Assembly: GCA_027065385.1 (NCBI GenBank) | Contig: JAMOOP010000077.1 | Span: forward strand, 1-42,804 | Direction of reading: 5' to 3' | From: Campylobacteraceae bacterium | GTDB lineage: Bacteria > Campylobacterota > Campylobacteria > Campylobacterales > Sulfurovaceae | DNA: 42,804 nucleotides | Shown here: positions 1-42,804 of the stretch, in pieces | Layout: each line of letters opens with the position of its first letter | How positions within the stretch are numbered: position 1 is the first letter of the stretch | Notes under the pieces: generated by a model | Told to the model about the DNA's origin: nothing | What the model saw: the letters and a program-made list of their open reading frames with translations, nothing else | Database searches by the model: none | Made by a program: the position numbers and the translations under genes

Positions 1-47
1 ATATCTTAATATTTTGTAGGTTATAATTAGGTTAAAGGAACTTTATT

Positions 48-1118
48 ATGGCAAATGACTTAATTGTTAAAGACAATAGATTAATTGAAGCAAAATATTC
101 ACTAAACAAAACACAAATTAAATTTATAGCATATATGGCAAGTCGCATAGATAAAGATGATATAGACTTTTTTACTTATGAAATTAAATTAAATAAAATG
201 CTAGAAATATTGGAGATAGAACGAAAAAATTGGAAATGGCTAGGACGACAGTTAAAAGAATTACAAACTAAATTAATCGCTATACAAAATGATAATAAAG
301 GAATGGAATATGTTGCCTTAATTAGTTACTTTAATATCGATACAGAAGGGAATACTGTTAAATATAGATTTGATAAAGCAATGAAACCTTTTCTATTACA
401 ATTACAAAAAAACTTTACAAAACTAAGTCTTGAAAAAATATTGAATTTTGATAGTTCTTATACAATTAGGTTATATGAAATAATTGAACAACGTGCAGCA
501 TTATTGAAAAAATATAAGAATGAAAAACTTATTAATTTTGAAATAGAATTAGATGAATTGAAAGAAATGTTGGTTGGAGAATACAATACAAAAACAGACA
601 AAATAGAAATTAAAAAAAGTTATTCTTTATATGGAAGCTTTAAGCAAAAAGTATTAGATGTCGCCCATGCAGAGCTTAAAGCAAAAGGCGATTATTATTT
701 TGAATATGAACCAGTTAAAACTAGTAGAAAAATCACATCAATAATATTTAAAATAATGACAAATAAAGAAAAAATAAAAACAGATTTTAAAAAGAAAAAG
801 AAGAAAAACCTACTGAATGGAAAAGAAAAACAAATAGCATTAGAACAGATAAGAAGAATTATAGAACGAAGTAAAAATATTAGAGATCCACTTAAATATG
901 AACAAGCATTATTTACAAAATATTTAAAAGGTGATTTGAATTATGATAAAGATTTACAGCAGATTAAAGACAGTATGGATAGGGAAGAACTAACTAATAT
1001 TATAAAGCAATACAAAGATATAATCGAAGCCGAAGAGCAGGATAAGAAAATAGAGGATAGAAAAGCAAGAGTTGAAAAATTTAAAGCAAATCTTAAAAAT
1101 GATAAAGTTGAAAAATGA
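48..1118 (+). CDS. Rep_3 superfamily plasmid replication initiator
   Basis: A 356-aa initiator protein of the Rep_3 (RepB/RepE-type) family. Family members bind iterons at the plasmid origin through two winged-helix domains and recruit host replication proteins. The N-terminus has the family signature: LIVKDNRLIEAKYSLNK is followed by TQIKFIAYMAS, then the first winged helix, with a second one around residues 130-250. The last 100 residues are charged (KKKKKKNLL, then acidic helices) and look like a linker and coil. The ATG has a good ribosome binding site (AAAGGAAC) 7 bases upstream. Only 47 bases precede the gene in this window, so its promoter and possibly its iterons may lie outside or across a circular junction. 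The family assignment is firm from sequence; the activity is inferred. Confidence 0.9.
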   Translation: MANDLIVKDNRLIEAKYSLNKTQIKFIAYMASRIDKDDIDFFTYEIKLNKMLEILEIERKNWKWLGRQLKELQTKLIAIQNDNKGMEYVALISYFNIDTEGNTVKYRFDKAMKPFLLQLQKNFTKLSLEKILNFDSSYTIRLYEIIEQRAALLKKYKNEKLINFEIELDELKEMLVGEYNTKTDKIEIKKSYSLYGSFKQKVLDVAHAELKAKGDYYFEYEPVKTSRKITSIIFKIMTNKEKIKTDFKKKKKKNLLNGKEKQIALEQIRRIIERSKNIRDPLKYEQALFTKYLKGDLNYDKDLQQIKDSMDREELTNIIKQYKDIIEAEEQDKKIEDRKARVEKFKANLKNDKVEK

Positions 1119-1221
1119 ATTATTTTAAAGTCTGCTTACCAAAAAGTTGAGAAATTAGATAGTGCTTAGATTTGTAACTTATGGGTGAATTTTAGTTTTT
1201 TAATTATCGTAACGTTAATTG

Positions 1222-2415
1222 TTAATAGAGGAAACCAAAAATCCATAATGGGATTTTATTACCAAATCCAACTTCTATATCATCAGATACCACAAAACTA
1301 TTATCTATATCTTTTATCTGTTTAAAAGTTTTATTTTTACCACCTATTTCAAGAGTATACTTACTCTCTACCAAAAAATCACCCTCTTTAGCTATATTGA
1401 GTTTATATTTAAGTGATACTTGATTTGCAAAAAAAGTTTCTCTAATAGTACCTATCTCGTTACTTTCACAGTATGCAAAGAGCAGATTAGTATTGTTGAG
1501 ATATATTTTTGCTGGTTTGTTTATTTTTTTAATTCCTTTAGTATGTTCATTCACTAAAAGGAGCATCTGTCCATCATTTAAAAATTCAATATAATCATAA
1601 AGCTTTGCTCTACTAATTTCTGCTGTAGTCGCTATCTTAGTATAGTTTACTTCAAATGGTTTACTTTCACATACAACTTCAAGTAGCTTTTTTAATTTAT
1701 ATGTATATTTTTGCTCAATTAAGCCTAATGATGTTAAATCTAAATCTATTGTTAGATTGATAGTATTTAAAAGATTCTGATAATAAGATGTTTGCTTATC
1801 AAAATAAAATGGGTAATAACCTATTTTTAAATAGTTGTTAAAATCATTTAAAATATCTCTATTGTCATTAGTGATACCATTGGCAATCTCTAAATGATTA
1901 GTGATTAGATTCTCAAAACTATAACTATTTAAAGTAGTTTTATTTTTAATTTCAAGATATTCCCTAAAAGAGAAACCATTTAAACTATAAAGAGTTACTC
2001 TTCTACTTAAATCACTTTTTGAATTTAAAATTGATGTTGCACTGCTTCCTGTAAAAATCACTTTTATACTAAAAAGATCATAAATAGTTTTTAAGTAAGC
2101 ACTAAAATCTTTATATCGATGAATCTCATCAAGAAGTAGGTATTCTCCACCATCCTCTACAAACTCCTCTACTAAATCTATTAGATCCACTCCAGATAAA
2201 AAAGGGTAATCCATAGAGATATAAAGAGCTTTGATTTTTTTATCTTCAAGCTCTTTCAGATATTGAAATAATAATGTAGTCTTACCAATCCCTCTTGCTC
2301 CAAATATTGCAATCATTTTATCATCAAAATTTATTTCATTATAGAGGTATCTTTTATATTCTATATTTTGATTTTTTTTTAATCTGTTTTGGAATTTGAA
2401 TAATTTTTCTAACAT
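1222..2415 (-). CDS. AAA ATPase of the AAA_14/DUF4143 type
   Basis: A 397-aa P-loop ATPase. The Walker A motif is GARGIGKTTL, the Walker B region is EYLLLDEIHRY, and FTGSSATS follows as the sensor-like strand. After the ATPase domain comes a winged-helix region (TTAEISRAKLYDYIEFLNDG) and a C-terminal nuclease-like segment around FLVESKYTLEIGGK. This is the usual order in AAA_14/DUF4143 proteins, which are common in bacteria and archaea and poorly understood. I chose the ATG at 2415 because AGGAAG sits 5 bases before it; an open frame extends 13 codons further without a comparable site. It is convergent with the rep gene. The substrate or partner is unknown. Confidence 0.8.
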   Translation of the reverse strand: MLEKLFKFQNRLKKNQNIEYKRYLYNEINFDDKMIAIFGARGIGKTTLLFQYLKELEDKKIKALYISMDYPFLSGVDLIDLVEEFVEDGGEYLLLDEIHRYKDFSAYLKTIYDLFSIKVIFTGSSATSILNSKSDLSRRVTLYSLNGFSFREYLEIKNKTTLNSYSFENLITNHLEIANGITNDNRDILNDFNNYLKIGYYPFYFDKQTSYYQNLLNTINLTIDLDLTSLGLIEQKYTYKLKKLLEVVCESKPFEVNYTKIATTAEISRAKLYDYIEFLNDGQMLLLVNEHTKGIKKINKPAKIYLNNTNLLFAYCESNEIGTIRETFFANQVSLKYKLNIAKEGDFLVESKYTLEIGGKNKTFKQIKDIDNSFVVSDDIEVGFGNKIPLWIFGFLY

Positions 2416-2473
2416 TATACTTCCTATTATGTATTTGGTTATAGACAAATACAATTATAGCTAAAAAATTTAT

Positions 2474-2493
2474 AACTGTATAAATTTAAATAC
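2474..2493. promoter_or_regulatory. Imperfect palindrome upstream of the ATPase gene
   Basis: The arms CTGTAT and ATACAG enclose AAATTTAA about 60 bases upstream of the ATPase start at 2415 on the minus strand. This could be an operator for the ATPase gene or part of its promoter; nothing else supports it. Confidence 0.3.
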
Positions 2494-2605
2494 AGTCGTA
2501 ATATTAACTGCTGATATTTACAAAAAAACAGACACTCTAAAACAGCCAAACAGTTCAATAATCAAAGAAATCCAATTCTAAAACCAAATATTTAAAGAAT
2601 ACTTC

Positions 2606-2800
2606 CTATAAATCCAATAACTTCTTAATTTCATCACTAGAGTAATATTCAGAGATAGCTTTGTTAATAATGAAATCTAACTTCTTTTTTTCATTTAAGC
2701 CAATAGTTTCATTTTCAAGAACAGTAGCCATAATTTTAATTCTTTTTACGTTATCTAAATCTAAATTAACTCTTTTACCTATAACTTCATTTTCTTGCAT
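2606..2800 (-). CDS. Small hypothetical protein, possibly DNA-binding
   Basis: A 64-aa charged protein with no signal peptide or membrane segment. The N-terminal half (KRVNLDLDNVKRIKIMATVL) could form the strand-helix start of a ribbon-helix-helix fold, and the C-terminal half is helical (KKKLDFIINKAISEYY). A good ribosome binding site (AAGGAT) precedes the ATG. Small ribbon-helix-helix proteins on plasmids often repress copy number or toxin genes, but that role is only a suggestion here. It stands alone between the ATPase gene and a long AT-rich gap. Confidence 0.55.
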   Translation of the reverse strand: MQENEVIGKRVNLDLDNVKRIKIMATVLENETIGLNEKKKLDFIINKAISEYYSSDEIKKLLDL

Positions 2801-2809
2801 TTAATATCC

Positions 2810-3324
2810 TTTTATTAAAAAACTAACAATATTATACTTTTAATTAACAAAAAATACAATTAATAAAACAAAACCACTTTTTAATCAATTTTCCTCACTT
2901 TCTCAAACCTTAAAGAGTCACCCTTTTTGACCCATTATACCTCTTAAATAATATACATAATTACTAATTAAGTACACGAAATAAGAAAAACAAAGCAAAA
3001 AGAACTAAAATAAGACCATATAAAGCAATTAAATCTATTTATCTAAATTAGTTAAATGTAATATTTTATCAATAAATAAGAAAAACTCAATAAAACCTTT
3101 AACTTGAAATATATAATTAATATAAATTATAAATAATAGAAATATTTGCTTTAAATAGATAAAAATATAAAAGTTGACATTAATAGTGATAAAGAAGATA
3201 TTTATACATTTAGATAGATATTTCAAAAAAAATAATGAATAAAACAAGGTTAAATCTATTTTACTTTAAATTCTATCAATATTTGAGAAATAAGGAATTA
3301 TCCTCATAGAAAAGTTGTTCGATT
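2810..3324. other. AT-rich non-coding stretch with AAATAGAT-type motifs
   Basis: About 515 bases with no convincing gene. Several short motifs related to AAATAGATAAA occur in both orientations: near 3030-3044 (TAAATCTATTTATCT), 3151-3162 (TTAAATAGATAA), 3211-3220 (TTAGATAGAT) and 3252-3266. The 14-mer TCTATTTTACTTTA at 3255-3268 recurs exactly at 29787-29800. The stretch could contain an origin with degenerate iterons, but spacing is irregular and base composition alone makes such matches easy, so I treat this as weak. Confidence 0.3.
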
Positions 3325-3462
3325 TTATTGGGGTACTATACTTGAAGAAACACCAAATTCCTCTGCAAGTTTTGTTATAGAAAGTGCATCTCCATCATTG
3401 AGTTTTGAAAGGATTGTTGTTAGTCTTGTTAGAATTCTATCGTAGTCGTGTTTATATGGCAT
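3325..3462 (-). pseudogene. Truncated duplicate of the WYL regulator N-terminus
   Basis: This 45-codon frame starts MPYKHDYDRILTRLTTILSK and matches the first 40 residues of the WYL-domain regulator at 12413-13333 with only four substitutions (LSITKLAEEFGVSS here against LSVIELAQEFGVSS). At DNA level about 12 of 121 bases differ. The 13 bases before the ATG are also nearly shared (AACTAGGAAACAAAA against AACTAGGAAAACCAAA). After FGVSS the sequence diverges and ends SIVPQ-stop, so the recognition helix and the whole WYL domain are missing. The copy points away from the island in the opposite direction from the full-length gene, so the two copies bracket the genes between them as inverted repeats. 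Confidence 0.85.
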
Positions 3463-3501
3463 TTTTGTTTCCTAGTTTGTTATATTTTAAAATTGATAAA
3501 C

Positions 3502-4104
3502 TTAAACCTCTATTATATGATAATTAGGAACATCACTATTTTCATTAAAAGCGGGATTATGAATAGTTGTATTTAAAAGTTTATCCATAGTTTTAACTGG
3601 TCTGTGTTGATGAGCACAAAGTAATATTTTTGGATTTATAACTTTCCTTTTAATCGCACTATACAGCTCTTTATCTCCCCAATCATCATTATCTTTATTT
3701 GTTGATATTTTTGTATTGGCTGGTGGTATGTGAGTAATCAAAATATCACATTCATCAAACTCAAAATAACCATCAGCACCAATATATGGATAGCAACCAA
3801 ACGTTATATCATCTATTTTTTTAATTGTATTATCAGCATAATAATTTGAGGTATCAATTTTATTTAACCACTCTTCATTCTCAAATTCATCTATATCGTG
3901 ATTCCCACTACATACAAAAAGTGGCTTATGAAACTTTTTTATCCAAATTGTTATCCACTCAATCTGCTCTAAAAGAGTTTCCTCTTTTGAGCTTTCTAAA
4001 AAATCACCGCTGATACAAAATATATCAAAATTATCTTGCTGTTGTGCTATCCATTCAAACCATCTTTTGTTGAAATGTAAATCTGTGGTGTGTAGTATTT
4101 TCAA
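3502..4104 (-). CDS. Calcineurin-like metallophosphoesterase
   Basis: A 200-aa single-domain phosphoesterase with the full metal-binding set: D8 and H10 (TTDLH), G33-D34 (ISGDF), G67-N-H-D70 (SGNHD), H125 (THIPP) and the terminal AHQH (H165, H167). The family hydrolyses phosphomonoesters or phosphodiesters, including cyclic nucleotides and nucleic acids; the substrate is unknown. Translation appears to start at TTG 4104 with AGGAA upstream. It is the last gene of the minus-strand operon, one base after the DUF2779 nuclease gene, so it is probably co-expressed with McrBC. Confidence 0.85.
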   Translation of the reverse strand: MKILHTTDLHFNKRWFEWIAQQQDNFDIFCISGDFLESSKEETLLEQIEWITIWIKKFHKPLFVCSGNHDIDEFENEEWLNKIDTSNYYADNTIKKIDDITFGCYPYIGADGYFEFDECDILITHIPPANTKISTNKDNDDWGDKELYSAIKRKVINPKILLCAHQHRPVKTMDKLLNTTIHNPAFNENSDVPNYHIIEV

Positions 4105-4105
4105 A

Positions 4106-5596
4106 TTATTTTCCTATACCTACTTCTGATATAATCTGATATAATTTTTTCAAAATCCGAACCATAGCCAATGTATCTAATCGGCAATAGGCAAGTAAAT
4201 CTTTTTTTATATCTACTAATTTACTTTTATCTTTTAGCAGATATAAGTTAGCAAACGTATCCATAGCATCCCCACCATTTTGAATACTTCCTAGCTTTTT
4301 ATAGTCAAGTTCATCATCATCTGGAAATAGTGTTGGTAAAACAATTTTTATAGAGTATTTACCATTAAATTTTGGATGATAGTAGTGTTTATATTGGAAT
4401 GGGTAAGCTAGATCTATAAACCTCTCATTTAAAGCCAAAAGTTCATCACTAACATCTGAATATACTAAAGCTAAGTTTTTTATCTGTGTTATCTCAAATG
4501 ATTGATTATAAGCTATGATTGAACCAGTTGCTGTAATGTCTTTTAACATTTGTTCAGATAGTGGTCTTCTTGGATCACTATTTTCATCTCCTAAAAACTC
4601 TTTATGTTCTAGTGTTCCATCTTCATGTAAAATATGTAGTGAATACTGAAATGGCATCTGAGAATAAGGTCTTTGGTTGTTAAATCTTGGAATGGCATTT
4701 TGAAAAGTCTCAAAATCAAAAAAGTTTATAGGGTACTCGATAGTCTCTAAAAACTCTTTTATTTTTGGCTTATCTATTTTTATCTCTTGTGATTTATGAT
4801 GTTTAATCTGCATACGAGCATTCTTACCTAGACGAAAATCATCTGGAACATCATCAATACTAAGTATATCGTCATAGTAAAGTTTCCATTGCTTACCCAT
4901 TGCATAGGATATATCAAATACTGAATTATTTTTAGGTATATGCTGCCAACAATGAGAACTAAAATCACATCCATGAGGATCACTACAATGTTTACCAATA
5001 TCTATATTTGGTATATCATCTTTAAGCATCTCTTGCATTTCAAGAAGTTGAGGTTCGATTGACTCTTGTTTTTCTAAAACTATATCTGTTATATCATCAA
5101 TGGTAAATAACTCTTTTATATTAAGCTCACCATCTCTTACATACTTATTGTTTATATGAACAACATAAGCTCGATTTAGATTTATAGCTTTAGAGAGTGC
5201 ATACCATTGAATTGAAGTATCGTTAATATGATATTCTTTTGTGTGAGTGGAAGCTTTTACTTCATATATATCCCAAGAATTTTCATTTTTAACTAAAATA
5301 TCAGCCATTACAAATATGCCATCTTCTTTGAATGATGCTTCGTAAATTACTTCTGTACCATTAGTTATAAGCTCTTTAGTTTTCTCTATCATACCATTGA
5401 AATTAGAACTATCAAACGCTATCTCAACACCATTTGGAAACAACTCTTTAGCCAACTCACCAACATCAAATCCCGTATTGAAATTTGATTCTATTTGACT
5501 ATTTGGTGTATCTCTTAGCTCTTTGTTATTTTTATATAACCATAGAGATTTGTGACATTGTAAACCTCTTATGTATTGGGATTTGGATAGGGTCAT
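4106..5596 (-). CDS. DUF2779 protein: Cas4/RecB-like nuclease plus DEDD exonuclease domains
   Basis: A 496-aa protein of the DUF2779 type. The N-terminal half resembles Cas4/AddB-like PD-(D/E)XK nucleases: D99 (MADILV), E112-V-K114 (YEVKAS) and a following Q-x-Y (SIQWYAL). C14 together with C204, C210 and C216 could hold an iron-sulfur cluster, as in Cas4. The C-terminal half has an RNase H-fold exonuclease signature: D294 and E296 (FFDFETF), then IAYNQSFE near 361-368 and a late RLDTLAM. The ATG overlaps the mcrC stop (TAATG), so the two are translationally coupled. A DNA-processing role alongside McrBC is likely but inferred. Confidence 0.8.
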   Translation of the reverse strand: MTLSKSQYIRGLQCHKSLWLYKNNKELRDTPNSQIESNFNTGFDVGELAKELFPNGVEIAFDSSNFNGMIEKTKELITNGTEVIYEASFKEDGIFVMADILVKNENSWDIYEVKASTHTKEYHINDTSIQWYALSKAINLNRAYVVHINNKYVRDGELNIKELFTIDDITDIVLEKQESIEPQLLEMQEMLKDDIPNIDIGKHCSDPHGCDFSSHCWQHIPKNNSVFDISYAMGKQWKLYYDDILSIDDVPDDFRLGKNARMQIKHHKSQEIKIDKPKIKEFLETIEYPINFFDFETFQNAIPRFNNQRPYSQMPFQYSLHILHEDGTLEHKEFLGDENSDPRRPLSEQMLKDITATGSIIAYNQSFEITQIKNLALVYSDVSDELLALNERFIDLAYPFQYKHYYHPKFNGKYSIKIVLPTLFPDDDELDYKKLGSIQNGGDAMDTFANLYLLKDKSKLVDIKKDLLAYCRLDTLAMVRILKKLYQIISEVGIGK

Positions 5597-6870
5597 TAAA
5601 GTAGCTCTTTTAATGGAATTTTTATACCAAATTTACATATATTACTAAAATCCTTTTCTTTTTCAAAATCATCATTAATTGATTCTTTCCCATCTACTTT
5701 TGGATAGATAAATAATATTTTTGCTTCTTCATTATCAGATAATCCAATATCTTTTCTAATTTTAGTAACTCTTCCATATAGAGATAACTGTTGATAATCA
5801 CCTTTGAATTTATTAGCTTTATCACTTTCTTTAAACCAATATTTATATTTAGCATCAATGATAAGTTTTTCTTCTTTTAGAATAAAATCTGGTCGAAGTC
5901 CCCAATGATAGCTATTACCATCTTTTCGACCATAACCTGAGACTAAAGCACCTTTATATTTTTCTCTAAGTTTTACTTCTACATATCTTTCAAATAACTC
6001 AGGCATGTCAATATAAAAAGGTGGTATTTTATACTTTTCTTTATAATCTGTATCATTTAAGCTAAATCCAAATCGTTTAAATATCATTTGTGCTAATTTT
6101 AAAGCTTCTTTATACTCTTTATAAAATGGAGAATATTTTGTTTTTGAAAAATCACTATTAAATACCTCTTTCCTATTAACTAAATCAAAAGAATTTAGGT
6201 TTGACTTTATTAATTTAGCTATATCATCATTACTAATACCATATAAGTTTCTGCTACATTGCAATAATGCAGTTTTTAATATCTGATTTTCAATACAATC
6301 AACAGTATATATTTGATGATTACACACTGTTTTATCAAGTCTATTTTTAAAATGATTTTGTTTAATAGTTTGGTTAATTAAAATTTTACCTTTAATCTTA
6401 GAAGTTAGATTTTCAGTAACTTTTATATAACCCTTTTTTAAACCTTTTATTGATATATTTTTAACTATTTGTAAAAATTGTAATATTAATAATGGTGTTA
6501 TCTCATCTTTAGAATTTTCAATTTCTATCCATTTTTCATTAAAAAATATTTTATATGTTTCATCTAAATGCTTACTAGTAATAGGGTCTTTTAAACATAC
6601 TAAAAACATTTTCAAATAATCAGCTTGATAGTTCTTATTCACTTTTGGTGCAATATGAATATATTCATTTACTTTATCATTAAACCATCTATATCCAATG
6701 TAGTAATGTGATTTTAATTTAACTTCAAAACTATCAAACTCTTGATGAAGACCTAAATATTTTGGATTTTGTTCATCATAAAGATTATTAAACTCTTTTA
6801 ACTTCTCTTCATCAAATTTACTATCACTAGATACTTGAGTATGTTCAGTAGAATCAACTATCGCTTTCAA
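5596..6870 (-). CDS. mcrC: McrC nuclease subunit of a type IV restriction system
   Basis: A 424-aa McrC-family protein. McrC is the nuclease subunit that binds a McrB ring and cuts modified (usually cytosine-methylated) DNA. Visible features are the McrC central motif MPELFERYV (289-297) and a PD-(D/E)XK active site formed by RPDF (D328) and DAKYK (D339, K341). The start is probably TTG at 6870, which overlaps the end of mcrB by 17 bases; no ATG is suitably placed. The gene order mcrB-mcrC is classical, and the next gene (DUF2779) overlaps its stop codon. The function is well supported; the recognised DNA modification cannot be read from sequence. Confidence 0.9.
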   Translation of the reverse strand: MKAIVDSTEHTQVSSDSKFDEEKLKEFNNLYDEQNPKYLGLHQEFDSFEVKLKSHYYIGYRWFNDKVNEYIHIAPKVNKNYQADYLKMFLVCLKDPITSKHLDETYKIFFNEKWIEIENSKDEITPLLILQFLQIVKNISIKGLKKGYIKVTENLTSKIKGKILINQTIKQNHFKNRLDKTVCNHQIYTVDCIENQILKTALLQCSRNLYGISNDDIAKLIKSNLNSFDLVNRKEVFNSDFSKTKYSPFYKEYKEALKLAQMIFKRFGFSLNDTDYKEKYKIPPFYIDMPELFERYVEVKLREKYKGALVSGYGRKDGNSYHWGLRPDFILKEEKLIIDAKYKYWFKESDKANKFKGDYQQLSLYGRVTKIRKDIGLSDNEEAKILFIYPKVDGKESINDDFEKEKDFSNICKFGIKIPLKELL

Positions 6871-8155
6871 ACTTCAACTCTTCTACTTTTTCCCTAGCAT
6901 TTTCATTTAATACACCATCTTTTATATATTCTCTTAAAAGTGGTTTTACTTGATATTCCAATTTATTTTTCAGCTCTTCTGCATCTTTTGCAATAAAGTA
7001 TGAGTGTCCAATTTTGATATCTTCAATATTAAATTCTGGTGATATATAATCATTAGTGAATAATTTAATTGTTTCATCATAAAGTTTTTTACCTTTAGGA
7101 AATTTGCTTAGAATATTGTTTTCATTAGATAATACATCAACAAATGTAAATCTTCTTCTTATTGCATAATCTATGTGTCCTATACTTCTATCAGCTGTAT
7201 TCATTGTACCAATTATATATAAATTAGATGGTAGAATTATTTTTCGACTACCTTCTAATTCATACATACTTTCAACAGCTTCATCACGATACTCTAAAGC
7301 ATAAATTAGTTCTCCTAGCACCGATGATAAGTTTGCTCTATTAATCTCATCAATTATTAAAATATACTTTTTATCTTTATTTATCTCCTTATTTGCTTCT
7401 TCTGCCATTTGTCCTAAAACTTTGTTTTGTGTTTCATACTTAACACTTTTCCCGTCAGCTGTGGTAGTTGCTATAATACCTCTCACAAAATCCTCATAAC
7501 TATATGATGGATGAAATTGGATTAGTTTGATTTGATTTTTATTAATCTTAGCAAAGCTATTTTTAATATCATCGTTTGTTTCTATCTTTGAGGAACTATC
7601 AATCATACTTATTGCTATTTGTTTAGCTACCCTTGTCTTACCTGTTCCGGGAGGTCCTTGCAATATAATTTGTTTTTGATACTCTAATAATTTTGTTTTT
7701 TCTTTAATTTTCATTTTGACTTCTTCCTTAATTATTAATTTATGCCATTCTTGAATATAGTCGCCAATTGTATATTTTTCATTATTTATATCTCCAGTAA
7801 ATTTACTACAAGATTGAAGTGTTGTAGGATAATATGCAGAGCCTAGTTTTTTTGGTAATTTAAATTTAGTATCATATTTAGATAAAATTTTTATCTTTCT
7901 TCGATGCTCAAACCAATCAGTATCTGGACTTAATTCATGTTGATATTCTCCAACTATTGATACAAGTGCCACCGCTCCTTTGTGTCGTATAAGTACAATA
8001 TCCCCTTTTTGCATACTATTTTTAAATTGAGCTATTTGATTATGTCCTTTTTCCCAATCCCCTAAACCAATATATTCTGTTTCTAAAATTTTATATATTT
8101 TATCTTGCGTATCAGTATCATCATCTTGATGAAGTTGCATATGCCAATAATTCAT
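6854..8155 (-). CDS. mcrB: McrB-type GTPase with N-terminal EVE-like domain
   Basis: A 433-aa AAA+ motor of the McrB family. Positions from the chosen start: a PUA/EVE-like N-terminal domain (MNYWHMQLH..., with GDIVLIRHKGAVALVSIVGEY near 51-71), which in this class reads modified bases; Walker A GPPGTGKT at 167-174; Walker B plus the McrB signature IIDEINRANLSSVLGEL from 267; the NTADRS signature near 319-324; and an IRRRF arginine finger region near 332-336. I chose ATG 8155 because GGAGG lies 6 bases before it. The same frame stays open about 25 codons upstream and looks protein-like (VEVTASFDDLK), perhaps the tail of a lost fusion partner. It acts with McrC downstream. Confidence 0.9.
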   Translation of the reverse strand: MNYWHMQLHQDDDTDTQDKIYKILETEYIGLGDWEKGHNQIAQFKNSMQKGDIVLIRHKGAVALVSIVGEYQHELSPDTDWFEHRRKIKILSKYDTKFKLPKKLGSAYYPTTLQSCSKFTGDINNEKYTIGDYIQEWHKLIIKEEVKMKIKEKTKLLEYQKQIILQGPPGTGKTRVAKQIAISMIDSSSKIETNDDIKNSFAKINKNQIKLIQFHPSYSYEDFVRGIIATTTADGKSVKYETQNKVLGQMAEEANKEINKDKKYILIIDEINRANLSSVLGELIYALEYRDEAVESMYELEGSRKIILPSNLYIIGTMNTADRSIGHIDYAIRRRFTFVDVLSNENNILSKFPKGKKLYDETIKLFTNDYISPEFNIEDIKIGHSYFIAKDAEELKNKLEYQVKPLLREYIKDGVLNENAREKVEELKFESDS

Positions 8156-8245
8156 TCTATCCTCCAAGTTTATTTTTAAATCATCAAAAGAAGCAGTAAC
8201 TTCTACTTCCTCACTTTCTACTATAATGCTCTCAATTCAAGACCA

Positions 8246-9122
8246 TTAAAATAAAATCTCTTCCAACCCACAAAGTCCCGTCAAAGGAACAGAGTAGCTA
8301 TACTCATTATTCACTTGATACTCATCTGTATTTATACGAATTAAAGTAGCATTTTTATAACTATTTGAGATTAAATTCCCTTTTTTACGAACAGTTGGAA
8401 TAGTTGTACCTGCTCCAATTTCAATTATAACCATTTTTTGAGAAGTCTTTTGTATATTTTCAAACCAAGTATTGAATTTTTGCTCTTGAAAATAGGTTCT
8501 ACTATCATCCCAATGCCAATCTGCAAACATAAATATATTTGGTCTTGCTACACTACCACAAGATGGACATTTAGGTACATTTATAGCTTCAAATGTATCT
8601 TTATTAATAATTACATTTTCATCATCAGACGACCAAACACTATCATCACAATCAGCAACACATTGTAAATAATGAATAGTTCCATGTATCTCTAATATCT
8701 TATTTTCATCAAATCCAGCTTTTTGGAATTGTCCATCTACATTAGAGGTAAAAATAAAATAATCGTTCTTCTTTTTTTCTACCTACATTAGAGGTAAAAA
8801 TAAAATAATCGTTCTTCTTTTTTTCTACTAAATCTAAAAGTAGTTTAAAACCATTATGAGGAATAGTATCTCTGTAAAGATTGAGTCTATGACCATAAAA
8901 AGCCCAAGCTAACTTTGGGTTAGAAGTGAACCATTTAGGATTAGCCATTCCTTGAAATCCTATCCCTAAATCTTTAATAATAGGATATGCTTTCCAAAAC
9001 CCTTCATTACCTCTAAAGTCTGGTAATCCACTATCTACACCCATACCAGCTCCTGCTGTTATAAGTATGCTATCTGCTTCTTCTATTAATTTTTTTATTG
9101 TTTCTATCTCTTCTTTTAGCAT
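8246..9122 (-). pseudogene. SIR2-family (sirtuin) gene interrupted by a 46-bp tandem duplication
   Basis: Two frames together encode one sirtuin. The first (9122 to 8742) has the NAD-binding GAGMGVDSG (residues 24-32), LPDFRG and FTSNV; it then runs into the second copy of a 46-bp direct repeat and stops. If one repeat copy is removed, the frame continues as TSNVDGQFQKAGFDENK, the catalytic EIHGTIH, a four-cysteine zinc ribbon (CVADC, then CPSCG) and a normal C-terminus ending at 8246, about 275 aa in all, usual for the family. Sirtuins use NAD to deacylate proteins or, in defence systems, to deplete NAD. The gene follows a 5'-nucleotidase gene by 23 bases and precedes mcrB. As written it is non-functional unless the duplication is lost or is an assembly error. 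Confidence 0.88.
8737..8828. repeat. Perfect 46-bp tandem direct repeat x2 inside the sirtuin gene
   Basis: Positions 8737-8782 and 8783-8828 are identical 46-base copies, each starting CTACATTAGAGG and ending TTTTTTTCTAC. Because 46 is not a multiple of three, the second copy shifts the sirtuin frame. Such duplications arise and revert by replication slippage or recombination between the copies. Confidence 0.95.
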
Positions 9123-9145
9123 TTTTACTCCTTGTTTTTTTATGT

Positions 9146-10054
9146 CTACTTATTTAAACTTTTATGAATAACTTTTGCACTAGGAACAACACTGGATGAC
9201 AAATCTAAATGAACATCTTGATCATCAAAAAATATATCTGCACCAAAGGCTTCGAGTATCTCATATTTTTCACTTCCACCTAAGAAAAATGCTTCATCAA
9301 TTCTAACACCCCAAACATTTAAAGTTTTGATAACTCGTTCATGTGTTGGTGCTGACCTTGCTGTTACCAATGCTGTACGTATAGGCGATTCTTTATCTTT
9401 AAACCTCTTTTGAATATTAGCAATAGTTAAAAGAAATTTTGCAAAGACACCCTCTTCTAAGGGGTTATCTCTATTTTCTTGTTCATGTTTTATAAATGAC
9501 TCTAAACCATGTTCTTTATATATAAGTTCAGAGGTTTCACTAAATAGTACAGCATCTCCATCAAATGCTATTTTGACTTGGTCATTTATTGAGTTGTTTA
9601 TATCTTGACTTGATGGAAGTATTTTTGCTGCGGCAACACTATTTTCAATAGCATTCATTACATCACTATCATCAGCACTTAAAAAAAGATCTACTTTAAA
9701 TGCTTTGAGATATTTAGATGTATCGTTACCACTCGTCCAAGCAGACCTTTTTATATCTAGCTTGTACTCATTGATAGCGTTTGTTATTCTAAGGCTTGTC
9801 CCTGCATTATTTTTAGACAAGATTATCACTTCAACCTGTTTTTCATCTTCATTAAAGTGTTGATTTATCTTTAAAAGATTTTCAACAACTCTATAACCTG
9901 TACCTTTTTGAAGTGGTGTATTTTCATTTTCAAGTTGGTATTTATAATAAGTATCTAAACCTTTCTCTTCAAAGATTTTATTTTCATCTTCAAGGTTAAA
10001 TAATGCTCTGGAGCTTACTGCTACTACTAATTTATTTTTTAGATTGTATGCCAT
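9146..10054 (-). CDS. Cytosolic 5'-nucleotidase, NT5C1-like
   Basis: A 302-aa protein of the 5'-nucleotidase family related to animal cytosolic 5'-nucleotidase I. These HAD-fold enzymes dephosphorylate nucleoside monophosphates such as AMP or IMP. The HAD motifs are FDGDAVLF (164-171; nucleophile D165 and D167), LVTARSAP (229-236) with conserved T/R, and FFDDQD (275-280). No signal peptide is present, so it is cytoplasmic. It lies 3 bases after an unknown ORF and 23 bases before the sirtuin gene in one operon. Next to NAD-related genes, a role in handling AMP or NMN released from NAD or ADP-ribose is plausible, but that is inference. Confidence 0.82.
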   Translation of the reverse strand: MAYNLKNKLVVAVSSRALFNLEDENKIFEEKGLDTYYKYQLENENTPLQKGTGYRVVENLLKINQHFNEDEKQVEVIILSKNNAGTSLRITNAINEYKLDIKRSAWTSGNDTSKYLKAFKVDLFLSADDSDVMNAIENSVAAAKILPSSQDINNSINDQVKIAFDGDAVLFSETSELIYKEHGLESFIKHEQENRDNPLEEGVFAKFLLTIANIQKRFKDKESPIRTALVTARSAPTHERVIKTLNVWGVRIDEAFFLGGSEKYEILEAFGADIFFDDQDVHLDLSSSVVPSAKVIHKSLNK

Positions 10055-10057
10055 CTT

Positions 10058-10342
10058 TTACTCATCTACACTTATAATCTGCATCTCAACCAAAGAACTC
10101 TCTTTATAAAGTTTCATAAATTCATCTTTAGTTAGTTGCTTCTCTGTACTGTCGTGATTATTATTACAATAAATATTTAGTTTATCACTCCCATCAGCAC
10201 TCAATTCAAAAAAATTATCTTTAGTTGAAAGCATAATAGTAGTTTGAGTAACTACTGTTGCATTGTCGCAAATATCGTTTAGTTCATCAATACTAAAAGT
10301 ATCTAAAAATCTTTGGTGTAATTTACTATTTTTATTTGGCAT
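10058..10342 (-). CDS. Small acidic protein of unknown function
   Basis: A 94-aa acidic, soluble protein that I do not recognise. It has a helical N-terminus (LHQRFLDTFSIDELNDICDN) followed by alternating strands (TTIMLSTKDNFFELS, KLNIYCNNN) and a final MQIISVDE. The ATG has AAGGATAG 7 bases upstream. It is the first gene of the minus-strand run that continues into the 5'-nucleotidase, sirtuin, McrB, McrC, DUF2779 and phosphoesterase genes, only 3 bases before the nucleotidase. Its 5' side is the repeat element at 10407-10535, which may carry the promoter. Confidence 0.6.
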   Translation of the reverse strand: MPNKNSKLHQRFLDTFSIDELNDICDNATVVTQTTIMLSTKDNFFELSADGSDKLNIYCNNNHDSTEKQLTKDEFMKLYKESSLVEMQIISVDE

Positions 10343-10406
10343 CTATTCTATCCTTTTAAACTATTTTAAATTTTCTATAAATATAATATACTTCAAAAGA
10401 ACATCA

Positions 10407-10535
10407 TAAGTAGTAGATAAAAATTAATTTCATACTCCTATATCTTTCTATTTTCATAGGTCTATTCTATTATCTTTTCATAGGTCTATTCTATTATCTT
10501 TTGTATTATGTAATCTATTTCTGATTACTACTTAC
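10407..10535 (-). repeat. Long inverted-repeat element, copy A (partner at 38727-38832)
   Basis: Read on the minus strand, this 129-bp element is nearly identical to 38727-38832 on the plus strand: the first 41 bases match exactly, and after allowing for one extra 24-bp unit only a few bases differ. Both copies begin TAAGTAGTA (after one or two bases) and end TACTACTTA, so each has 9-bp terminal inverted repeats like a miniature mobile element. A short frame reading MKIERY..SMKLIFIYYL is conserved in both. It lies between divergent genes at 10342 (minus) and 10547 (plus). Confidence 0.85.
10455..10502. repeat. 24-bp tandem repeat x2 with ATAGGTCTAT core
   Basis: Two perfect copies of a 24-base unit beginning CATAGGTCTATTC lie in tandem inside element A. 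Element B has only one copy, where the core is the perfect palindrome ATAGATCTAT. The 12-mer ATAGGTCTATTC also appears alone at 40431-40442. The near-palindromic core suggests a protein-binding site. Confidence 0.85.
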
Positions 10536-10546
10536 AAGGAAATATA

Positions 10547-10789
10547 ATGACAATTAGCGAAGTAAAAAATAAAGCCACATTTATTTGTGAACATATCGAC
10601 CCTAGTGGTAAACCAATTAATGGTTATTACAACAAAAAAGAGGATATTTACTATATTACTTATGATGCTGATGTAACTAGAGATAATATAGAGTTTGTTA
10701 CCTTTAAACAGGGCGATAAAATCAAAGATAATATACTATTTGACCCATTTTCTGAGTTTAAAATGATAAATCAGAGAAATGATTGTTAA
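10547..10789 (+). CDS. Hypothetical protein
   Basis: An 80-aa soluble protein that I do not recognise. It is mixed strand and charge (KATFICEHIDPSGKPING, EDIYYITYDADVTRD) and ends with acidic and polar residues. The ATG follows AAGGAAATATA, a fair ribosome binding site. It is the only plus-strand gene within the minus-strand island and starts 11 bases from repeat element A, which may supply its promoter. It converges with the esterase gene at 10811. Confidence 0.5.
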   Translation: MTISEVKNKATFICEHIDPSGKPINGYYNKKEDIYYITYDADVTRDNIEFVTFKQGDKIKDNILFDPFSEFKMINQRNDC

Positions 10790-10810
10790 ATAGTTTTGAG
10801 AAAGGATTTT

Positions 10811-11371
10811 TTATAAGTTATTACAAAAAAATTCTATCTCTTTAAAATGTTTCTCAACACCCTCAAAGCTATGATTTCCATTCTCTTCTATAAGCATTCT
10901 TGAACCTTCCATCTTATTAACAGCTTCTTTATAATCTAAAAGTTCATCTCCTTTTTGTACTAAAAGCATAAAATTCTCTTTTTTTAGATTTTTTACCTCA
11001 TACTTTTTAAGCATATCAAGATGAGAACTGTTCCATTCAAAGCTACTATTATCATAAAAGTTAGGTGTTGCATTTGATGTGTTGCTTAGTGTTTTATATG
11101 GATAGATAGAAGGGTTAAGAAGTACTGTATTTAGATTATACTTGTTACCCAAATAGATAGCATAAAAACCACCCATTGAAGAGCCTATAAGGTTTACCTC
11201 TCCATTGTATGACTCTATAATCTCCTCTAAAGTTGTTATCGCTAACTCTGGAACATAGGATAAAGAGGGAGCTATAAATGAAATATTTTTATTTTTAAAA
11301 TACTCTCTAAAAAGTTTTGCTTTAGAGCCTTGACCACTTCCACTAAATCCGTGTATATATATTGTTATCAT
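10811..11371 (-). CDS. YqiA-like alpha/beta-hydrolase esterase
   Basis: A 186-aa small alpha/beta hydrolase of the YqiA/UPF0227 type. Visible are the oxyanion-hole start IYIHGFSGSG, the nucleophile elbow IGSSMGG (G-x-S-x-G), a late acid region (LLVQKGDELLDY) and the catalytic histidine in NGNHSFEG. Family members hydrolyse short acyl esters; the physiological substrate is unknown. It follows the truncated SLOG gene and the ADP-ribosylglycohydrolase gene on the same strand. A deacylase of O-acetyl-ADP-ribose type would fit the sirtuin context, but nothing in the sequence proves this. Confidence 0.8.
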   Translation of the reverse strand: MITIYIHGFSGSGQGSKAKLFREYFKNKNISFIAPSLSYVPELAITTLEEIIESYNGEVNLIGSSMGGFYAIYLGNKYNLNTVLLNPSIYPYKTLSNTSNATPNFYDNSSFEWNSSHLDMLKKYEVKNLKKENFMLLVQKGDELLDYKEAVNKMEGSRMLIEENGNHSFEGVEKHFKEIEFFCNNL

Positions 11372-11384
11372 TTTTTTGCCTTTT

Positions 11385-11531
11385 TTAATATTTTACTACT
11401 ATAAGTTTTTTTTCTAATGTTTTAGTAAAGTTCATTGTGTATTTTTCAAGATATGAAGCCAACGTTTCAGTTAATAATTTTCTATTTTTAAAATCTCTAC
11501 TACCAATTATCGCTATTTTTATATCACTCAT
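11385..11531 (-). pseudogene. Truncated DUF2493/SLOG (YspA-like) protein
   Basis: A 48-codon frame beginning MSDIKIAIIGSRDFKNRKLL, the characteristic Rossmann-like start of DUF2493/YspA proteins (SLOG superfamily, predicted nucleotide or ADP-ribose binders). The usual domain is well over 100 residues; here it ends after ETLASYLEKY in a basic tail and a stop, so most of the fold is missing. Its ATG overlaps the end of the ADP-ribosylglycohydrolase gene (ATGAGTGA), showing it was once translationally coupled. It is a likely 3'-deleted remnant with the esterase gene joined behind it. A functional short peptide cannot be excluded. Confidence 0.65.
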
Positions 11532-12300
11532 AAAAAGTTTTTCCTAAATACAAAACAATATCATCTGTCAAAAAATCTGATATATCTATCTCATCTGCTA
11601 TATTTTGGTTCGCTCCTTTTATAGCTCCATATATCGCACAATTTGTATCAGTATCTCCACCATTAGAAACTATATATTTAAACCCTTCAGTAAAAGATAG
11701 GTTCATTTTTAAAGTTTCTATAACAATATACAATGAGTAAATAACCCAAGCAGTATGACCTAGTTTTAGTTTTGAAAGAATATTTTTATATATCTCTTTT
11801 TCTAATATGTTTATACCATTTATAGCAATATCTAAAGCTAATCTATTAGCTATAAATATAGTTTTATTTTTATGTGTAAGTGCTGAATCTTCATTCATCA
11901 AAGTAAGAGCATCTTCAAAACTATATCCATCTTTGATAAGTGCAATCCCAAAAGGTATCACTCTCATTAAAGCCCCATTACCCTCAGAGTCTTTGTTAGT
12001 GCTATTTTGAATAAGTACACTATATGTATGCATTCCTATTCCATCTCTAGCACCATCTTTGATAGCCCAATTTTTATAGGAGTTGAAAAGTACCTTTTTA
12101 TTTATCTTTTTATATTTGAAATAGTGTGTGAGTAATATATTTGCCATTTTTGTATCATCTGTAATCTCTCTATTTACAGCTTTATTTGGTAATAGTTTTC
12201 TATCAAAAGTAGTTCCCATTAAGCCATCTCTTTCAAAGTAAGAGCCATAACTATCGCCACAAGCGAGTGCTAATAAGGGTTGGTTTAATTTGAGTTTCAT
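11524..12300 (-). CDS. ADP-ribosylglycohydrolase (DraG-like)
   Basis: A 258-aa ADP-ribosylglycohydrolase. These enzymes remove ADP-ribose from proteins, nucleic acids or small molecules using two magnesium ions. The metal ligands are visible in ITDDTKMA (46-53) and GGDTDTN (214-220), and the substrate loop GNGALMR lies at 107-113. Its length is normal for compact family members. It is the first gene of a minus-strand unit with the SLOG remnant and esterase, and is divergent from the WYL regulator with a 112-base shared promoter region, so the regulator probably controls it. With the sirtuin and 5'-nucleotidase nearby, it points to NAD or ADP-ribose metabolism. Confidence 0.88.
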   Translation of the reverse strand: MKLKLNQPLLALACGDSYGSYFERDGLMGTTFDRKLLPNKAVNREITDDTKMANILLTHYFKYKKINKKVLFNSYKNWAIKDGARDGIGMHTYSVLIQNSTNKDSEGNGALMRVIPFGIALIKDGYSFEDALTLMNEDSALTHKNKTIFIANRLALDIAINGINILEKEIYKNILSKLKLGHTAWVIYSLYIVIETLKMNLSFTEGFKYIVSNGGDTDTNCAIYGAIKGANQNIADEIDISDFLTDDIVLYLGKTFYE

Positions 12301-12412
12301 ATTTACACCTTGTTTGAATTTTATATATTATACATTTTTTATTTGACATCTTTATGTCTGCTCTATTGTTTTATAGATAGAATATACTAATTTTAAAACT
12401 AGGAAAACCAAA
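12301..12412. promoter_or_regulatory. Divergent promoter region of the WYL regulator and ADP-ribosylglycohydrolase
   Basis: This 112-bp intergenic region lies between genes that start at 12300 (minus) and 12413 (plus). It is AT-rich, includes TATATTATACA, and shares the piece TTTTAAAACTAGGAAA next to the regulator ATG with the truncated copy at 3462. WYL regulators usually act at such divergent promoters. Confidence 0.5.
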
Positions 12413-13333
12413 ATGCCCTACAAACACGACTACGATAGAATCCTAACAAGACTAACAACAATCCTTTCAAAACTCAACGATGGAGATGCTCTTTCTGTAA
12501 TAGAACTTGCCCAAGAGTTTGGTGTTTCTTCAAGAACTATTCAGCGAGATTTCAATGAACGTTTAATCTCTTTTCCAATTTATCAAGAAAGGAAAAAGTG
12601 GAAAATGCAAGATGGATTTCGTGTTGAAAAAAGTAAATCTATCGAAGATGAACTTGTTTTAGATATTATCTCAAAAATTACAGAAAGTATCGGTGGTAAC
12701 TTTGCCACCAAATCACATACACTTCTTTCTAAAATCAAAAATGAAGATTTTAGCCCTATCTATGCAAAGTTAAATATAGAAGATATTAGCGATAAGTTTT
12801 CTGAAATACAGTTATTGGAAAAAGCGATAAAAGAGAAACTTATTATTCAATCTACCTATGATAAAGAAAATAAACAAATATCTACTTCAACTATTAAACC
12901 ACTTAAAATTGCAAATTTTGAAGGTTTTTGGTATCTTATAGCCCTTAAAGGAGAGAGTTTACGAAGCTATTATCTTAAAAATATATCTAATATTATTCTC
13001 AGTGAGGAACACTTCAAATCAGATACAAAGCTAGAAACACTCTTAGATAATGCTATCTCTATATGGTTTAGAAAAGATGTAGAACCATTTGAAGTAAAAC
13101 TTTTTGTAAAAAGTCATACAGCTAGGTATTTCAAACGTAGACCTCTTCCAACACAAAAAATAGAAACAGTAAATAGTGATGGTTCAATGGAGTTTACTCT
13201 AAAAATAACTGATGAGATGGAAATTTTACCTATTATAAAATATTGGATTCCTCATCTTTATGTTGTTGAACCTTTATGGTTAAAAGATATTATTCAAACC
13301 GATTTATTGAAATATTTAGGGAAAACAACTTAA
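12413..13333 (+). CDS. WYL-domain transcriptional regulator
   Basis: A 306-aa regulator. It has an N-terminal winged helix (residues about 8-60: NDGDALSVIELAQEFGVSSRTIQRDF) and a WYL domain in the middle (STIKPLKIANFEGFWYLIALKGE, near 155-180), followed by a C-terminal WCX-like extension. Proteins of this layout control many phage-defence islands and sense nucleic acids or nucleotides through the WYL domain. The ATG follows AGGAAAACC. It is divergent from the ADP-ribosylglycohydrolase operon, which it probably represses. A truncated inverted copy at 3325-3462 marks the other end of the island. Confidence 0.88.
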   Translation: MPYKHDYDRILTRLTTILSKLNDGDALSVIELAQEFGVSSRTIQRDFNERLISFPIYQERKKWKMQDGFRVEKSKSIEDELVLDIISKITESIGGNFATKSHTLLSKIKNEDFSPIYAKLNIEDISDKFSEIQLLEKAIKEKLIIQSTYDKENKQISTSTIKPLKIANFEGFWYLIALKGESLRSYYLKNISNIILSEEHFKSDTKLETLLDNAISIWFRKDVEPFEVKLFVKSHTARYFKRRPLPTQKIETVNSDGSMEFTLKITDEMEILPIIKYWIPHLYVVEPLWLKDIIQTDLLKYLGKTT

Positions 13334-13336
13334 AGC

Positions 13337-13362
13337 CGTAAGCTACCAACCAATAATATAGG
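13337..13362. terminator. Hairpin after the WYL regulator gene
   Basis: Just after the regulator stop, CTACCAACC and GGTGGTAG can pair around an AATAATATA loop with one bulged base. There is no clear T-run, so it may be a weak terminator or a processing hairpin. Confidence 0.35.
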
Positions 13363-13680
13363 TGGTAGTCATTGGGTATTTCAATAGATATAATATTCTC
13401 CTTCGCCATAGCCATTTTTCTATTACTTGTTGTTTGATGAGGTTTTGATTTATCAGTCTATTATATTATCTTGACAAGAAACTTCTTTACCATTTGTCAT
13501 TGAAATAGTTGAAATTGTTGTTATACTTATCTCGCTAAAAAACTCGCCATTTTAATAAAAGTATTTTGGATATTAATCTAATTAGAGCTTATTTATATAT
13601 GTATTTTACTTATTTTACATTCGCAAAATAGGTCGCCATACTTTGTGATATAATTGTATCAACACAATAAAAGTAGATAT
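13363..13680. other. Intergenic stretch with a possible minus-strand gene remnant
   Basis: I see no intact gene between the WYL regulator and the Fic gene. On the minus strand a frame over about 13468-13554 reads GEFFSEISITTISTIS, then MTNGKEVSCQDNIID and a stop, which looks like the C-terminus of a lost protein but has no start. The last 60 bases before the Fic ATG presumably hold its promoter (TGTGATATAATTG near 13643-13656). Confidence 0.35.
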
Positions 13681-14877
13681 ATGAATTTTACACCAATAAT
13701 TCCAACGGACATACAAGGAAATATAGATATTTCTCTATTAAAAAAAGCAGATAAATTATTATTAGAAGCTTCTAAGCTTGAAGGGTCTCATACACCACAA
13801 ATACTTCAATCTGTTAAGAATCTTCTCTATACAGTTAATAGTTACTATTCCAATAAAATAGAATCTGAAGGTACACACATTATCGATATTGAAAGAGCGA
13901 TGCAAAAAAACTACTCTACAGATTTTAAAAAAAGAAATCTTCAAATACTCTCATTAGTGCATATAGAGGTTCAAAAAGAGTGTGAAGAATATTTTAAAAG
14001 CAATCCGTTAGCCTCACCGTATGATAAAAAGTTTATTTTATCTCTTCACGAAAAATTTTATTCAAAAGATGGAATGAAACCATTTCTAAAAATTAATAGT
14101 GATGGAATGAACGATAATATTATTCCTGGAAAAATTAGAGAACGTGATGTTAAGGTCGGAAACCATATTGCACCAAGTTCTGATAAGTTAGATAGTCTGA
14201 TGAATGAGTTTGAATACCTATATAATAAATCGTTAAATTCTAGTGATACAGTTAAAATTATTCATATATTATCTTCTCATCATCGATTAATGTGGGTTCA
14301 TCCTTTTTTAGATGGAAATGGTAGAACATCACGACTTGCGCTAGATGGAGCATTTGCAAGTATGAATATGGGTGGTTATGGTTTATGGAATATTTCTCGT
14401 GGACTTGCTAGAAATTCCAATGATTATAAAAATAATTTATCGTATGCAGATATGCCAAGACAAGGTGCAAGAGATGGAAAAGGTTCATTGTCTTCTAACT
14501 CATTAAATTATTTTGTGAATTTTATGTTAGATGTTTCCTTAGATCAAGTAGCATATATGAATAAGCACCTAAAATTGAACTCTCTTACATCAAAAATCGA
14601 AATATATGTACAAAGAGTTAATGATGGTTTATTAGGGATTGATCCTCTTCCTAATCATAGTGAAAAAATATTTAGATATTTACTGCTTAGTGGCGAATGT
14701 AAGAGAGGAAAGATCCCTGATATTATAGGAATGAAAGAAAGAACAGCATCAAGAGTTATTTCAGAATTATTAAAAAGAAATTTTATAGAATCAGATACAA
14801 AAGCAGGTGCGATAAGATTAAAAATAGGTGCTTCAATGGCATCATATCTCTTTCCTATGCTTGTTCCTGAAGAATAA
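13681..14877 (+). CDS. Fic-domain protein (probable AMPylase) with C-terminal winged helix
   Basis: A 398-aa Fic protein. Fic enzymes transfer AMP or another phosphate-containing moiety onto target proteins. The catalytic motif HPFLDGNGR starts at H207 and is complete. The N-terminal helix carries SNKIES (57-62, with E61), resembling the (S/T)xxxE(G/N) inhibitory motif of class II Fic proteins. The C-terminus (near 325-390) looks like a winged helix (KRGKIPDIIGMKERTASRV). I chose ATG 13681; an upstream in-frame TTG lacks a better site. It is followed by a recombinase gene and the type I restriction-modification operon. Fic genes are known riders of type I loci in Campylobacterota. Confidence 0.9.
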   Translation: MNFTPIIPTDIQGNIDISLLKKADKLLLEASKLEGSHTPQILQSVKNLLYTVNSYYSNKIESEGTHIIDIERAMQKNYSTDFKKRNLQILSLVHIEVQKECEEYFKSNPLASPYDKKFILSLHEKFYSKDGMKPFLKINSDGMNDNIIPGKIRERDVKVGNHIAPSSDKLDSLMNEFEYLYNKSLNSSDTVKIIHILSSHHRLMWVHPFLDGNGRTSRLALDGAFASMNMGGYGLWNISRGLARNSNDYKNNLSYADMPRQGARDGKGSLSSNSLNYFVNFMLDVSLDQVAYMNKHLKLNSLTSKIEIYVQRVNDGLLGIDPLPNHSEKIFRYLLLSGECKRGKIPDIIGMKERTASRVISELLKRNFIESDTKAGAIRLKIGASMASYLFPMLVPEE

Positions 14878-14953
14878 TATACATAACTATACATTAAGTC
14901 TATTAAATGATATTATATAATACAATACAAAAAAACATCAAAGACAGGGCATT

Positions 14954-15853
14954 ATGAACAATGAAAATTTATTATCTAAATTAGACAGTTACAAAACTTC
15001 ATTTATAAATGAAAAAAAGTCACTAAACTCTTCAAATAATACAATATCTACATACTTACATATTTTAGAAAGCTTCTACGAATATATAGTTGAGAATGAT
15101 GCTATCTCTGAACTAAATGATATTAATAAAGATACAGTTCTTCAATTTATAACAAGAGATATAAAGAGTGCAAACTCCACTAAAATATTAAACTTAGCAG
15201 TTATAAAATCTTATCTAGCATTTATTGATGAAAAAGAAAATTTGAATGGATTGTTTGAACTACGACTTAAAAAATTAACTATTAAGAGAGAATCTGTTGA
15301 AGTAGATGCTCTTGATGATAATGAAGTAGAAAGACTTTTAGCACTATTTGATAAAAAGAGCTTATCTTTTAATAAAAATAGAGATTCTCTGCTTATTAAA
15401 CTGATACTATTCACAGGAATAAGAGCAAGTGAATGCTTATCTATACAACTCAAAGACTTATCAATTATCCAAGAGGATAGTGTATATAAAATCAAAATAT
15501 TTGGTAAAGGATCTAAAGAGAGATTTGTATATATAGCTAAAGATAAAATATATAAAGAACTTACTTTCTTACAAGAACAAAACTATATAACTGACTATAT
15601 AGCTATAACCAATAAACAAAAACCAATGAGTAGAGTAGGTCTATACAATGTAATCTCAAATAAAATGAAAAAAGCCAATATAGCTAAAAAAGGTGTTCAT
15701 ATACTAAGACATACATTTGCAAGAAGACTTGTTGCTAAAAATATTAATCTTGTAACTATCTCTGAACTACTGGGTCATGCTGACATTACTCTTACAGCTA
15801 GGACTTATGCTAAGAGTAATGAGGGAAATAAGATTAAGGCTGTTTTGCTTTAG
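14954..15853 (+). CDS. Tyrosine recombinase (XerC/D-like)
   Basis: A 299-aa site-specific recombinase. It has an N-terminal SAM-like core-binding domain (about 10-95) and a C-terminal catalytic domain with R157 (GIRASE), K185/K188 (FGKGSKER), H249 and R252 (HILRHTF), H275 (LLGHAD) and the nucleophile Y285 (ARTYAKS). All catalytic residues are present. Its position immediately before the half-size HsdS gene suggests it may rearrange hsdS sequences, as invertases in phase-variable type I loci do, or mobilise the locus. No inverted hsdS cassettes are seen here, so the role is open. Confidence 0.9.
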   Translation: MNNENLLSKLDSYKTSFINEKKSLNSSNNTISTYLHILESFYEYIVENDAISELNDINKDTVLQFITRDIKSANSTKILNLAVIKSYLAFIDEKENLNGLFELRLKKLTIKRESVEVDALDDNEVERLLALFDKKSLSFNKNRDSLLIKLILFTGIRASECLSIQLKDLSIIQEDSVYKIKIFGKGSKERFVYIAKDKIYKELTFLQEQNYITDYIAITNKQKPMSRVGLYNVISNKMKKANIAKKGVHILRHTFARRLVAKNINLVTISELLGHADITLTARTYAKSNEGNKIKAVLL

Positions 15854-15900
15854 ATTCCAAAGAAATATGTTTATCTTTTAAATAATACATTCTATTCTAA

Positions 15901-15939
15901 ATTAATTATTATTTTTGTATTATTCCAATAATAATTAAT
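15901..15939. repeat. 12-bp perfect inverted repeat before the half-HsdS gene
   Basis: ATTAATTATTAT (15901-15912) and ATAATAATTAAT (15928-15939) are exact reverse complements separated by 15 bases. The repeat ends 16 bases before the GTG start at 15956. It may be an operator for the restriction operon or a binding site of the adjacent recombinase. The AT-only composition lowers its weight. Confidence 0.55.
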
Positions 15940-15955
15940 ATAAAAGGAGTGAATT

Positions 15956-16561
15956 GTGAAACTAAAAGAGATAGCAACTATCAGAACAGGTCTTGTACTT
16001 TCTCGAAAAAAAGCTTTATTAAATGCTGAATTTAAAAAGAGTTACAAACAGATAACCCTAAAATCTTTCTCTACTACAACATCATTAATATCTAACTATC
16101 TTGATGAATTTATATCCAATGAAAATATTAAAGATACCTATCTTAGTAAGGCAGGGGATATAGTTGTAAGACTGAGAGAACCTAATATAGCTGTTTATAT
16201 TGACAAATCAGAAGAGGAGATGATAATACCCTCCCTTATGGTAATAATTCGAGTTACTCATAAAGATATTAACAATGAGTATTTAGCACACTACTTAAAC
16301 TCTACTATCGTTAAAAAAGCTTTACAGATACAGATTAAAGGGACAACAATTCCAATGATTAAAACAAAAGACCTTGAAGATATAGAGATAATCCTTCCAA
16401 CTTTAAAAAAACAGAAAATATTAGTCAATCTATTTAAAACTTCTCAAAATGAGTTAAAATTATTAACTCAATTAAAAGAGGAAAAAGAGAACTTTGTTCA
16501 CGGTGTATTTAATACAATAATAAATCAAACTAAAGAGGATAACAAAAATGCAAAAAACTAA
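15956..16561 (+). CDS. Half-size HsdS-like protein (single target recognition domain)
   Basis: A 201-aa protein resembling one half of a type I specificity subunit: one target recognition domain with the usual end of a TRD (IKGTTIPMIKTKDLEDIEIILPTL) followed by one coiled-coil conserved helix (LVNLFKTSQNELKLLTQLKEEKEN). Normal HsdS has two TRDs and two helices, so this protein would need to dimerise or act otherwise. It starts at GTG with AAAGGAG upstream and overlaps hsdM by 14 bases, so it is expressed with the modification subunit. It is not a close copy of either half of the full HsdS at 18554. Confidence 0.75.
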   Translation: MKLKEIATIRTGLVLSRKKALLNAEFKKSYKQITLKSFSTTTSLISNYLDEFISNENIKDTYLSKAGDIVVRLREPNIAVYIDKSEEEMIIPSLMVIIRVTHKDINNEYLAHYLNSTIVKKALQIQIKGTTIPMIKTKDLEDIEIILPTLKKQKILVNLFKTSQNELKLLTQLKEEKENFVHGVFNTIINQTKEDNKNAKN

Positions 16562-18038
16562 TCAAGAAACAGTAAATGGTATCGTATGGAAAGCGTGTGA
16601 TAGTTTTAGAGGAACAATGGAGAGTAATGATTATAAAGAGTATGTTCTTACTATGCTTTTTGTTAAATATCTCTCTGATTTCTATAAAGAGAAAGTTGAA
16701 AATTTAAAAGTAAAATATGGAAATAATGAAGATAGAATTTCTAAAAGTCTTAAAAGAGAGAAATTTATTTTAGATGAAACTTGTACGTTCGAGTATATTT
16801 TAAAACATAAAGAGAGTGCAAATATTGGTGAAGTTATAAATAAAGCACTTGAAAGAATAGAGGAAGATAACAAAGAGAAGTTAGAGGGTATCTTTAGAAA
16901 TGTTGATTTCAATAGTGAAATAAAATTAGGAAAAACAAAAGAGAGAAACTCTATATTAAAAAATCTCATCGAAGACTTTTCAGATGAACGTTTAGATTTG
17001 AGACCAAGTATGTTAAGTGAAAATGATGTGATAGGAGATGCTTATGAGTATCTTATAGCACACTTTGCAAGTAGTGCAGGGAAGTCTGGAGGAGAATTTT
17101 ATACGCCAAGTGGAGTATCTACACTTTTAGCCAAATTAGTAGAAGCAAAAGAGGGAGCTAGAATATATGACCCTACTTGTGGTTCTGGTTCACTTTTAAT
17201 TAAAGCATCTAAAGAGGTAGGTAATCAAAACTTTGCTCTTTATGGTCAAGAGAAAAATGGTCAAACACAAGCACTCTCTAAAATGAATATGTTTCTTCAT
17301 GAAATAAATGATGCAAAGATTGAGTGGGGAGATACATTAAGAAACCCTCTTCACAAAGAAAATAACCATATTATGAAGTTTGATATTGTTGTAGCAAATC
17401 CTCCTTTTTCTCTTGATAAATGGGGTGCAGAGGAGTTAAAAGATGATACCTATAAAAGATTTGAGTATGGATTGCCTCCCAAAAGTAAAGGGGATTATGC
17501 TTTTATATCTCACATGTTAGCAAGTTTAAATGTAAATGGAACTATGGGTGTTGTATTACCTCATGGTGTACTATTTAGAGGTGCTAGTGAGGGGAAAATT
17601 AGAAAACAGTTGATAGAGGATGATAACTTACTTGATGCTGTTATTGGACTCCCTGCAAATCTATTTTTTGGAACTTCTATCCCTGCTTGTATTTTGATAT
17701 TTAAAAAGCAAAGAAAAAATCGTGACGTACTTTTTATAGATGCTAGTAAAGAGTTTATAAAAGAGAAAAATCAAAACAGCATCACTCCAGAGCATATTAA
17801 TAAAATATTTGAAACATATAAAACTAGAAATAGTTTAGATAAATATTCACATTTAGCATCATTTGAAGAGATAGAGGAGAATGATTTTAATCTTAACATT
17901 CCTCGATATGTAGATACGTTTGAAGAGGAAGAGATTGTAGATATTGCGCTTACTAAAACCAATATAGCAAAGATTGAAAGTGAGTTGATTGATGTTAAGG
18001 CTAAAATGAGTGGGTATTTGAAAGAGTTGGGGCTTTAA
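16548..18038 (+). CDS. hsdM: Type I restriction-modification DNA methyltransferase subunit
   Basis: A 496-aa HsdM, the N6-adenine methyltransferase subunit. It shows the N-terminal helical HsdM domain (about 8-145), the GGEFYTPSGVSTLLAKLV segment, motif I DPTCGSG (208-214) binding S-adenosylmethionine, and the catalytic NPPF (284-287). The C-terminal coil (KTNIAKIESELIDVKAKM) contacts HsdS. Length and motifs are normal. It starts inside the end of the half-HsdS gene and is followed one base later by a PemK/MazF-like gene. It methylates host DNA and also forms part of the restriction complex with HsdS and HsdR. Confidence 0.95.
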   Translation: MQKTNQETVNGIVWKACDSFRGTMESNDYKEYVLTMLFVKYLSDFYKEKVENLKVKYGNNEDRISKSLKREKFILDETCTFEYILKHKESANIGEVINKALERIEEDNKEKLEGIFRNVDFNSEIKLGKTKERNSILKNLIEDFSDERLDLRPSMLSENDVIGDAYEYLIAHFASSAGKSGGEFYTPSGVSTLLAKLVEAKEGARIYDPTCGSGSLLIKASKEVGNQNFALYGQEKNGQTQALSKMNMFLHEINDAKIEWGDTLRNPLHKENNHIMKFDIVVANPPFSLDKWGAEELKDDTYKRFEYGLPPKSKGDYAFISHMLASLNVNGTMGVVLPHGVLFRGASEGKIRKQLIEDDNLLDAVIGLPANLFFGTSIPACILIFKKQRKNRDVLFIDASKEFIKEKNQNSITPEHINKIFETYKTRNSLDKYSHLASFEEIEENDFNLNIPRYVDTFEEEEIVDIALTKTNIAKIESELIDVKAKMSGYLKELGL

Positions 18039-18039
18039 G

Positions 18040-18564
18040 ATGGAAAGCTACAATAAGAAACAACATCTTGATAATTGGAATGATGTAAAACAGATTACAC
18101 AAGATAGTAGTAAAAAAGTTTATTTTAAAGAGAGGGATATTTTTTGGTTAAAAGTTGGCGAAAATATCGGTTTTGAACAAAATGGAAAAGGAGATAAATT
18201 TCAAAGACCTGTTTTAATTTTAAAAAGATATACAAATGATATGTTTCTTGGTATCCCTTTATCTACTACACCGAGAGAAGGTAGTTTCTTTTTTCAATTC
18301 TCTTTTTTAGATGATGAAGTTAGCACTGCTCTCTTAGTGCAACAGAAACTTTTTAGTAGTAAAAGATTTATTAAGAAAATTGGTAAAATAGATAAAGATG
18401 ATTTTAATAGTTTGAAACAAAAATTATATAAGCTAATATTTGAGGAAGATTTTTGCCCTTCAAAATATGAAGGGACGATCCCGAAGGAAAATTGTAAAGA
18501 TATTGTATCTAATAATAATACAAATAGCAAATCTTTAAATTCAGAGGATAAAGATGATGAATAA
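18040..18564 (+). CDS. PemK/MazF-like protein embedded in the type I operon
   Basis: A 174-aa protein with a PemK/MazF fold signature: YFKERDIFWLKVGENIG at the N-terminal side, then FQRPVLILKRYTNDMFLGIPLST, and LLVQQKLFSSKRF with IGKIDKDDF, which matches the usual order of strands in MazF-type endoribonucleases. Classical MazF is about 110 aa; here about 30 residues precede and 35 polar residues follow the core. Such toxins cut mRNA, but no MazE-like antitoxin gene is present. It begins one base after hsdM and overlaps hsdS by 11 bases. It may be an addiction element, or a non-toxic accessory of the restriction complex. Confidence 0.75.
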   Translation: MESYNKKQHLDNWNDVKQITQDSSKKVYFKERDIFWLKVGENIGFEQNGKGDKFQRPVLILKRYTNDMFLGIPLSTTPREGSFFFQFSFLDDEVSTALLVQQKLFSSKRFIKKIGKIDKDDFNSLKQKLYKLIFEEDFCPSKYEGTIPKENCKDIVSNNNTNSKSLNSEDKDDE

Positions 18565-19786
18565 TAAAATAACAATAGCAGATGGTTATAAAAATAGTAA
18601 GGTTGGGGTTATTCCTTTGGATTGGGAGATTGTAAAACTATTAGAAATAAGTAAAATAACGATGGGACAATCTCCAAGTTCAGAATCTTATAATGATAAA
18701 AAAATTGGAACACCACTCATTCAAGGTAATGCAGACTGTAAAAATAGGAAAACTTTACCTAGAAATTATACAACAGAAAAAACTAAAGAATGTTTTATTG
18801 GTGATATTATAATGACAGTAAGAGCGCCAGTTGGAGCAATTTCAAATTCATTACATAATGCTTGTATTGGTCGTGGAGTATGTGCAATAAAATCTAAAAG
18901 TAATAATAAATTTCTATATCATTTCTTAGTTGATTGTGAAAAAAGATGGGAAAAGTATTCTCAAGGTTCGACTTTTACAGCAGTAAATAGTAAAGATGTT
19001 AAAAATCTAAAAATCCCTCTCCCACCCCTAAAAGAACAACAAAAAATAGCAGAATTCCTAACAACTTGGGACGAAGCTATTTCGATGCAAAATGATTTAA
19101 TCAAAGCGAAAGAGGAACTTAAAAAAGGGTTGATGCAGAAGCTTTTGAGTGGGGAGGTTCGGTTTGATGGGTTTGTTGGGGAGTGGAAGGAAGTTAGGTT
19201 AAAAGAAGTATTAAAAAGTAACAAACTTGGAGGAAATTATAAAAATTCTTTAGAAATTAGTAATAATCCATTAATCAAAATGGGCAATATAAAGAGGGGT
19301 CAAATAAATATAAAGAAAATTGAATATATTTTAAACAAAGAGCCTCTGATCAATGAACATTTAATAAAATATGGTGACTTGTTTTTTAACACAAGAAACA
19401 CACTTGATTTAGTTGGAAAAGTTGCTATTTGGAGAAATGAATTAGATAGAGCCTTCTATAATTCAAATTTAATGAAATTAGTTTTTAATGAGAAAATAGA
19501 ATCAAATTTTTTTATGAATTACTTATTTAATACAGAAAAAGTATTAGTTAAATTAAAAAGTTATGCAACAGGAACAACAAGTGTTGCGGCTATATATACA
19601 AAAGACTTATTAAATTTGAAAATCAAACTCCCACCCCTACAAGAACAACAAAAAATAGCAGAAGTTTTAAGCAATACAGATAAAGAGATAGAGTTACTTA
19701 AAAATGAACTTGACGCGTTGAAAGAGCAGAAAAAAGGGCTTATGCAGAAGTTGCTTAGTGGAGAGATAAGGGTAAAAAATGCTTAA
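18554..19786 (+). CDS. hsdS: Type I restriction-modification specificity subunit
   Basis: A 410-aa HsdS with two target recognition domains (about 15-150 and 210-355), each ended by the family motif (IPLPPLKEQQKIAEFL; LPPLQEQQKIAEVL) and a coiled-coil helix that closes with KKGLMQKLLSGE. These paired ends form internal repeats at protein and DNA level (19021-19160 and 19627-19763), sites where TRDs can be exchanged by recombination. The two TRDs differ, so the recognised sequence is bipartite and asymmetric. ATG codons at 18554 and 18557 are adjacent; either may be used. The gene overlaps the PemK-like gene upstream and the kinase gene downstream. Confidence 0.93.
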   Translation: MMNNKITIADGYKNSKVGVIPLDWEIVKLLEISKITMGQSPSSESYNDKKIGTPLIQGNADCKNRKTLPRNYTTEKTKECFIGDIIMTVRAPVGAISNSLHNACIGRGVCAIKSKSNNKFLYHFLVDCEKRWEKYSQGSTFTAVNSKDVKNLKIPLPPLKEQQKIAEFLTTWDEAISMQNDLIKAKEELKKGLMQKLLSGEVRFDGFVGEWKEVRLKEVLKSNKLGGNYKNSLEISNNPLIKMGNIKRGQINIKKIEYILNKEPLINEHLIKYGDLFFNTRNTLDLVGKVAIWRNELDRAFYNSNLMKLVFNEKIESNFFMNYLFNTEKVLVKLKSYATGTTSVAAIYTKDLLNLKIKLPPLQEQQKIAEVLSNTDKEIELLKNELDALKEQKKGLMQKLLSGEIRVKNA

Positions 19787-20528
19787 TGATATATTACTAA
19801 ATATTTTATTTAACACAAAACAAGAGTTAGAAAAAACTTTAAATCTAACAGATGAAGAGATAGAAAAAGAAGCACTTGCTTATTTTAAACGTAATAAGAA
19901 AAGGCTTATTAGTACATTTCTTGATAATAAGCTAGATACAAAGAGAGTGTATCTGAGTATAGGAGCTAGTGGAGCAGGAAAAAGTGAGTTTATAACAAGT
20001 TTAAACAAAGAGGAAAGCTTAAATATTATCGATACGGATGAGATAATAAAACTTTTTCCCTATTATAGTGGTCAAAATACTGACCTCTTTCAAAAAGTAT
20101 CTATTAAAACAGTTGAATACCTTATTGATAACTCTTTTAAAAAAAATCTTTCCTTTATTTTAAATACAGATATAGTAAATTTTAATGTTGCAAATAAAAA
20201 TATTATAAGAGCTTTAAATAGAGATTATAAAGTAGAGATTTTTTATATATTTAGAGAGTATCAGAATTGTAAAGATATGATAAAGAAGAGAGAAGAGAAA
20301 GATGGAAAAACTGTTAATAATGTAGTTTTTGATGAAAATGCGATAGGCTCACTCGATACTTTTACACAACTTTTTCAAGAATACAGAGATAATAAAAATA
20401 TTAATCTTACTATTATAGATTTAGAAAATGATACTATTTTCTTAAAGAGAGAACCTCTGAAAATGGAAACTATTTTAAAGAGTTATCGTACTCAACTAGA
20501 TGATTATTTGAAAAAGATAGAGTTATGA
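19779..20528 (+). CDS. Zeta-toxin-like P-loop kinase within the type I operon
   Basis: A 249-aa P-loop protein. Walker A is GASGAGKSEF near residues 63-72, followed by NIIDTDEIIKLFPYY, an Asp-rich substrate segment typical of zeta-toxin/AAA_33 kinases, and FYIFREYQNCKDMIKKREEKDGK, an arginine-rich lid. Zeta toxins phosphorylate UDP-N-acetylglucosamine and poison cell-wall synthesis; some relatives have other substrates. No epsilon-type antitoxin gene is visible. The gene overlaps hsdS by 8 bases and hsdR by 4 (ATGA), so all three are translationally coupled. An accessory or addiction role is inferred. Confidence 0.72.
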   Translation: MLNDILLNILFNTKQELEKTLNLTDEEIEKEALAYFKRNKKRLISTFLDNKLDTKRVYLSIGASGAGKSEFITSLNKEESLNIIDTDEIIKLFPYYSGQNTDLFQKVSIKTVEYLIDNSFKKNLSFILNTDIVNFNVANKNIIRALNRDYKVEIFYIFREYQNCKDMIKKREEKDGKTVNNVVFDENAIGSLDTFTQLFQEYRDNKNINLTIIDLENDTIFLKREPLKMETILKSYRTQLDDYLKKIEL

Positions 20529-23500
20529 ATAATACACCAAGAACAGATGAACGAATAATTCAAGAAAACACAATAGAACTCCTAAAATCTATGGGCTATA
20601 CATTCATAAATCAAGAAGAGATTAAAAAATATAGAACCAATACAAATCAAGTAATATTAAAAGATGTTTTTATTGAAAAACTTCAAAGTATGAATGGGTT
20701 TAACTATAAAAATATCGATTATAAATTTTCCAATAAAAATATTGCGAAAGCATATCAAGATATAAACTACTCTTTAAATGAGGGTTTGATAACAGCAAAT
20801 CAAAAGATAACTGACCAATTACTATTGGGTAACTCCTATCTTGAAGAGTTGGTTGATGGGGTTAAAAAGAGTTTTTCATTAAAATATATAGATTTTGAAA
20901 CTCCATCAAATAATATTTTTCATTTTACGGAAGAGTTTGTAGTCGATAGAGTTACAAGAAGTGAAAAAGAGAAAACTAGAAGACCAGATTTAGTTCTGTT
21001 TATAAATGGAATTCCTTTTGCAGTTATTGAGCTGAAACGCTCTAGTATCGATACAGAGCAGGGTATCTCACAAATGTTGAGAAATCAAGGAGAAAAAGAG
21101 ATACCACAACTTTTTAAATATATACAGATAACAGTAGCAGGAAATAATCATTCTCCTCAATATGCAACAACAGGCACACCAAAAAAGTTTTATGCAATAT
21201 GGAATGAGAAGGGAGAACTAAATTGTAATCATTTAGTTTCTAATAGAACCGTGAGTAAACTTGATAATACACTATTTTCCCTTTTTGAGAAAGAGAAAGT
21301 TATCCAACTTCTTCACTCTTTTATAATTTTTGATGATAGAATAAAAAAGATTGCAAGATACCAACAATATTTTGCAATAGATAAAATAATGAAAAGAGTT
21401 CAAAAGATAGATAATACAGGAGTAAGAGCTGGTGGGCTTATTTGGCATACACAAGGAAGTGGTAAATCTTTGACTATGGTAATGTTAGCGAAAGTTATTA
21501 AAAGAGAGATAATCAACTCTAAGATTATTATCGTAACAGATAGAACTGATTTAGATGAACAGATACATACAACTTTTCAAAATAGTGAAGTGAGTGCAAA
21601 AAGAGCAACATCTGGACGTAATTTAATTGAACTTATTCAAAAGGGTGCATCTGTTGTCACTACACTTATTCATAAGTTTGAAACAGTTAAAAAAGAGAAG
21701 ATGATTATCGATAATCCAAATATATTTATACTTGTAGATGAATCGCATAGAACACAAGGGGGAGATATGCATAAGGCTATGAGAAAAGTTTTTCCTACTG
21801 CTTGTTATCTAGGTTTTACAGGAACTCCCCTTATGAAAAAAGAGAAAAATTCTTTTGAAAAATTTGGTGGGGAGATAGATAGATATACTATTGACCAAGC
21901 GGTTAAGGATAAAGCGGTTCTTCCTTTACTTTATGAGGGGAGATTAGTCAATCAATGGGTAAGTGATGAAAATGGACTTGATAGAAAGTTTAATAAAATT
22001 GCTAAAGGTTTAACAGAAGAGCAAGAACTTGATTTAAAAAAGAGATGGGCTAGATTTCAACATATAGCAAGTAGTGAGAGAAGACTTGAAATGATTATGT
22101 TCGATATAAATGACCATTTTGTTAAAAATATTCAAGGAACAGGCTTTAAAGCTATGTTAGCAACTACTTCTAAGCATGAAGCGATTATGTATCATAAACT
22201 GTTTAGTGAAGAGGGAAATATTAAAACAGCTTTTGTAATATCTGCTCCAGACAGTAGAGAAGGTTATGAGAAAGTAGATGATGATAACAAACAATTTATA
22301 ATTAAAGAGTGGTTAAAAGTAATTGAAGAGTATGGAGATGAAGAAAAGTATAATAAGAAAATAAAAGACCAATTTATAAATGGCGAGGAGATAGAACTTT
22401 TAATTGTTGTTGATAAACTTCTTACTGGATTTGATGCACCTAGAGCGAGTGTACTCTATATTGATAAACTTTTAAAAGAGCATAATCTACTTCAAGCGAT
22501 AGCGAGGGTTAATAGACTCTATGATGGTAAAGATTTTGGTTTTATTATAGATTACCGTGGTTTATTAGGGGATTTAGATGATGCTTTAAATATATATGGA
22601 AGTTCTGGTCTTGATAAATTTGATGAAGAGGATTTAGTAGGGACTATTTTTGATATAAAAGATGAGATAGCAAAAGTAAAAACATATTATACCTCCATTG
22701 AAGAGCTATTTAAAACGGTAGAGAATAAAAATGACCAAGAGAGTTATGAACTCTTTTTAGCAGATGAAAAAAAAAGAAAAAAGTTTTATGAATATTTATC
22801 ATTCTATGCAAGAGCATTGAAACTAGCACTTTCTAGTGATAAGATTGATGATATATTTAGTGAAGAGGATATAACTCTCTATAAATCTAAAATGAAGTTT
22901 TATAGTGAACTTAGAAAAAGTGTCAGTATACGCTATCACGAAAAAGTAGATTTTGGAAAGTATGAGAAACAGATGCAAAAACTGTTAGATACTTTTATCA
23001 GTTCCGATGAAGTGAATCAATTAACAAAGCTTGTCAATATTTTTGATGCAGAGTTTGAAATTGAAATATCTCGAGTTGTTGGAGACAATGCTAAGGCAGA
23101 TGCTATTTTAAGTGCTTCAACATCAACTATAAACGAAAAAATGGAATCAAATCCTGCATACTACGAAAATTTATCTTTAAAAATTAAAGCGATACTTGAA
23201 GAGTATAAAGGCAAACGATTAACAGAAGAGGAAAAATTAAAACAAGCCAGAGATATTAGAGATATTCTTACCTCTGAAGATGATACAGAAAAAGAGAACT
23301 ATCCACAAAGTATTCAAAAAAATAAGTTTGCTAGAGCTATATATGATAATATTTCTCAAGAATTTAGTGCTATTTTAAAAGCTAAAAGTGAAAATATAGT
23401 TTTAGAATTTTCATTACAAGTAGATACTATATTTAAAGATGCTTCCAAAAAACCAGATTGGAATAATAACACAGATGTAAAAAATCAAATTGATGGAAAC

Positions 23501-23608
23501 ATCGAAGATATTCTTTGGAATTTAGAAGATGAGTATGCTATCTCATTTGGAGAGAGTAGTGATTTAATAGCAAGAATTAGAACAATCGGTATAAATAACT
23601 ACTCCTAA
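20525..23608 (+). CDS. hsdR: Type I restriction endonuclease subunit R
   Basis: A 1027-aa HsdR, the translocase and nuclease subunit. The N-terminal nuclease shows D155 (RRPDLVLF) and E169-x-K171 (AVIELKRS). The superfamily 2 helicase motor has Walker A (HTQGSGKSLT, near 308-317), the DEAD-type box DESH (405-408), FTGTPLM and the motif VI region LLQAIARVNRLY. The C-terminal helical region binds the methyltransferase core. All motifs and length are normal. It starts in an ATGA overlap with the kinase gene and its stop overlaps the start of the metallopeptidase gene (TAATG). Confidence 0.95.
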   Translation: MNNTPRTDERIIQENTIELLKSMGYTFINQEEIKKYRTNTNQVILKDVFIEKLQSMNGFNYKNIDYKFSNKNIAKAYQDINYSLNEGLITANQKITDQLLLGNSYLEELVDGVKKSFSLKYIDFETPSNNIFHFTEEFVVDRVTRSEKEKTRRPDLVLFINGIPFAVIELKRSSIDTEQGISQMLRNQGEKEIPQLFKYIQITVAGNNHSPQYATTGTPKKFYAIWNEKGELNCNHLVSNRTVSKLDNTLFSLFEKEKVIQLLHSFIIFDDRIKKIARYQQYFAIDKIMKRVQKIDNTGVRAGGLIWHTQGSGKSLTMVMLAKVIKREIINSKIIIVTDRTDLDEQIHTTFQNSEVSAKRATSGRNLIELIQKGASVVTTLIHKFETVKKEKMIIDNPNIFILVDESHRTQGGDMHKAMRKVFPTACYLGFTGTPLMKKEKNSFEKFGGEIDRYTIDQAVKDKAVLPLLYEGRLVNQWVSDENGLDRKFNKIAKGLTEEQELDLKKRWARFQHIASSERRLEMIMFDINDHFVKNIQGTGFKAMLATTSKHEAIMYHKLFSEEGNIKTAFVISAPDSREGYEKVDDDNKQFIIKEWLKVIEEYGDEEKYNKKIKDQFINGEEIELLIVVDKLLTGFDAPRASVLYIDKLLKEHNLLQAIARVNRLYDGKDFGFIIDYRGLLGDLDDALNIYGSSGLDKFDEEDLVGTIFDIKDEIAKVKTYYTSIEELFKTVENKNDQESYELFLADEKKRKKFYEYLSFYARALKLALSSDKIDDIFSEEDITLYKSKMKFYSELRKSVSIRYHEKVDFGKYEKQMQKLLDTFISSDEVNQLTKLVNIFDAEFEIEISRVVGDNAKADAILSASTSTINEKMESNPAYYENLSLKIKAILEEYKGKRLTEEEKLKQARDIRDILTSEDDTEKENYPQSIQKNKFARAIYDNISQEFSAILKAKSENIVLEFSLQVDTIFKDASKKPDWNNNTDVKNQIDGNIEDILWNLEDEYAISFGESSDLIARIRTIGINNYS

Positions 23609-24267
23609 TGAATAGTATAATAATCATTAAAAAAGATGTTAAAAATATTAATATCAAAATAAAACCAACGTGTGAAGTCATCTTAACAGCTCCACTTAAA
23701 ACTACAGATAAACATATAGAGTATGTATTAAAAAAAAGAGCTGATTGGATTAATCGAAAAGTGGTATTTTACAAAGAAAATCAACCTCCACCACAAACAG
23801 AGTATCTAAGTGGAGAAAACTTTAAATATCTTGGTCGAAATTATAGACTAAAAGTTATTGAATCCGATGAAGAGATGGTAAAACTTCAAAGAGGGTATCT
23901 TAACCTTTTTGTGAAAGATAAAAAAAATTTTAATAGGAAGAATAATCTTATAAAAGAATGGTACAAAGGTAAAGCAAAAATACATTTTCAAAAAGCTTTA
24001 GACAAATATCAACCTATCGTAAAAAAAGAGATTAAAAGTGTAAAGATACGAGAGATGAAAACTCGGTGGGGTAGTTGTAATCCTATTAAATCATATATTA
24101 ATCTCAACAGTGAACTCATTAAAAAATCAACTCAATCAATAGAGTATGTTGTCTTTCACGAACTTACACATCTGATACATGCTGACCATAGTAAAAGATT
24201 TTATAACTATATGAGTGTTTATATGCCTGATTGGAAAAAGAGGAAAGAGAGATTGGAACGAGATTAG
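23608..24267 (+). CDS. YgjP-like (DUF45) zinc metallopeptidase
   Basis: A 219-aa protein of the YgjP/DUF45 family, with the zinc motif HELTHLIHADH (HExxH followed by a third ligand) near 183-193 and the conserved REMKTRWGSCN segment before it. The family is often found directly behind hsdR in type I loci; its target is unknown. Its start overlaps the hsdR stop, so it is the last gene of the restriction operon. It is soluble, with no signal peptide. Confidence 0.85.
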   Translation: MNSIIIIKKDVKNINIKIKPTCEVILTAPLKTTDKHIEYVLKKRADWINRKVVFYKENQPPPQTEYLSGENFKYLGRNYRLKVIESDEEMVKLQRGYLNLFVKDKKNFNRKNNLIKEWYKGKAKIHFQKALDKYQPIVKKEIKSVKIREMKTRWGSCNPIKSYINLNSELIKKSTQSIEYVVFHELTHLIHADHSKRFYNYMSVYMPDWKKRKERLERD

Positions 24268-24452
24268 AAGGTATGAAAAATTGTGTTGTGTTTTGTAATA
24301 TAAAGTTATAAATAACCCCATCTCATAATTATAATCCCTTTGTTTTATTTTCTCAGTCCATTATACTAACAAGTCGCACAAATTAATTGTTAGCATGTAG
24401 CTTTTTATATTTTAAAAATATGGTTATAATCCAAAAAAAAGAGGAAAACATA

Positions 24453-24650
24453 ATGTTACTTAACTTAATAAATCATAAAGAAATATCTTTTTTAATTTTC
24501 CTTGCCATCATATATGTTCTATTAGAAGAAGCATACTTTGAAATAACATTTGTAATTTTAATTTTTGGATTTTATTTTATAGTTTTAAAATCAAATAAAT
24601 ATAAAAAAATATCTGAAAAACTGTTGTCCATTCTTGAAAAAGCTTTTTAA
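24453..24650 (+). CDS. Small membrane protein, paralogue of the one at 42072
   Basis: A 65-aa protein with two predicted membrane helices (FLIFLAIIYVLLEEAYFEI and TFVILIFGFYFIVL) and a basic C-terminal tail (KSNKYKKISEKLL). ATG 4453 bases into the right half of this region (24453) has AGAGGAAAA upstream; an open frame extends 22 codons upstream but without a site. It is clearly related to the protein at 42072-42281: both have (N/D)xKE(I/F)SF, GF(Y/H)xxVLKS(N/D)KYK and a helical end. Function unknown. Confidence 0.6.
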   Translation: MLLNLINHKEISFLIFLAIIYVLLEEAYFEITFVILIFGFYFIVLKSNKYKKISEKLLSILEKAF

Positions 24651-24711
24651 AATAAATTTATAATCTGAAAGAACTCGTCTTGTAACGAAGTCCTTTCCTT
24701 GAAATATACGA

Positions 24712-24766
24712 GGAAAACTACCTACAAACAGAAGATTGAACATCAACCTATTTTTCATTAAGTCCC
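24712..24766. repeat. Fragment related to the 3' end of the ParR-like gene
   Basis: The 17-mer CAGAAGATTGAACATCA (24729-24745) is identical to 28313-28329, which lies at the 3' end of the ParR-like gene. Flanking bases (GAAAAACTACC against GAAAAACCTACC, and TTTTTCATTAAGTC against TTTCTCATCAGACT) are also similar. It appears to be a decayed duplicate of about 50 bp. Confidence 0.55.
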
Positions 24767-24867
24767 TTTTATATTAATTCAGTCATACAAATATCCACCA
24801 TAAGACATAAATTTACTATAAGCTTATCTATTGTATTATTCTAAAATAATATACCATAGTACATTAT

Positions 24868-24881
24868 ACTATAAGACATAA
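24868..24881. promoter_or_regulatory. Operator candidate ACTATAAGACATAA upstream of the envelope gene pair
   Basis: This 14-mer lies about 20 bases before the ATG at 24902. Its exact reverse complement lies at 26836-26849, just upstream of the HTH regulator at 26861, and a related TAAGACATAA is at 24801-24810. The matched position at two promoters suggests a shared regulator, most likely the XRE-type protein. Confidence 0.55.
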
Positions 24882-24901
24882 GTTGATTTATAAGGAAAAA
24901 A

Positions 24902-25492
24902 ATGGAACAAAAATTTAAAAAAATATTATTATCAAGTATTGCAATAGCAACATTAGGAACAGAAGCATCTGCTTTTGAACTAGACCCAAATGACCGTTTA
25001 CAATATATGTATTTTCAAGTTGGAGTTACATCAATAGATATTGGTGGAAGTGAAACAAATATTGGTTATGGTGGTGCTATTGGTTTTCAATCAGACTTTT
25101 TTGATGATAAAGTTCATCTTGATTTAGGGATGACTTATTATATGGCATCAGATAAAACAACGAACGAAGAATATAATCAAGATACAAAAGATTTTAAAAA
25201 TGTAACAACAGATTATGACTACTCTAATTTAGATTTATTACTAAAAGCTGGTTACAATGTAAACAAAGAATTTACTCCTTATCTTTCCGCTTCAATATCA
25301 ACTTTAGATATGGAAGGTCTTGGATTTATTGGTTTTGGTGTAGGTGCTGGAGTTGAATATAAAATTATGGATTATCTATCAGCAGATTTACATATACATA
25401 GTTCTGATGTAACAGAAGATACATCTGGATTGATTGATAAAACAATAATAAAAGCTGTTTTCTCATTAAAAGTAAGTTTTAAAAATGATTAG
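24902..25492 (+). CDS. Exported beta-rich protein, probable small outer-membrane barrel
   Basis: A 196-aa protein with a clear signal peptide (KKILLSSIAIATLGTEASA, cleavage after ASA near residue 24). The mature part alternates aromatic and glycine-rich strands (YFQVGVTSIDIGG, TNIGYGGAIGFQSDFF, VHLDLGMTYYMAS, LGFIGFGVGAGVEYKI) and ends KAVFSLKVSF, an amphipathic C-terminal strand with terminal aromatic pattern seen in outer-membrane barrels of the OmpW/OmpA-like size class. It overlaps the lipoprotein gene by 8 bases. The operator candidate upstream suggests control by the HTH protein at 26861. Its function is not known. Confidence 0.72.
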   Translation: MEQKFKKILLSSIAIATLGTEASAFELDPNDRLQYMYFQVGVTSIDIGGSETNIGYGGAIGFQSDFFDDKVHLDLGMTYYMASDKTTNEEYNQDTKDFKNVTTDYDYSNLDLLLKAGYNVNKEFTPYLSASISTLDMEGLGFIGFGVGAGVEYKIMDYLSADLHIHSSDVTEDTSGLIDKTIIKAVFSLKVSFKND

Positions 25493-26084
25493 AAAACTTG
25501 TATTATTAAGTACTATTTTATTATTTACAGGTTGTGTTGATGAAGATAAAGAGAAAAATTTATATCCATCTAAACCATTGATAAACATCAAGAGTTTTAA
25601 TGTTCTTGATGGTGGTTCTAAAATGGTTTGGGATGTTGATATAGATAATAATCATCAAGATACTATTGTTCGGATATCACCATGGAATGATACTACATAC
25701 TCACTTATTTTTTTTCAAGACTACAAAAATAGTATAGATTTAAAATGTAATTATGATTTTGGAGAAATTAATGGATTTGTAAAATGTAATGATATTACAT
25801 CTGTTACTTGTCGCAGAAATCTTATGAGTGGAGAATATTCAGAATTTACTTGTAATTATATGATTAAAGACAATATTACAGTTATTCCAGAGGAACATCA
25901 AACAATGAGAGCACCAACATTTACAAATCAAAATGATTCAGAAGAAACCCTGCTAAATATTTCAACTAAATATTTAGAAGAAGTTGCTGGTAATGAACGT
26001 CCGAATTATAGCTATGACAGTGAACGAAATGAAAGTAAAATGTATAATGTCTATACAAGCGGAATGGGTAGTTTAGGAAACTAA
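25485..26084 (+). CDS. Predicted lipoprotein
   Basis: A 199-aa lipoprotein: signal MIRKLVLLSTILLFTGC with a lipobox (L-F-T-G-C17), then a charged linker (VDEDKEKN). The mature region is hydrophilic and contains four more cysteines (CNYDFG, CNDITS, CRRNL, CNYM) that could form two disulfides. The end is rich in Asn, Ser and Tyr. It starts inside the barrel gene and so is translated with it; the two may act together at the outer membrane. I do not recognise the family. Confidence 0.7.
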   Translation: MIRKLVLLSTILLFTGCVDEDKEKNLYPSKPLINIKSFNVLDGGSKMVWDVDIDNNHQDTIVRISPWNDTTYSLIFFQDYKNSIDLKCNYDFGEINGFVKCNDITSVTCRRNLMSGEYSEFTCNYMIKDNITVIPEEHQTMRAPTFTNQNDSEETLLNISTKYLEEVAGNERPNYSYDSERNESKMYNVYTSGMGSLGN

Positions 26085-26299
26085 AACTTCTCTACTATTC
26101 CATAACTATTTAAAATAACAGATAAGGAAGAATAAAAATTTCAATACAGTAAAACCTTCAAATTCTTTATCTTAGATAGTTGTGGCTACTTAAAAAAACA
26201 GATTAAATACAGCACTATTAATATTCTATTTCTTTTAGCCATAAGATCCTTTAATATGGAGATACATTACTTTCCTTTTTATCTCTTAAATAACTATTC
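26085..26299. other. Intergenic stretch, nothing recognised
   Basis: Between the lipoprotein gene and the convergent broken lipoprotein gene I find no gene, strong hairpin or repeat. The sequence is AT-rich without T-runs next to stable stems. Confidence 0.4.
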
Positions 26300-26743
26300 C
26301 TACATCTTTTTTTTATTGTTGTCTTGTTTTATTGGTATAGTATACTTTTTATCAGAAAAGCTTATATCATCATATTCATTGTTTACATTGAAGCTTTCAT
26401 TGTATAGAATATCAGATATATCATCTTTAATTGCATTATTTAGAAGTTCAGAATAATGAGTTTCATATTTTTCATTAAAACTATAATTATTCTTTATTGA
26501 TTGTTGTAAATACATCATTTGACTTCTTAAACTATTGCTCTGTTTAACTTTATTAATCGTAACAATAGGTGTTAAAATAATTATTTTCTTATCAACTTTT
26601 TTCTTTTGAATCCACTGGATTAACTAAATTTAAGTTCAACACCTCTTTGTGTATATTTTTTGGTTTTGGTTCTATACAACCTGTCATAAGTAATGATGCT
26701 GCAATACTACTTGCCAAGATTACTTTATCAACTTTTTTTTCAT
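26300..26743 (-). pseudogene. Lipoprotein gene broken by two homopolymer frameshifts
   Basis: Read on the minus strand, the ATG at 26743 has AAGGAAT upstream. Adding one A to the eight-A run (26733-26740) opens a frame with VILASSIAASLLMTGCIEPK, a classical lipobox. That frame stops after DSKEKS, but shifting it at the six-A run (26597-26602) continues through KKIIILTPIVTINKVKQSN and joins a 72-codon frame from MMYLQQSIKNNYS to KQDNNKKKM at 26300. The repaired product would be about 149 aa. It is divergent from the XRE regulator. Two defects at A-runs could be sequencing errors, slipped-strand switches or real decay. Confidence 0.72.
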
Positions 26744-26835
26744 TTTATTCCTTAGAAAATATTTTATGTCTCATAATACATTGTATTATAGTAGATTGTT
26801 CTTAAATAGTACAGTAGATAAAATTATAATAAAAA

Positions 26836-26849
26836 TTATGTCTTATAGT
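26836..26849. promoter_or_regulatory. Operator candidate TTATGTCTTATAGT, inverted copy
   Basis: This is the exact reverse complement of 24868-24881 and ends 11 bases before the ATG at 26861. It also lies in the divergent promoter region of the broken lipoprotein gene. A related TTTATGTCTCATAA is nearby at 26764-26776. It probably mediates autoregulation by the XRE protein. Confidence 0.55.
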
Positions 26850-26860
26850 AGGTACTTAAT

Positions 26861-27091
26861 ATGAATGATTTAACACCTGAAGAATTTTACAGACGTATCG
26901 GTATCAATGTTGCACGATATAGAAAAGAGAGAGGACTGAGTCAACTTGATCTATCACTAGAAATGCAGTATAAATCAATTTCAATAGTTTCCAGTGCTGA
27001 AATATATTACAAGGGTAAACATTTCAATTTAGAGCATCTATTGAAAATATCAAAGATACTAGATATTGATGTATGTGAGTTCTTAAAATAA
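26861..27091 (+). CDS. XRE-family HTH regulator
   Basis: A 76-aa single-domain Cro/C1-type helix-turn-helix protein. NVARYRKERGLSQLDLSLEM is helix 1-2, the recognition helix region is YKSISIVSSAEI, and LEHLLKISKILDIDVCEFLK is the canonical end of the fold. It is divergent from the broken lipoprotein gene. Matching 14-bp inverted motifs occur directly before its own start and before the envelope gene pair at 24902, so it is the likely repressor of both. No dimerisation domain is present. Confidence 0.85.
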   Translation: MNDLTPEEFYRRIGINVARYRKERGLSQLDLSLEMQYKSISIVSSAEIYYKGKHFNLEHLLKISKILDIDVCEFLK

Positions 27092-27268
27092 CTATTTTTT
27101 GATATTTTCATTTATCTCTTCCAAATGATTTTTTAAATCTATAATATCTATATTTAGAGATTTAAAAAAATCTTGATTATTTTTTAATAATTCCTTTTCT
27201 TTTTTATAAATTAAAAAGTGAATATAAACACTCACCAGCATAACAGTTATTAACATCAATATATTCAT
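27092..27268 (-). CDS. Small single-pass membrane protein with coiled coil
   Basis: A 58-aa protein starting MNILMLITVMLVSVYIHFLI, one membrane helix, followed by a charged coiled-coil tail (KKEKELLKNN, then IIDLKNHLEEINENIKK). I chose ATG 27268 because AAGGAT lies upstream; a longer frame has no site. It ends directly against the XRE gene stop, convergent. The layout resembles small plasmid membrane proteins, including holin-like or toxin-like peptides, but no family is recognised. Confidence 0.5.
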   Translation of the reverse strand: MNILMLITVMLVSVYIHFLIYKKEKELLKNNQDFFKSLNIDIIDLKNHLEEINENIKK

Positions 27269-27424
27269 TTTTTTATCCTTCGATTTATTATTAAGTAATA
27301 TAATCAATTTTTATGAAATTAGTGTTATTAATTAACAAAGTGTTGATTAATAACACTATAAAATAAAAATATCTATAAAATAAAATTTGAAAGTTAAATA
27401 TATAGTTAAAAAAAAGAATGTAAA

Positions 27425-27991
27425 ATGCAATATAATGAAACTGTAATTAAAAAGATAAAATCTTTTCTAAAAGATAGTGGTAATACCAAAGTATTCGATA
27501 AAGATGTAGCAAATATATTGGAAATATCTAATGGAAATTTATCTATGATGAAAAAAAGAGATAAACTTCCTTTAAAAGAGATAATTAATTTTTGTGTAAA
27601 AAATAAAATTAATATTAACTGGTTAATTTATAGCCAAATACCAGAATCATTGGAAAAGTCTACTGAAAACCTAATTCATAAGGTCTATAATAAATCAAAT
27701 AATATAGAAAACACTACAAATATAGAAAAGAAAATGATTGTTGATGCAAAACAAGCAGAAAGTATCTTACCAACAATTGATATTGATGAAGTAATAAGAG
27801 ATTTAGATGAGACAGAAAATAATAAGAAAGAGTTTTTAAATTTAGAAACACTAGAATGGATGCATCTATTATTAGCAGTAGGTAACTATGAGCAGTTGGG
27901 TAAAGTTTTTCAAGGACTAGTGAATAAGCCTGAAAAAAAAGAGGATCCAAATAGAGTTAAATTTGAACAACTATATTTTGATTTCTCCTAA
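27425..27991 (+). CDS. CI-repressor-like HTH protein
   Basis: A 188-aa protein whose N-terminus matches the bacteriophage CI-type helix-turn-helix: VFDKDVANILEISNGNLSMM is the helix-turn-helix and IINFCVKNKININWLIYSQ its typical end. The rest is a linker (residues 80-105) and a helical acidic region (DIDEVIRDLDETENNKKE, LETLEWMHLLLAVGNYEQ). There is no serine protease domain, so it is not a LexA-like self-cleaving repressor. The target is unknown. It stands alone with a 117-base AT-rich leader. Confidence 0.75.
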   Translation: MQYNETVIKKIKSFLKDSGNTKVFDKDVANILEISNGNLSMMKKRDKLPLKEIINFCVKNKININWLIYSQIPESLEKSTENLIHKVYNKSNNIENTTNIEKKMIVDAKQAESILPTIDIDEVIRDLDETENNKKEFLNLETLEWMHLLLAVGNYEQLGKVFQGLVNKPEKKEDPNRVKFEQLYFDFS

Positions 27992-28295
27992 CTAATAATT
28001 CAAATTTACAGAAGTTCTTTTTTGATGCTTAATCAACATAAAATTGGGCAACTTCTTAGAAAAATTCATTTCTAGACTCAAAAATACACTAGCTCTTTAA
28101 GAAGCAAAAGAAGACTCCTCAGAAATAAAAAATCTTGTCACTACCCATGGTATACTTTATCGTGCTAACCTAAGAAGTTCAAATATTTCACATCAAGACA
28201 AAGTATACTACCTCAATAAATTAAGACAACATTCACTGCAACAGCTCAAGCATTAATAACCAAAATTATTACGAAACTTTAGCACTTAGAAAAAC
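27992..28295. other. Intergenic stretch with a possible decayed frame
   Basis: No intact gene. On the plus strand one frame over about 28047-28259 reads LGNFLEKFISRLKNTLAL, a stop, then SEIKNLVTTHGILYRANLRS and DKVYYLNKLRQHSLQQLKH, ending in a stop. It looks protein-like and may be a decayed gene, but no start or family is visible. Confidence 0.3.
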
Positions 28296-28661
28296 CTACC
28301 AACCAACAGAAACAGAAGATTGAACATCACTCTGTTTCTCATCAGACTTTGAGTTTTTTGTTGAAACATCATCTTGTTTTAAAGTGCTATCTTCCTCTTC
28401 TTCAATATCATTGTTTGATGAATTCTCAACTAATTTTGCAGAAGCAAGAATATCATCAACTTTCATTTTGTCATATTCATCAAGAAACAGATTTCTCATT
28501 GTTTCATTTTGAACTAAAAGGATAATTGCTTGTTCAATCATTAAAGTTCTAGTACCATGTTTAAATACTTGATAAAGATCAATAGCCTGTTTGTTATTTA
28601 AAAGTAATTGTATCTTTTGCTTTTTAGCAGGGTTCTCTATTTTTTGAGTTTCAGTAGCCAT
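28296..28661 (-). CDS. ParR-like partner of the actin-like partition protein
   Basis: A 121-aa protein encoded two bases after the ParM-like gene on the same strand, the position of parR adaptors. The N-terminus (KQKIQLLLNNKQAIDLYQVFKHGTRTLM) could form a ribbon-helix-helix DNA-binding domain, and the acidic, Ser/Asp-rich tail (SNNDIEEEEDSTLKQDDVS) fits a flexible filament-binding segment. In such systems ParR binds a centromere and caps ParM filaments. No direct similarity to a named ParR can be shown by eye, so the call rests mainly on position and shape. A fragment of its 3' end is duplicated at 24712-24766. Confidence 0.6.
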   Translation of the reverse strand: MATETQKIENPAKKQKIQLLLNNKQAIDLYQVFKHGTRTLMIEQAIILLVQNETMRNLFLDEYDKMKVDDILASAKLVENSSNNDIEEEEDSTLKQDDVSTKNSKSDEKQSDVQSSVSVGW

Positions 28662-28663
28662 TT

Positions 28664-29569
28664 TTACAAACCTTCTTTAATTTTTAGTAAGTTATAACCT
28701 CTTACATTAGCATATTCATACGGTAGAGATGAAAAAACAACATTAGATGGGTTCTTGCTCTTATTTAGAAAATAAGCTCCTCCTCCACTAAATATAACAG
28801 CAGTAGCTGAACGTAAAAGATCTACTCCTTTATTTTTCATCTCATCAAGAATATATTCAGCATAATCCTCTTTAGATTCATCTATCTCATCACTTAAATC
28901 TATTTTCTCTCCATAATGCATAATATACCCATTAATAAATGTATCTTTAGCAATCTGCTCAGTAGCATCAAAATTAAATCTTTTCTTTAGCTTTGTTTGT
29001 AGCTCAGTAATAATCTCATTAGCACCTTTATTAGTTGCATAAGAAAGATCTTGTCTAGGTTTACCATCTTCAAATACTAAAAAGTCAAAAGTGTTGTAAC
29101 CTATGTCAGCAACACATACAAGACCATCTTTTTTACCAACATAATCTAAATATATCCCTTGACCCTGTGCCATAAGATGAATTTTAGGAGAAATAATTGA
29201 ATCATTAACATTAATAGTTCTCAATGTATCAATAAATATATCTTTCTCTTTCCAATTTAAAATAGATAATCCAATAATAATTTCAAGAGGTTCATTTTTA
29301 TCTAATCCAGATAACTCTATTGCATGATAAATCAATAAAGCTCCATACTTGAGTAAAAAGTTAAATCCTCTTGTAGAGATTGCATTGACTAAAGCTCTAT
29401 CTCCAACTCTGTATTTTCTACCTTTAAATAGATAAACATCATCATTGTCACTATCATACTCAACTTGACTCTCTTTACGTTTTTCTATCGCTGAAGCAAA
29501 CTTAAATATTTTATCCCCAACAACAACTTTTGTGTCTCCATAACCTAAATCTATAGATAGTCTTTGCAT
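28664..29569 (-). CDS. parM: ParM/StbA-like actin-type plasmid segregation ATPase
   Basis: A 301-aa actin-fold protein. Phosphate-1 loop DLGYGDTK is at residues 7-14, the phosphate-2 loop VADIGYNTFDF lies near 153-163, and the adenosine motif FSGGGAYFL near 260-268. This matches ParM/Alp-type segregation proteins, which form filaments that push plasmid copies apart. The ATG follows AAGGATT. The ParR-like gene is next in the operon, and the very AT-rich 250 bp upstream could hold the centromere, as in other parMRC loci. Confidence 0.85.
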   Translation of the reverse strand: MQRLSIDLGYGDTKVVVGDKIFKFASAIEKRKESQVEYDSDNDDVYLFKGRKYRVGDRALVNAISTRGFNFLLKYGALLIYHAIELSGLDKNEPLEIIIGLSILNWKEKDIFIDTLRTINVNDSIISPKIHLMAQGQGIYLDYVGKKDGLVCVADIGYNTFDFLVFEDGKPRQDLSYATNKGANEIITELQTKLKKRFNFDATEQIAKDTFINGYIMHYGEKIDLSDEIDESKEDYAEYILDEMKNKGVDLLRSATAVIFSGGGAYFLNKSKNPSNVVFSSLPYEYANVRGYNLLKIKEGL

Positions 29570-29934
29570 TCCAATCCTTATTTATTATCTACATTATACT
29601 TGAAGAATACTTTTAAAGCTTTTAAATATGTATTTATAGAATAGTATGAGTAAATAATTAATAAAATAAGAATTAAAAATTCATAAGAATAATAATATAA
29701 AAATATAAAATAAATATAAGCACTTATTTAAAAGTCTAAAATAGATAAATACAATTATTTTTTAATATATTAAAAATATAAATAGCTCTATTTTACTTTA
29801 TAAAAAGAATCGTTTAAATGTTCTGTATGCTATTATTTCTCTATATGATAAAAAATTTAATGAATCTTATTATTTTCAAATTTTTATTTTATTTATATAT
29901 AATGATTTCTACAATAAATATAAAGGTATTAACT
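29570..29934. other. Very AT-rich region upstream of parM: possible centromere or origin
   Basis: About 365 bases without a supported gene and with very few G or C residues. It contains TAAAATAGATAAATAC near 29746 and TCTATTTTACTTTA at 29787-29800, the latter identical to 3255-3268. In actin-type partition systems the centromere lies upstream of parM, so the place is right, but I cannot identify regular direct repeats. The right end holds the leader of the small gene at 29935. Confidence 0.35.
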
Positions 29935-30153
29935 ATGAAATATACAGTTAAAGTTGAATTAGAAGTAGAGATAGATTTATTTGAAACTGATTATATAGAT
30001 GAAGAGGAACAAGAAGAGCTAAATGATATTATTACAGAAACTCTTTTAGATAATGGGGTAGAGATTACTCAAGAGATTTTCAATGAAATGAAAAAAAGAA
30101 CAAATGTAAGTATTCAAGATGCTTTTACTTTTAATGAACAAACAATGGATTAG
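29935..30153 (+). CDS. Small acidic protein of unknown function
   Basis: A 72-aa very acidic protein (MKYTVKVELEVEIDLFET, DEEEQEELNDIITETLLDNG) with a beta-strand start and helical remainder. ATG 29935 has AAAGGT 7 bases upstream; the longer open frame from 29818 has a hydrophobic, low-complexity start without a site. It lies between the partition operon and the control region of the second replicase. Acidic small proteins near origins may be regulators or DNA mimics, but I have no evidence for either. Confidence 0.5.
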   Translation: MKYTVKVELEVEIDLFETDYIDEEEQEELNDIITETLLDNGVEITQEIFNEMKKRTNVSIQDAFTFNEQTMD

Positions 30154-30197
30154 TTTTTTCTTACTACCATTTTATATTTATTTTATATAAATTTGTG

Positions 30198-30303
30198 TAT
30201 AATTTCAACTAAATAAAGGTGGTTAAACTATAAGGTTTCCCGCTAGATACCTGTGTTGCGATCATCTTTTTAAAAGGGATTTATTTATAAGTTCCTTTTT
30301 TTT
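30198..30303 (+). ncRNA. Probable small RNA upstream of the second replicase
   Basis: A consensus -10 box TATAAT lies at 30198-30203. About 65 bases downstream of the likely start is an intrinsic terminator: AAAAGG (30272-30277), CCTTTT (30294-30299) and a T-run to 30303. The GC content between (GGTTTCCCGCTAGATACCTGTG) is far above its surroundings and there is no open frame, which suggests a structured RNA of about 90-95 nt. Nine bases, CCGCTAGAT at 30240-30248, are exactly complementary to 30440-30448 in the replicase leader, so it may regulate that gene by pairing. Confidence 0.6.
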
Positions 30304-30439
30304 ACTTCAAATTAAAAAAATTTCCTAAAACACTTTTTATATAATAAATTCTTTAAGCAAAAATAGATATAATCTAATCAAGTTATTTTTTACAGTATAT
30401 TTTTTGTTAGAAATATATCAATAAGAGAAGCAACACAAA

Positions 30440-30448
30440 ATCTAGCGG
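30440..30448 (+). promoter_or_regulatory. Replicase leader sequence complementary to the small RNA
   Basis: ATCTAGCGG here is the reverse complement of CCGCTAGAT at 30240-30248. It is a GC-rich island in an AT-rich leader about 50 bases before the leader ORF. It could pair in cis or in trans with the upstream RNA. Confidence 0.45.
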
Positions 30449-30496
30449 TTTTTTATATTTATTCTCTGATAACTAATTAAAAATTGGACAGAGAAA

Positions 30497-30529
30497 ATGA
30501 AAATAGGACAATCGCCTAGCCTTTGCTAG
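30497..30529 (+). CDS. Ten-residue leader ORF overlapping the replicase start
   Basis: ATG 30497 opens a frame encoding MKIGQSPSLC and a TAG stop at 30527-30529. The replicase frame opens only at 30520 and its likely TTG start (30523-30525) overlaps the leader stop (TTGCTAG). The hairpin CTAGC-CTTT-GCTAG (30516-30529) covers both. This resembles the leader-peptide coupling (tap, repY) that sets replicase translation in IncFII- and IncI-type plasmids. The leader site (GGACAGAGAAA) is modest. Confidence 0.55.
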   Translation: MKIGQSPSLC

Positions 30530-31839
30530 ACTTACTAAACAAACCCCAAACACTTAACTTAGAAAACCACAACAATAATCTAATAAACCTCCATAAGTTA
30601 CTGCATAAAAAACTATTTTTAGAAAATATACAATCCTGCCAAACAAAAGAACAATTAGAGTTTTATGTAAAACCAAAAGATAAGAATGAAGCATTACATG
30701 ATAATTTTATAAGATATGGTACTAAACATGCAACATCATTCCTAATAATTGATATAGACAATATCCATACTCCTATAAATCAATATAAACAAGAGGTTCA
30801 ATCGAAACTCGGACTAACACCTAATTGGATTACAAGAACATCCAAAGGCTATCATATTGGTTTTATATTAGAAGATACAGTATACTTATCAGATACAATA
30901 GATCAAGAAAAGCTAGTAATAACTAAAAAAACTATAACTAACATCTTAAATGGAGATATAGCAGGTTCTCATAGATTAATAGGCTATTGGAGAAATCCTC
31001 TTACTCATACATCAATAATTAATACAGATAAGTTATACACAATAGATGAACTATATAAAGTAATATATAATAAACAACTCAATACAGCTGCTATATCAAA
31101 TAAACAAACAAGTGATATTAAAACAACTAAAAATCAAATAGGAAAAATTAACTTAGAAAAAATAAATAAAGATGGTTTCATACAAGGTAATAGAAATAAT
31201 TATCTTTATATAACAACAATAGGAATGTTATACAATGGAAAAATAGAAAATAATCAAGTAGAAGATACACTTATTAATTTAAACAATAAAGAATTACCAC
31301 TAGAAGAGATAAAAAAAATATCTAAGTCAATACAAAAATATAATATAAAAGAAAATACAACTAAAAATGAACCATATATAAAAGGTGAATACTATCAAGA
31401 TTTATGGGATAACAAAATACATAACTATAAAACGAAAGATATAATAGAATTTAGTAGACAAAAAATAGGACAAAAAATTAGTACAGCTAAAATACTTGAA
31501 AAAACTATAGGAAAACTAATAGAAGGATATAAAGTAACATATAGAAATAATGAATTATTTACTAATAAAAATATAATAAAAAATAGTGAAGTAAGTAGAT
31601 CAACAATAAAGAGATATAGAAATGTAAAAAAAATAGAACAAGAGATTAAAATTATAGCATTTAATCAATATATGAAAGAGTTAGTCAAAAAAAAGGGTGT
31701 TAAGGCAGATGAACCCCCTATAAGAGAACTACTAAATTTAGCCTTATCTGAGTTATCTTTTGAGTACGAAAAGACAGGTAAAGTGTTTGCTTTTATGTTT
31801 AATGAAAATGATAGACTTATATTCTATGAAGTTCCCTAA
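30523..31839 (+). CDS. Primase-type plasmid replicase (Replicase + PriCT_1)
   Basis: A 438-aa replication protein of the RepA/ColE2-like replicase group. The primase core has motif I FLIIDIDN (D77, D79), motif II TSKGYHIGFIL (H111) and GSHRLIGYWRNPLTH as motif III region. A PriCT_1 domain follows near 208-270 (GNRNNYLYITTIGMLYNG, then EEIKKISKSIQKY), and the C-terminus is probably DNA-binding (SEVSRSTIKRYRNVKK). These proteins prime and start plasmid replication. The only plausible start is TTG 30523, overlapping the leader ORF stop, so translation is probably coupled. It makes a second replicon besides Rep_3. Confidence 0.85.
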   Translation: MLDLLNKPQTLNLENHNNNLINLHKLLHKKLFLENIQSCQTKEQLEFYVKPKDKNEALHDNFIRYGTKHATSFLIIDIDNIHTPINQYKQEVQSKLGLTPNWITRTSKGYHIGFILEDTVYLSDTIDQEKLVITKKTITNILNGDIAGSHRLIGYWRNPLTHTSIINTDKLYTIDELYKVIYNKQLNTAAISNKQTSDIKTTKNQIGKINLEKINKDGFIQGNRNNYLYITTIGMLYNGKIENNQVEDTLINLNNKELPLEEIKKISKSIQKYNIKENTTKNEPYIKGEYYQDLWDNKIHNYKTKDIIEFSRQKIGQKISTAKILEKTIGKLIEGYKVTYRNNELFTNKNIIKNSEVSRSTIKRYRNVKKIEQEIKIIAFNQYMKELVKKKGVKADEPPIRELLNLALSELSFEYEKTGKVFAFMFNENDRLIFYEVP

Positions 31840-31967
31840 TATTGGATGGTAAAGGCTTGTTTATTTTGTTAAATTTGTTTTATTTTTACAATACTTTTAT
31901 AGTTATATTATATATATCACTACCATATCATAAATAATATATATTGCTTTTTATTACTTCTAAATCA

Positions 31968-33407
31968 CTAACTATCAATAAAAACCAAAGATATATTTCT
32001 AAGTGCTGAAGATAGCTCTTTTAATTCATCTGTAAATCCATAATTACTAAAAAAGAGATATCGGAAATCACTGTGTATAGGATGAGTTTCAATAGAATCA
32101 ACTTTCTCTTTTAAATCTATAAAATCATCAATAGAAACTTCTTTATTGCTATAAAAACTATCTCCAGCAAAGAGTATGGCATTATCAGAAACAGCAACTA
32201 TATCTATCTTTGATGTTTTATCCCACCATTGAAGTTCTAAACCTATTTTATATCTATCATCTATATACTCAGTAGCAATAGATCTATAAATAGGAGCAAT
32301 AAAATTATTCCAACTACTCTTAATTTTATCCATAACAAACTCAATATTTCCTAACTCCAGATAGCTCTTATAAGGAAACACATATCTATACCAAAACCTA
32401 AAGAAGTTATCATTAATAAAATAAAGTCCCATCTTACTTCTAGCTCTATTCTCTTCAGTAACAGGAAGAGCTTTAGAGATAATGCCTAAACTGATAAGTT
32501 TAGCAATAGGAGCAGTGATATTTTGGACACTTTGAGCTATATTAAGTGCAATATCCCCTAACTTATGAATACCAGAAGCGATAGACTCCAATATAGAGTT
32601 ATATATAGCTAACTCATTTACTTCATTCTGAAGAATTAACTCCACTTCATTATAAAAATAACTGTTCTTATCTAATATAGAATTTTCTATAAAATCAAAT
32701 ATTGTTTTATAGCTATTAGCACAATTACTCTCTTTATAAAGATTAAGATAGTTTCGAGTTCCCCCTAAAATGGCATATATCTCTATAATACTAGAATTAA
32801 ATAGACTATCTTGATTTATCTTAATCTTATTATCTTTACAATCACTCTTAGAAGTATCTTTCTCTTTTAAAAGCAGAGATACCTCACTAAAACGCATCTG
32901 CTCTAATTTTAAAGTAAGTGATATATTTTTATATAATAAAGATTTTGGAGAAAGAACCTCTTTATCTATTATAGATAGATTAGAACCAGAAAGTATAAGC
33001 TCTATATTTTTAGATATAAGAAGCTCTTCTATAATATATTTTAATTGTTTCATAATAGAACTATCTAATTTAATAAGAGCTTGAAACTCATCAAGTACAA
33101 TTACTAACTTTTCAGTAAACTCTTTTTTAGCAATATATTCAAATAGATGTGTTAAGTCTCGTACATTACTGAGTTTTAACACCTTATCATCTAAAAAATC
33201 TGCTACTATATTTTTAAAACTCAAAAGAAGAGCATTTATTGTTTGAGGTTTCACAAGAAGATACAAAGAACTCTTATTTTTGATATATTCTCCAATAAGA
33301 GTTGTCTTACCAACTCCTATCCTTGAATAAAGCAATACACAACTAAAATTATCAGTTTTATAATTATCATTTAAAAGTGCTAACTCTTTAGTAAAACCTC
33401 TGTACAT
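31968..33407 (-). CDS. Archaeal-type AAA ATPase with DUF234-like C-terminus
   Basis: A 479-aa ATPase from ATG 33407 (AAGG upstream). Walker A is RIGVGKTTLIGEY near 30-42, Walker B is LVIVLDEFQALI near 103-114, and ELILSGSNLS is the sensor strand. A winged helix follows (LGDIALNIAQSVQNITAPIAKL), then the typical YFINDNFFRFWYRYVFP and a DUF234-like nuclease remnant (WWDKTSKIDIVAVSDN). This family is abundant in archaea and some Campylobacterota; its role is unknown. It is divergent from the HsdS-like gene at 33577, with 169 bases between them. Confidence 0.8.
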   Translation of the reverse strand: MYRGFTKELALLNDNYKTDNFSCVLLYSRIGVGKTTLIGEYIKNKSSLYLLVKPQTINALLLSFKNIVADFLDDKVLKLSNVRDLTHLFEYIAKKEFTEKLVIVLDEFQALIKLDSSIMKQLKYIIEELLISKNIELILSGSNLSIIDKEVLSPKSLLYKNISLTLKLEQMRFSEVSLLLKEKDTSKSDCKDNKIKINQDSLFNSSIIEIYAILGGTRNYLNLYKESNCANSYKTIFDFIENSILDKNSYFYNEVELILQNEVNELAIYNSILESIASGIHKLGDIALNIAQSVQNITAPIAKLISLGIISKALPVTEENRARSKMGLYFINDNFFRFWYRYVFPYKSYLELGNIEFVMDKIKSSWNNFIAPIYRSIATEYIDDRYKIGLELQWWDKTSKIDIVAVSDNAILFAGDSFYSNKEVSIDDFIDLKEKVDSIETHPIHSDFRYLFFSNYGFTDELKELSSALRNISLVFIDS

Positions 33408-33576
33408 CAATAAACCTTGTTATGATTTTATGTTGTATAGTATAATTTTTATACTTAAAAATTACATTTACCTCAACAAACTAAAACATATCACTACCAT
33501 TTATAAAATTATATATAGTTCATTTAATTAAAGAATGCTACAATTCAAATACACAAACAAAAAGAGAGAATAAACA

Positions 33577-34359
33577 ATGAATCCCTTAGAAGAGCTATTA
33601 TCAAAGAAATTTCCAAAAAGTCAAATAGTCACTTTAGAGTATATTACATCTAAAATATCAATGGTATCAAATGTAAGAGTTGGAAGAAAAGAGAATAGAG
33701 GGTTTACTAACTATGATGAACTCTCTTTAAGTAATATAGATAGATATGGATTTATTTATATAAGTGATACAGCTAAGATACAAGAACCAGCATCAAATGG
33801 AGTAATGAATGCCCAATCATTGAATTATGGAGATATTTTAATGGTGCAACGTGGAAAAACTGGTAAAATTGCGATGGTTAATAAAAAAGAGTTCTATAAA
33901 AAAATTATAGTTGGTAACAATAGTATGCTTAGATTACAATTCTCGCAACAACAGCTAGAAGCACATTTCCATCATTTAGTTTTTCATTATCTACAACTAC
34001 CCTTTGTGAAAGAATATATAGAATCATATATACCATCTTCAAGCTCTTATGATAGAAAAATATTAAATTCAACTGCATTATCAGAAATACCAATACCTTT
34101 CATAAAAAATGAAGATAGAGATCTCTTATTAAACTTTCTATCTACTAGACAACATATTCTATTACAAGCAGATGAGATTCAAAACAATATAGAAAAACTT
34201 TTACTTCAATATAAAGATTTACAAAACAATACCCTTGATGATATTTTTAATTGTAATACTAATCAATGTTCTAATACATTAGATAGTGATATGAAATCTT
34301 TGGAAACTCTTATTGGTGTTAATGATAAATTAGTTGAGGCTATTAAAGATGATATATAA
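33577..34359 (+). CDS. Orphan HsdS-like single-TRD protein, copy 1
   Basis: A 260-aa protein with one HsdS-type target recognition domain: ISMVSNVRVGRKENRGF, LNYGDILMVQRGKTGKIAMV, VGNNSMLRLQF and SSYDRKILNSTALSEIPIPF follow the TRD order of type I specificity subunits. A C-terminal helical region replaces the second half. No hsdM or hsdR is adjacent; neighbours are a DUF234-type ATPase and an ankyrin protein. It is a clear paralogue of the protein at 40492-41310. It could redirect a host type I methyltransferase to new sites or serve an unknown system with the ATPase. Confidence 0.75.
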   Translation: MNPLEELLSKKFPKSQIVTLEYITSKISMVSNVRVGRKENRGFTNYDELSLSNIDRYGFIYISDTAKIQEPASNGVMNAQSLNYGDILMVQRGKTGKIAMVNKKEFYKKIIVGNNSMLRLQFSQQQLEAHFHHLVFHYLQLPFVKEYIESYIPSSSSYDRKILNSTALSEIPIPFIKNEDRDLLLNFLSTRQHILLQADEIQNNIEKLLLQYKDLQNNTLDDIFNCNTNQCSNTLDSDMKSLETLIGVNDKLVEAIKDDI

Positions 34360-34373
34360 ATTATCTTTAATCC

Positions 34374-36812
34374 CTATAATAATCCCATAAGTCTATAATT
34401 TCTATTCGTCAGTGCATAATCATAAGCTGTATGACCAATAACAGTTTTTAAACTTTTATCTGCACCTTTCTCCAAAAGTTTAATCACTAAGTTCTCTTCA
34501 TTATGTTCCGTTGCCTGTATAAGTGCTGTTATATCGTGTCTTACTGTAATATTTAAGTTTTGTGATACTTCCACTATTAAAGAAAATATCTTTACATAAT
34601 TTTCTTTATTCTTTTTATATAATTTTAAAATTTCATCATTACATATTTCAGTCATATTTACAAACTTTTCTAAAGAAATTTGCTGTTCATTATCAAACAC
34701 ACCATTCATATTAAATATAGTTTCAAATTTTTTCCTTATATCCTTATACTCAAGAGGATGAACTATATTGAATTTCGAATTTTCCTCTATAACCTTTTTA
34801 CTTTTTGAAAGATTTATACAGTTGATAACTAGAAACAATGCTGTAAAATTATCTGTAGTAACTCTTTTCTCTACATCAGCACCATTCTCTAACAGTAACT
34901 GTACAATTTCTACTAAACCTAATCTGATAGCTATCGCAAGAGGATTCTCTAGCTTTTTTTCTAATTTCATATTTAAAGCTTTTTTATCCATCTTTGGTAT
35001 TAATAGTTTTGCTATTTTTAAAAATAAATAATCTTCTTGCATTTCATAATTTTGTAATGCAATAATAAGAGCTGTAGCATTGTCGTTCACTTTTAAATAA
35101 TTAACATCAGCACCATTAAACAACAGTTTCTCTATAGATTCTAAATCTCTATTTACAACACAATATATCAGTTGAGATAGATCATTTATAAATATTTTTA
35201 CAATTTTATTGGCATTATTAAAATCAATCTTATATTTAGTATTATCACAAAAACCTATATTTTGAGAGATAATAAAATCTTTATTTTCTTTTATGCCATC
35301 AAAAAGATTATTAAAATGTAGATCAAACCCTTTTTGCAGATCTAATAACAGATATGTATTTACTTCTTCTGGTTTTTTATCTATTACTTTATAAAAATAT
35401 GCTTCTTTATAAAATTTTGTAAAACTATTCTTTGCATTAAGTAAATTTACTTTCTTTTCTCGTGTTGTTAATGAAGACACCATGAGTCCCTCTTTTATAA
35501 CATCTAATATGTAACATCCCATAGCATTTTTACCATCTTTCAATGCCATAAGATAATGTTTCTCAGCTAATTTAATTTCCCCTAACTGAGCAAAGTATCT
35601 GGCTTTTAAAAAATTAAAATAAGGATCTCCATCTATCTCATAGACCCTTTCAATATCATCTAACTCTTTTTTTATCTCAAGTTCAATCTGTTTTTCTTTT
35701 TTTATAGATGGATCTGTTTTTATGAAAATTTCATATAGTCTATCCCCATACTCATCATTGGCATAAAAAAGTTGTTTTAATTCACTCTTTCTCATCTTAC
35801 CCTGTAAATATTTTATTGGATAAATTGTATCTATTGAATTAAAGAATACCTTTTGATGCAATTTGTAAAATATTCTTTTAAAATCGTATTTTTCTAATAT
35901 TATCTCTTCAAATAAACGATTCTGATAATAATAAATATCTGGATTCAAAGCATCTTTTAAAAAAATTGTAAATAATTCTCTGCTACTTGTTATATATAAA
36001 AAATTATAATTTGATACAATTTTTTCATCTAAGGGTAAACTATAATCTATACCTTTCAGCATTAGTTTAAAATGTTCTATCATTAATCTTGTTAGTTCAT
36101 TTCCAAAATATTCTATAGATTTTATATATAAATTTTGTAAAACTTTAGCGATGAGTAAAACTCTTTGTAGTTCTAGTTGTGTAAAATTCTTTGTATATTT
36201 TGCTAGTTTTGAAATAATATTGATATGTTCCATTGTTGGTATAGTTTTACCATTTAGCCAATTATTTATATTTTTATAAATAGCATCATAAGAGATAAGT
36301 TTTTCATCATCTAATATTTCATATAGATAAGAATACAATGTTTTATTTTTATCTATAAAATCTTTAGAAATCATCTGAAAAACAATTACAAGTGAAGAGA
36401 GCTGTTCTGTTGGTAACATATTTTCTAAAGTTACTTTATTGTTTAAATTATTAAGATAGACAACAAAAGGTATAAAAATATCCATAACTATTAAAAAATC
36501 AAGTTGCTTCTGTACACTATGGTCTGTTGGGATTATTCTTTTTACAGTTGTAAAATAATTTAAAAAATTTATACTTACTTGTTTAAAATAACTTTGATTA
36601 TATTCTAGCATCTCAAAAACTTCAAAGATGCTATCTAAAACAATCTCAAATATTTTATAAAATTCATCTACGGAGATATTTTCCTCTTTAACAAATCTTT
36701 GATAAAGTTTTAAATCCCTTTGTTTAATTTCTAAATTTTTAACAAAAAAATCTAAAATAGCTCCATTTGTTGGGAATAAACTTTTAATAATCTCAATCTT
36801 CTGTATTTTCAT
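34374..36812 (-). CDS. Large ankyrin-repeat protein with novel N-terminal region
   Basis: An 812-aa cytoplasmic protein. The last third contains ankyrin repeats (DLESIEKLLFNGADVNYL, LAIAIRLGLVEIVQLLLENGADVEK, ALIQATEHNEENLVIKLLEKGADK). The middle (DPYFNFLKARYFAQLGEIKLAEKHYLMALKDG) resembles one TPR-like pair. The first 350 residues are helical, with an apparent helix-turn-helix-like stretch around INNWLNGKTIPTMEHIN (about residues 185-205), and match no family I recognise. It is divergent from the DnaQ-like exonuclease gene 71 bases away. Its role is unknown; a sensor or scaffold is possible. Confidence 0.65.
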   Translation of the reverse strand: MKIQKIEIIKSLFPTNGAILDFFVKNLEIKQRDLKLYQRFVKEENISVDEFYKIFEIVLDSIFEVFEMLEYNQSYFKQVSINFLNYFTTVKRIIPTDHSVQKQLDFLIVMDIFIPFVVYLNNLNNKVTLENMLPTEQLSSLVIVFQMISKDFIDKNKTLYSYLYEILDDEKLISYDAIYKNINNWLNGKTIPTMEHINIISKLAKYTKNFTQLELQRVLLIAKVLQNLYIKSIEYFGNELTRLMIEHFKLMLKGIDYSLPLDEKIVSNYNFLYITSSRELFTIFLKDALNPDIYYYQNRLFEEIILEKYDFKRIFYKLHQKVFFNSIDTIYPIKYLQGKMRKSELKQLFYANDEYGDRLYEIFIKTDPSIKKEKQIELEIKKELDDIERVYEIDGDPYFNFLKARYFAQLGEIKLAEKHYLMALKDGKNAMGCYILDVIKEGLMVSSLTTREKKVNLLNAKNSFTKFYKEAYFYKVIDKKPEEVNTYLLLDLQKGFDLHFNNLFDGIKENKDFIISQNIGFCDNTKYKIDFNNANKIVKIFINDLSQLIYCVVNRDLESIEKLLFNGADVNYLKVNDNATALIIALQNYEMQEDYLFLKIAKLLIPKMDKKALNMKLEKKLENPLAIAIRLGLVEIVQLLLENGADVEKRVTTDNFTALFLVINCINLSKSKKVIEENSKFNIVHPLEYKDIRKKFETIFNMNGVFDNEQQISLEKFVNMTEICNDEILKLYKKNKENYVKIFSLIVEVSQNLNITVRHDITALIQATEHNEENLVIKLLEKGADKSLKTVIGHTAYDYALTNRNYRLMGLL

Positions 36813-36883
36813 GTCTTGTTGATTTCCTATCTTTTATTTTTTAAAAATTATAAGATTCTATTTTTAAATTAAGGAGAAAGTTT

Positions 36884-37786
36884 ATGAAAATAGTGTTTAT
36901 TGACCTAGAATTTGGTCAGATATATGGTTCTTGGAGAAGAGATTTTTTAGTAACACAAGCTGGTGTACTTTCGTACGATACTGAAAATGATGAGATAGAA
37001 TTAGGTGAGCTTCATTTCAAACATAACTCAAATTTGGTAATGAGAAGAAAAGAATTCAAAAAAAGAATTGAAACTGTTGTTAATTTTGCTACAAAAAAAA
37101 CAATTGTATATGATGAAAATCATAAAATTCCGAAGAGTGAACAAACACTAATAAGAAAAAAGTGGAATAAACTTTATTCTCAAAAATTCAGAGTTTTTAT
37201 AAAACAAGCTATAAAACAAGCTGATATTATCTGTTTTTATGGTGCAAGTGAAGATTTAAAGATTCTTAATCGGTATAATATTAAAATAGAAAACTATATA
37301 GATATTTATACAGTTGTAAGAAAAGATTATAATAAATCTTATTCTTTAGATCATATCGTGAAAATATTGAATTTAGAAAGTTTTTTAGATGATGATTATG
37401 CTGAAAAGCTAATCTCTTTGACCTGTGCATATCAGTTGCCTTATGGATACAGTAAACCATTTTTATATGAGATAGAACATCTAAAGCCTCACTATGCCAT
37501 AGGTGATTGTGCAAGAATGTTTTTAGTTTTAAAAGAGTTGTATTTAACTAACATTGATATTTCGGTTAAACCTATGAACTGTAAATGTTGTAACGGTAGT
37601 GGTTATATTGAGATAGGTGTTCCTTGTGGACCAGAAGAGGTTCAATGGATGAGTGATGGAGAGTTCATGTGTTTAGGTACAGATATATGTGGATGTTGCG
37701 ATGGTGAAGGTACAATTTCAAAGATAGCTCAAAATAATTTTGATTTTTTATCAACTTTTTTATCAAAAAGAAATAATCGTCATTAA
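36884..37786 (+). CDS. DnaQ-like 3'-5' exonuclease with DnaJ-type zinc motifs
   Basis: A 300-aa protein. The N-terminal two-thirds is a DEDDh exonuclease: D7 and E9 (FIDLEFG), D124 (YGASEDLKIL) and H203/D208 (HYAIGDCARMF). The C-terminus holds two CxxCxGxG motifs, CKCCNGSG (233-240) and CGCCDGEG (269-276), with C248 and C263 between them. This is the zinc-binding pattern of DnaJ cysteine-rich domains, so one or two zinc ions are likely. A good site (AAGGAG) precedes the ATG. The substrate may be DNA or RNA. It is divergent from the ankyrin gene and followed by parB. Confidence 0.75.
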   Translation: MKIVFIDLEFGQIYGSWRRDFLVTQAGVLSYDTENDEIELGELHFKHNSNLVMRRKEFKKRIETVVNFATKKTIVYDENHKIPKSEQTLIRKKWNKLYSQKFRVFIKQAIKQADIICFYGASEDLKILNRYNIKIENYIDIYTVVRKDYNKSYSLDHIVKILNLESFLDDDYAEKLISLTCAYQLPYGYSKPFLYEIEHLKPHYAIGDCARMFLVLKELYLTNIDISVKPMNCKCCNGSGYIEIGVPCGPEEVQWMSDGEFMCLGTDICGCCDGEGTISKIAQNNFDFLSTFLSKRNNRH

Positions 37787-37791
37787 TGAAA

Positions 37792-37815
37792 ATCATTGCC
37801 ATTAATGGCGATGAT
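37792..37815. promoter_or_regulatory. 24-bp palindrome between the exonuclease and parB
   Basis: A palindrome with core GCCATTAATGGC, extended by ATCATT and GATGAT arms that pair fully if one G-T wobble is allowed. The smaller palindrome TCATTAATGA lies just before it at 37780-37789. It ends about 85 bases before the parB start and may be a ParB binding site, a parB operator, or the exonuclease terminator (no T-run follows). Confidence 0.5.
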
Positions 37816-37899
37816 GAAAATGCTATTAGTTAGAAATATACTTTATGATTTAACAATATGCTATAATTTTTTAAAAAATATATATGCAAGGATAGATAA

Positions 37900-38727
37900 G
37901 TGGCTATAAAAAAGAATAAATCAAATAATAATAGAGCTAACAATAGAATAAATAAGATAGTTCAAAGTGTAGGGAAATTAAATGATAAGAATATTATTGA
38001 AGAGATAAACCTTTCAATAATAAAAGAGAATCCTTATCAACCAAGATTAGTTATTGAAGAGGATGATTTACTAACTTTAGTCAATAGCATTAAAGAGAAT
38101 GATCTTCTTCAACCTGTGATAGCTAAAAAGAATCAAGATAATACAATTACATTAATAGCTGGACATAGACGACTAGAAGCCCACAAAAGATTAGGACTTC
38201 AAACAATCAAAGTTATTATTCTTAAAGATATAACAGATAAAGAATTGGCTTCTTACTCTCTTATAGAGAATACTCATAGAAAAGATTTAACATATATAGA
38301 GATAGCGCATCAATATGATAGATTATTAAAAGATAAAGTTTTTAATACGATACAAGATTTAGCTCTTGCTGTTGGACAGGACAAATCACAAGTAGGTAAA
38401 ATTATAAATCTATTAAAACTCTCTGATAAGATAATAGAGGATCTAAGAAAAAATAAAAGTATATCAGATATAAAATCATTAGATACAATCCGAAGAATTA
38501 ATGATCCTAAGATACAAGAGGAACTTTATTTTTGGTATATTAATGAAAATATATCAAGAGATGAGTTAATGGAAAAAGTTACTGATATTTTAAATAGTGA
38601 TAGTGATAAAGAAAAGAGATCATTATATAAAATCAAAAACTCAAAAAACAAGTGTGCAGTAACACTACCAACACTAACAGAAGAACAGATGAAAAAACTT
38701 AATAGGTTTCTTAAAAAACTAGTATAG
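37900..38727 (+). CDS. parB: ParB-family partition protein
   Basis: A 275-aa ParB. The ParB/Srx-like domain shows NPYQPRLVIEEDDLLTLVNSI and LIAGHRRLEAHKRLG (box with the nucleotide-binding GHRR), then SLIENTHRKDLTYIEIA and a helix-turn-helix (TIQDLALAVGQDKSQVGKIINLLKL). The C-terminus is a short dimerisation helix. It starts at GTG 37900 with AAGGAT upstream. ParB binds parS and is usually paired with a ParA ATPase, but I see no parA in the window, so it may be an orphan or a transcription factor-like relative. Confidence 0.88.
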   Translation: MAIKKNKSNNNRANNRINKIVQSVGKLNDKNIIEEINLSIIKENPYQPRLVIEEDDLLTLVNSIKENDLLQPVIAKKNQDNTITLIAGHRRLEAHKRLGLQTIKVIILKDITDKELASYSLIENTHRKDLTYIEIAHQYDRLLKDKVFNTIQDLALAVGQDKSQVGKIINLLKLSDKIIEDLRKNKSISDIKSLDTIRRINDPKIQEELYFWYINENISRDELMEKVTDILNSDSDKEKRSLYKIKNSKNKCAVTLPTLTEEQMKKLNRFLKKLV

Positions 38728-38832
38728 TAAGTAGTAATCAGAAATAGATTACATAATACAAAAGATATATAGAATAGATCTATGAAAATAGAAAGATATA
38801 TGAGTATGAAATTAATTTTTATCTACTACTTA
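38727..38832 (+). repeat. Long inverted-repeat element, copy B (partner at 10407-10535)
   Basis: A 106-bp element beginning at the last base of the parB stop codon. It matches copy A in inverted orientation, lacks the extra 24-bp unit, and contains the perfect palindrome ATAGATCTAT. It has terminal TAAGTAGTA inverted repeats and an internal GTAATC/GATTAC hairpin. A 22-codon frame (ATG 38783, MKIERYMSMKLIFIYYLG) runs out of it, possibly a leader or relic. Confidence 0.85.
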
Positions 38833-39046
38833 GGTCATGACCTATTATAGATATATGGAAAACTTATATTGAATTAAGTCCTAAGATTAGTTATTCGGTA
38901 TAAGTATTAAGAAAAGTGAGTTAATGAAAGAAATTGGGGTCTAAAATTTTAAATTTGATCCCTTAGAATATGATTTAAAAATAATTAATAAAATGGCAGA
39001 AGTATTAACTAATAATAGTTAAATATTTAGTTCTAAAAGGAAAGAG
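38833..39046. other. Intergenic stretch with a REP-like hairpin
   Basis: No gene is visible. At 38936-38962 GGGGTC and GATCCC can pair (one G-U), enclosing AAATTT repeats, which resembles the hairpins that flank REP-associated transposase remnants. No transposase gene is nearby. A good ribosome binding site leads into the gene at 39047. Confidence 0.35.
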
Positions 39047-39505
39047 ATGATAATTAATGATATGTACAATACCAAAGATATAAATTTTGATAATCAAGAA
39101 TATGATGGAACAGAAGAGCATAAGATATTTGAATATGGTGATGAGAAACTAAGTTTTCTAGTAAGACTTTTAAAACTTTGGATAAAGGAAGAGAGTTTCT
39201 TTAGTATTTATGAACCTGTTTTTAATAGCTATACTGTTTGGCTTAACAGACATACTCCAAATATAGATTTTTATGATTATCTACAATATACAGTTCAATA
39301 TAATCCAGATATATTTTTAGCTGATACAACATTTAAAATTGATATAGATAATGGTACTTTAATTGATTATATTCATAAAGATGTTGTAGAGATAGATGCT
39401 ATGATATATTTCAATAACTATGTTCTTTATATAAAAGGTATGAAGTTTTGGATCGCAAATAGTTTAGACCCTTCTAAACAATATTTTTATAATTTGAATA
39501 CTTAA
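39047..39505 (+). CDS. Hypothetical protein
   Basis: A 152-aa soluble protein that I do not recognise, rich in Asp, Tyr, Phe and Asn. Long aromatic strands (IYEPVFNSYTVWLNRH, DYLQYTVQYNPDIFLADTTFKI) and repeated ID/DY pairs suggest a beta-rich fold. There is no signal peptide or membrane helix. The ATG follows AAAAGGAAAG closely. It is followed by a strong hairpin and then by another unknown gene on the same strand. Confidence 0.55.
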   Translation: MIINDMYNTKDINFDNQEYDGTEEHKIFEYGDEKLSFLVRLLKLWIKEESFFSIYEPVFNSYTVWLNRHTPNIDFYDYLQYTVQYNPDIFLADTTFKIDIDNGTLIDYIHKDVVEIDAMIYFNNYVLYIKGMKFWIANSLDPSKQYFYNLNT

Positions 39506-39506
39506 T

Positions 39507-39547
39507 AATAATCTCAACATATTTCAATACTTTATGTTGAGATTATT
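39507..39547. terminator. Strong 14-bp hairpin between unknown genes
   Basis: AATAATCTCAACAT (39507-39520) and ATGTTGAGATTATT (39534-39547) form a perfect 14-bp stem with a 13-base loop right after the stop at 39505. No long T-run follows, but such a stem is likely to end or stabilise the upstream transcript. Confidence 0.7.
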
Positions 39548-39621
39548 CTAAAATAAACCTACCATATAAATTTCCATATATATTTATTAAAGATAAACTA
39601 AACAATAAAAAAAGAGGAGAT

Positions 39622-40017
39622 ATGGATAAAAAAACAGAAAAAGAAGAGTTATTCTTCCATAAGAGAAAAACAGTAAGAAATGTATTAAAAAAATATATCT
39701 ATAAGAGAAATAGAACACATTATTTAAAATGGGTAATAGATGATGAGTGGTCTATAAGATATTTTTTTATATTTGAGACACGTTCAGAATACAATCATCA
39801 ATGGGTATTAAAGAGCCATTACACAAAAGATTATATTATAATGGATAATCTAACTGCAATGGACTACATACAACATCTTGTAAAAGATAAAAATCCTATC
39901 GAATACTTTTCACTACAAGAGTTTAAAAAAGGTTATCGCAGGTTAGTAGTAGGCGATGGTGTGGAATGTTTCCTTGAAAATGAATGTACTCCCAACCTTA
40001 TTAATAAGATCAATTAA
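39622..40017 (+). CDS. Hypothetical basic protein
   Basis: A 131-aa soluble protein with a very basic N-terminus (HKRKTVRNVLKKYIYKRNRTHY) followed by aromatic strands (WVIDDEWSIRYFFIFETRSEY, HQWVLKSHYTKDYIIMD). It may bind nucleic acid, but I recognise no family. GAGGAG precedes the ATG closely. It lies downstream of the hairpin and before a decayed gene on the other strand. Confidence 0.55.
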   Translation: MDKKTEKEELFFHKRKTVRNVLKKYIYKRNRTHYLKWVIDDEWSIRYFFIFETRSEYNHQWVLKSHYTKDYIIMDNLTAMDYIQHLVKDKNPIEYFSLQEFKKGYRRLVVGDGVECFLENECTPNLINKIN

Positions 40018-40053
40018 AAAAGACAAGTCTATCTCAACTTTTTCTTACCTTTT

Positions 40054-40260
40054 TTATGCTTTTTTTGAATAAAACATCCTCGAATATTGAGCTTTATACT
40101 TTTTATGTTTATCTACTAACTTTTTAGCTTTATTTTTGAGAATAGCTATATCAATCTCTTTCTGATTCTGATTACCTTTTTCCCAATATGTACCAATATT
40201 TGAATATTGCTTTAAAATATTAGGGATTATTTTAACTTGTATTTCAATCGTTGTTACTCC
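40054..40260 (-). pseudogene. Remnant of a DUF234-type ATPase C-terminus
   Basis: On the minus strand an open frame without a start codon reads IIPNILKQYSNIGTYWEKGN, then NQKEIDIAILKNKAKKLVDK and a basic end. The IG-x-YW-x-KGN-x(2-4)-EIDI pattern is the start of the nuclease-like DUF234 C-terminus in archaeal-type ATPases, and the following helix fits its end, with the middle deleted. It lies 230 bases after the HsdS-like gene on the same strand, mirroring the association of copy 1 with a DUF234-type ATPase. Confidence 0.5.
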
Positions 40261-40314
40261 TTACTCAATTCATAAGAATTAGATAAAGAACTAAACATTA
40301 ATTAACAACAGAAG

Positions 40315-40370
40315 CAGATTAGATGCATGGTAGAGAATTAGAAGTTCTCGCTTACCAGAGTCAAAATCTG
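40315..40370 (+). other. Nested hairpin, possible structured RNA or relic
   Basis: Three nested stems can form: CAGATT/AATCTG on the outside, then TGGTA/TACCA, then GAGAA/TTCTC around a seven-base loop. The TGGTAGAG piece is reminiscent of a tRNA D-arm, but no full cloverleaf is present. The rest of 40261-40491 has no gene I can support. Confidence 0.4.
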
Positions 40371-40491
40371 TTTCCCTTAAATGTATTTTATTCTTTTTGA
40401 TTTAACAAGTCAATCTTAATTTGTACCCTTATAGGTCTATTCGATAAAAAATGATATTAAATCAAAAATAGGAAATCTGAATCTATTATCC

Positions 40492-41310
40492 CTAATCAAA
40501 ATCAAAGTGTATTTGCACAACATTTAATTTTTTTCTACTTTCTCTATTTTTAAATTCTCTATCCTCTACCTCTTTTAAGATTGATTGTACTTTATCTAAT
40601 TCACGAAGGGAAACATTATCTATGGTGTTATCATACCTACCATTGATTGCATCTATAAGATTTGTGTGTTTTAGATTTTCAAATTTATCAACAAGTTTTT
40701 GTGTATCTGCATGAATCTCTTTTGCTTTATTTACTAACTCTATTTTGCTTAATAAATAGTTATTTAATATTATAAACTCATTGTGTACAAAAACAGGTAT
40801 TGGTAAATTTGCTATTACCTCAGAATTTAATATTCTTCTATTGGCTGAACCAGATGAAGGGATAAATGTATCTATGTACTCTTTTACAAATGGTAATGAT
40901 AAGTATTCCATAATATAACGTGGATTATGATTCTCTTTTTGTTTATCAGTAAACTGTATTCGTATCATACTCGTGTTACCGACAATAGTTCTCTTATATT
41001 TCTCTCCTATCATACCAATTTTACCAATCTTTCCTCTAAGAAGCATTATTAAATCACAATGATTTAATGCTTGTTTTTGTATAGATTTATTAGATGCTGG
41101 TTCTAATTGTTTATCTGTATCTGGAACATATATATATCCAAGCTCATCTATATTATTTAATGAGATTTCATCATAGTCCCTATATTTTCTAGTCTCTTCC
41201 TTACCTACTCTAACTTTAGAGATTGTTGCTACTTTTTTAGTGAGATTTTTAATTGTTGTTATTTCAACATTTGGAAACTTCTTACCTAGTAATTCTTCTA
41301 ATTTATTCAT
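40492..41310 (-). CDS. Orphan HsdS-like single-TRD protein, copy 2
   Basis: A 272-aa paralogue of the protein at 33577. The first 75 residues align throughout (NKLEELLGKKFP, KVRVGKEETR, YDEISLNNIDELGYIYV, EPASN), as do GKIGKIGMI, VGNTSMIRIQF and the YL-LPFVKEYI-IPSS segment before the TRD end (RRILNSEVIANLPIPV). The C-terminus differs (coil, then LNVVQIHFDFD). I chose ATG 41310 because AAGGTG lies upstream. No modification or restriction subunit is adjacent. It may supply an alternative specificity to a type I enzyme, such as the HsdM on this replicon, or belong to an unknown system. Confidence 0.75.
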   Translation of the reverse strand: MNKLEELLGKKFPNVEITTIKNLTKKVATISKVRVGKEETRKYRDYDEISLNNIDELGYIYVPDTDKQLEPASNKSIQKQALNHCDLIMLLRGKIGKIGMIGEKYKRTIVGNTSMIRIQFTDKQKENHNPRYIMEYLSLPFVKEYIDTFIPSSGSANRRILNSEVIANLPIPVFVHNEFIILNNYLLSKIELVNKAKEIHADTQKLVDKFENLKHTNLIDAINGRYDNTIDNVSLRELDKVQSILKEVEDREFKNRESRKKLNVVQIHFDFD

Positions 41311-41405
41311 AATACACCTTTGACTAATATAATTATACATAGGTAGTTTTAATTTTTAGTTAAGAAACAAAAAGATATACTTTTATTTCGACTAACACTA
41401 AGTAT

Positions 41406-41415
41406 ATATGGTAGT
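41406..41415. promoter_or_regulatory. ACTACCAT-type motif upstream of HsdS-like copy 2
   Basis: On the minus strand this reads ACTACCATAT about 95 bases before the start at 41310. ACTACCATTTAT is found about 75 bases before copy 1 (33493-33504), and ACTACCAT also at 30163-30170 and 31919-31926. A shared regulatory site is possible. Confidence 0.35.
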
Positions 41416-41435
41416 CCTTTTTACTTGGAGATGGA

Positions 41436-41786
41436 ATGAATTTAATCGCAGGAGAGATGATGAATGACAAAGAGATAGTATCTCAGAACAATATGGCAAC
41501 AAAAGAACAGGTTTATACAATGTTTTTATTGATTTTTCTTGCACTTATAGTAGTAATTATGGTTAGTATCAACGGAACTCCTTCTGAGCAACGTGATAAT
41601 TATATTAAAGAGATGATAGTAAAAAACAGTAAAACATTTAAGAAAGGTAGCTCTCTTATATGTCCAAGCTCAACTTTTGCAAATCAAGAAAATTATCTAG
41701 TCAGCAAAAAAAATGGTTGGAAGATATATAGAAGAAGTTATTTTCAAAAAAATGATTTGCTTTTAAATATAGAGATATGTAAATGA
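41436..41786 (+). CDS. Small membrane-anchored protein
   Basis: A 116-aa protein with one membrane helix (VYTMFLLIFLALIVVIMVSI, residues about 26-45) and a mostly basic outer domain with two cysteines (SLICPSS and the terminal EICK). There are two possible starts: 41436 (GGAGATGG upstream) and 41460 (AGGAGAG upstream); I give the longer. It heads a short plus-strand series of small genes. The layout resembles conjugation-associated small proteins, but no family is recognised. Confidence 0.5.
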   Translation: MNLIAGEMMNDKEIVSQNNMATKEQVYTMFLLIFLALIVVIMVSINGTPSEQRDNYIKEMIVKNSKTFKKGSSLICPSSTFANQENYLVSKKNGWKIYRRSYFQKNDLLLNIEICK

Positions 41787-41875
41787 AGATAAATATAAAA
41801 AAATTGCTTGTATTGATGAGAATGAATAGATACAAAAAATAAATTATAAATGTGTGATTTAACATAGGAGTAAAA

Positions 41876-42022
41876 ATGAGTGTACTAACTGTTTTAATAT
41901 ATGCTTTGTATAAAAACTATATTCTTCAAAAGAGTAATAATAAATTACTTCAAGAGCAGGTAGATGCAATCTCACTGCATACAGAATTTACAGAGCTAGA
42001 TATTAAAGATATTAAGAGATAA
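41876..42022 (+). CDS. Very small protein with hydrophobic start and coiled coil
   Basis: A 48-aa frame (MSVLTVLIYALYKNYILQ, then NNKLLQEQVDAISLHTEF) with TAGGAG six bases before the ATG. A short hydrophobic helix is followed by a charged helix. It lies between two small membrane protein genes on the same strand, which supports it being real. Confidence 0.5.
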   Translation: MSVLTVLIYALYKNYILQKSNNKLLQEQVDAISLHTEFTELDIKDIKR

Positions 42023-42071
42023 ACGATTTAGTTATCGATATATCTTCTTCTAATAAAAAAAGGAATCTGCA

Positions 42072-42281
42072 ATGATAAAGAAAATCATATATAAAATTAA
42101 AGATAACAAAGAGTTCTCTTTTACAATAAGTCTCGCCATTCCTCTTCTTATAGCTATTGATGCCTATTATTTAATTGCTTTATTAGCAATAATGTTCGGA
42201 TTTCATATCTTTGTTTTGAAGTCAGATAAATATAAATACTTAAATGATAGCCTTATTAACACTTTGTCGAAGTATTTTTAA
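42072..42281 (+). CDS. Small membrane protein, paralogue of the one at 24453
   Basis: A 69-aa protein with two membrane helices (FTISLAIPLLIAIDAYYLI and LLAIMFGFHIFVL) and a basic tail (KSDKYKYLNDSL). AAGGAATCTGCA precedes the ATG. It shares the KE(F/I)SF start, GF(H/Y)-VLKS(D/N)KYK junction and helical end with the protein at 24453-24650. The function is unknown; two copies on one replicon suggest a plasmid-linked role or duplication. Confidence 0.6.
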   Translation: MIKKIIYKIKDNKEFSFTISLAIPLLIAIDAYYLIALLAIMFGFHIFVLKSDKYKYLNDSLINTLSKYF

Positions 42282-42504
42282 ATAAATAATTGAAATATAT
42301 ATTTAAAAAGCTGAAAAATAAAAGGTTCATCTTCATCATTTTATAAAACATGATTTAATTGTAAGAACTAATCTTTGTGAAGAGATTTAAAATATTATGC
42401 AAGAAGATTGAATCTTATTAAGGAAAGAGTGTGCTTATAACTGTGTATGCTTTTTATTTATTTTAACACTCCATTATCCCTACACCACTTATTTTATAAA
42501 TTGA

Positions 42505-42804
42505 TTCAAGTTCCCTTGTTTTTTAGCAATTATCTCAAAAACTTATCTTGATGAAAGTGTAATATTTGCAATAACAATAGATAGATTCGATTTTGTAAAT
42601 GAAAAATTTGAACAAAAAAAACCTATTGATTTATCCTCAAATAATTATGATTATTCATATTGTCATACAGAAGAAACAATAGATTCTTGGAAAAAAATCA
42701 TTACCAATAATAATACTATTACAGCTCATACATTACATGCTATATTTTTAGGTTTATGTGAAAAAGTTAAACGTAAAGAGATGACAACAGAAGTAGCAGA
42801 TTAT
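42505..42804 (+). CDS. Partial or start-less frame running off the right end
   Basis: After a TGA at 42502-42504 the frame stays open for 100 codons to the last base (YLDESVIFAITIDRFDF, SSNNYDYSYCHTEETIDSW, TAHTLHAIFLGLCEKVKRK). No ATG, GTG or TTG occurs near its beginning, so it is either a 5'-decayed gene or starts at a rare codon such as ATT. If the window is circular, the frame would continue with ATA TCT TAA at bases 1-9 and end there. No family is recognised. The 220 bases before it (42282-42504) show nothing I can name. Confidence 0.35.

Follow-up and report, generated by a model that had tools for sequence, protein, structure and literature searches.

Host systems built around an ARG domain and predicted to counter viral ADP-ribosylation have been described by Iyer, Burroughs, Anantharaman and Aravind (2022; PMC9503650, section 3.8). 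In these the ARG domain is accompanied by a phosphatase or HAD 5'-nucleotidase, a WYL regulator and restriction-endonuclease effectors. Together with WYL-controlled defence islands they are the closest described kind to the locus reported here, the general kind of which was already predicted by Iyer et al. (2022; PMC9503650). The WYL proteins BrxR and CapW are established repressors with palindromes in the promoters. Sir2, ARG, SLOG and macro domains are reportedly found together in NAD-utilising operons, as outlined by de Souza and Aravind. A census of McrBC systems makes no mention of DUF2779, Sir2, ADP-ribose or nucleotidase (PMC11090510), and our literature search returned no paper joining DUF2779 with McrB.

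Gene content and decay of the locus

In the window, by which we mean the whole stretch of 42,804 nucleotides that was analysed, the island genes lie on a Campylobacterota contig that resembles a plasmid. A search with positions 1-14000 of the window matched no near-identical plasmid. No overlap was found between the contig ends, and circularity is therefore not established. The genes named in a preliminary description of this DNA were all found in their places by Pfam assignments and open reading frames (ORFs). The nearly contiguous minus-strand run that it proposed is tight from the nucleotidase onward but consists of two units with 468 bp between them. Unit 1 comprises ARH, a SLOG remnant and a YqiA-like gene, and unit 2 a 94-aa ORF, NT5C, Sir2, McrB, McrC, DUF2779 and a phosphoesterase. 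The gap holds an uncharacterised plus-strand 80-aa ORF (10547..10789) and a 24-bp tandem repeat. The spacings within unit 2 agree with those described (NT5C-Sir2 23, Sir2-McrB 90, McrB-McrC -17, McrC-DUF2779 -1 and DUF2779-phosphoesterase +1 nt). Catalytic motifs are intact in ARH, NT5C, McrB, McrC, DUF2779, the phosphoesterase and the YqiA-like protein.

Unit 1 begins with the ADP-ribosylglycohydrolase-family protein ARH (11524..12300, minus strand; PF03747, 7.1e-24), in which alignment shows the metal-site motifs TDDT and GGDTDTN to be intact. It belongs to a small subfamily almost confined to Campylobacterota, and in a wider scan this subfamily lies repeatedly near McrBC, Sir2, WYL, NT5C and a recurrent protein, f8. 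The predicted model of f8 is fair, with a pLDDT of 80, and a fold search with it gave no match at E below 0.001. The stop of ARH is overlapped by the start of the DUF2493/SLOG-like remnant (11388..11531, minus strand), 48 codons with the translation MSDIKIAIIGSRDF... and assigned to its family by motif only. The YqiA-like alpha/beta hydrolase (UPF0227; 10811..11371, minus strand; PF05728, 6e-37) follows, and adjoins WYL in the relative G072 too.

Unit 2 opens with the 94-aa ORF (10058..10342, minus strand), which has recurrent homologues in related loci; G111 has three of them, and a separate operator accompanies each. The next gene, NT5C, encodes a cytosolic 5'-nucleotidase I-like HAD phosphatase (9146..10054, minus strand; PF06189, 5.6e-122) and matches the PADLOC candidate family PDC-S08 with 414 bits. 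NT5C was rejected as a locus marker by itself, as homologues of 55-61% identity lie in loci with no other island gene. The sirtuin gene (8246..9122, minus strand) is present as described but broken: within 8729-8828, 46 bp are duplicated exactly and in tandem, which shifts the reading frame and leaves two pieces in different frames, so that the assembled sequence encodes no intact sirtuin. Uninterrupted copies are found in the relatives G072, L101 and L103.

The remainder of the unit is a nuclease set. The McrB-like AAA+ motor (AAA_5 by Pfam and motifs; 6854..8155, minus strand) has Walker motifs and MNTADRS, and the adjacent McrC nuclease subunit (5596..6870, minus strand; PF10117, 6.6e-34) has a PD-(D/E)XK motif, IDAKYK. 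These features and the overlap of the two genes are those of McrBC type IV restriction, from which the locus differs in that DUF2779 follows McrBC. The N-terminal ~140 aa of McrB differ from those of a second McrB of the same genome; for this region, where a reader of modified bases would be expected, no Pfam, PDB or viral-contig relative was found, and its AlphaFold model is poor (pLDDT 38). The DUF2779 protein (4106..5596, minus strand; PF11074, 1e-43, with RNase_H_2 and Cas4 profiles and motifs) consists of a Cas4-like nuclease part and an RNase H/DnaQ-like exonuclease part. The unit ends with a calcineurin-like phosphoesterase (3502..4104, minus strand; PF00149, 1.2e-15, and motifs).

The full-length HTH-WYL-WCX transcriptional regulator (12413..13333, plus strand; Pfam WYL, WCX and HTH) is the hub of the locus. 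The inverted, truncated copy of its 5' end at the other side is confirmed: 130 nt (3341-3470, against 12405-12534 of the full gene) are 90% complementary, and 45 codons are open on the minus strand (3328..3462). The truncated copy has no operator, and we therefore gave up the idea that the two WYL copies form a pair of regulatory sites.

With the ARG-centric systems the locus shares the ARG domain, a WYL regulator, a HAD 5'-nucleotidase and calcineurin-like phosphatases, restriction effectors and variable accessory genes. Here the ARH has its metal site intact, the WYL gene diverges from ARH with a predicted operator between them, and NT5C and the phosphoesterase are present, though in a separate unit from ARH. 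The published systems were chosen for having no coupled sirtuin or ART, whereas a sirtuin gene lies in this locus and in its relatives; McrBC and DUF2779 are not named among them, and no operator is described (PMC9503650). As in the NAD-utilising operons, Sir2, ARH and a SLOG remnant stand together here, but McrBC is attached to them. No macro, NADAR or Nudix domain was recognised in the island.

The WYL regulator and its predicted operator

The ARH/WYL divergent promoter contains the palindrome GACATCTTTATGTC (12345..12358), a predicted WYL operator of the form GACA-N6-TGTC whose centre lies 51 bp from the ARH start and 62 bp from the WYL start. It is the sole exact GACA-N6-TGTC within the window, and its PWM score is 26.7, the runner-up in the window scoring 9.0. 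Even allowing one mismatch, no operator precedes the second unit of the window, so that WYL control of NT5C-McrBC-DUF2779, as had been suggested for McrBC, is not borne out at this locus; the operator is restricted to ARH-(SLOG)-YqiA and to WYL itself.

Across 38 WYL loci 78 such sites were counted, preceding WYL genes and neighbouring operons; 76 are intergenic and 44 lie 40-59 bp upstream of an ORF. Control loci gave two sites, neither of them intergenic, and spacers of lengths other than 6 gave 1-6 sites in the WYL loci. As the motif was first found by inspecting the upstreams of these same loci, these statistics are partly circular; counts over whole genomes are less so. WYL homologues of the window type, with at least 57% identity, occur in six other relatives. 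The operator core TAAAGN is found in all nine loci with a window-type WYL and in 0/14 other loci; 7/7 genomes with such a WYL have the core at intergenic sites, against 3/142 without. The operator core thus co-varies with the WYL clade. The genome of the window has exactly three core sites (and none of the reversed pattern, as a control), one in the window and two on another contig, which carries a second McrB-McrC-DUF2779 set. Matches to GACATAAAGTTGTC in about a dozen genomes, considered as a wider regulon, were discarded because almost every one of them falls within a single coding gene (by eye clpP).

From these sequence patterns we infer that the WYL protein binds the predicted operator. 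The arrangement resembles BrxR and CapW islands, where an HTH-WYL-WCX protein beside defence genes is associated with a promoter palindrome and type IV restriction is among the commonest partners; the palindrome predicted here likewise lies in the regulator's own and its putative target promoters. The Acinetobacter BrxR site (ATACCGTAAAAATAATTTACTGTAT) is unlike GACA-N6-TGTC, and here, in contrast to those islands, a single motif stands before many operons of a locus and is met again on a second contig.

Recurrence in relatives

Pairs of genes within 12 kb were counted in 148 relatives, the window's own genome being left out. WYL and DUF2779 are paired in 9 genomes (0.24 expected), WYL and McrC in 5 (0.22), DUF2779 and McrC in 4 (0.16), WYL and a long Sir2 in 4 (0.29) and McrC and ARH in 3 (0.20), whereas the control HsdR gave 0 or 1 genome per pair. 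In 6/148 genomes (0.83 expected) McrC or DUF2779 has a Sir2, ARH or NT5C gene no more than 8 kb away; for type I HsdR the count is 1/148 (0.9 expected). The co-occurrence proposed beforehand thus exceeds chance, although at the level of sites the difference is modest (9/78 for McrC/DUF2779 and 2/93 for HsdR; Fisher P 0.024).

Restriction and NAD-related genes adjoin in several relatives, so that the refuting outcome named in the preliminary description, in which McrBC-DUF2779 would never stand next to the NAD-related genes, did not occur. ARH overlaps McrB in G103, where an ARH-McrB-McrC run with a phosphoesterase homologue (48%) upstream has neither an operator nor a window-type WYL nearby. 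McrC-McrB-ARH are adjacent in G108, and a Sulfurimonas MAG (L106) has McrB and McrC followed by ARH, with a homologue (77%) of the 80-aa ORF between McrC and ARH. Runs led by an operator are f8-DUF2779-McrB-McrC-AAA14-NT5C and 162aa-Sir2 in G142, ARH-f8-Sir2-Sir2-AAA-phosphatase and WYL-DnaQ-209aa-NT5C in G072, and 217aa-AAA-McrB-McrC-DUF2779-WYL in G128. The overlapping ORFs of G103 and these shared operator-led runs indicate co-expression in relatives.

A regulated module of NAD/ADP-ribose and restriction genes, as the preliminary description had it, is consistent with the co-location, the shared operator-led operons and the presence of WYL in relatives. The exact combination finds no support as one system: no other locus has the full set, and the second McrBC-DUF2779 set of the same genome has no NAD gene beside it. 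A mechanistic tie of NAD turnover to DNA cutting, also part of that description, likewise finds no support. The modules recur in varying arrangements about a single WYL clade. Because relatives carry the genes reshuffled behind one switch site beside a WYL gene, the locus looks, from its sequence, like a partly decayed copy of a modular anti-phage locus.

Such variety could also come from generic accretion, with unrelated genes gathered at a plasmid hot spot and the landing place alone in common. No two loci share the same set, and gene order and orientation vary between them; the SLOG remnant, broken sirtuin and truncated WYL of the window are visible decay, and DUF2779 elsewhere joins Qat, GmrSD and PDDEXK genes. 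However, HsdR is equally island-prone and is without the pattern, and the overlap and shared runs noted above also speak against accretion, which we consider doubtful.

A probable modular anti-phage locus and its possible meaning

We think it probable that the locus is a copy, in part decayed, of a modular Campylobacterota anti-phage locus that is reshuffled between genomes, with cooperating modules grouped about one WYL clade. The WYL regulator would bind GACA-N6-TGTC in its own promoter and in those of neighbouring operons, and may hold these off (or poised) until infection or damage yields its ligand. Two types of module would be loaded into such loci. The ADP-ribose/nucleotide module consists of ARH, NT5C and Sir2, often joined by f8, a two-domain AAA+ protein and a phosphatase. 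Its most likely task is to take off or process ADP-ribose marks, for example those left by phage ADP-ribosyltransferases, and the products of their breakdown. The nuclease module, here McrB-McrC-DUF2779, would cut modified phage DNA and degrade the ends. Their co-expression could meet T4-type phages, which combine modified DNA with ADP-ribosylation of host proteins.

The WYL regulon might instead be a DNA-damage or general stress response, its regulator sensing ssDNA or nucleotides and the restriction and NAD genes serving as stress effectors, not specifically as anti-phage ADP-ribose repair. DNA-damage WYL regulators do exist (DriD binds ssDNA and SiwR answers genotoxic stress), and regulons of relatives take in DnaQ-like, AAA+ and other non-restriction genes. 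Most recognisable operator-led genes, however, are type IV restriction (McrBC, GmrSD), DUF2779, Sir2 and ARH, which are typical of conflict systems and make this alternative unlikely. NAD-depleting Sir2 defences are established, and NT5C is a PADLOC defence candidate whose relatives adjoin other defence genes on plasmids; abortive infection, in which cutting by McrBC would be followed by a stalling of the cell as Sir2, ARH and NT5C deplete or recycle its NAD and nucleotides, is nevertheless improbable, since the sirtuin is short, deacylase-like, without effector fusion and broken here, and characterised ARH relatives remove rather than add ADP-ribose.

The modular anti-phage reading may extend, more tentatively, to a regulon of a kind not yet described. 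In this a WYL clade and its co-evolving operator would control exchangeable plasmid and chromosomal Campylobacterota cassettes, in which ADP-ribose repair (ARH, NT5C, Sir2) is paired with type IV restriction (McrBC or GmrSD plus DUF2779). The two would be induced as a single response to phages that both carry modified DNA and ADP-ribosylate the host, and the control would extend in trans to islands at other places in the genome. If WYL binds the operator, the predicted connection of ADP-ribose removal with the restriction of modified DNA could be tested directly with two promoters and one regulator. The motif would then also be a code from which the regulation of a large and variable Campylobacterota defence regulon can be read, and each operon that follows GACA-N6-TGTC in the vicinity of a WYL gene of this kind would be a defence candidate, including the unnamed families of f8, the 94-aa protein and the two-domain AAA+ protein.

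Gene content and setting of the island

The contig is plasmid-like, as judged from a Rep3 initiator (48-1118), an actin-like segregation-type protein of the ParM/Alp type (28664-29569), a tyrosine recombinase (14954-15853) and a type I restriction system; this system and a YgjP-like metallopeptidase share the stretch 13654-24267 with a Fic protein and a recombinase. No overlap of the contig ends was found. An 812-aa ankyrin-repeat protein is encoded at 34374-36812. An Arcobacter plasmid (L034) likewise carries Fic plus type I restriction.

In the island (3325-13333) Pfam bears out the ADP-ribosylglycohydrolase (ARH), UPF0227/YqiA, PF06189 nucleotidase (NT5C), McrB, McrC, DUF2779, calcineurin phosphoesterase and WYL genes of the preliminary description. 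The Sir2 domain is also matched, but the sirtuin is not intact: its frame is shifted by an exact 46-bp tandem duplication (8729-8828), which, given an assembly of 175 contigs, could reflect either mutation or misassembly. The other island enzymes keep their catalytic motifs. What had been described as one near-contiguous minus-strand set consists of two units, ARH-SLOG remnant-YqiA and 94aa-NT5C-Sir2-McrB-McrC-DUF2779-phosphoesterase, separated by 468 bp that include a plus-strand ORF; a second exact tandem repeat, of 24 bp (near 10451, 10451-10502), lies in the gap upstream of the latter unit. The family of the 94-aa protein (10058-10342) recurs in loci L061, L095 and L098, with three copies in genome G111, each with its own operator. 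The truncated inverted WYL copy is real (90% alike over 130 nt, open reading 45 codons). It has a parallel in L101 (17980-18572), where an additional WYL copy near NT5C is read in two pieces.

A predicted operator and its WYL regulator

Listing the sequences upstream of WYL genes brought out the palindrome GACA-N6-TGTC. It occurs at 78 sites in 38 WYL loci (627 kb), at least one counted twice via overlapping loci; 76 are intergenic and 67 have an ORF beginning no more than 150 bp downstream, for 44 of them at 40-59 bp, while the same half-sites with other spacers give 1-6 sites and 25 control loci without this WYL (431 kb) give two, both intragenic. The loci were picked for WYL before the motif was noticed; since it was discovered in them, there is some circularity in these figures, and less in the counts over whole genomes. 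The inner six bases are TAAAGN in all nine loci with a close homologue of the window's full-length WYL; the 14 loci whose WYL is of another kind all lack this core. Of the 149 genomes, those with this WYL type (7/7) all have intergenic TAAAGN sites, against 3 of the 142 others, further matches being coding. Chiefly because of this co-variation, the WYL protein is named as the putative reader.

Operator-led runs, predicted from spacing rather than transcripts, were traced as co-directional genes with gaps of up to 130 bp. Joint runs are f8-DUF2779-McrB-McrC-AAA14-NT5C and 162aa-Sir2 in G142, ARH-f8-66aa-Sir2-Sir2-AAA-phosphatase-PcfJ-like and WYL-DnaQ-209aa-NT5C in G072, 217aa-AAA-McrB-McrC-DUF2779-WYL in G128, GmrSD-GmrSD-DUF2779-WYL in G104 and ARH-147aa-Sir2 in locus L103. 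Within the window an operator leads just ARH and WYL, and none precedes the 94aa-NT5C-McrBC run even with one mismatch allowed. The regulated NAD-McrBC module proposed earlier is partly supported, by such runs in relatives and by a loose association of the genes, but not by operator placement in the window itself.

The own genome has three TAAAGN cores, one at 12345-12358 and two on contig C113, the latter upstream of genes preceding a second McrB-McrC-DUF2779 run (L068 1-8100; 64, 62 and 80% identity over aligned parts). This set differs in its McrB N-terminus and has no adjoining NAD gene (Sir2, ARH or NT5C). C113 may derive from the same plasmid as the window, or it may be contaminating sequence.

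Association of NAD genes with McrBC and DUF2779

Families were mapped in the own genome and 148 relatives, those named being Campylobacterota (Sulfurimonas, Sulfurovum, Campylobacteraceae). Proximity was judged against a uniform expectation and against type I HsdR, an equally mobile control that matters because the former takes no account of defence-island clustering. Within 12 kb, leaving out the own genome and taking closer WYL homologues, WYL-DUF2779 pairs occur in nine genomes (0.24 expected), WYL-McrC in five (0.22), DUF2779-McrC in four (0.16), WYL-long Sir2 in four (0.29) and McrC-ARH in three (0.20); each HsdR pair occurs in 0 or 1. Pooled, a NAD gene lies within 8 kb of McrC/DUF2779 in six genomes against 0.83 expected, and of HsdR in one against 0.9. 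By site, 9/78 McrC/DUF2779 and 2/93 HsdR have a NAD gene within 12 kb (P 0.024). The HsdR comparison supports an association that is real but loose.

Nor are NAD genes always apart from McrBC-DUF2779: ARH overlaps the start of McrB, followed by McrC, in G103; G108, which matches a Sulfurospirillum plasmid record, has McrC-McrB-ARH with Sir2 on the opposite strand; and G142 joins the set to NT5C. Further loci carry McrB-McrC-orf80-ARH (L106), McrB-McrC-446aa-1062aa-f8-ARH (L102), DUF2779 and ARH-Sir2 (L103), ARH-AAA-WYL-Sir2-NT5C (L101, a single-cell genome) and ARH-94aa-f8-Sir2-WYL (L098). The Arcobacter plasmid L034 reads WYL-AAA-VWA-DUF2779-NT5C, its NT5C 78% identical to the window's. L106, L102, L103, L101 and L098 come from a broader search with the ARH subfamily, which turned up 10 loci, nine of them close; eight belong to Campylobacterota records, and the source of one is a MAG that carries the label Gracilibacteria. 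The recurrent 212-aa protein f8 (L038 7274-7912 and relatives) adjoins ARH or DUF2779-McrBC and has no relative found in Pfam or PDB. In an Aliarcobacter cryaerophilus plasmid (L110 9001-10500) DUF2779 lies directly 3' of a Qat system; it may serve defence operons of this phylum more generally as an added nuclease. Simple accretion of genes is a less likely account of the island and the foremost of the alternatives.

Relation to known systems and proposed role

The island very closely resembles the predicted ARG-centric systems, whose WYL or Nudix regulator is proposed to be induced by ADP-ribose or nucleosides that ARG and phosphatases release (Iyer et al., 2022, PMC9503650). That set requires no coupled sirtuin, whereas the island has a sirtuin gene, and for this reason it is not filed there. 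The preliminary description knew of no system with this combination; its interpretation had in part already been predicted in the literature (Iyer et al., 2022). The new element is the predicted operator and its co-variation with the WYL regulator.

A stress regulon is rather improbable, and NAD-based abortive infection more doubtful still. The best reading is a WYL-switched, exchangeable anti-phage locus able to load ADP-ribose processing together with type IV restriction. McrBC paired with ADP-ribose genes would suit phages that both modify their DNA and ADP-ribosylate host proteins.

Follow-up and report, generated by a model that had tools for sequence, protein, structure and literature searches.

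Plasmid antisense control is the textbook case of the countertranscript, in which one sequence supplies the RNA from one strand and the target from the other, so that the two cannot diverge. Copy number in R1 and IncI replicons is controlled by opposite-strand antisense RNAs of this kind, and in IncFII and IncI plasmids leader peptides and regulatory RNAs set the level of the replicase. The locus analyzed here raises the question of whether a plasmid replicase could be governed by an RNA that is encoded separately, on the same strand as the leader it recognizes. It lies in a window of 42,804 nt (the whole stretch of DNA that was analyzed), whose plus strand carries, in this order, a predicted promoter, a structured RNA, a terminator, a second predicted promoter, a leader with a ten-codon ORF and the replicase (Table 1).

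Table 1. Features of the replicase control region, in window coordinates
Feature	Position	Strand	Basis
Candidate -10 of small RNA promoter P1, TATAAT	30198-30203	+	Exact motif 6 nt 5' of predicted RNA
Predicted small RNA, ~95 nt, recognition hairpin and terminator	~30209-30303	+	Fold; counterparts in L263 and L262
Recognition hairpin	30215-30269	+	Fold -14.9 kcal/mol, z -2.8
Predicted pairing core of small RNA, CCGCTAGAT-ACC-TGTGTTGC	30240-30259	+	Duplex energy with own leader
Putative intrinsic terminator of small RNA, 12-bp stem and T8	30272-30303 (hairpin 30272-30299)	+	-9.1 kcal/mol, 8-T tail
Candidate -10 of replicase mRNA (P2), TATAAT	30368-30373	+	Sequence motif, inferred
Predicted leader target, GCAACACA-AA-ATCTAGCGG	30430-30448	+	Pairs with 30240-30259
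Leader hairpin GCGGTT...AATCGC	30445-30515	+	Leader fold -24.1 kcal/mol, z -4.0
Leader ORF, 10 codons, MKIGQSPSLC*	30497-30529	+	Sequence
Start-codon hairpin CTAGC-CTTT-GCTAG around replicase TTG	30516-30529 (arms 30516-30520, 30525-30529)	+	Fold
Replicase, 438 aa, divergent ColE2-Rep-like (PF03090 and PriCT_1)	30523-31839	+	Sub-cut-off Pfam matches and relatives

The replicase and its contig

Both Pfam matches of the replicase are below the cut-off (PF03090, E = 0.0012; PriCT_1, E = 0.0015). Its apparent membership of the PF03090/PriCT_1 (ColE2-Rep-like) proteins follows from its relatives, because it is ~50% identical to L273 (445 aa, on contig L283), which passes the PriCT_1 cut-off, and 27-28% identical to PF03090 members over the cut-off, or over both (27% for a 375-aa relative that exceeds the two). 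TTG 30523-30525 is the sole usual start codon in the N-terminal region, since an in-frame TAG occupies 30517-30519 and no ATG, GTG or TTG occurs between this TTG and the conserved part, and the N-termini of homologues agree with a start at this position.

The contig also encodes a Rep3 initiator, an actin-like (Alp/MreB-like) partition protein and ParB (48-1118; 28664-29569 on the minus strand; 37900-38727), and two replicons, with apparently two partition systems, reside on its 42.8 kb. The plasmid, phage and viral contig collections yielded no close sequence relatives, and a protein scan of the genome_contigs collection for relatives returned none. Among the matches listed from a loose pattern scan of genome contigs, two loci had a possible nearby complement, both unrelated by eye. 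A 73% match on contig C16 consisted of AT-rich sequence outside the pairing sites.

A predicted small RNA gene upstream of the replicase

The initial annotation had proposed that a promoter and a terminator bound an RNA at about 30205-30303, and elements corresponding to each were recovered in nearly the same place. First, the promoter scan overall performed no better than on shuffled sequences, and P1 is assigned by its motif, which has counterparts at the equivalent position in two relatives of the locus (TATAAT in L263 and TACAAT in L262). Second, the predicted RNA folds at -25.0 kcal/mol (z -3.7; one of 500 shuffles was equally low), and an inner AGGU/ACCU stem of its recognition hairpin encloses the loop that bears the first pairing block. 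Third, the putative terminator is AU-rich, with two G-C pairs and one G-U pair in its stem; the generic terminator scan of the window found none, and it overlooked this one because it requires at least three G-C pairs. Its counterparts have energies of -10.7 kcal/mol in L263 and -29.7 kcal/mol in L262. An Rfam search of the window returned no family at the gathering score.

Two minor features adjoin this gene. Directly 5' of it is an ORF for a small acidic protein (29818-30153), with a weak match to phrog_34387 (E = 0.0008) whose function is unassigned. A minus-strand promoter-like site (30394-30421, 10/12) is directed at the small RNA gene and might yield an RNA antisense to it; such minus-strand matches were no commoner than in shuffles.

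The leader and the start of the replicase

It had further been claimed that a ten-codon ORF ends across the TTG start of the replicase, inside a CTAGC/GCTAG hairpin, and all of these elements are present in the sequence, with the leader-ORF stop TAG (30527-30529) overlapping the TTG. A short ORF that stops over the replicase start, together with a start codon held in a hairpin, is the hallmark of leader-peptide-coupled control (R1 tap, IncI repY). The leader hairpin buries both the Shine-Dalgarno (SD) sequence and the ATG of the leader ORF, and the 3' end of the predicted target falls within its base; in the folds of the leader, which cover secondary structure alone, GCGGTT/AATCGC appears as a nested pairing.

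Predicted pairing between the small RNA and the leader

A 9-base complementarity between the RNA and the leader had been noted initially. This block was confirmed, but the pairing proved to be about twice as long, a second block of 8 bp having been overlooked. The first block joins CCGCTAGAT (30240-30248) to ATCTAGCGG (30440-30448) and the second joins TGTGTTGC (30252-30259) to GCAACACA (30430-30437), giving a predicted duplex of 9+8 bp around a 3x2 internal loop (ACC/AA) at -25.8 kcal/mol. None of 20,000 shuffled leaders was as low, a test that used a core chosen post hoc with the match already known, so that the local-alignment figures are fairer: 17 of 5,000 shuffles in a less selected log-odds test, and 124 of 20,000 with a cruder H-bond-weighted score. 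Among 4,276 segments taken from the two strands of the window, the leader was the top non-self partner of the core (runner-up, -20.0 kcal/mol). The RNA and its target are thus two separate sites on one strand, ~170 nt apart, rather than an opposite-strand countertranscript pair.

The minimum free energy structure of the joined RNA and leader region contains these two helices, which would also suit control in cis. Both arms would then lie in one long replicase mRNA with no free small RNA, and leader translation or transcript termination would be set by the two blocks meeting in a long-range stem or through their loops. Against this, a U-tract terminator and then a second promoter-like site separate the arms in the window, in L263 and in L262, which favors action in trans; we therefore consider cis control rather unlikely.

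Two further candidates were rejected. A stem between TCTAGC in the target and GCTAGA at the replicase start was considered as a conserved alternative structure, and it occurs in the window but is absent from L263. Transcription termination at the target (ATCTAGCGGTTTTTT) was also considered, and the U tract is missing in L263.

Compensatory changes in related loci

L263, on a truncated contig, is the nearest replicase relative that has an upstream region. Its replicase belongs to another family, is 51% identical to that of the window over 115 aa, and starts like those of the window and L273. Upstream, on the same strand, are its TATAAT, an RNA with GCCAAAC-ACC-TGCAATAC in the same AGGU...ACCU frame as in the window, and a terminator; the leader target reads GTATTGTA-AA-GTTTGGC, with an internal loop identical to that of the window.

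The pairing register was fixed from the window before L263 was read. In this register all 15 comparable pairs were intact: 7 had both members replaced, 7 were identical to those of the window, 1 was a G-U pair and none was broken. Sliding the partner by 1-3 columns left 25-42% paired. Not one of 20,000 shuffled L263 leaders reached 15 pairs, and 12 of 20,000 were equally low by energy. When L263 was aligned by itself in an untargeted test, the result was not significant (1246 of 5,000); the L263 case depends on the register that the window had predicted. Non-cognate combinations of RNA and leader gave duplexes of -5.3 to -14.2 kcal/mol, versus -18.4 and -25.8 kcal/mol for the cognate ones.

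The surroundings of the target are also similar. The leader ORF begins 49 nt beyond the target in the window and 46 nt beyond it in L263, and the leader-ORF stop of L263 overlaps the replicase start with an identical start-N-TAG geometry, within a hairpin of its own (GCCAC-TTTTT-GTGGT). L263 has GGCGA/TCGCC where the window has GCGGTT/AATCGC, and its leader-ORF start is likewise in a hairpin.

L262 encodes a remote replicase of a third family and has the same gene order in its own letters. The 5' tail of its RNA contains ACCAGTTTGAAA and the loop of the terminator GTTTGTGCC, and its leader carries the complementary blocks TTTCAAACTGGT and GGCACAAAC, with predicted duplexes of -17.8 kcal/mol (0 of 20,000 shuffles) and -14.9 kcal/mol (8 of 20,000). 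The second target is immediately 5' of the leader-ORF ATG, at the ribosome site of this ORF, where a duplex would obstruct initiation directly, a position that points to the leader ORF as the element controlled. The ORF has 23 codons and ends 3 nt before the replicase GTG. Thus, the order P1, RNA, terminator, P2 and leader is common to the window, L263 and L262. The contig of L273 starts 71 nt before its replicase, and a search for its upstream piece did not find one; the part present keeps AGGACAATCGC, a start hairpin (GCTATC-TAACTT-GATAGC) and the overlap of leader-ORF stop and start (TTGA).

Taken as sequence evidence, predicted pairing between the small RNA and the replicase leader is well supported, with covariation drawn from two sequences, the window and L263, the one close relative found with the full region, and with the remote L262 as a further case. 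The compensatory changes in L263 bear out the proposal of a separate same-strand RNA pairing with the leader, unlike the opposite-strand RNAs of IncFII and IncI. Relatives that keep the replicase and lose the complementarity had been named as evidence against it; L263 retains both blocks through compensatory change, a single such instance.

The same comparison bears on two other explanations. The arms form an imperfect inverted repeat of ~20 bp and could act as DNA, for example as binding sites for the replicase or another protein. However, the window and L263 preserve the pairing with different letters, one of the pairs being a G-U that is meaningless in DNA, and the arms are located in a promoter-terminator unit and in a leader, so we give this explanation hardly any credence. 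Alternatively, a conventional opposite-strand countertranscript of the leader could be the real regulator, with the same-strand RNA incidental. Countertranscripts are used by the functionally related ColE2, R1, IncI and Pseudomonas REx-C systems, and weak minus-strand promoter-like matches are present here; however, a search of the minus strand of the leader found no hairpin with a well-placed U tract, and it is the same-strand pair that shows compensatory evolution. This explanation appears very improbable.

A model for control of the replicase

The reading that we consider probable is that a separately encoded, same-strand antisense RNA lowers the replicase by blocking translation of the leader ORF. 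The complementarity, its compensatory upkeep in L263, the start/stop overlap and the individual parts are present in the sequence; we infer that both RNAs are made and meet as separate molecules. The 30209-30303 region would give a short constitutive RNA, and the replicase mRNA would be initiated separately. The hairpin loop of the small RNA and its 3' flank would pair with the leader segment upstream of the ten-codon ORF. Since the TTG has no evident SD sequence and is held in a hairpin, coupling to the overlapping leader ORF is the natural reading, and the replicase start may need a ribosome that, having translated the leader ORF, terminates across the TTG. The amount of small RNA would track plasmid copy number, and leader-bound RNA would stop leader-ORF translation, resulting in less replicase and less replication. 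Copy-control logic and the arrangement in L262 suggest this negative direction.

With regard to the mode of blocking, the predicted unpaired fraction at the leader-ORF start increased only from 0.19 to 0.26 in the window and from 0.18 to 0.23 in L263 when the target was masked in silico, and the TTG was hardly altered. A structural switch is thus not predicted, which leaves occupation of the ribosome landing (standby) region, RNase III cleavage of the double strand, or both, as candidate modes. The same values bear on the converse idea that the small RNA is an activator, whose pairing would free the base of the GCGGTT/AATCGC hairpin and ease leader-ORF or replicase translation. The target does overlap the base of the leader hairpin in the window and L263, but the predicted gain in accessibility is small, one L262 block would cover the ribosome site of the leader ORF, and an activator increasing with copy number would create runaway feedback. 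We regard activation as improbable.

Several observations weigh against this model: read-through from P1 would allow both arms to pair in cis, target masking predicts no switch, the terminator is AU-rich, and nine relatives have a different leader (see below). Hfq was not found in the genome of the window (96% complete), and regulation would probably proceed without it, which fits a strong, self-sufficient duplex.

Comparison with known systems

The predicted system would work like CopA/tap control, yet it is no countertranscript system. As in CopA-CopT-tap-repA of R1/IncFII, a small RNA would pair with the replicase leader 5' of a leader ORF to which replicase translation is coupled; a passage of PMC5304414, citing Blomberg 1992, states that CopA works via the leader peptide tap. 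However, CopA is an opposite-strand RNA with full complementarity, whereas here 17 pairs and an internal loop join two same-strand sites ~170 nt apart. IncI/IncB/IncL-M replicons share the leader-ORF stop that overlaps the replicase start in a hairpin. They use an opposite-strand countertranscript, in contrast with the same-strand RNA of the window, and a loop-to-leader pseudoknot activates their translation; in the window, the secondary-structure folds gave the nested GCGGTT/AATCGC pairing. ColE2 and Pseudomonas RepA/RepJ (REx-C) resemble the window in a PF03090-kind replicase (ColE2, RepA), post-transcriptional control in the 5' leader and, in some, a leader peptide. In those replicons the same stem-loops encode the antisense RNA on one strand and its target on the other, so that the two always match perfectly (PMC5304414); that match is automatic, whereas the match in the window must be kept by co-evolution.

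The features of a trans-encoded antisense RNA such as IstR-1 appear to be present, with a terminator and partial pairing in three loci and a promoter by motif. IstR-1 of the E. coli type I toxin-antitoxin pair IstR-1/tisB is likewise a separately encoded neighbor with ~20 nt of complementarity far 5' of a buried ribosome site. It pairs 5' of the buried ribosome site of tisB and competes with standby ribosomes (PMC4147584), and it is listed as Hfq-independent (PMC5415839). IstR-1 is divergently encoded and represses a toxin, whereas the RNA of the window is in same-strand tandem and its target governs plasmid replication.

A review ties cis-antisense RNAs to plasmids, phages and transposons (PMC5415839), and the literature searched, mostly titles and abstracts, contained no case of a plasmid whose replication is controlled by an RNA encoded in trans or on the same strand. 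On balance, we lean towards a class of plasmid copy control in which the inhibitor is a separate same-strand gene, its match to the leader is kept by co-evolution, and incompatibility may shift by drift of two short sites with the replicase untouched. RNA and target, being two sites, have to co-evolve in specificity, as trans-encoded small RNAs do with their targets, here seemingly without a need for Hfq. This opens the question of how the sensor of copy number and the site it recognizes acquire a new specificity jointly, and hence of how new incompatibility groups originate, and it offers a first way into the control of replication in low-GC plasmids of a group that has been little studied.

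Other leader arrangements among replicase relatives

The layout of RNA and leader is not universal, because nine chromosomal-looking replicase relatives (L009-L014, L274, L279 and L280) carry another leader, with an SD hairpin, and no such RNA was seen in them. Their SD-burying hairpin (GGGTTGCTCC...GGAGTAACC) is in the last ~40 nt before the replicase start, and upstream is a AATACAGTAAGACCATCT box whose role is unassigned.

A different arrangement was observed in five relatives with f16 replicases (L285, L286, L287, L289 and L293). A same-strand loop, GGGAGCC.. or GGGTATC.., is located ~30-190 nt 5' of the replicase start, and its complement is in the loop of an AT-rich hairpin with a T run just before that start; the letters differ among these relatives and the pairing is kept. 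The complementary segment precedes the start by 30-43 nt, with energies of -14.6 to -21.9 kcal/mol, and by eye no terminator separates the arms, which would be in keeping with the cis alternative. The f16 arrangement looks like cis loop-loop or attenuator control and is possibly a one-transcript cousin of the system in the window. Finally, the leaders of L290, L292 and L304 vary except for a conserved short ORF, ATGAAAATTAGGGATTTTTGA (MKIRDF*), which lies ~190 nt 5' of the replicase.
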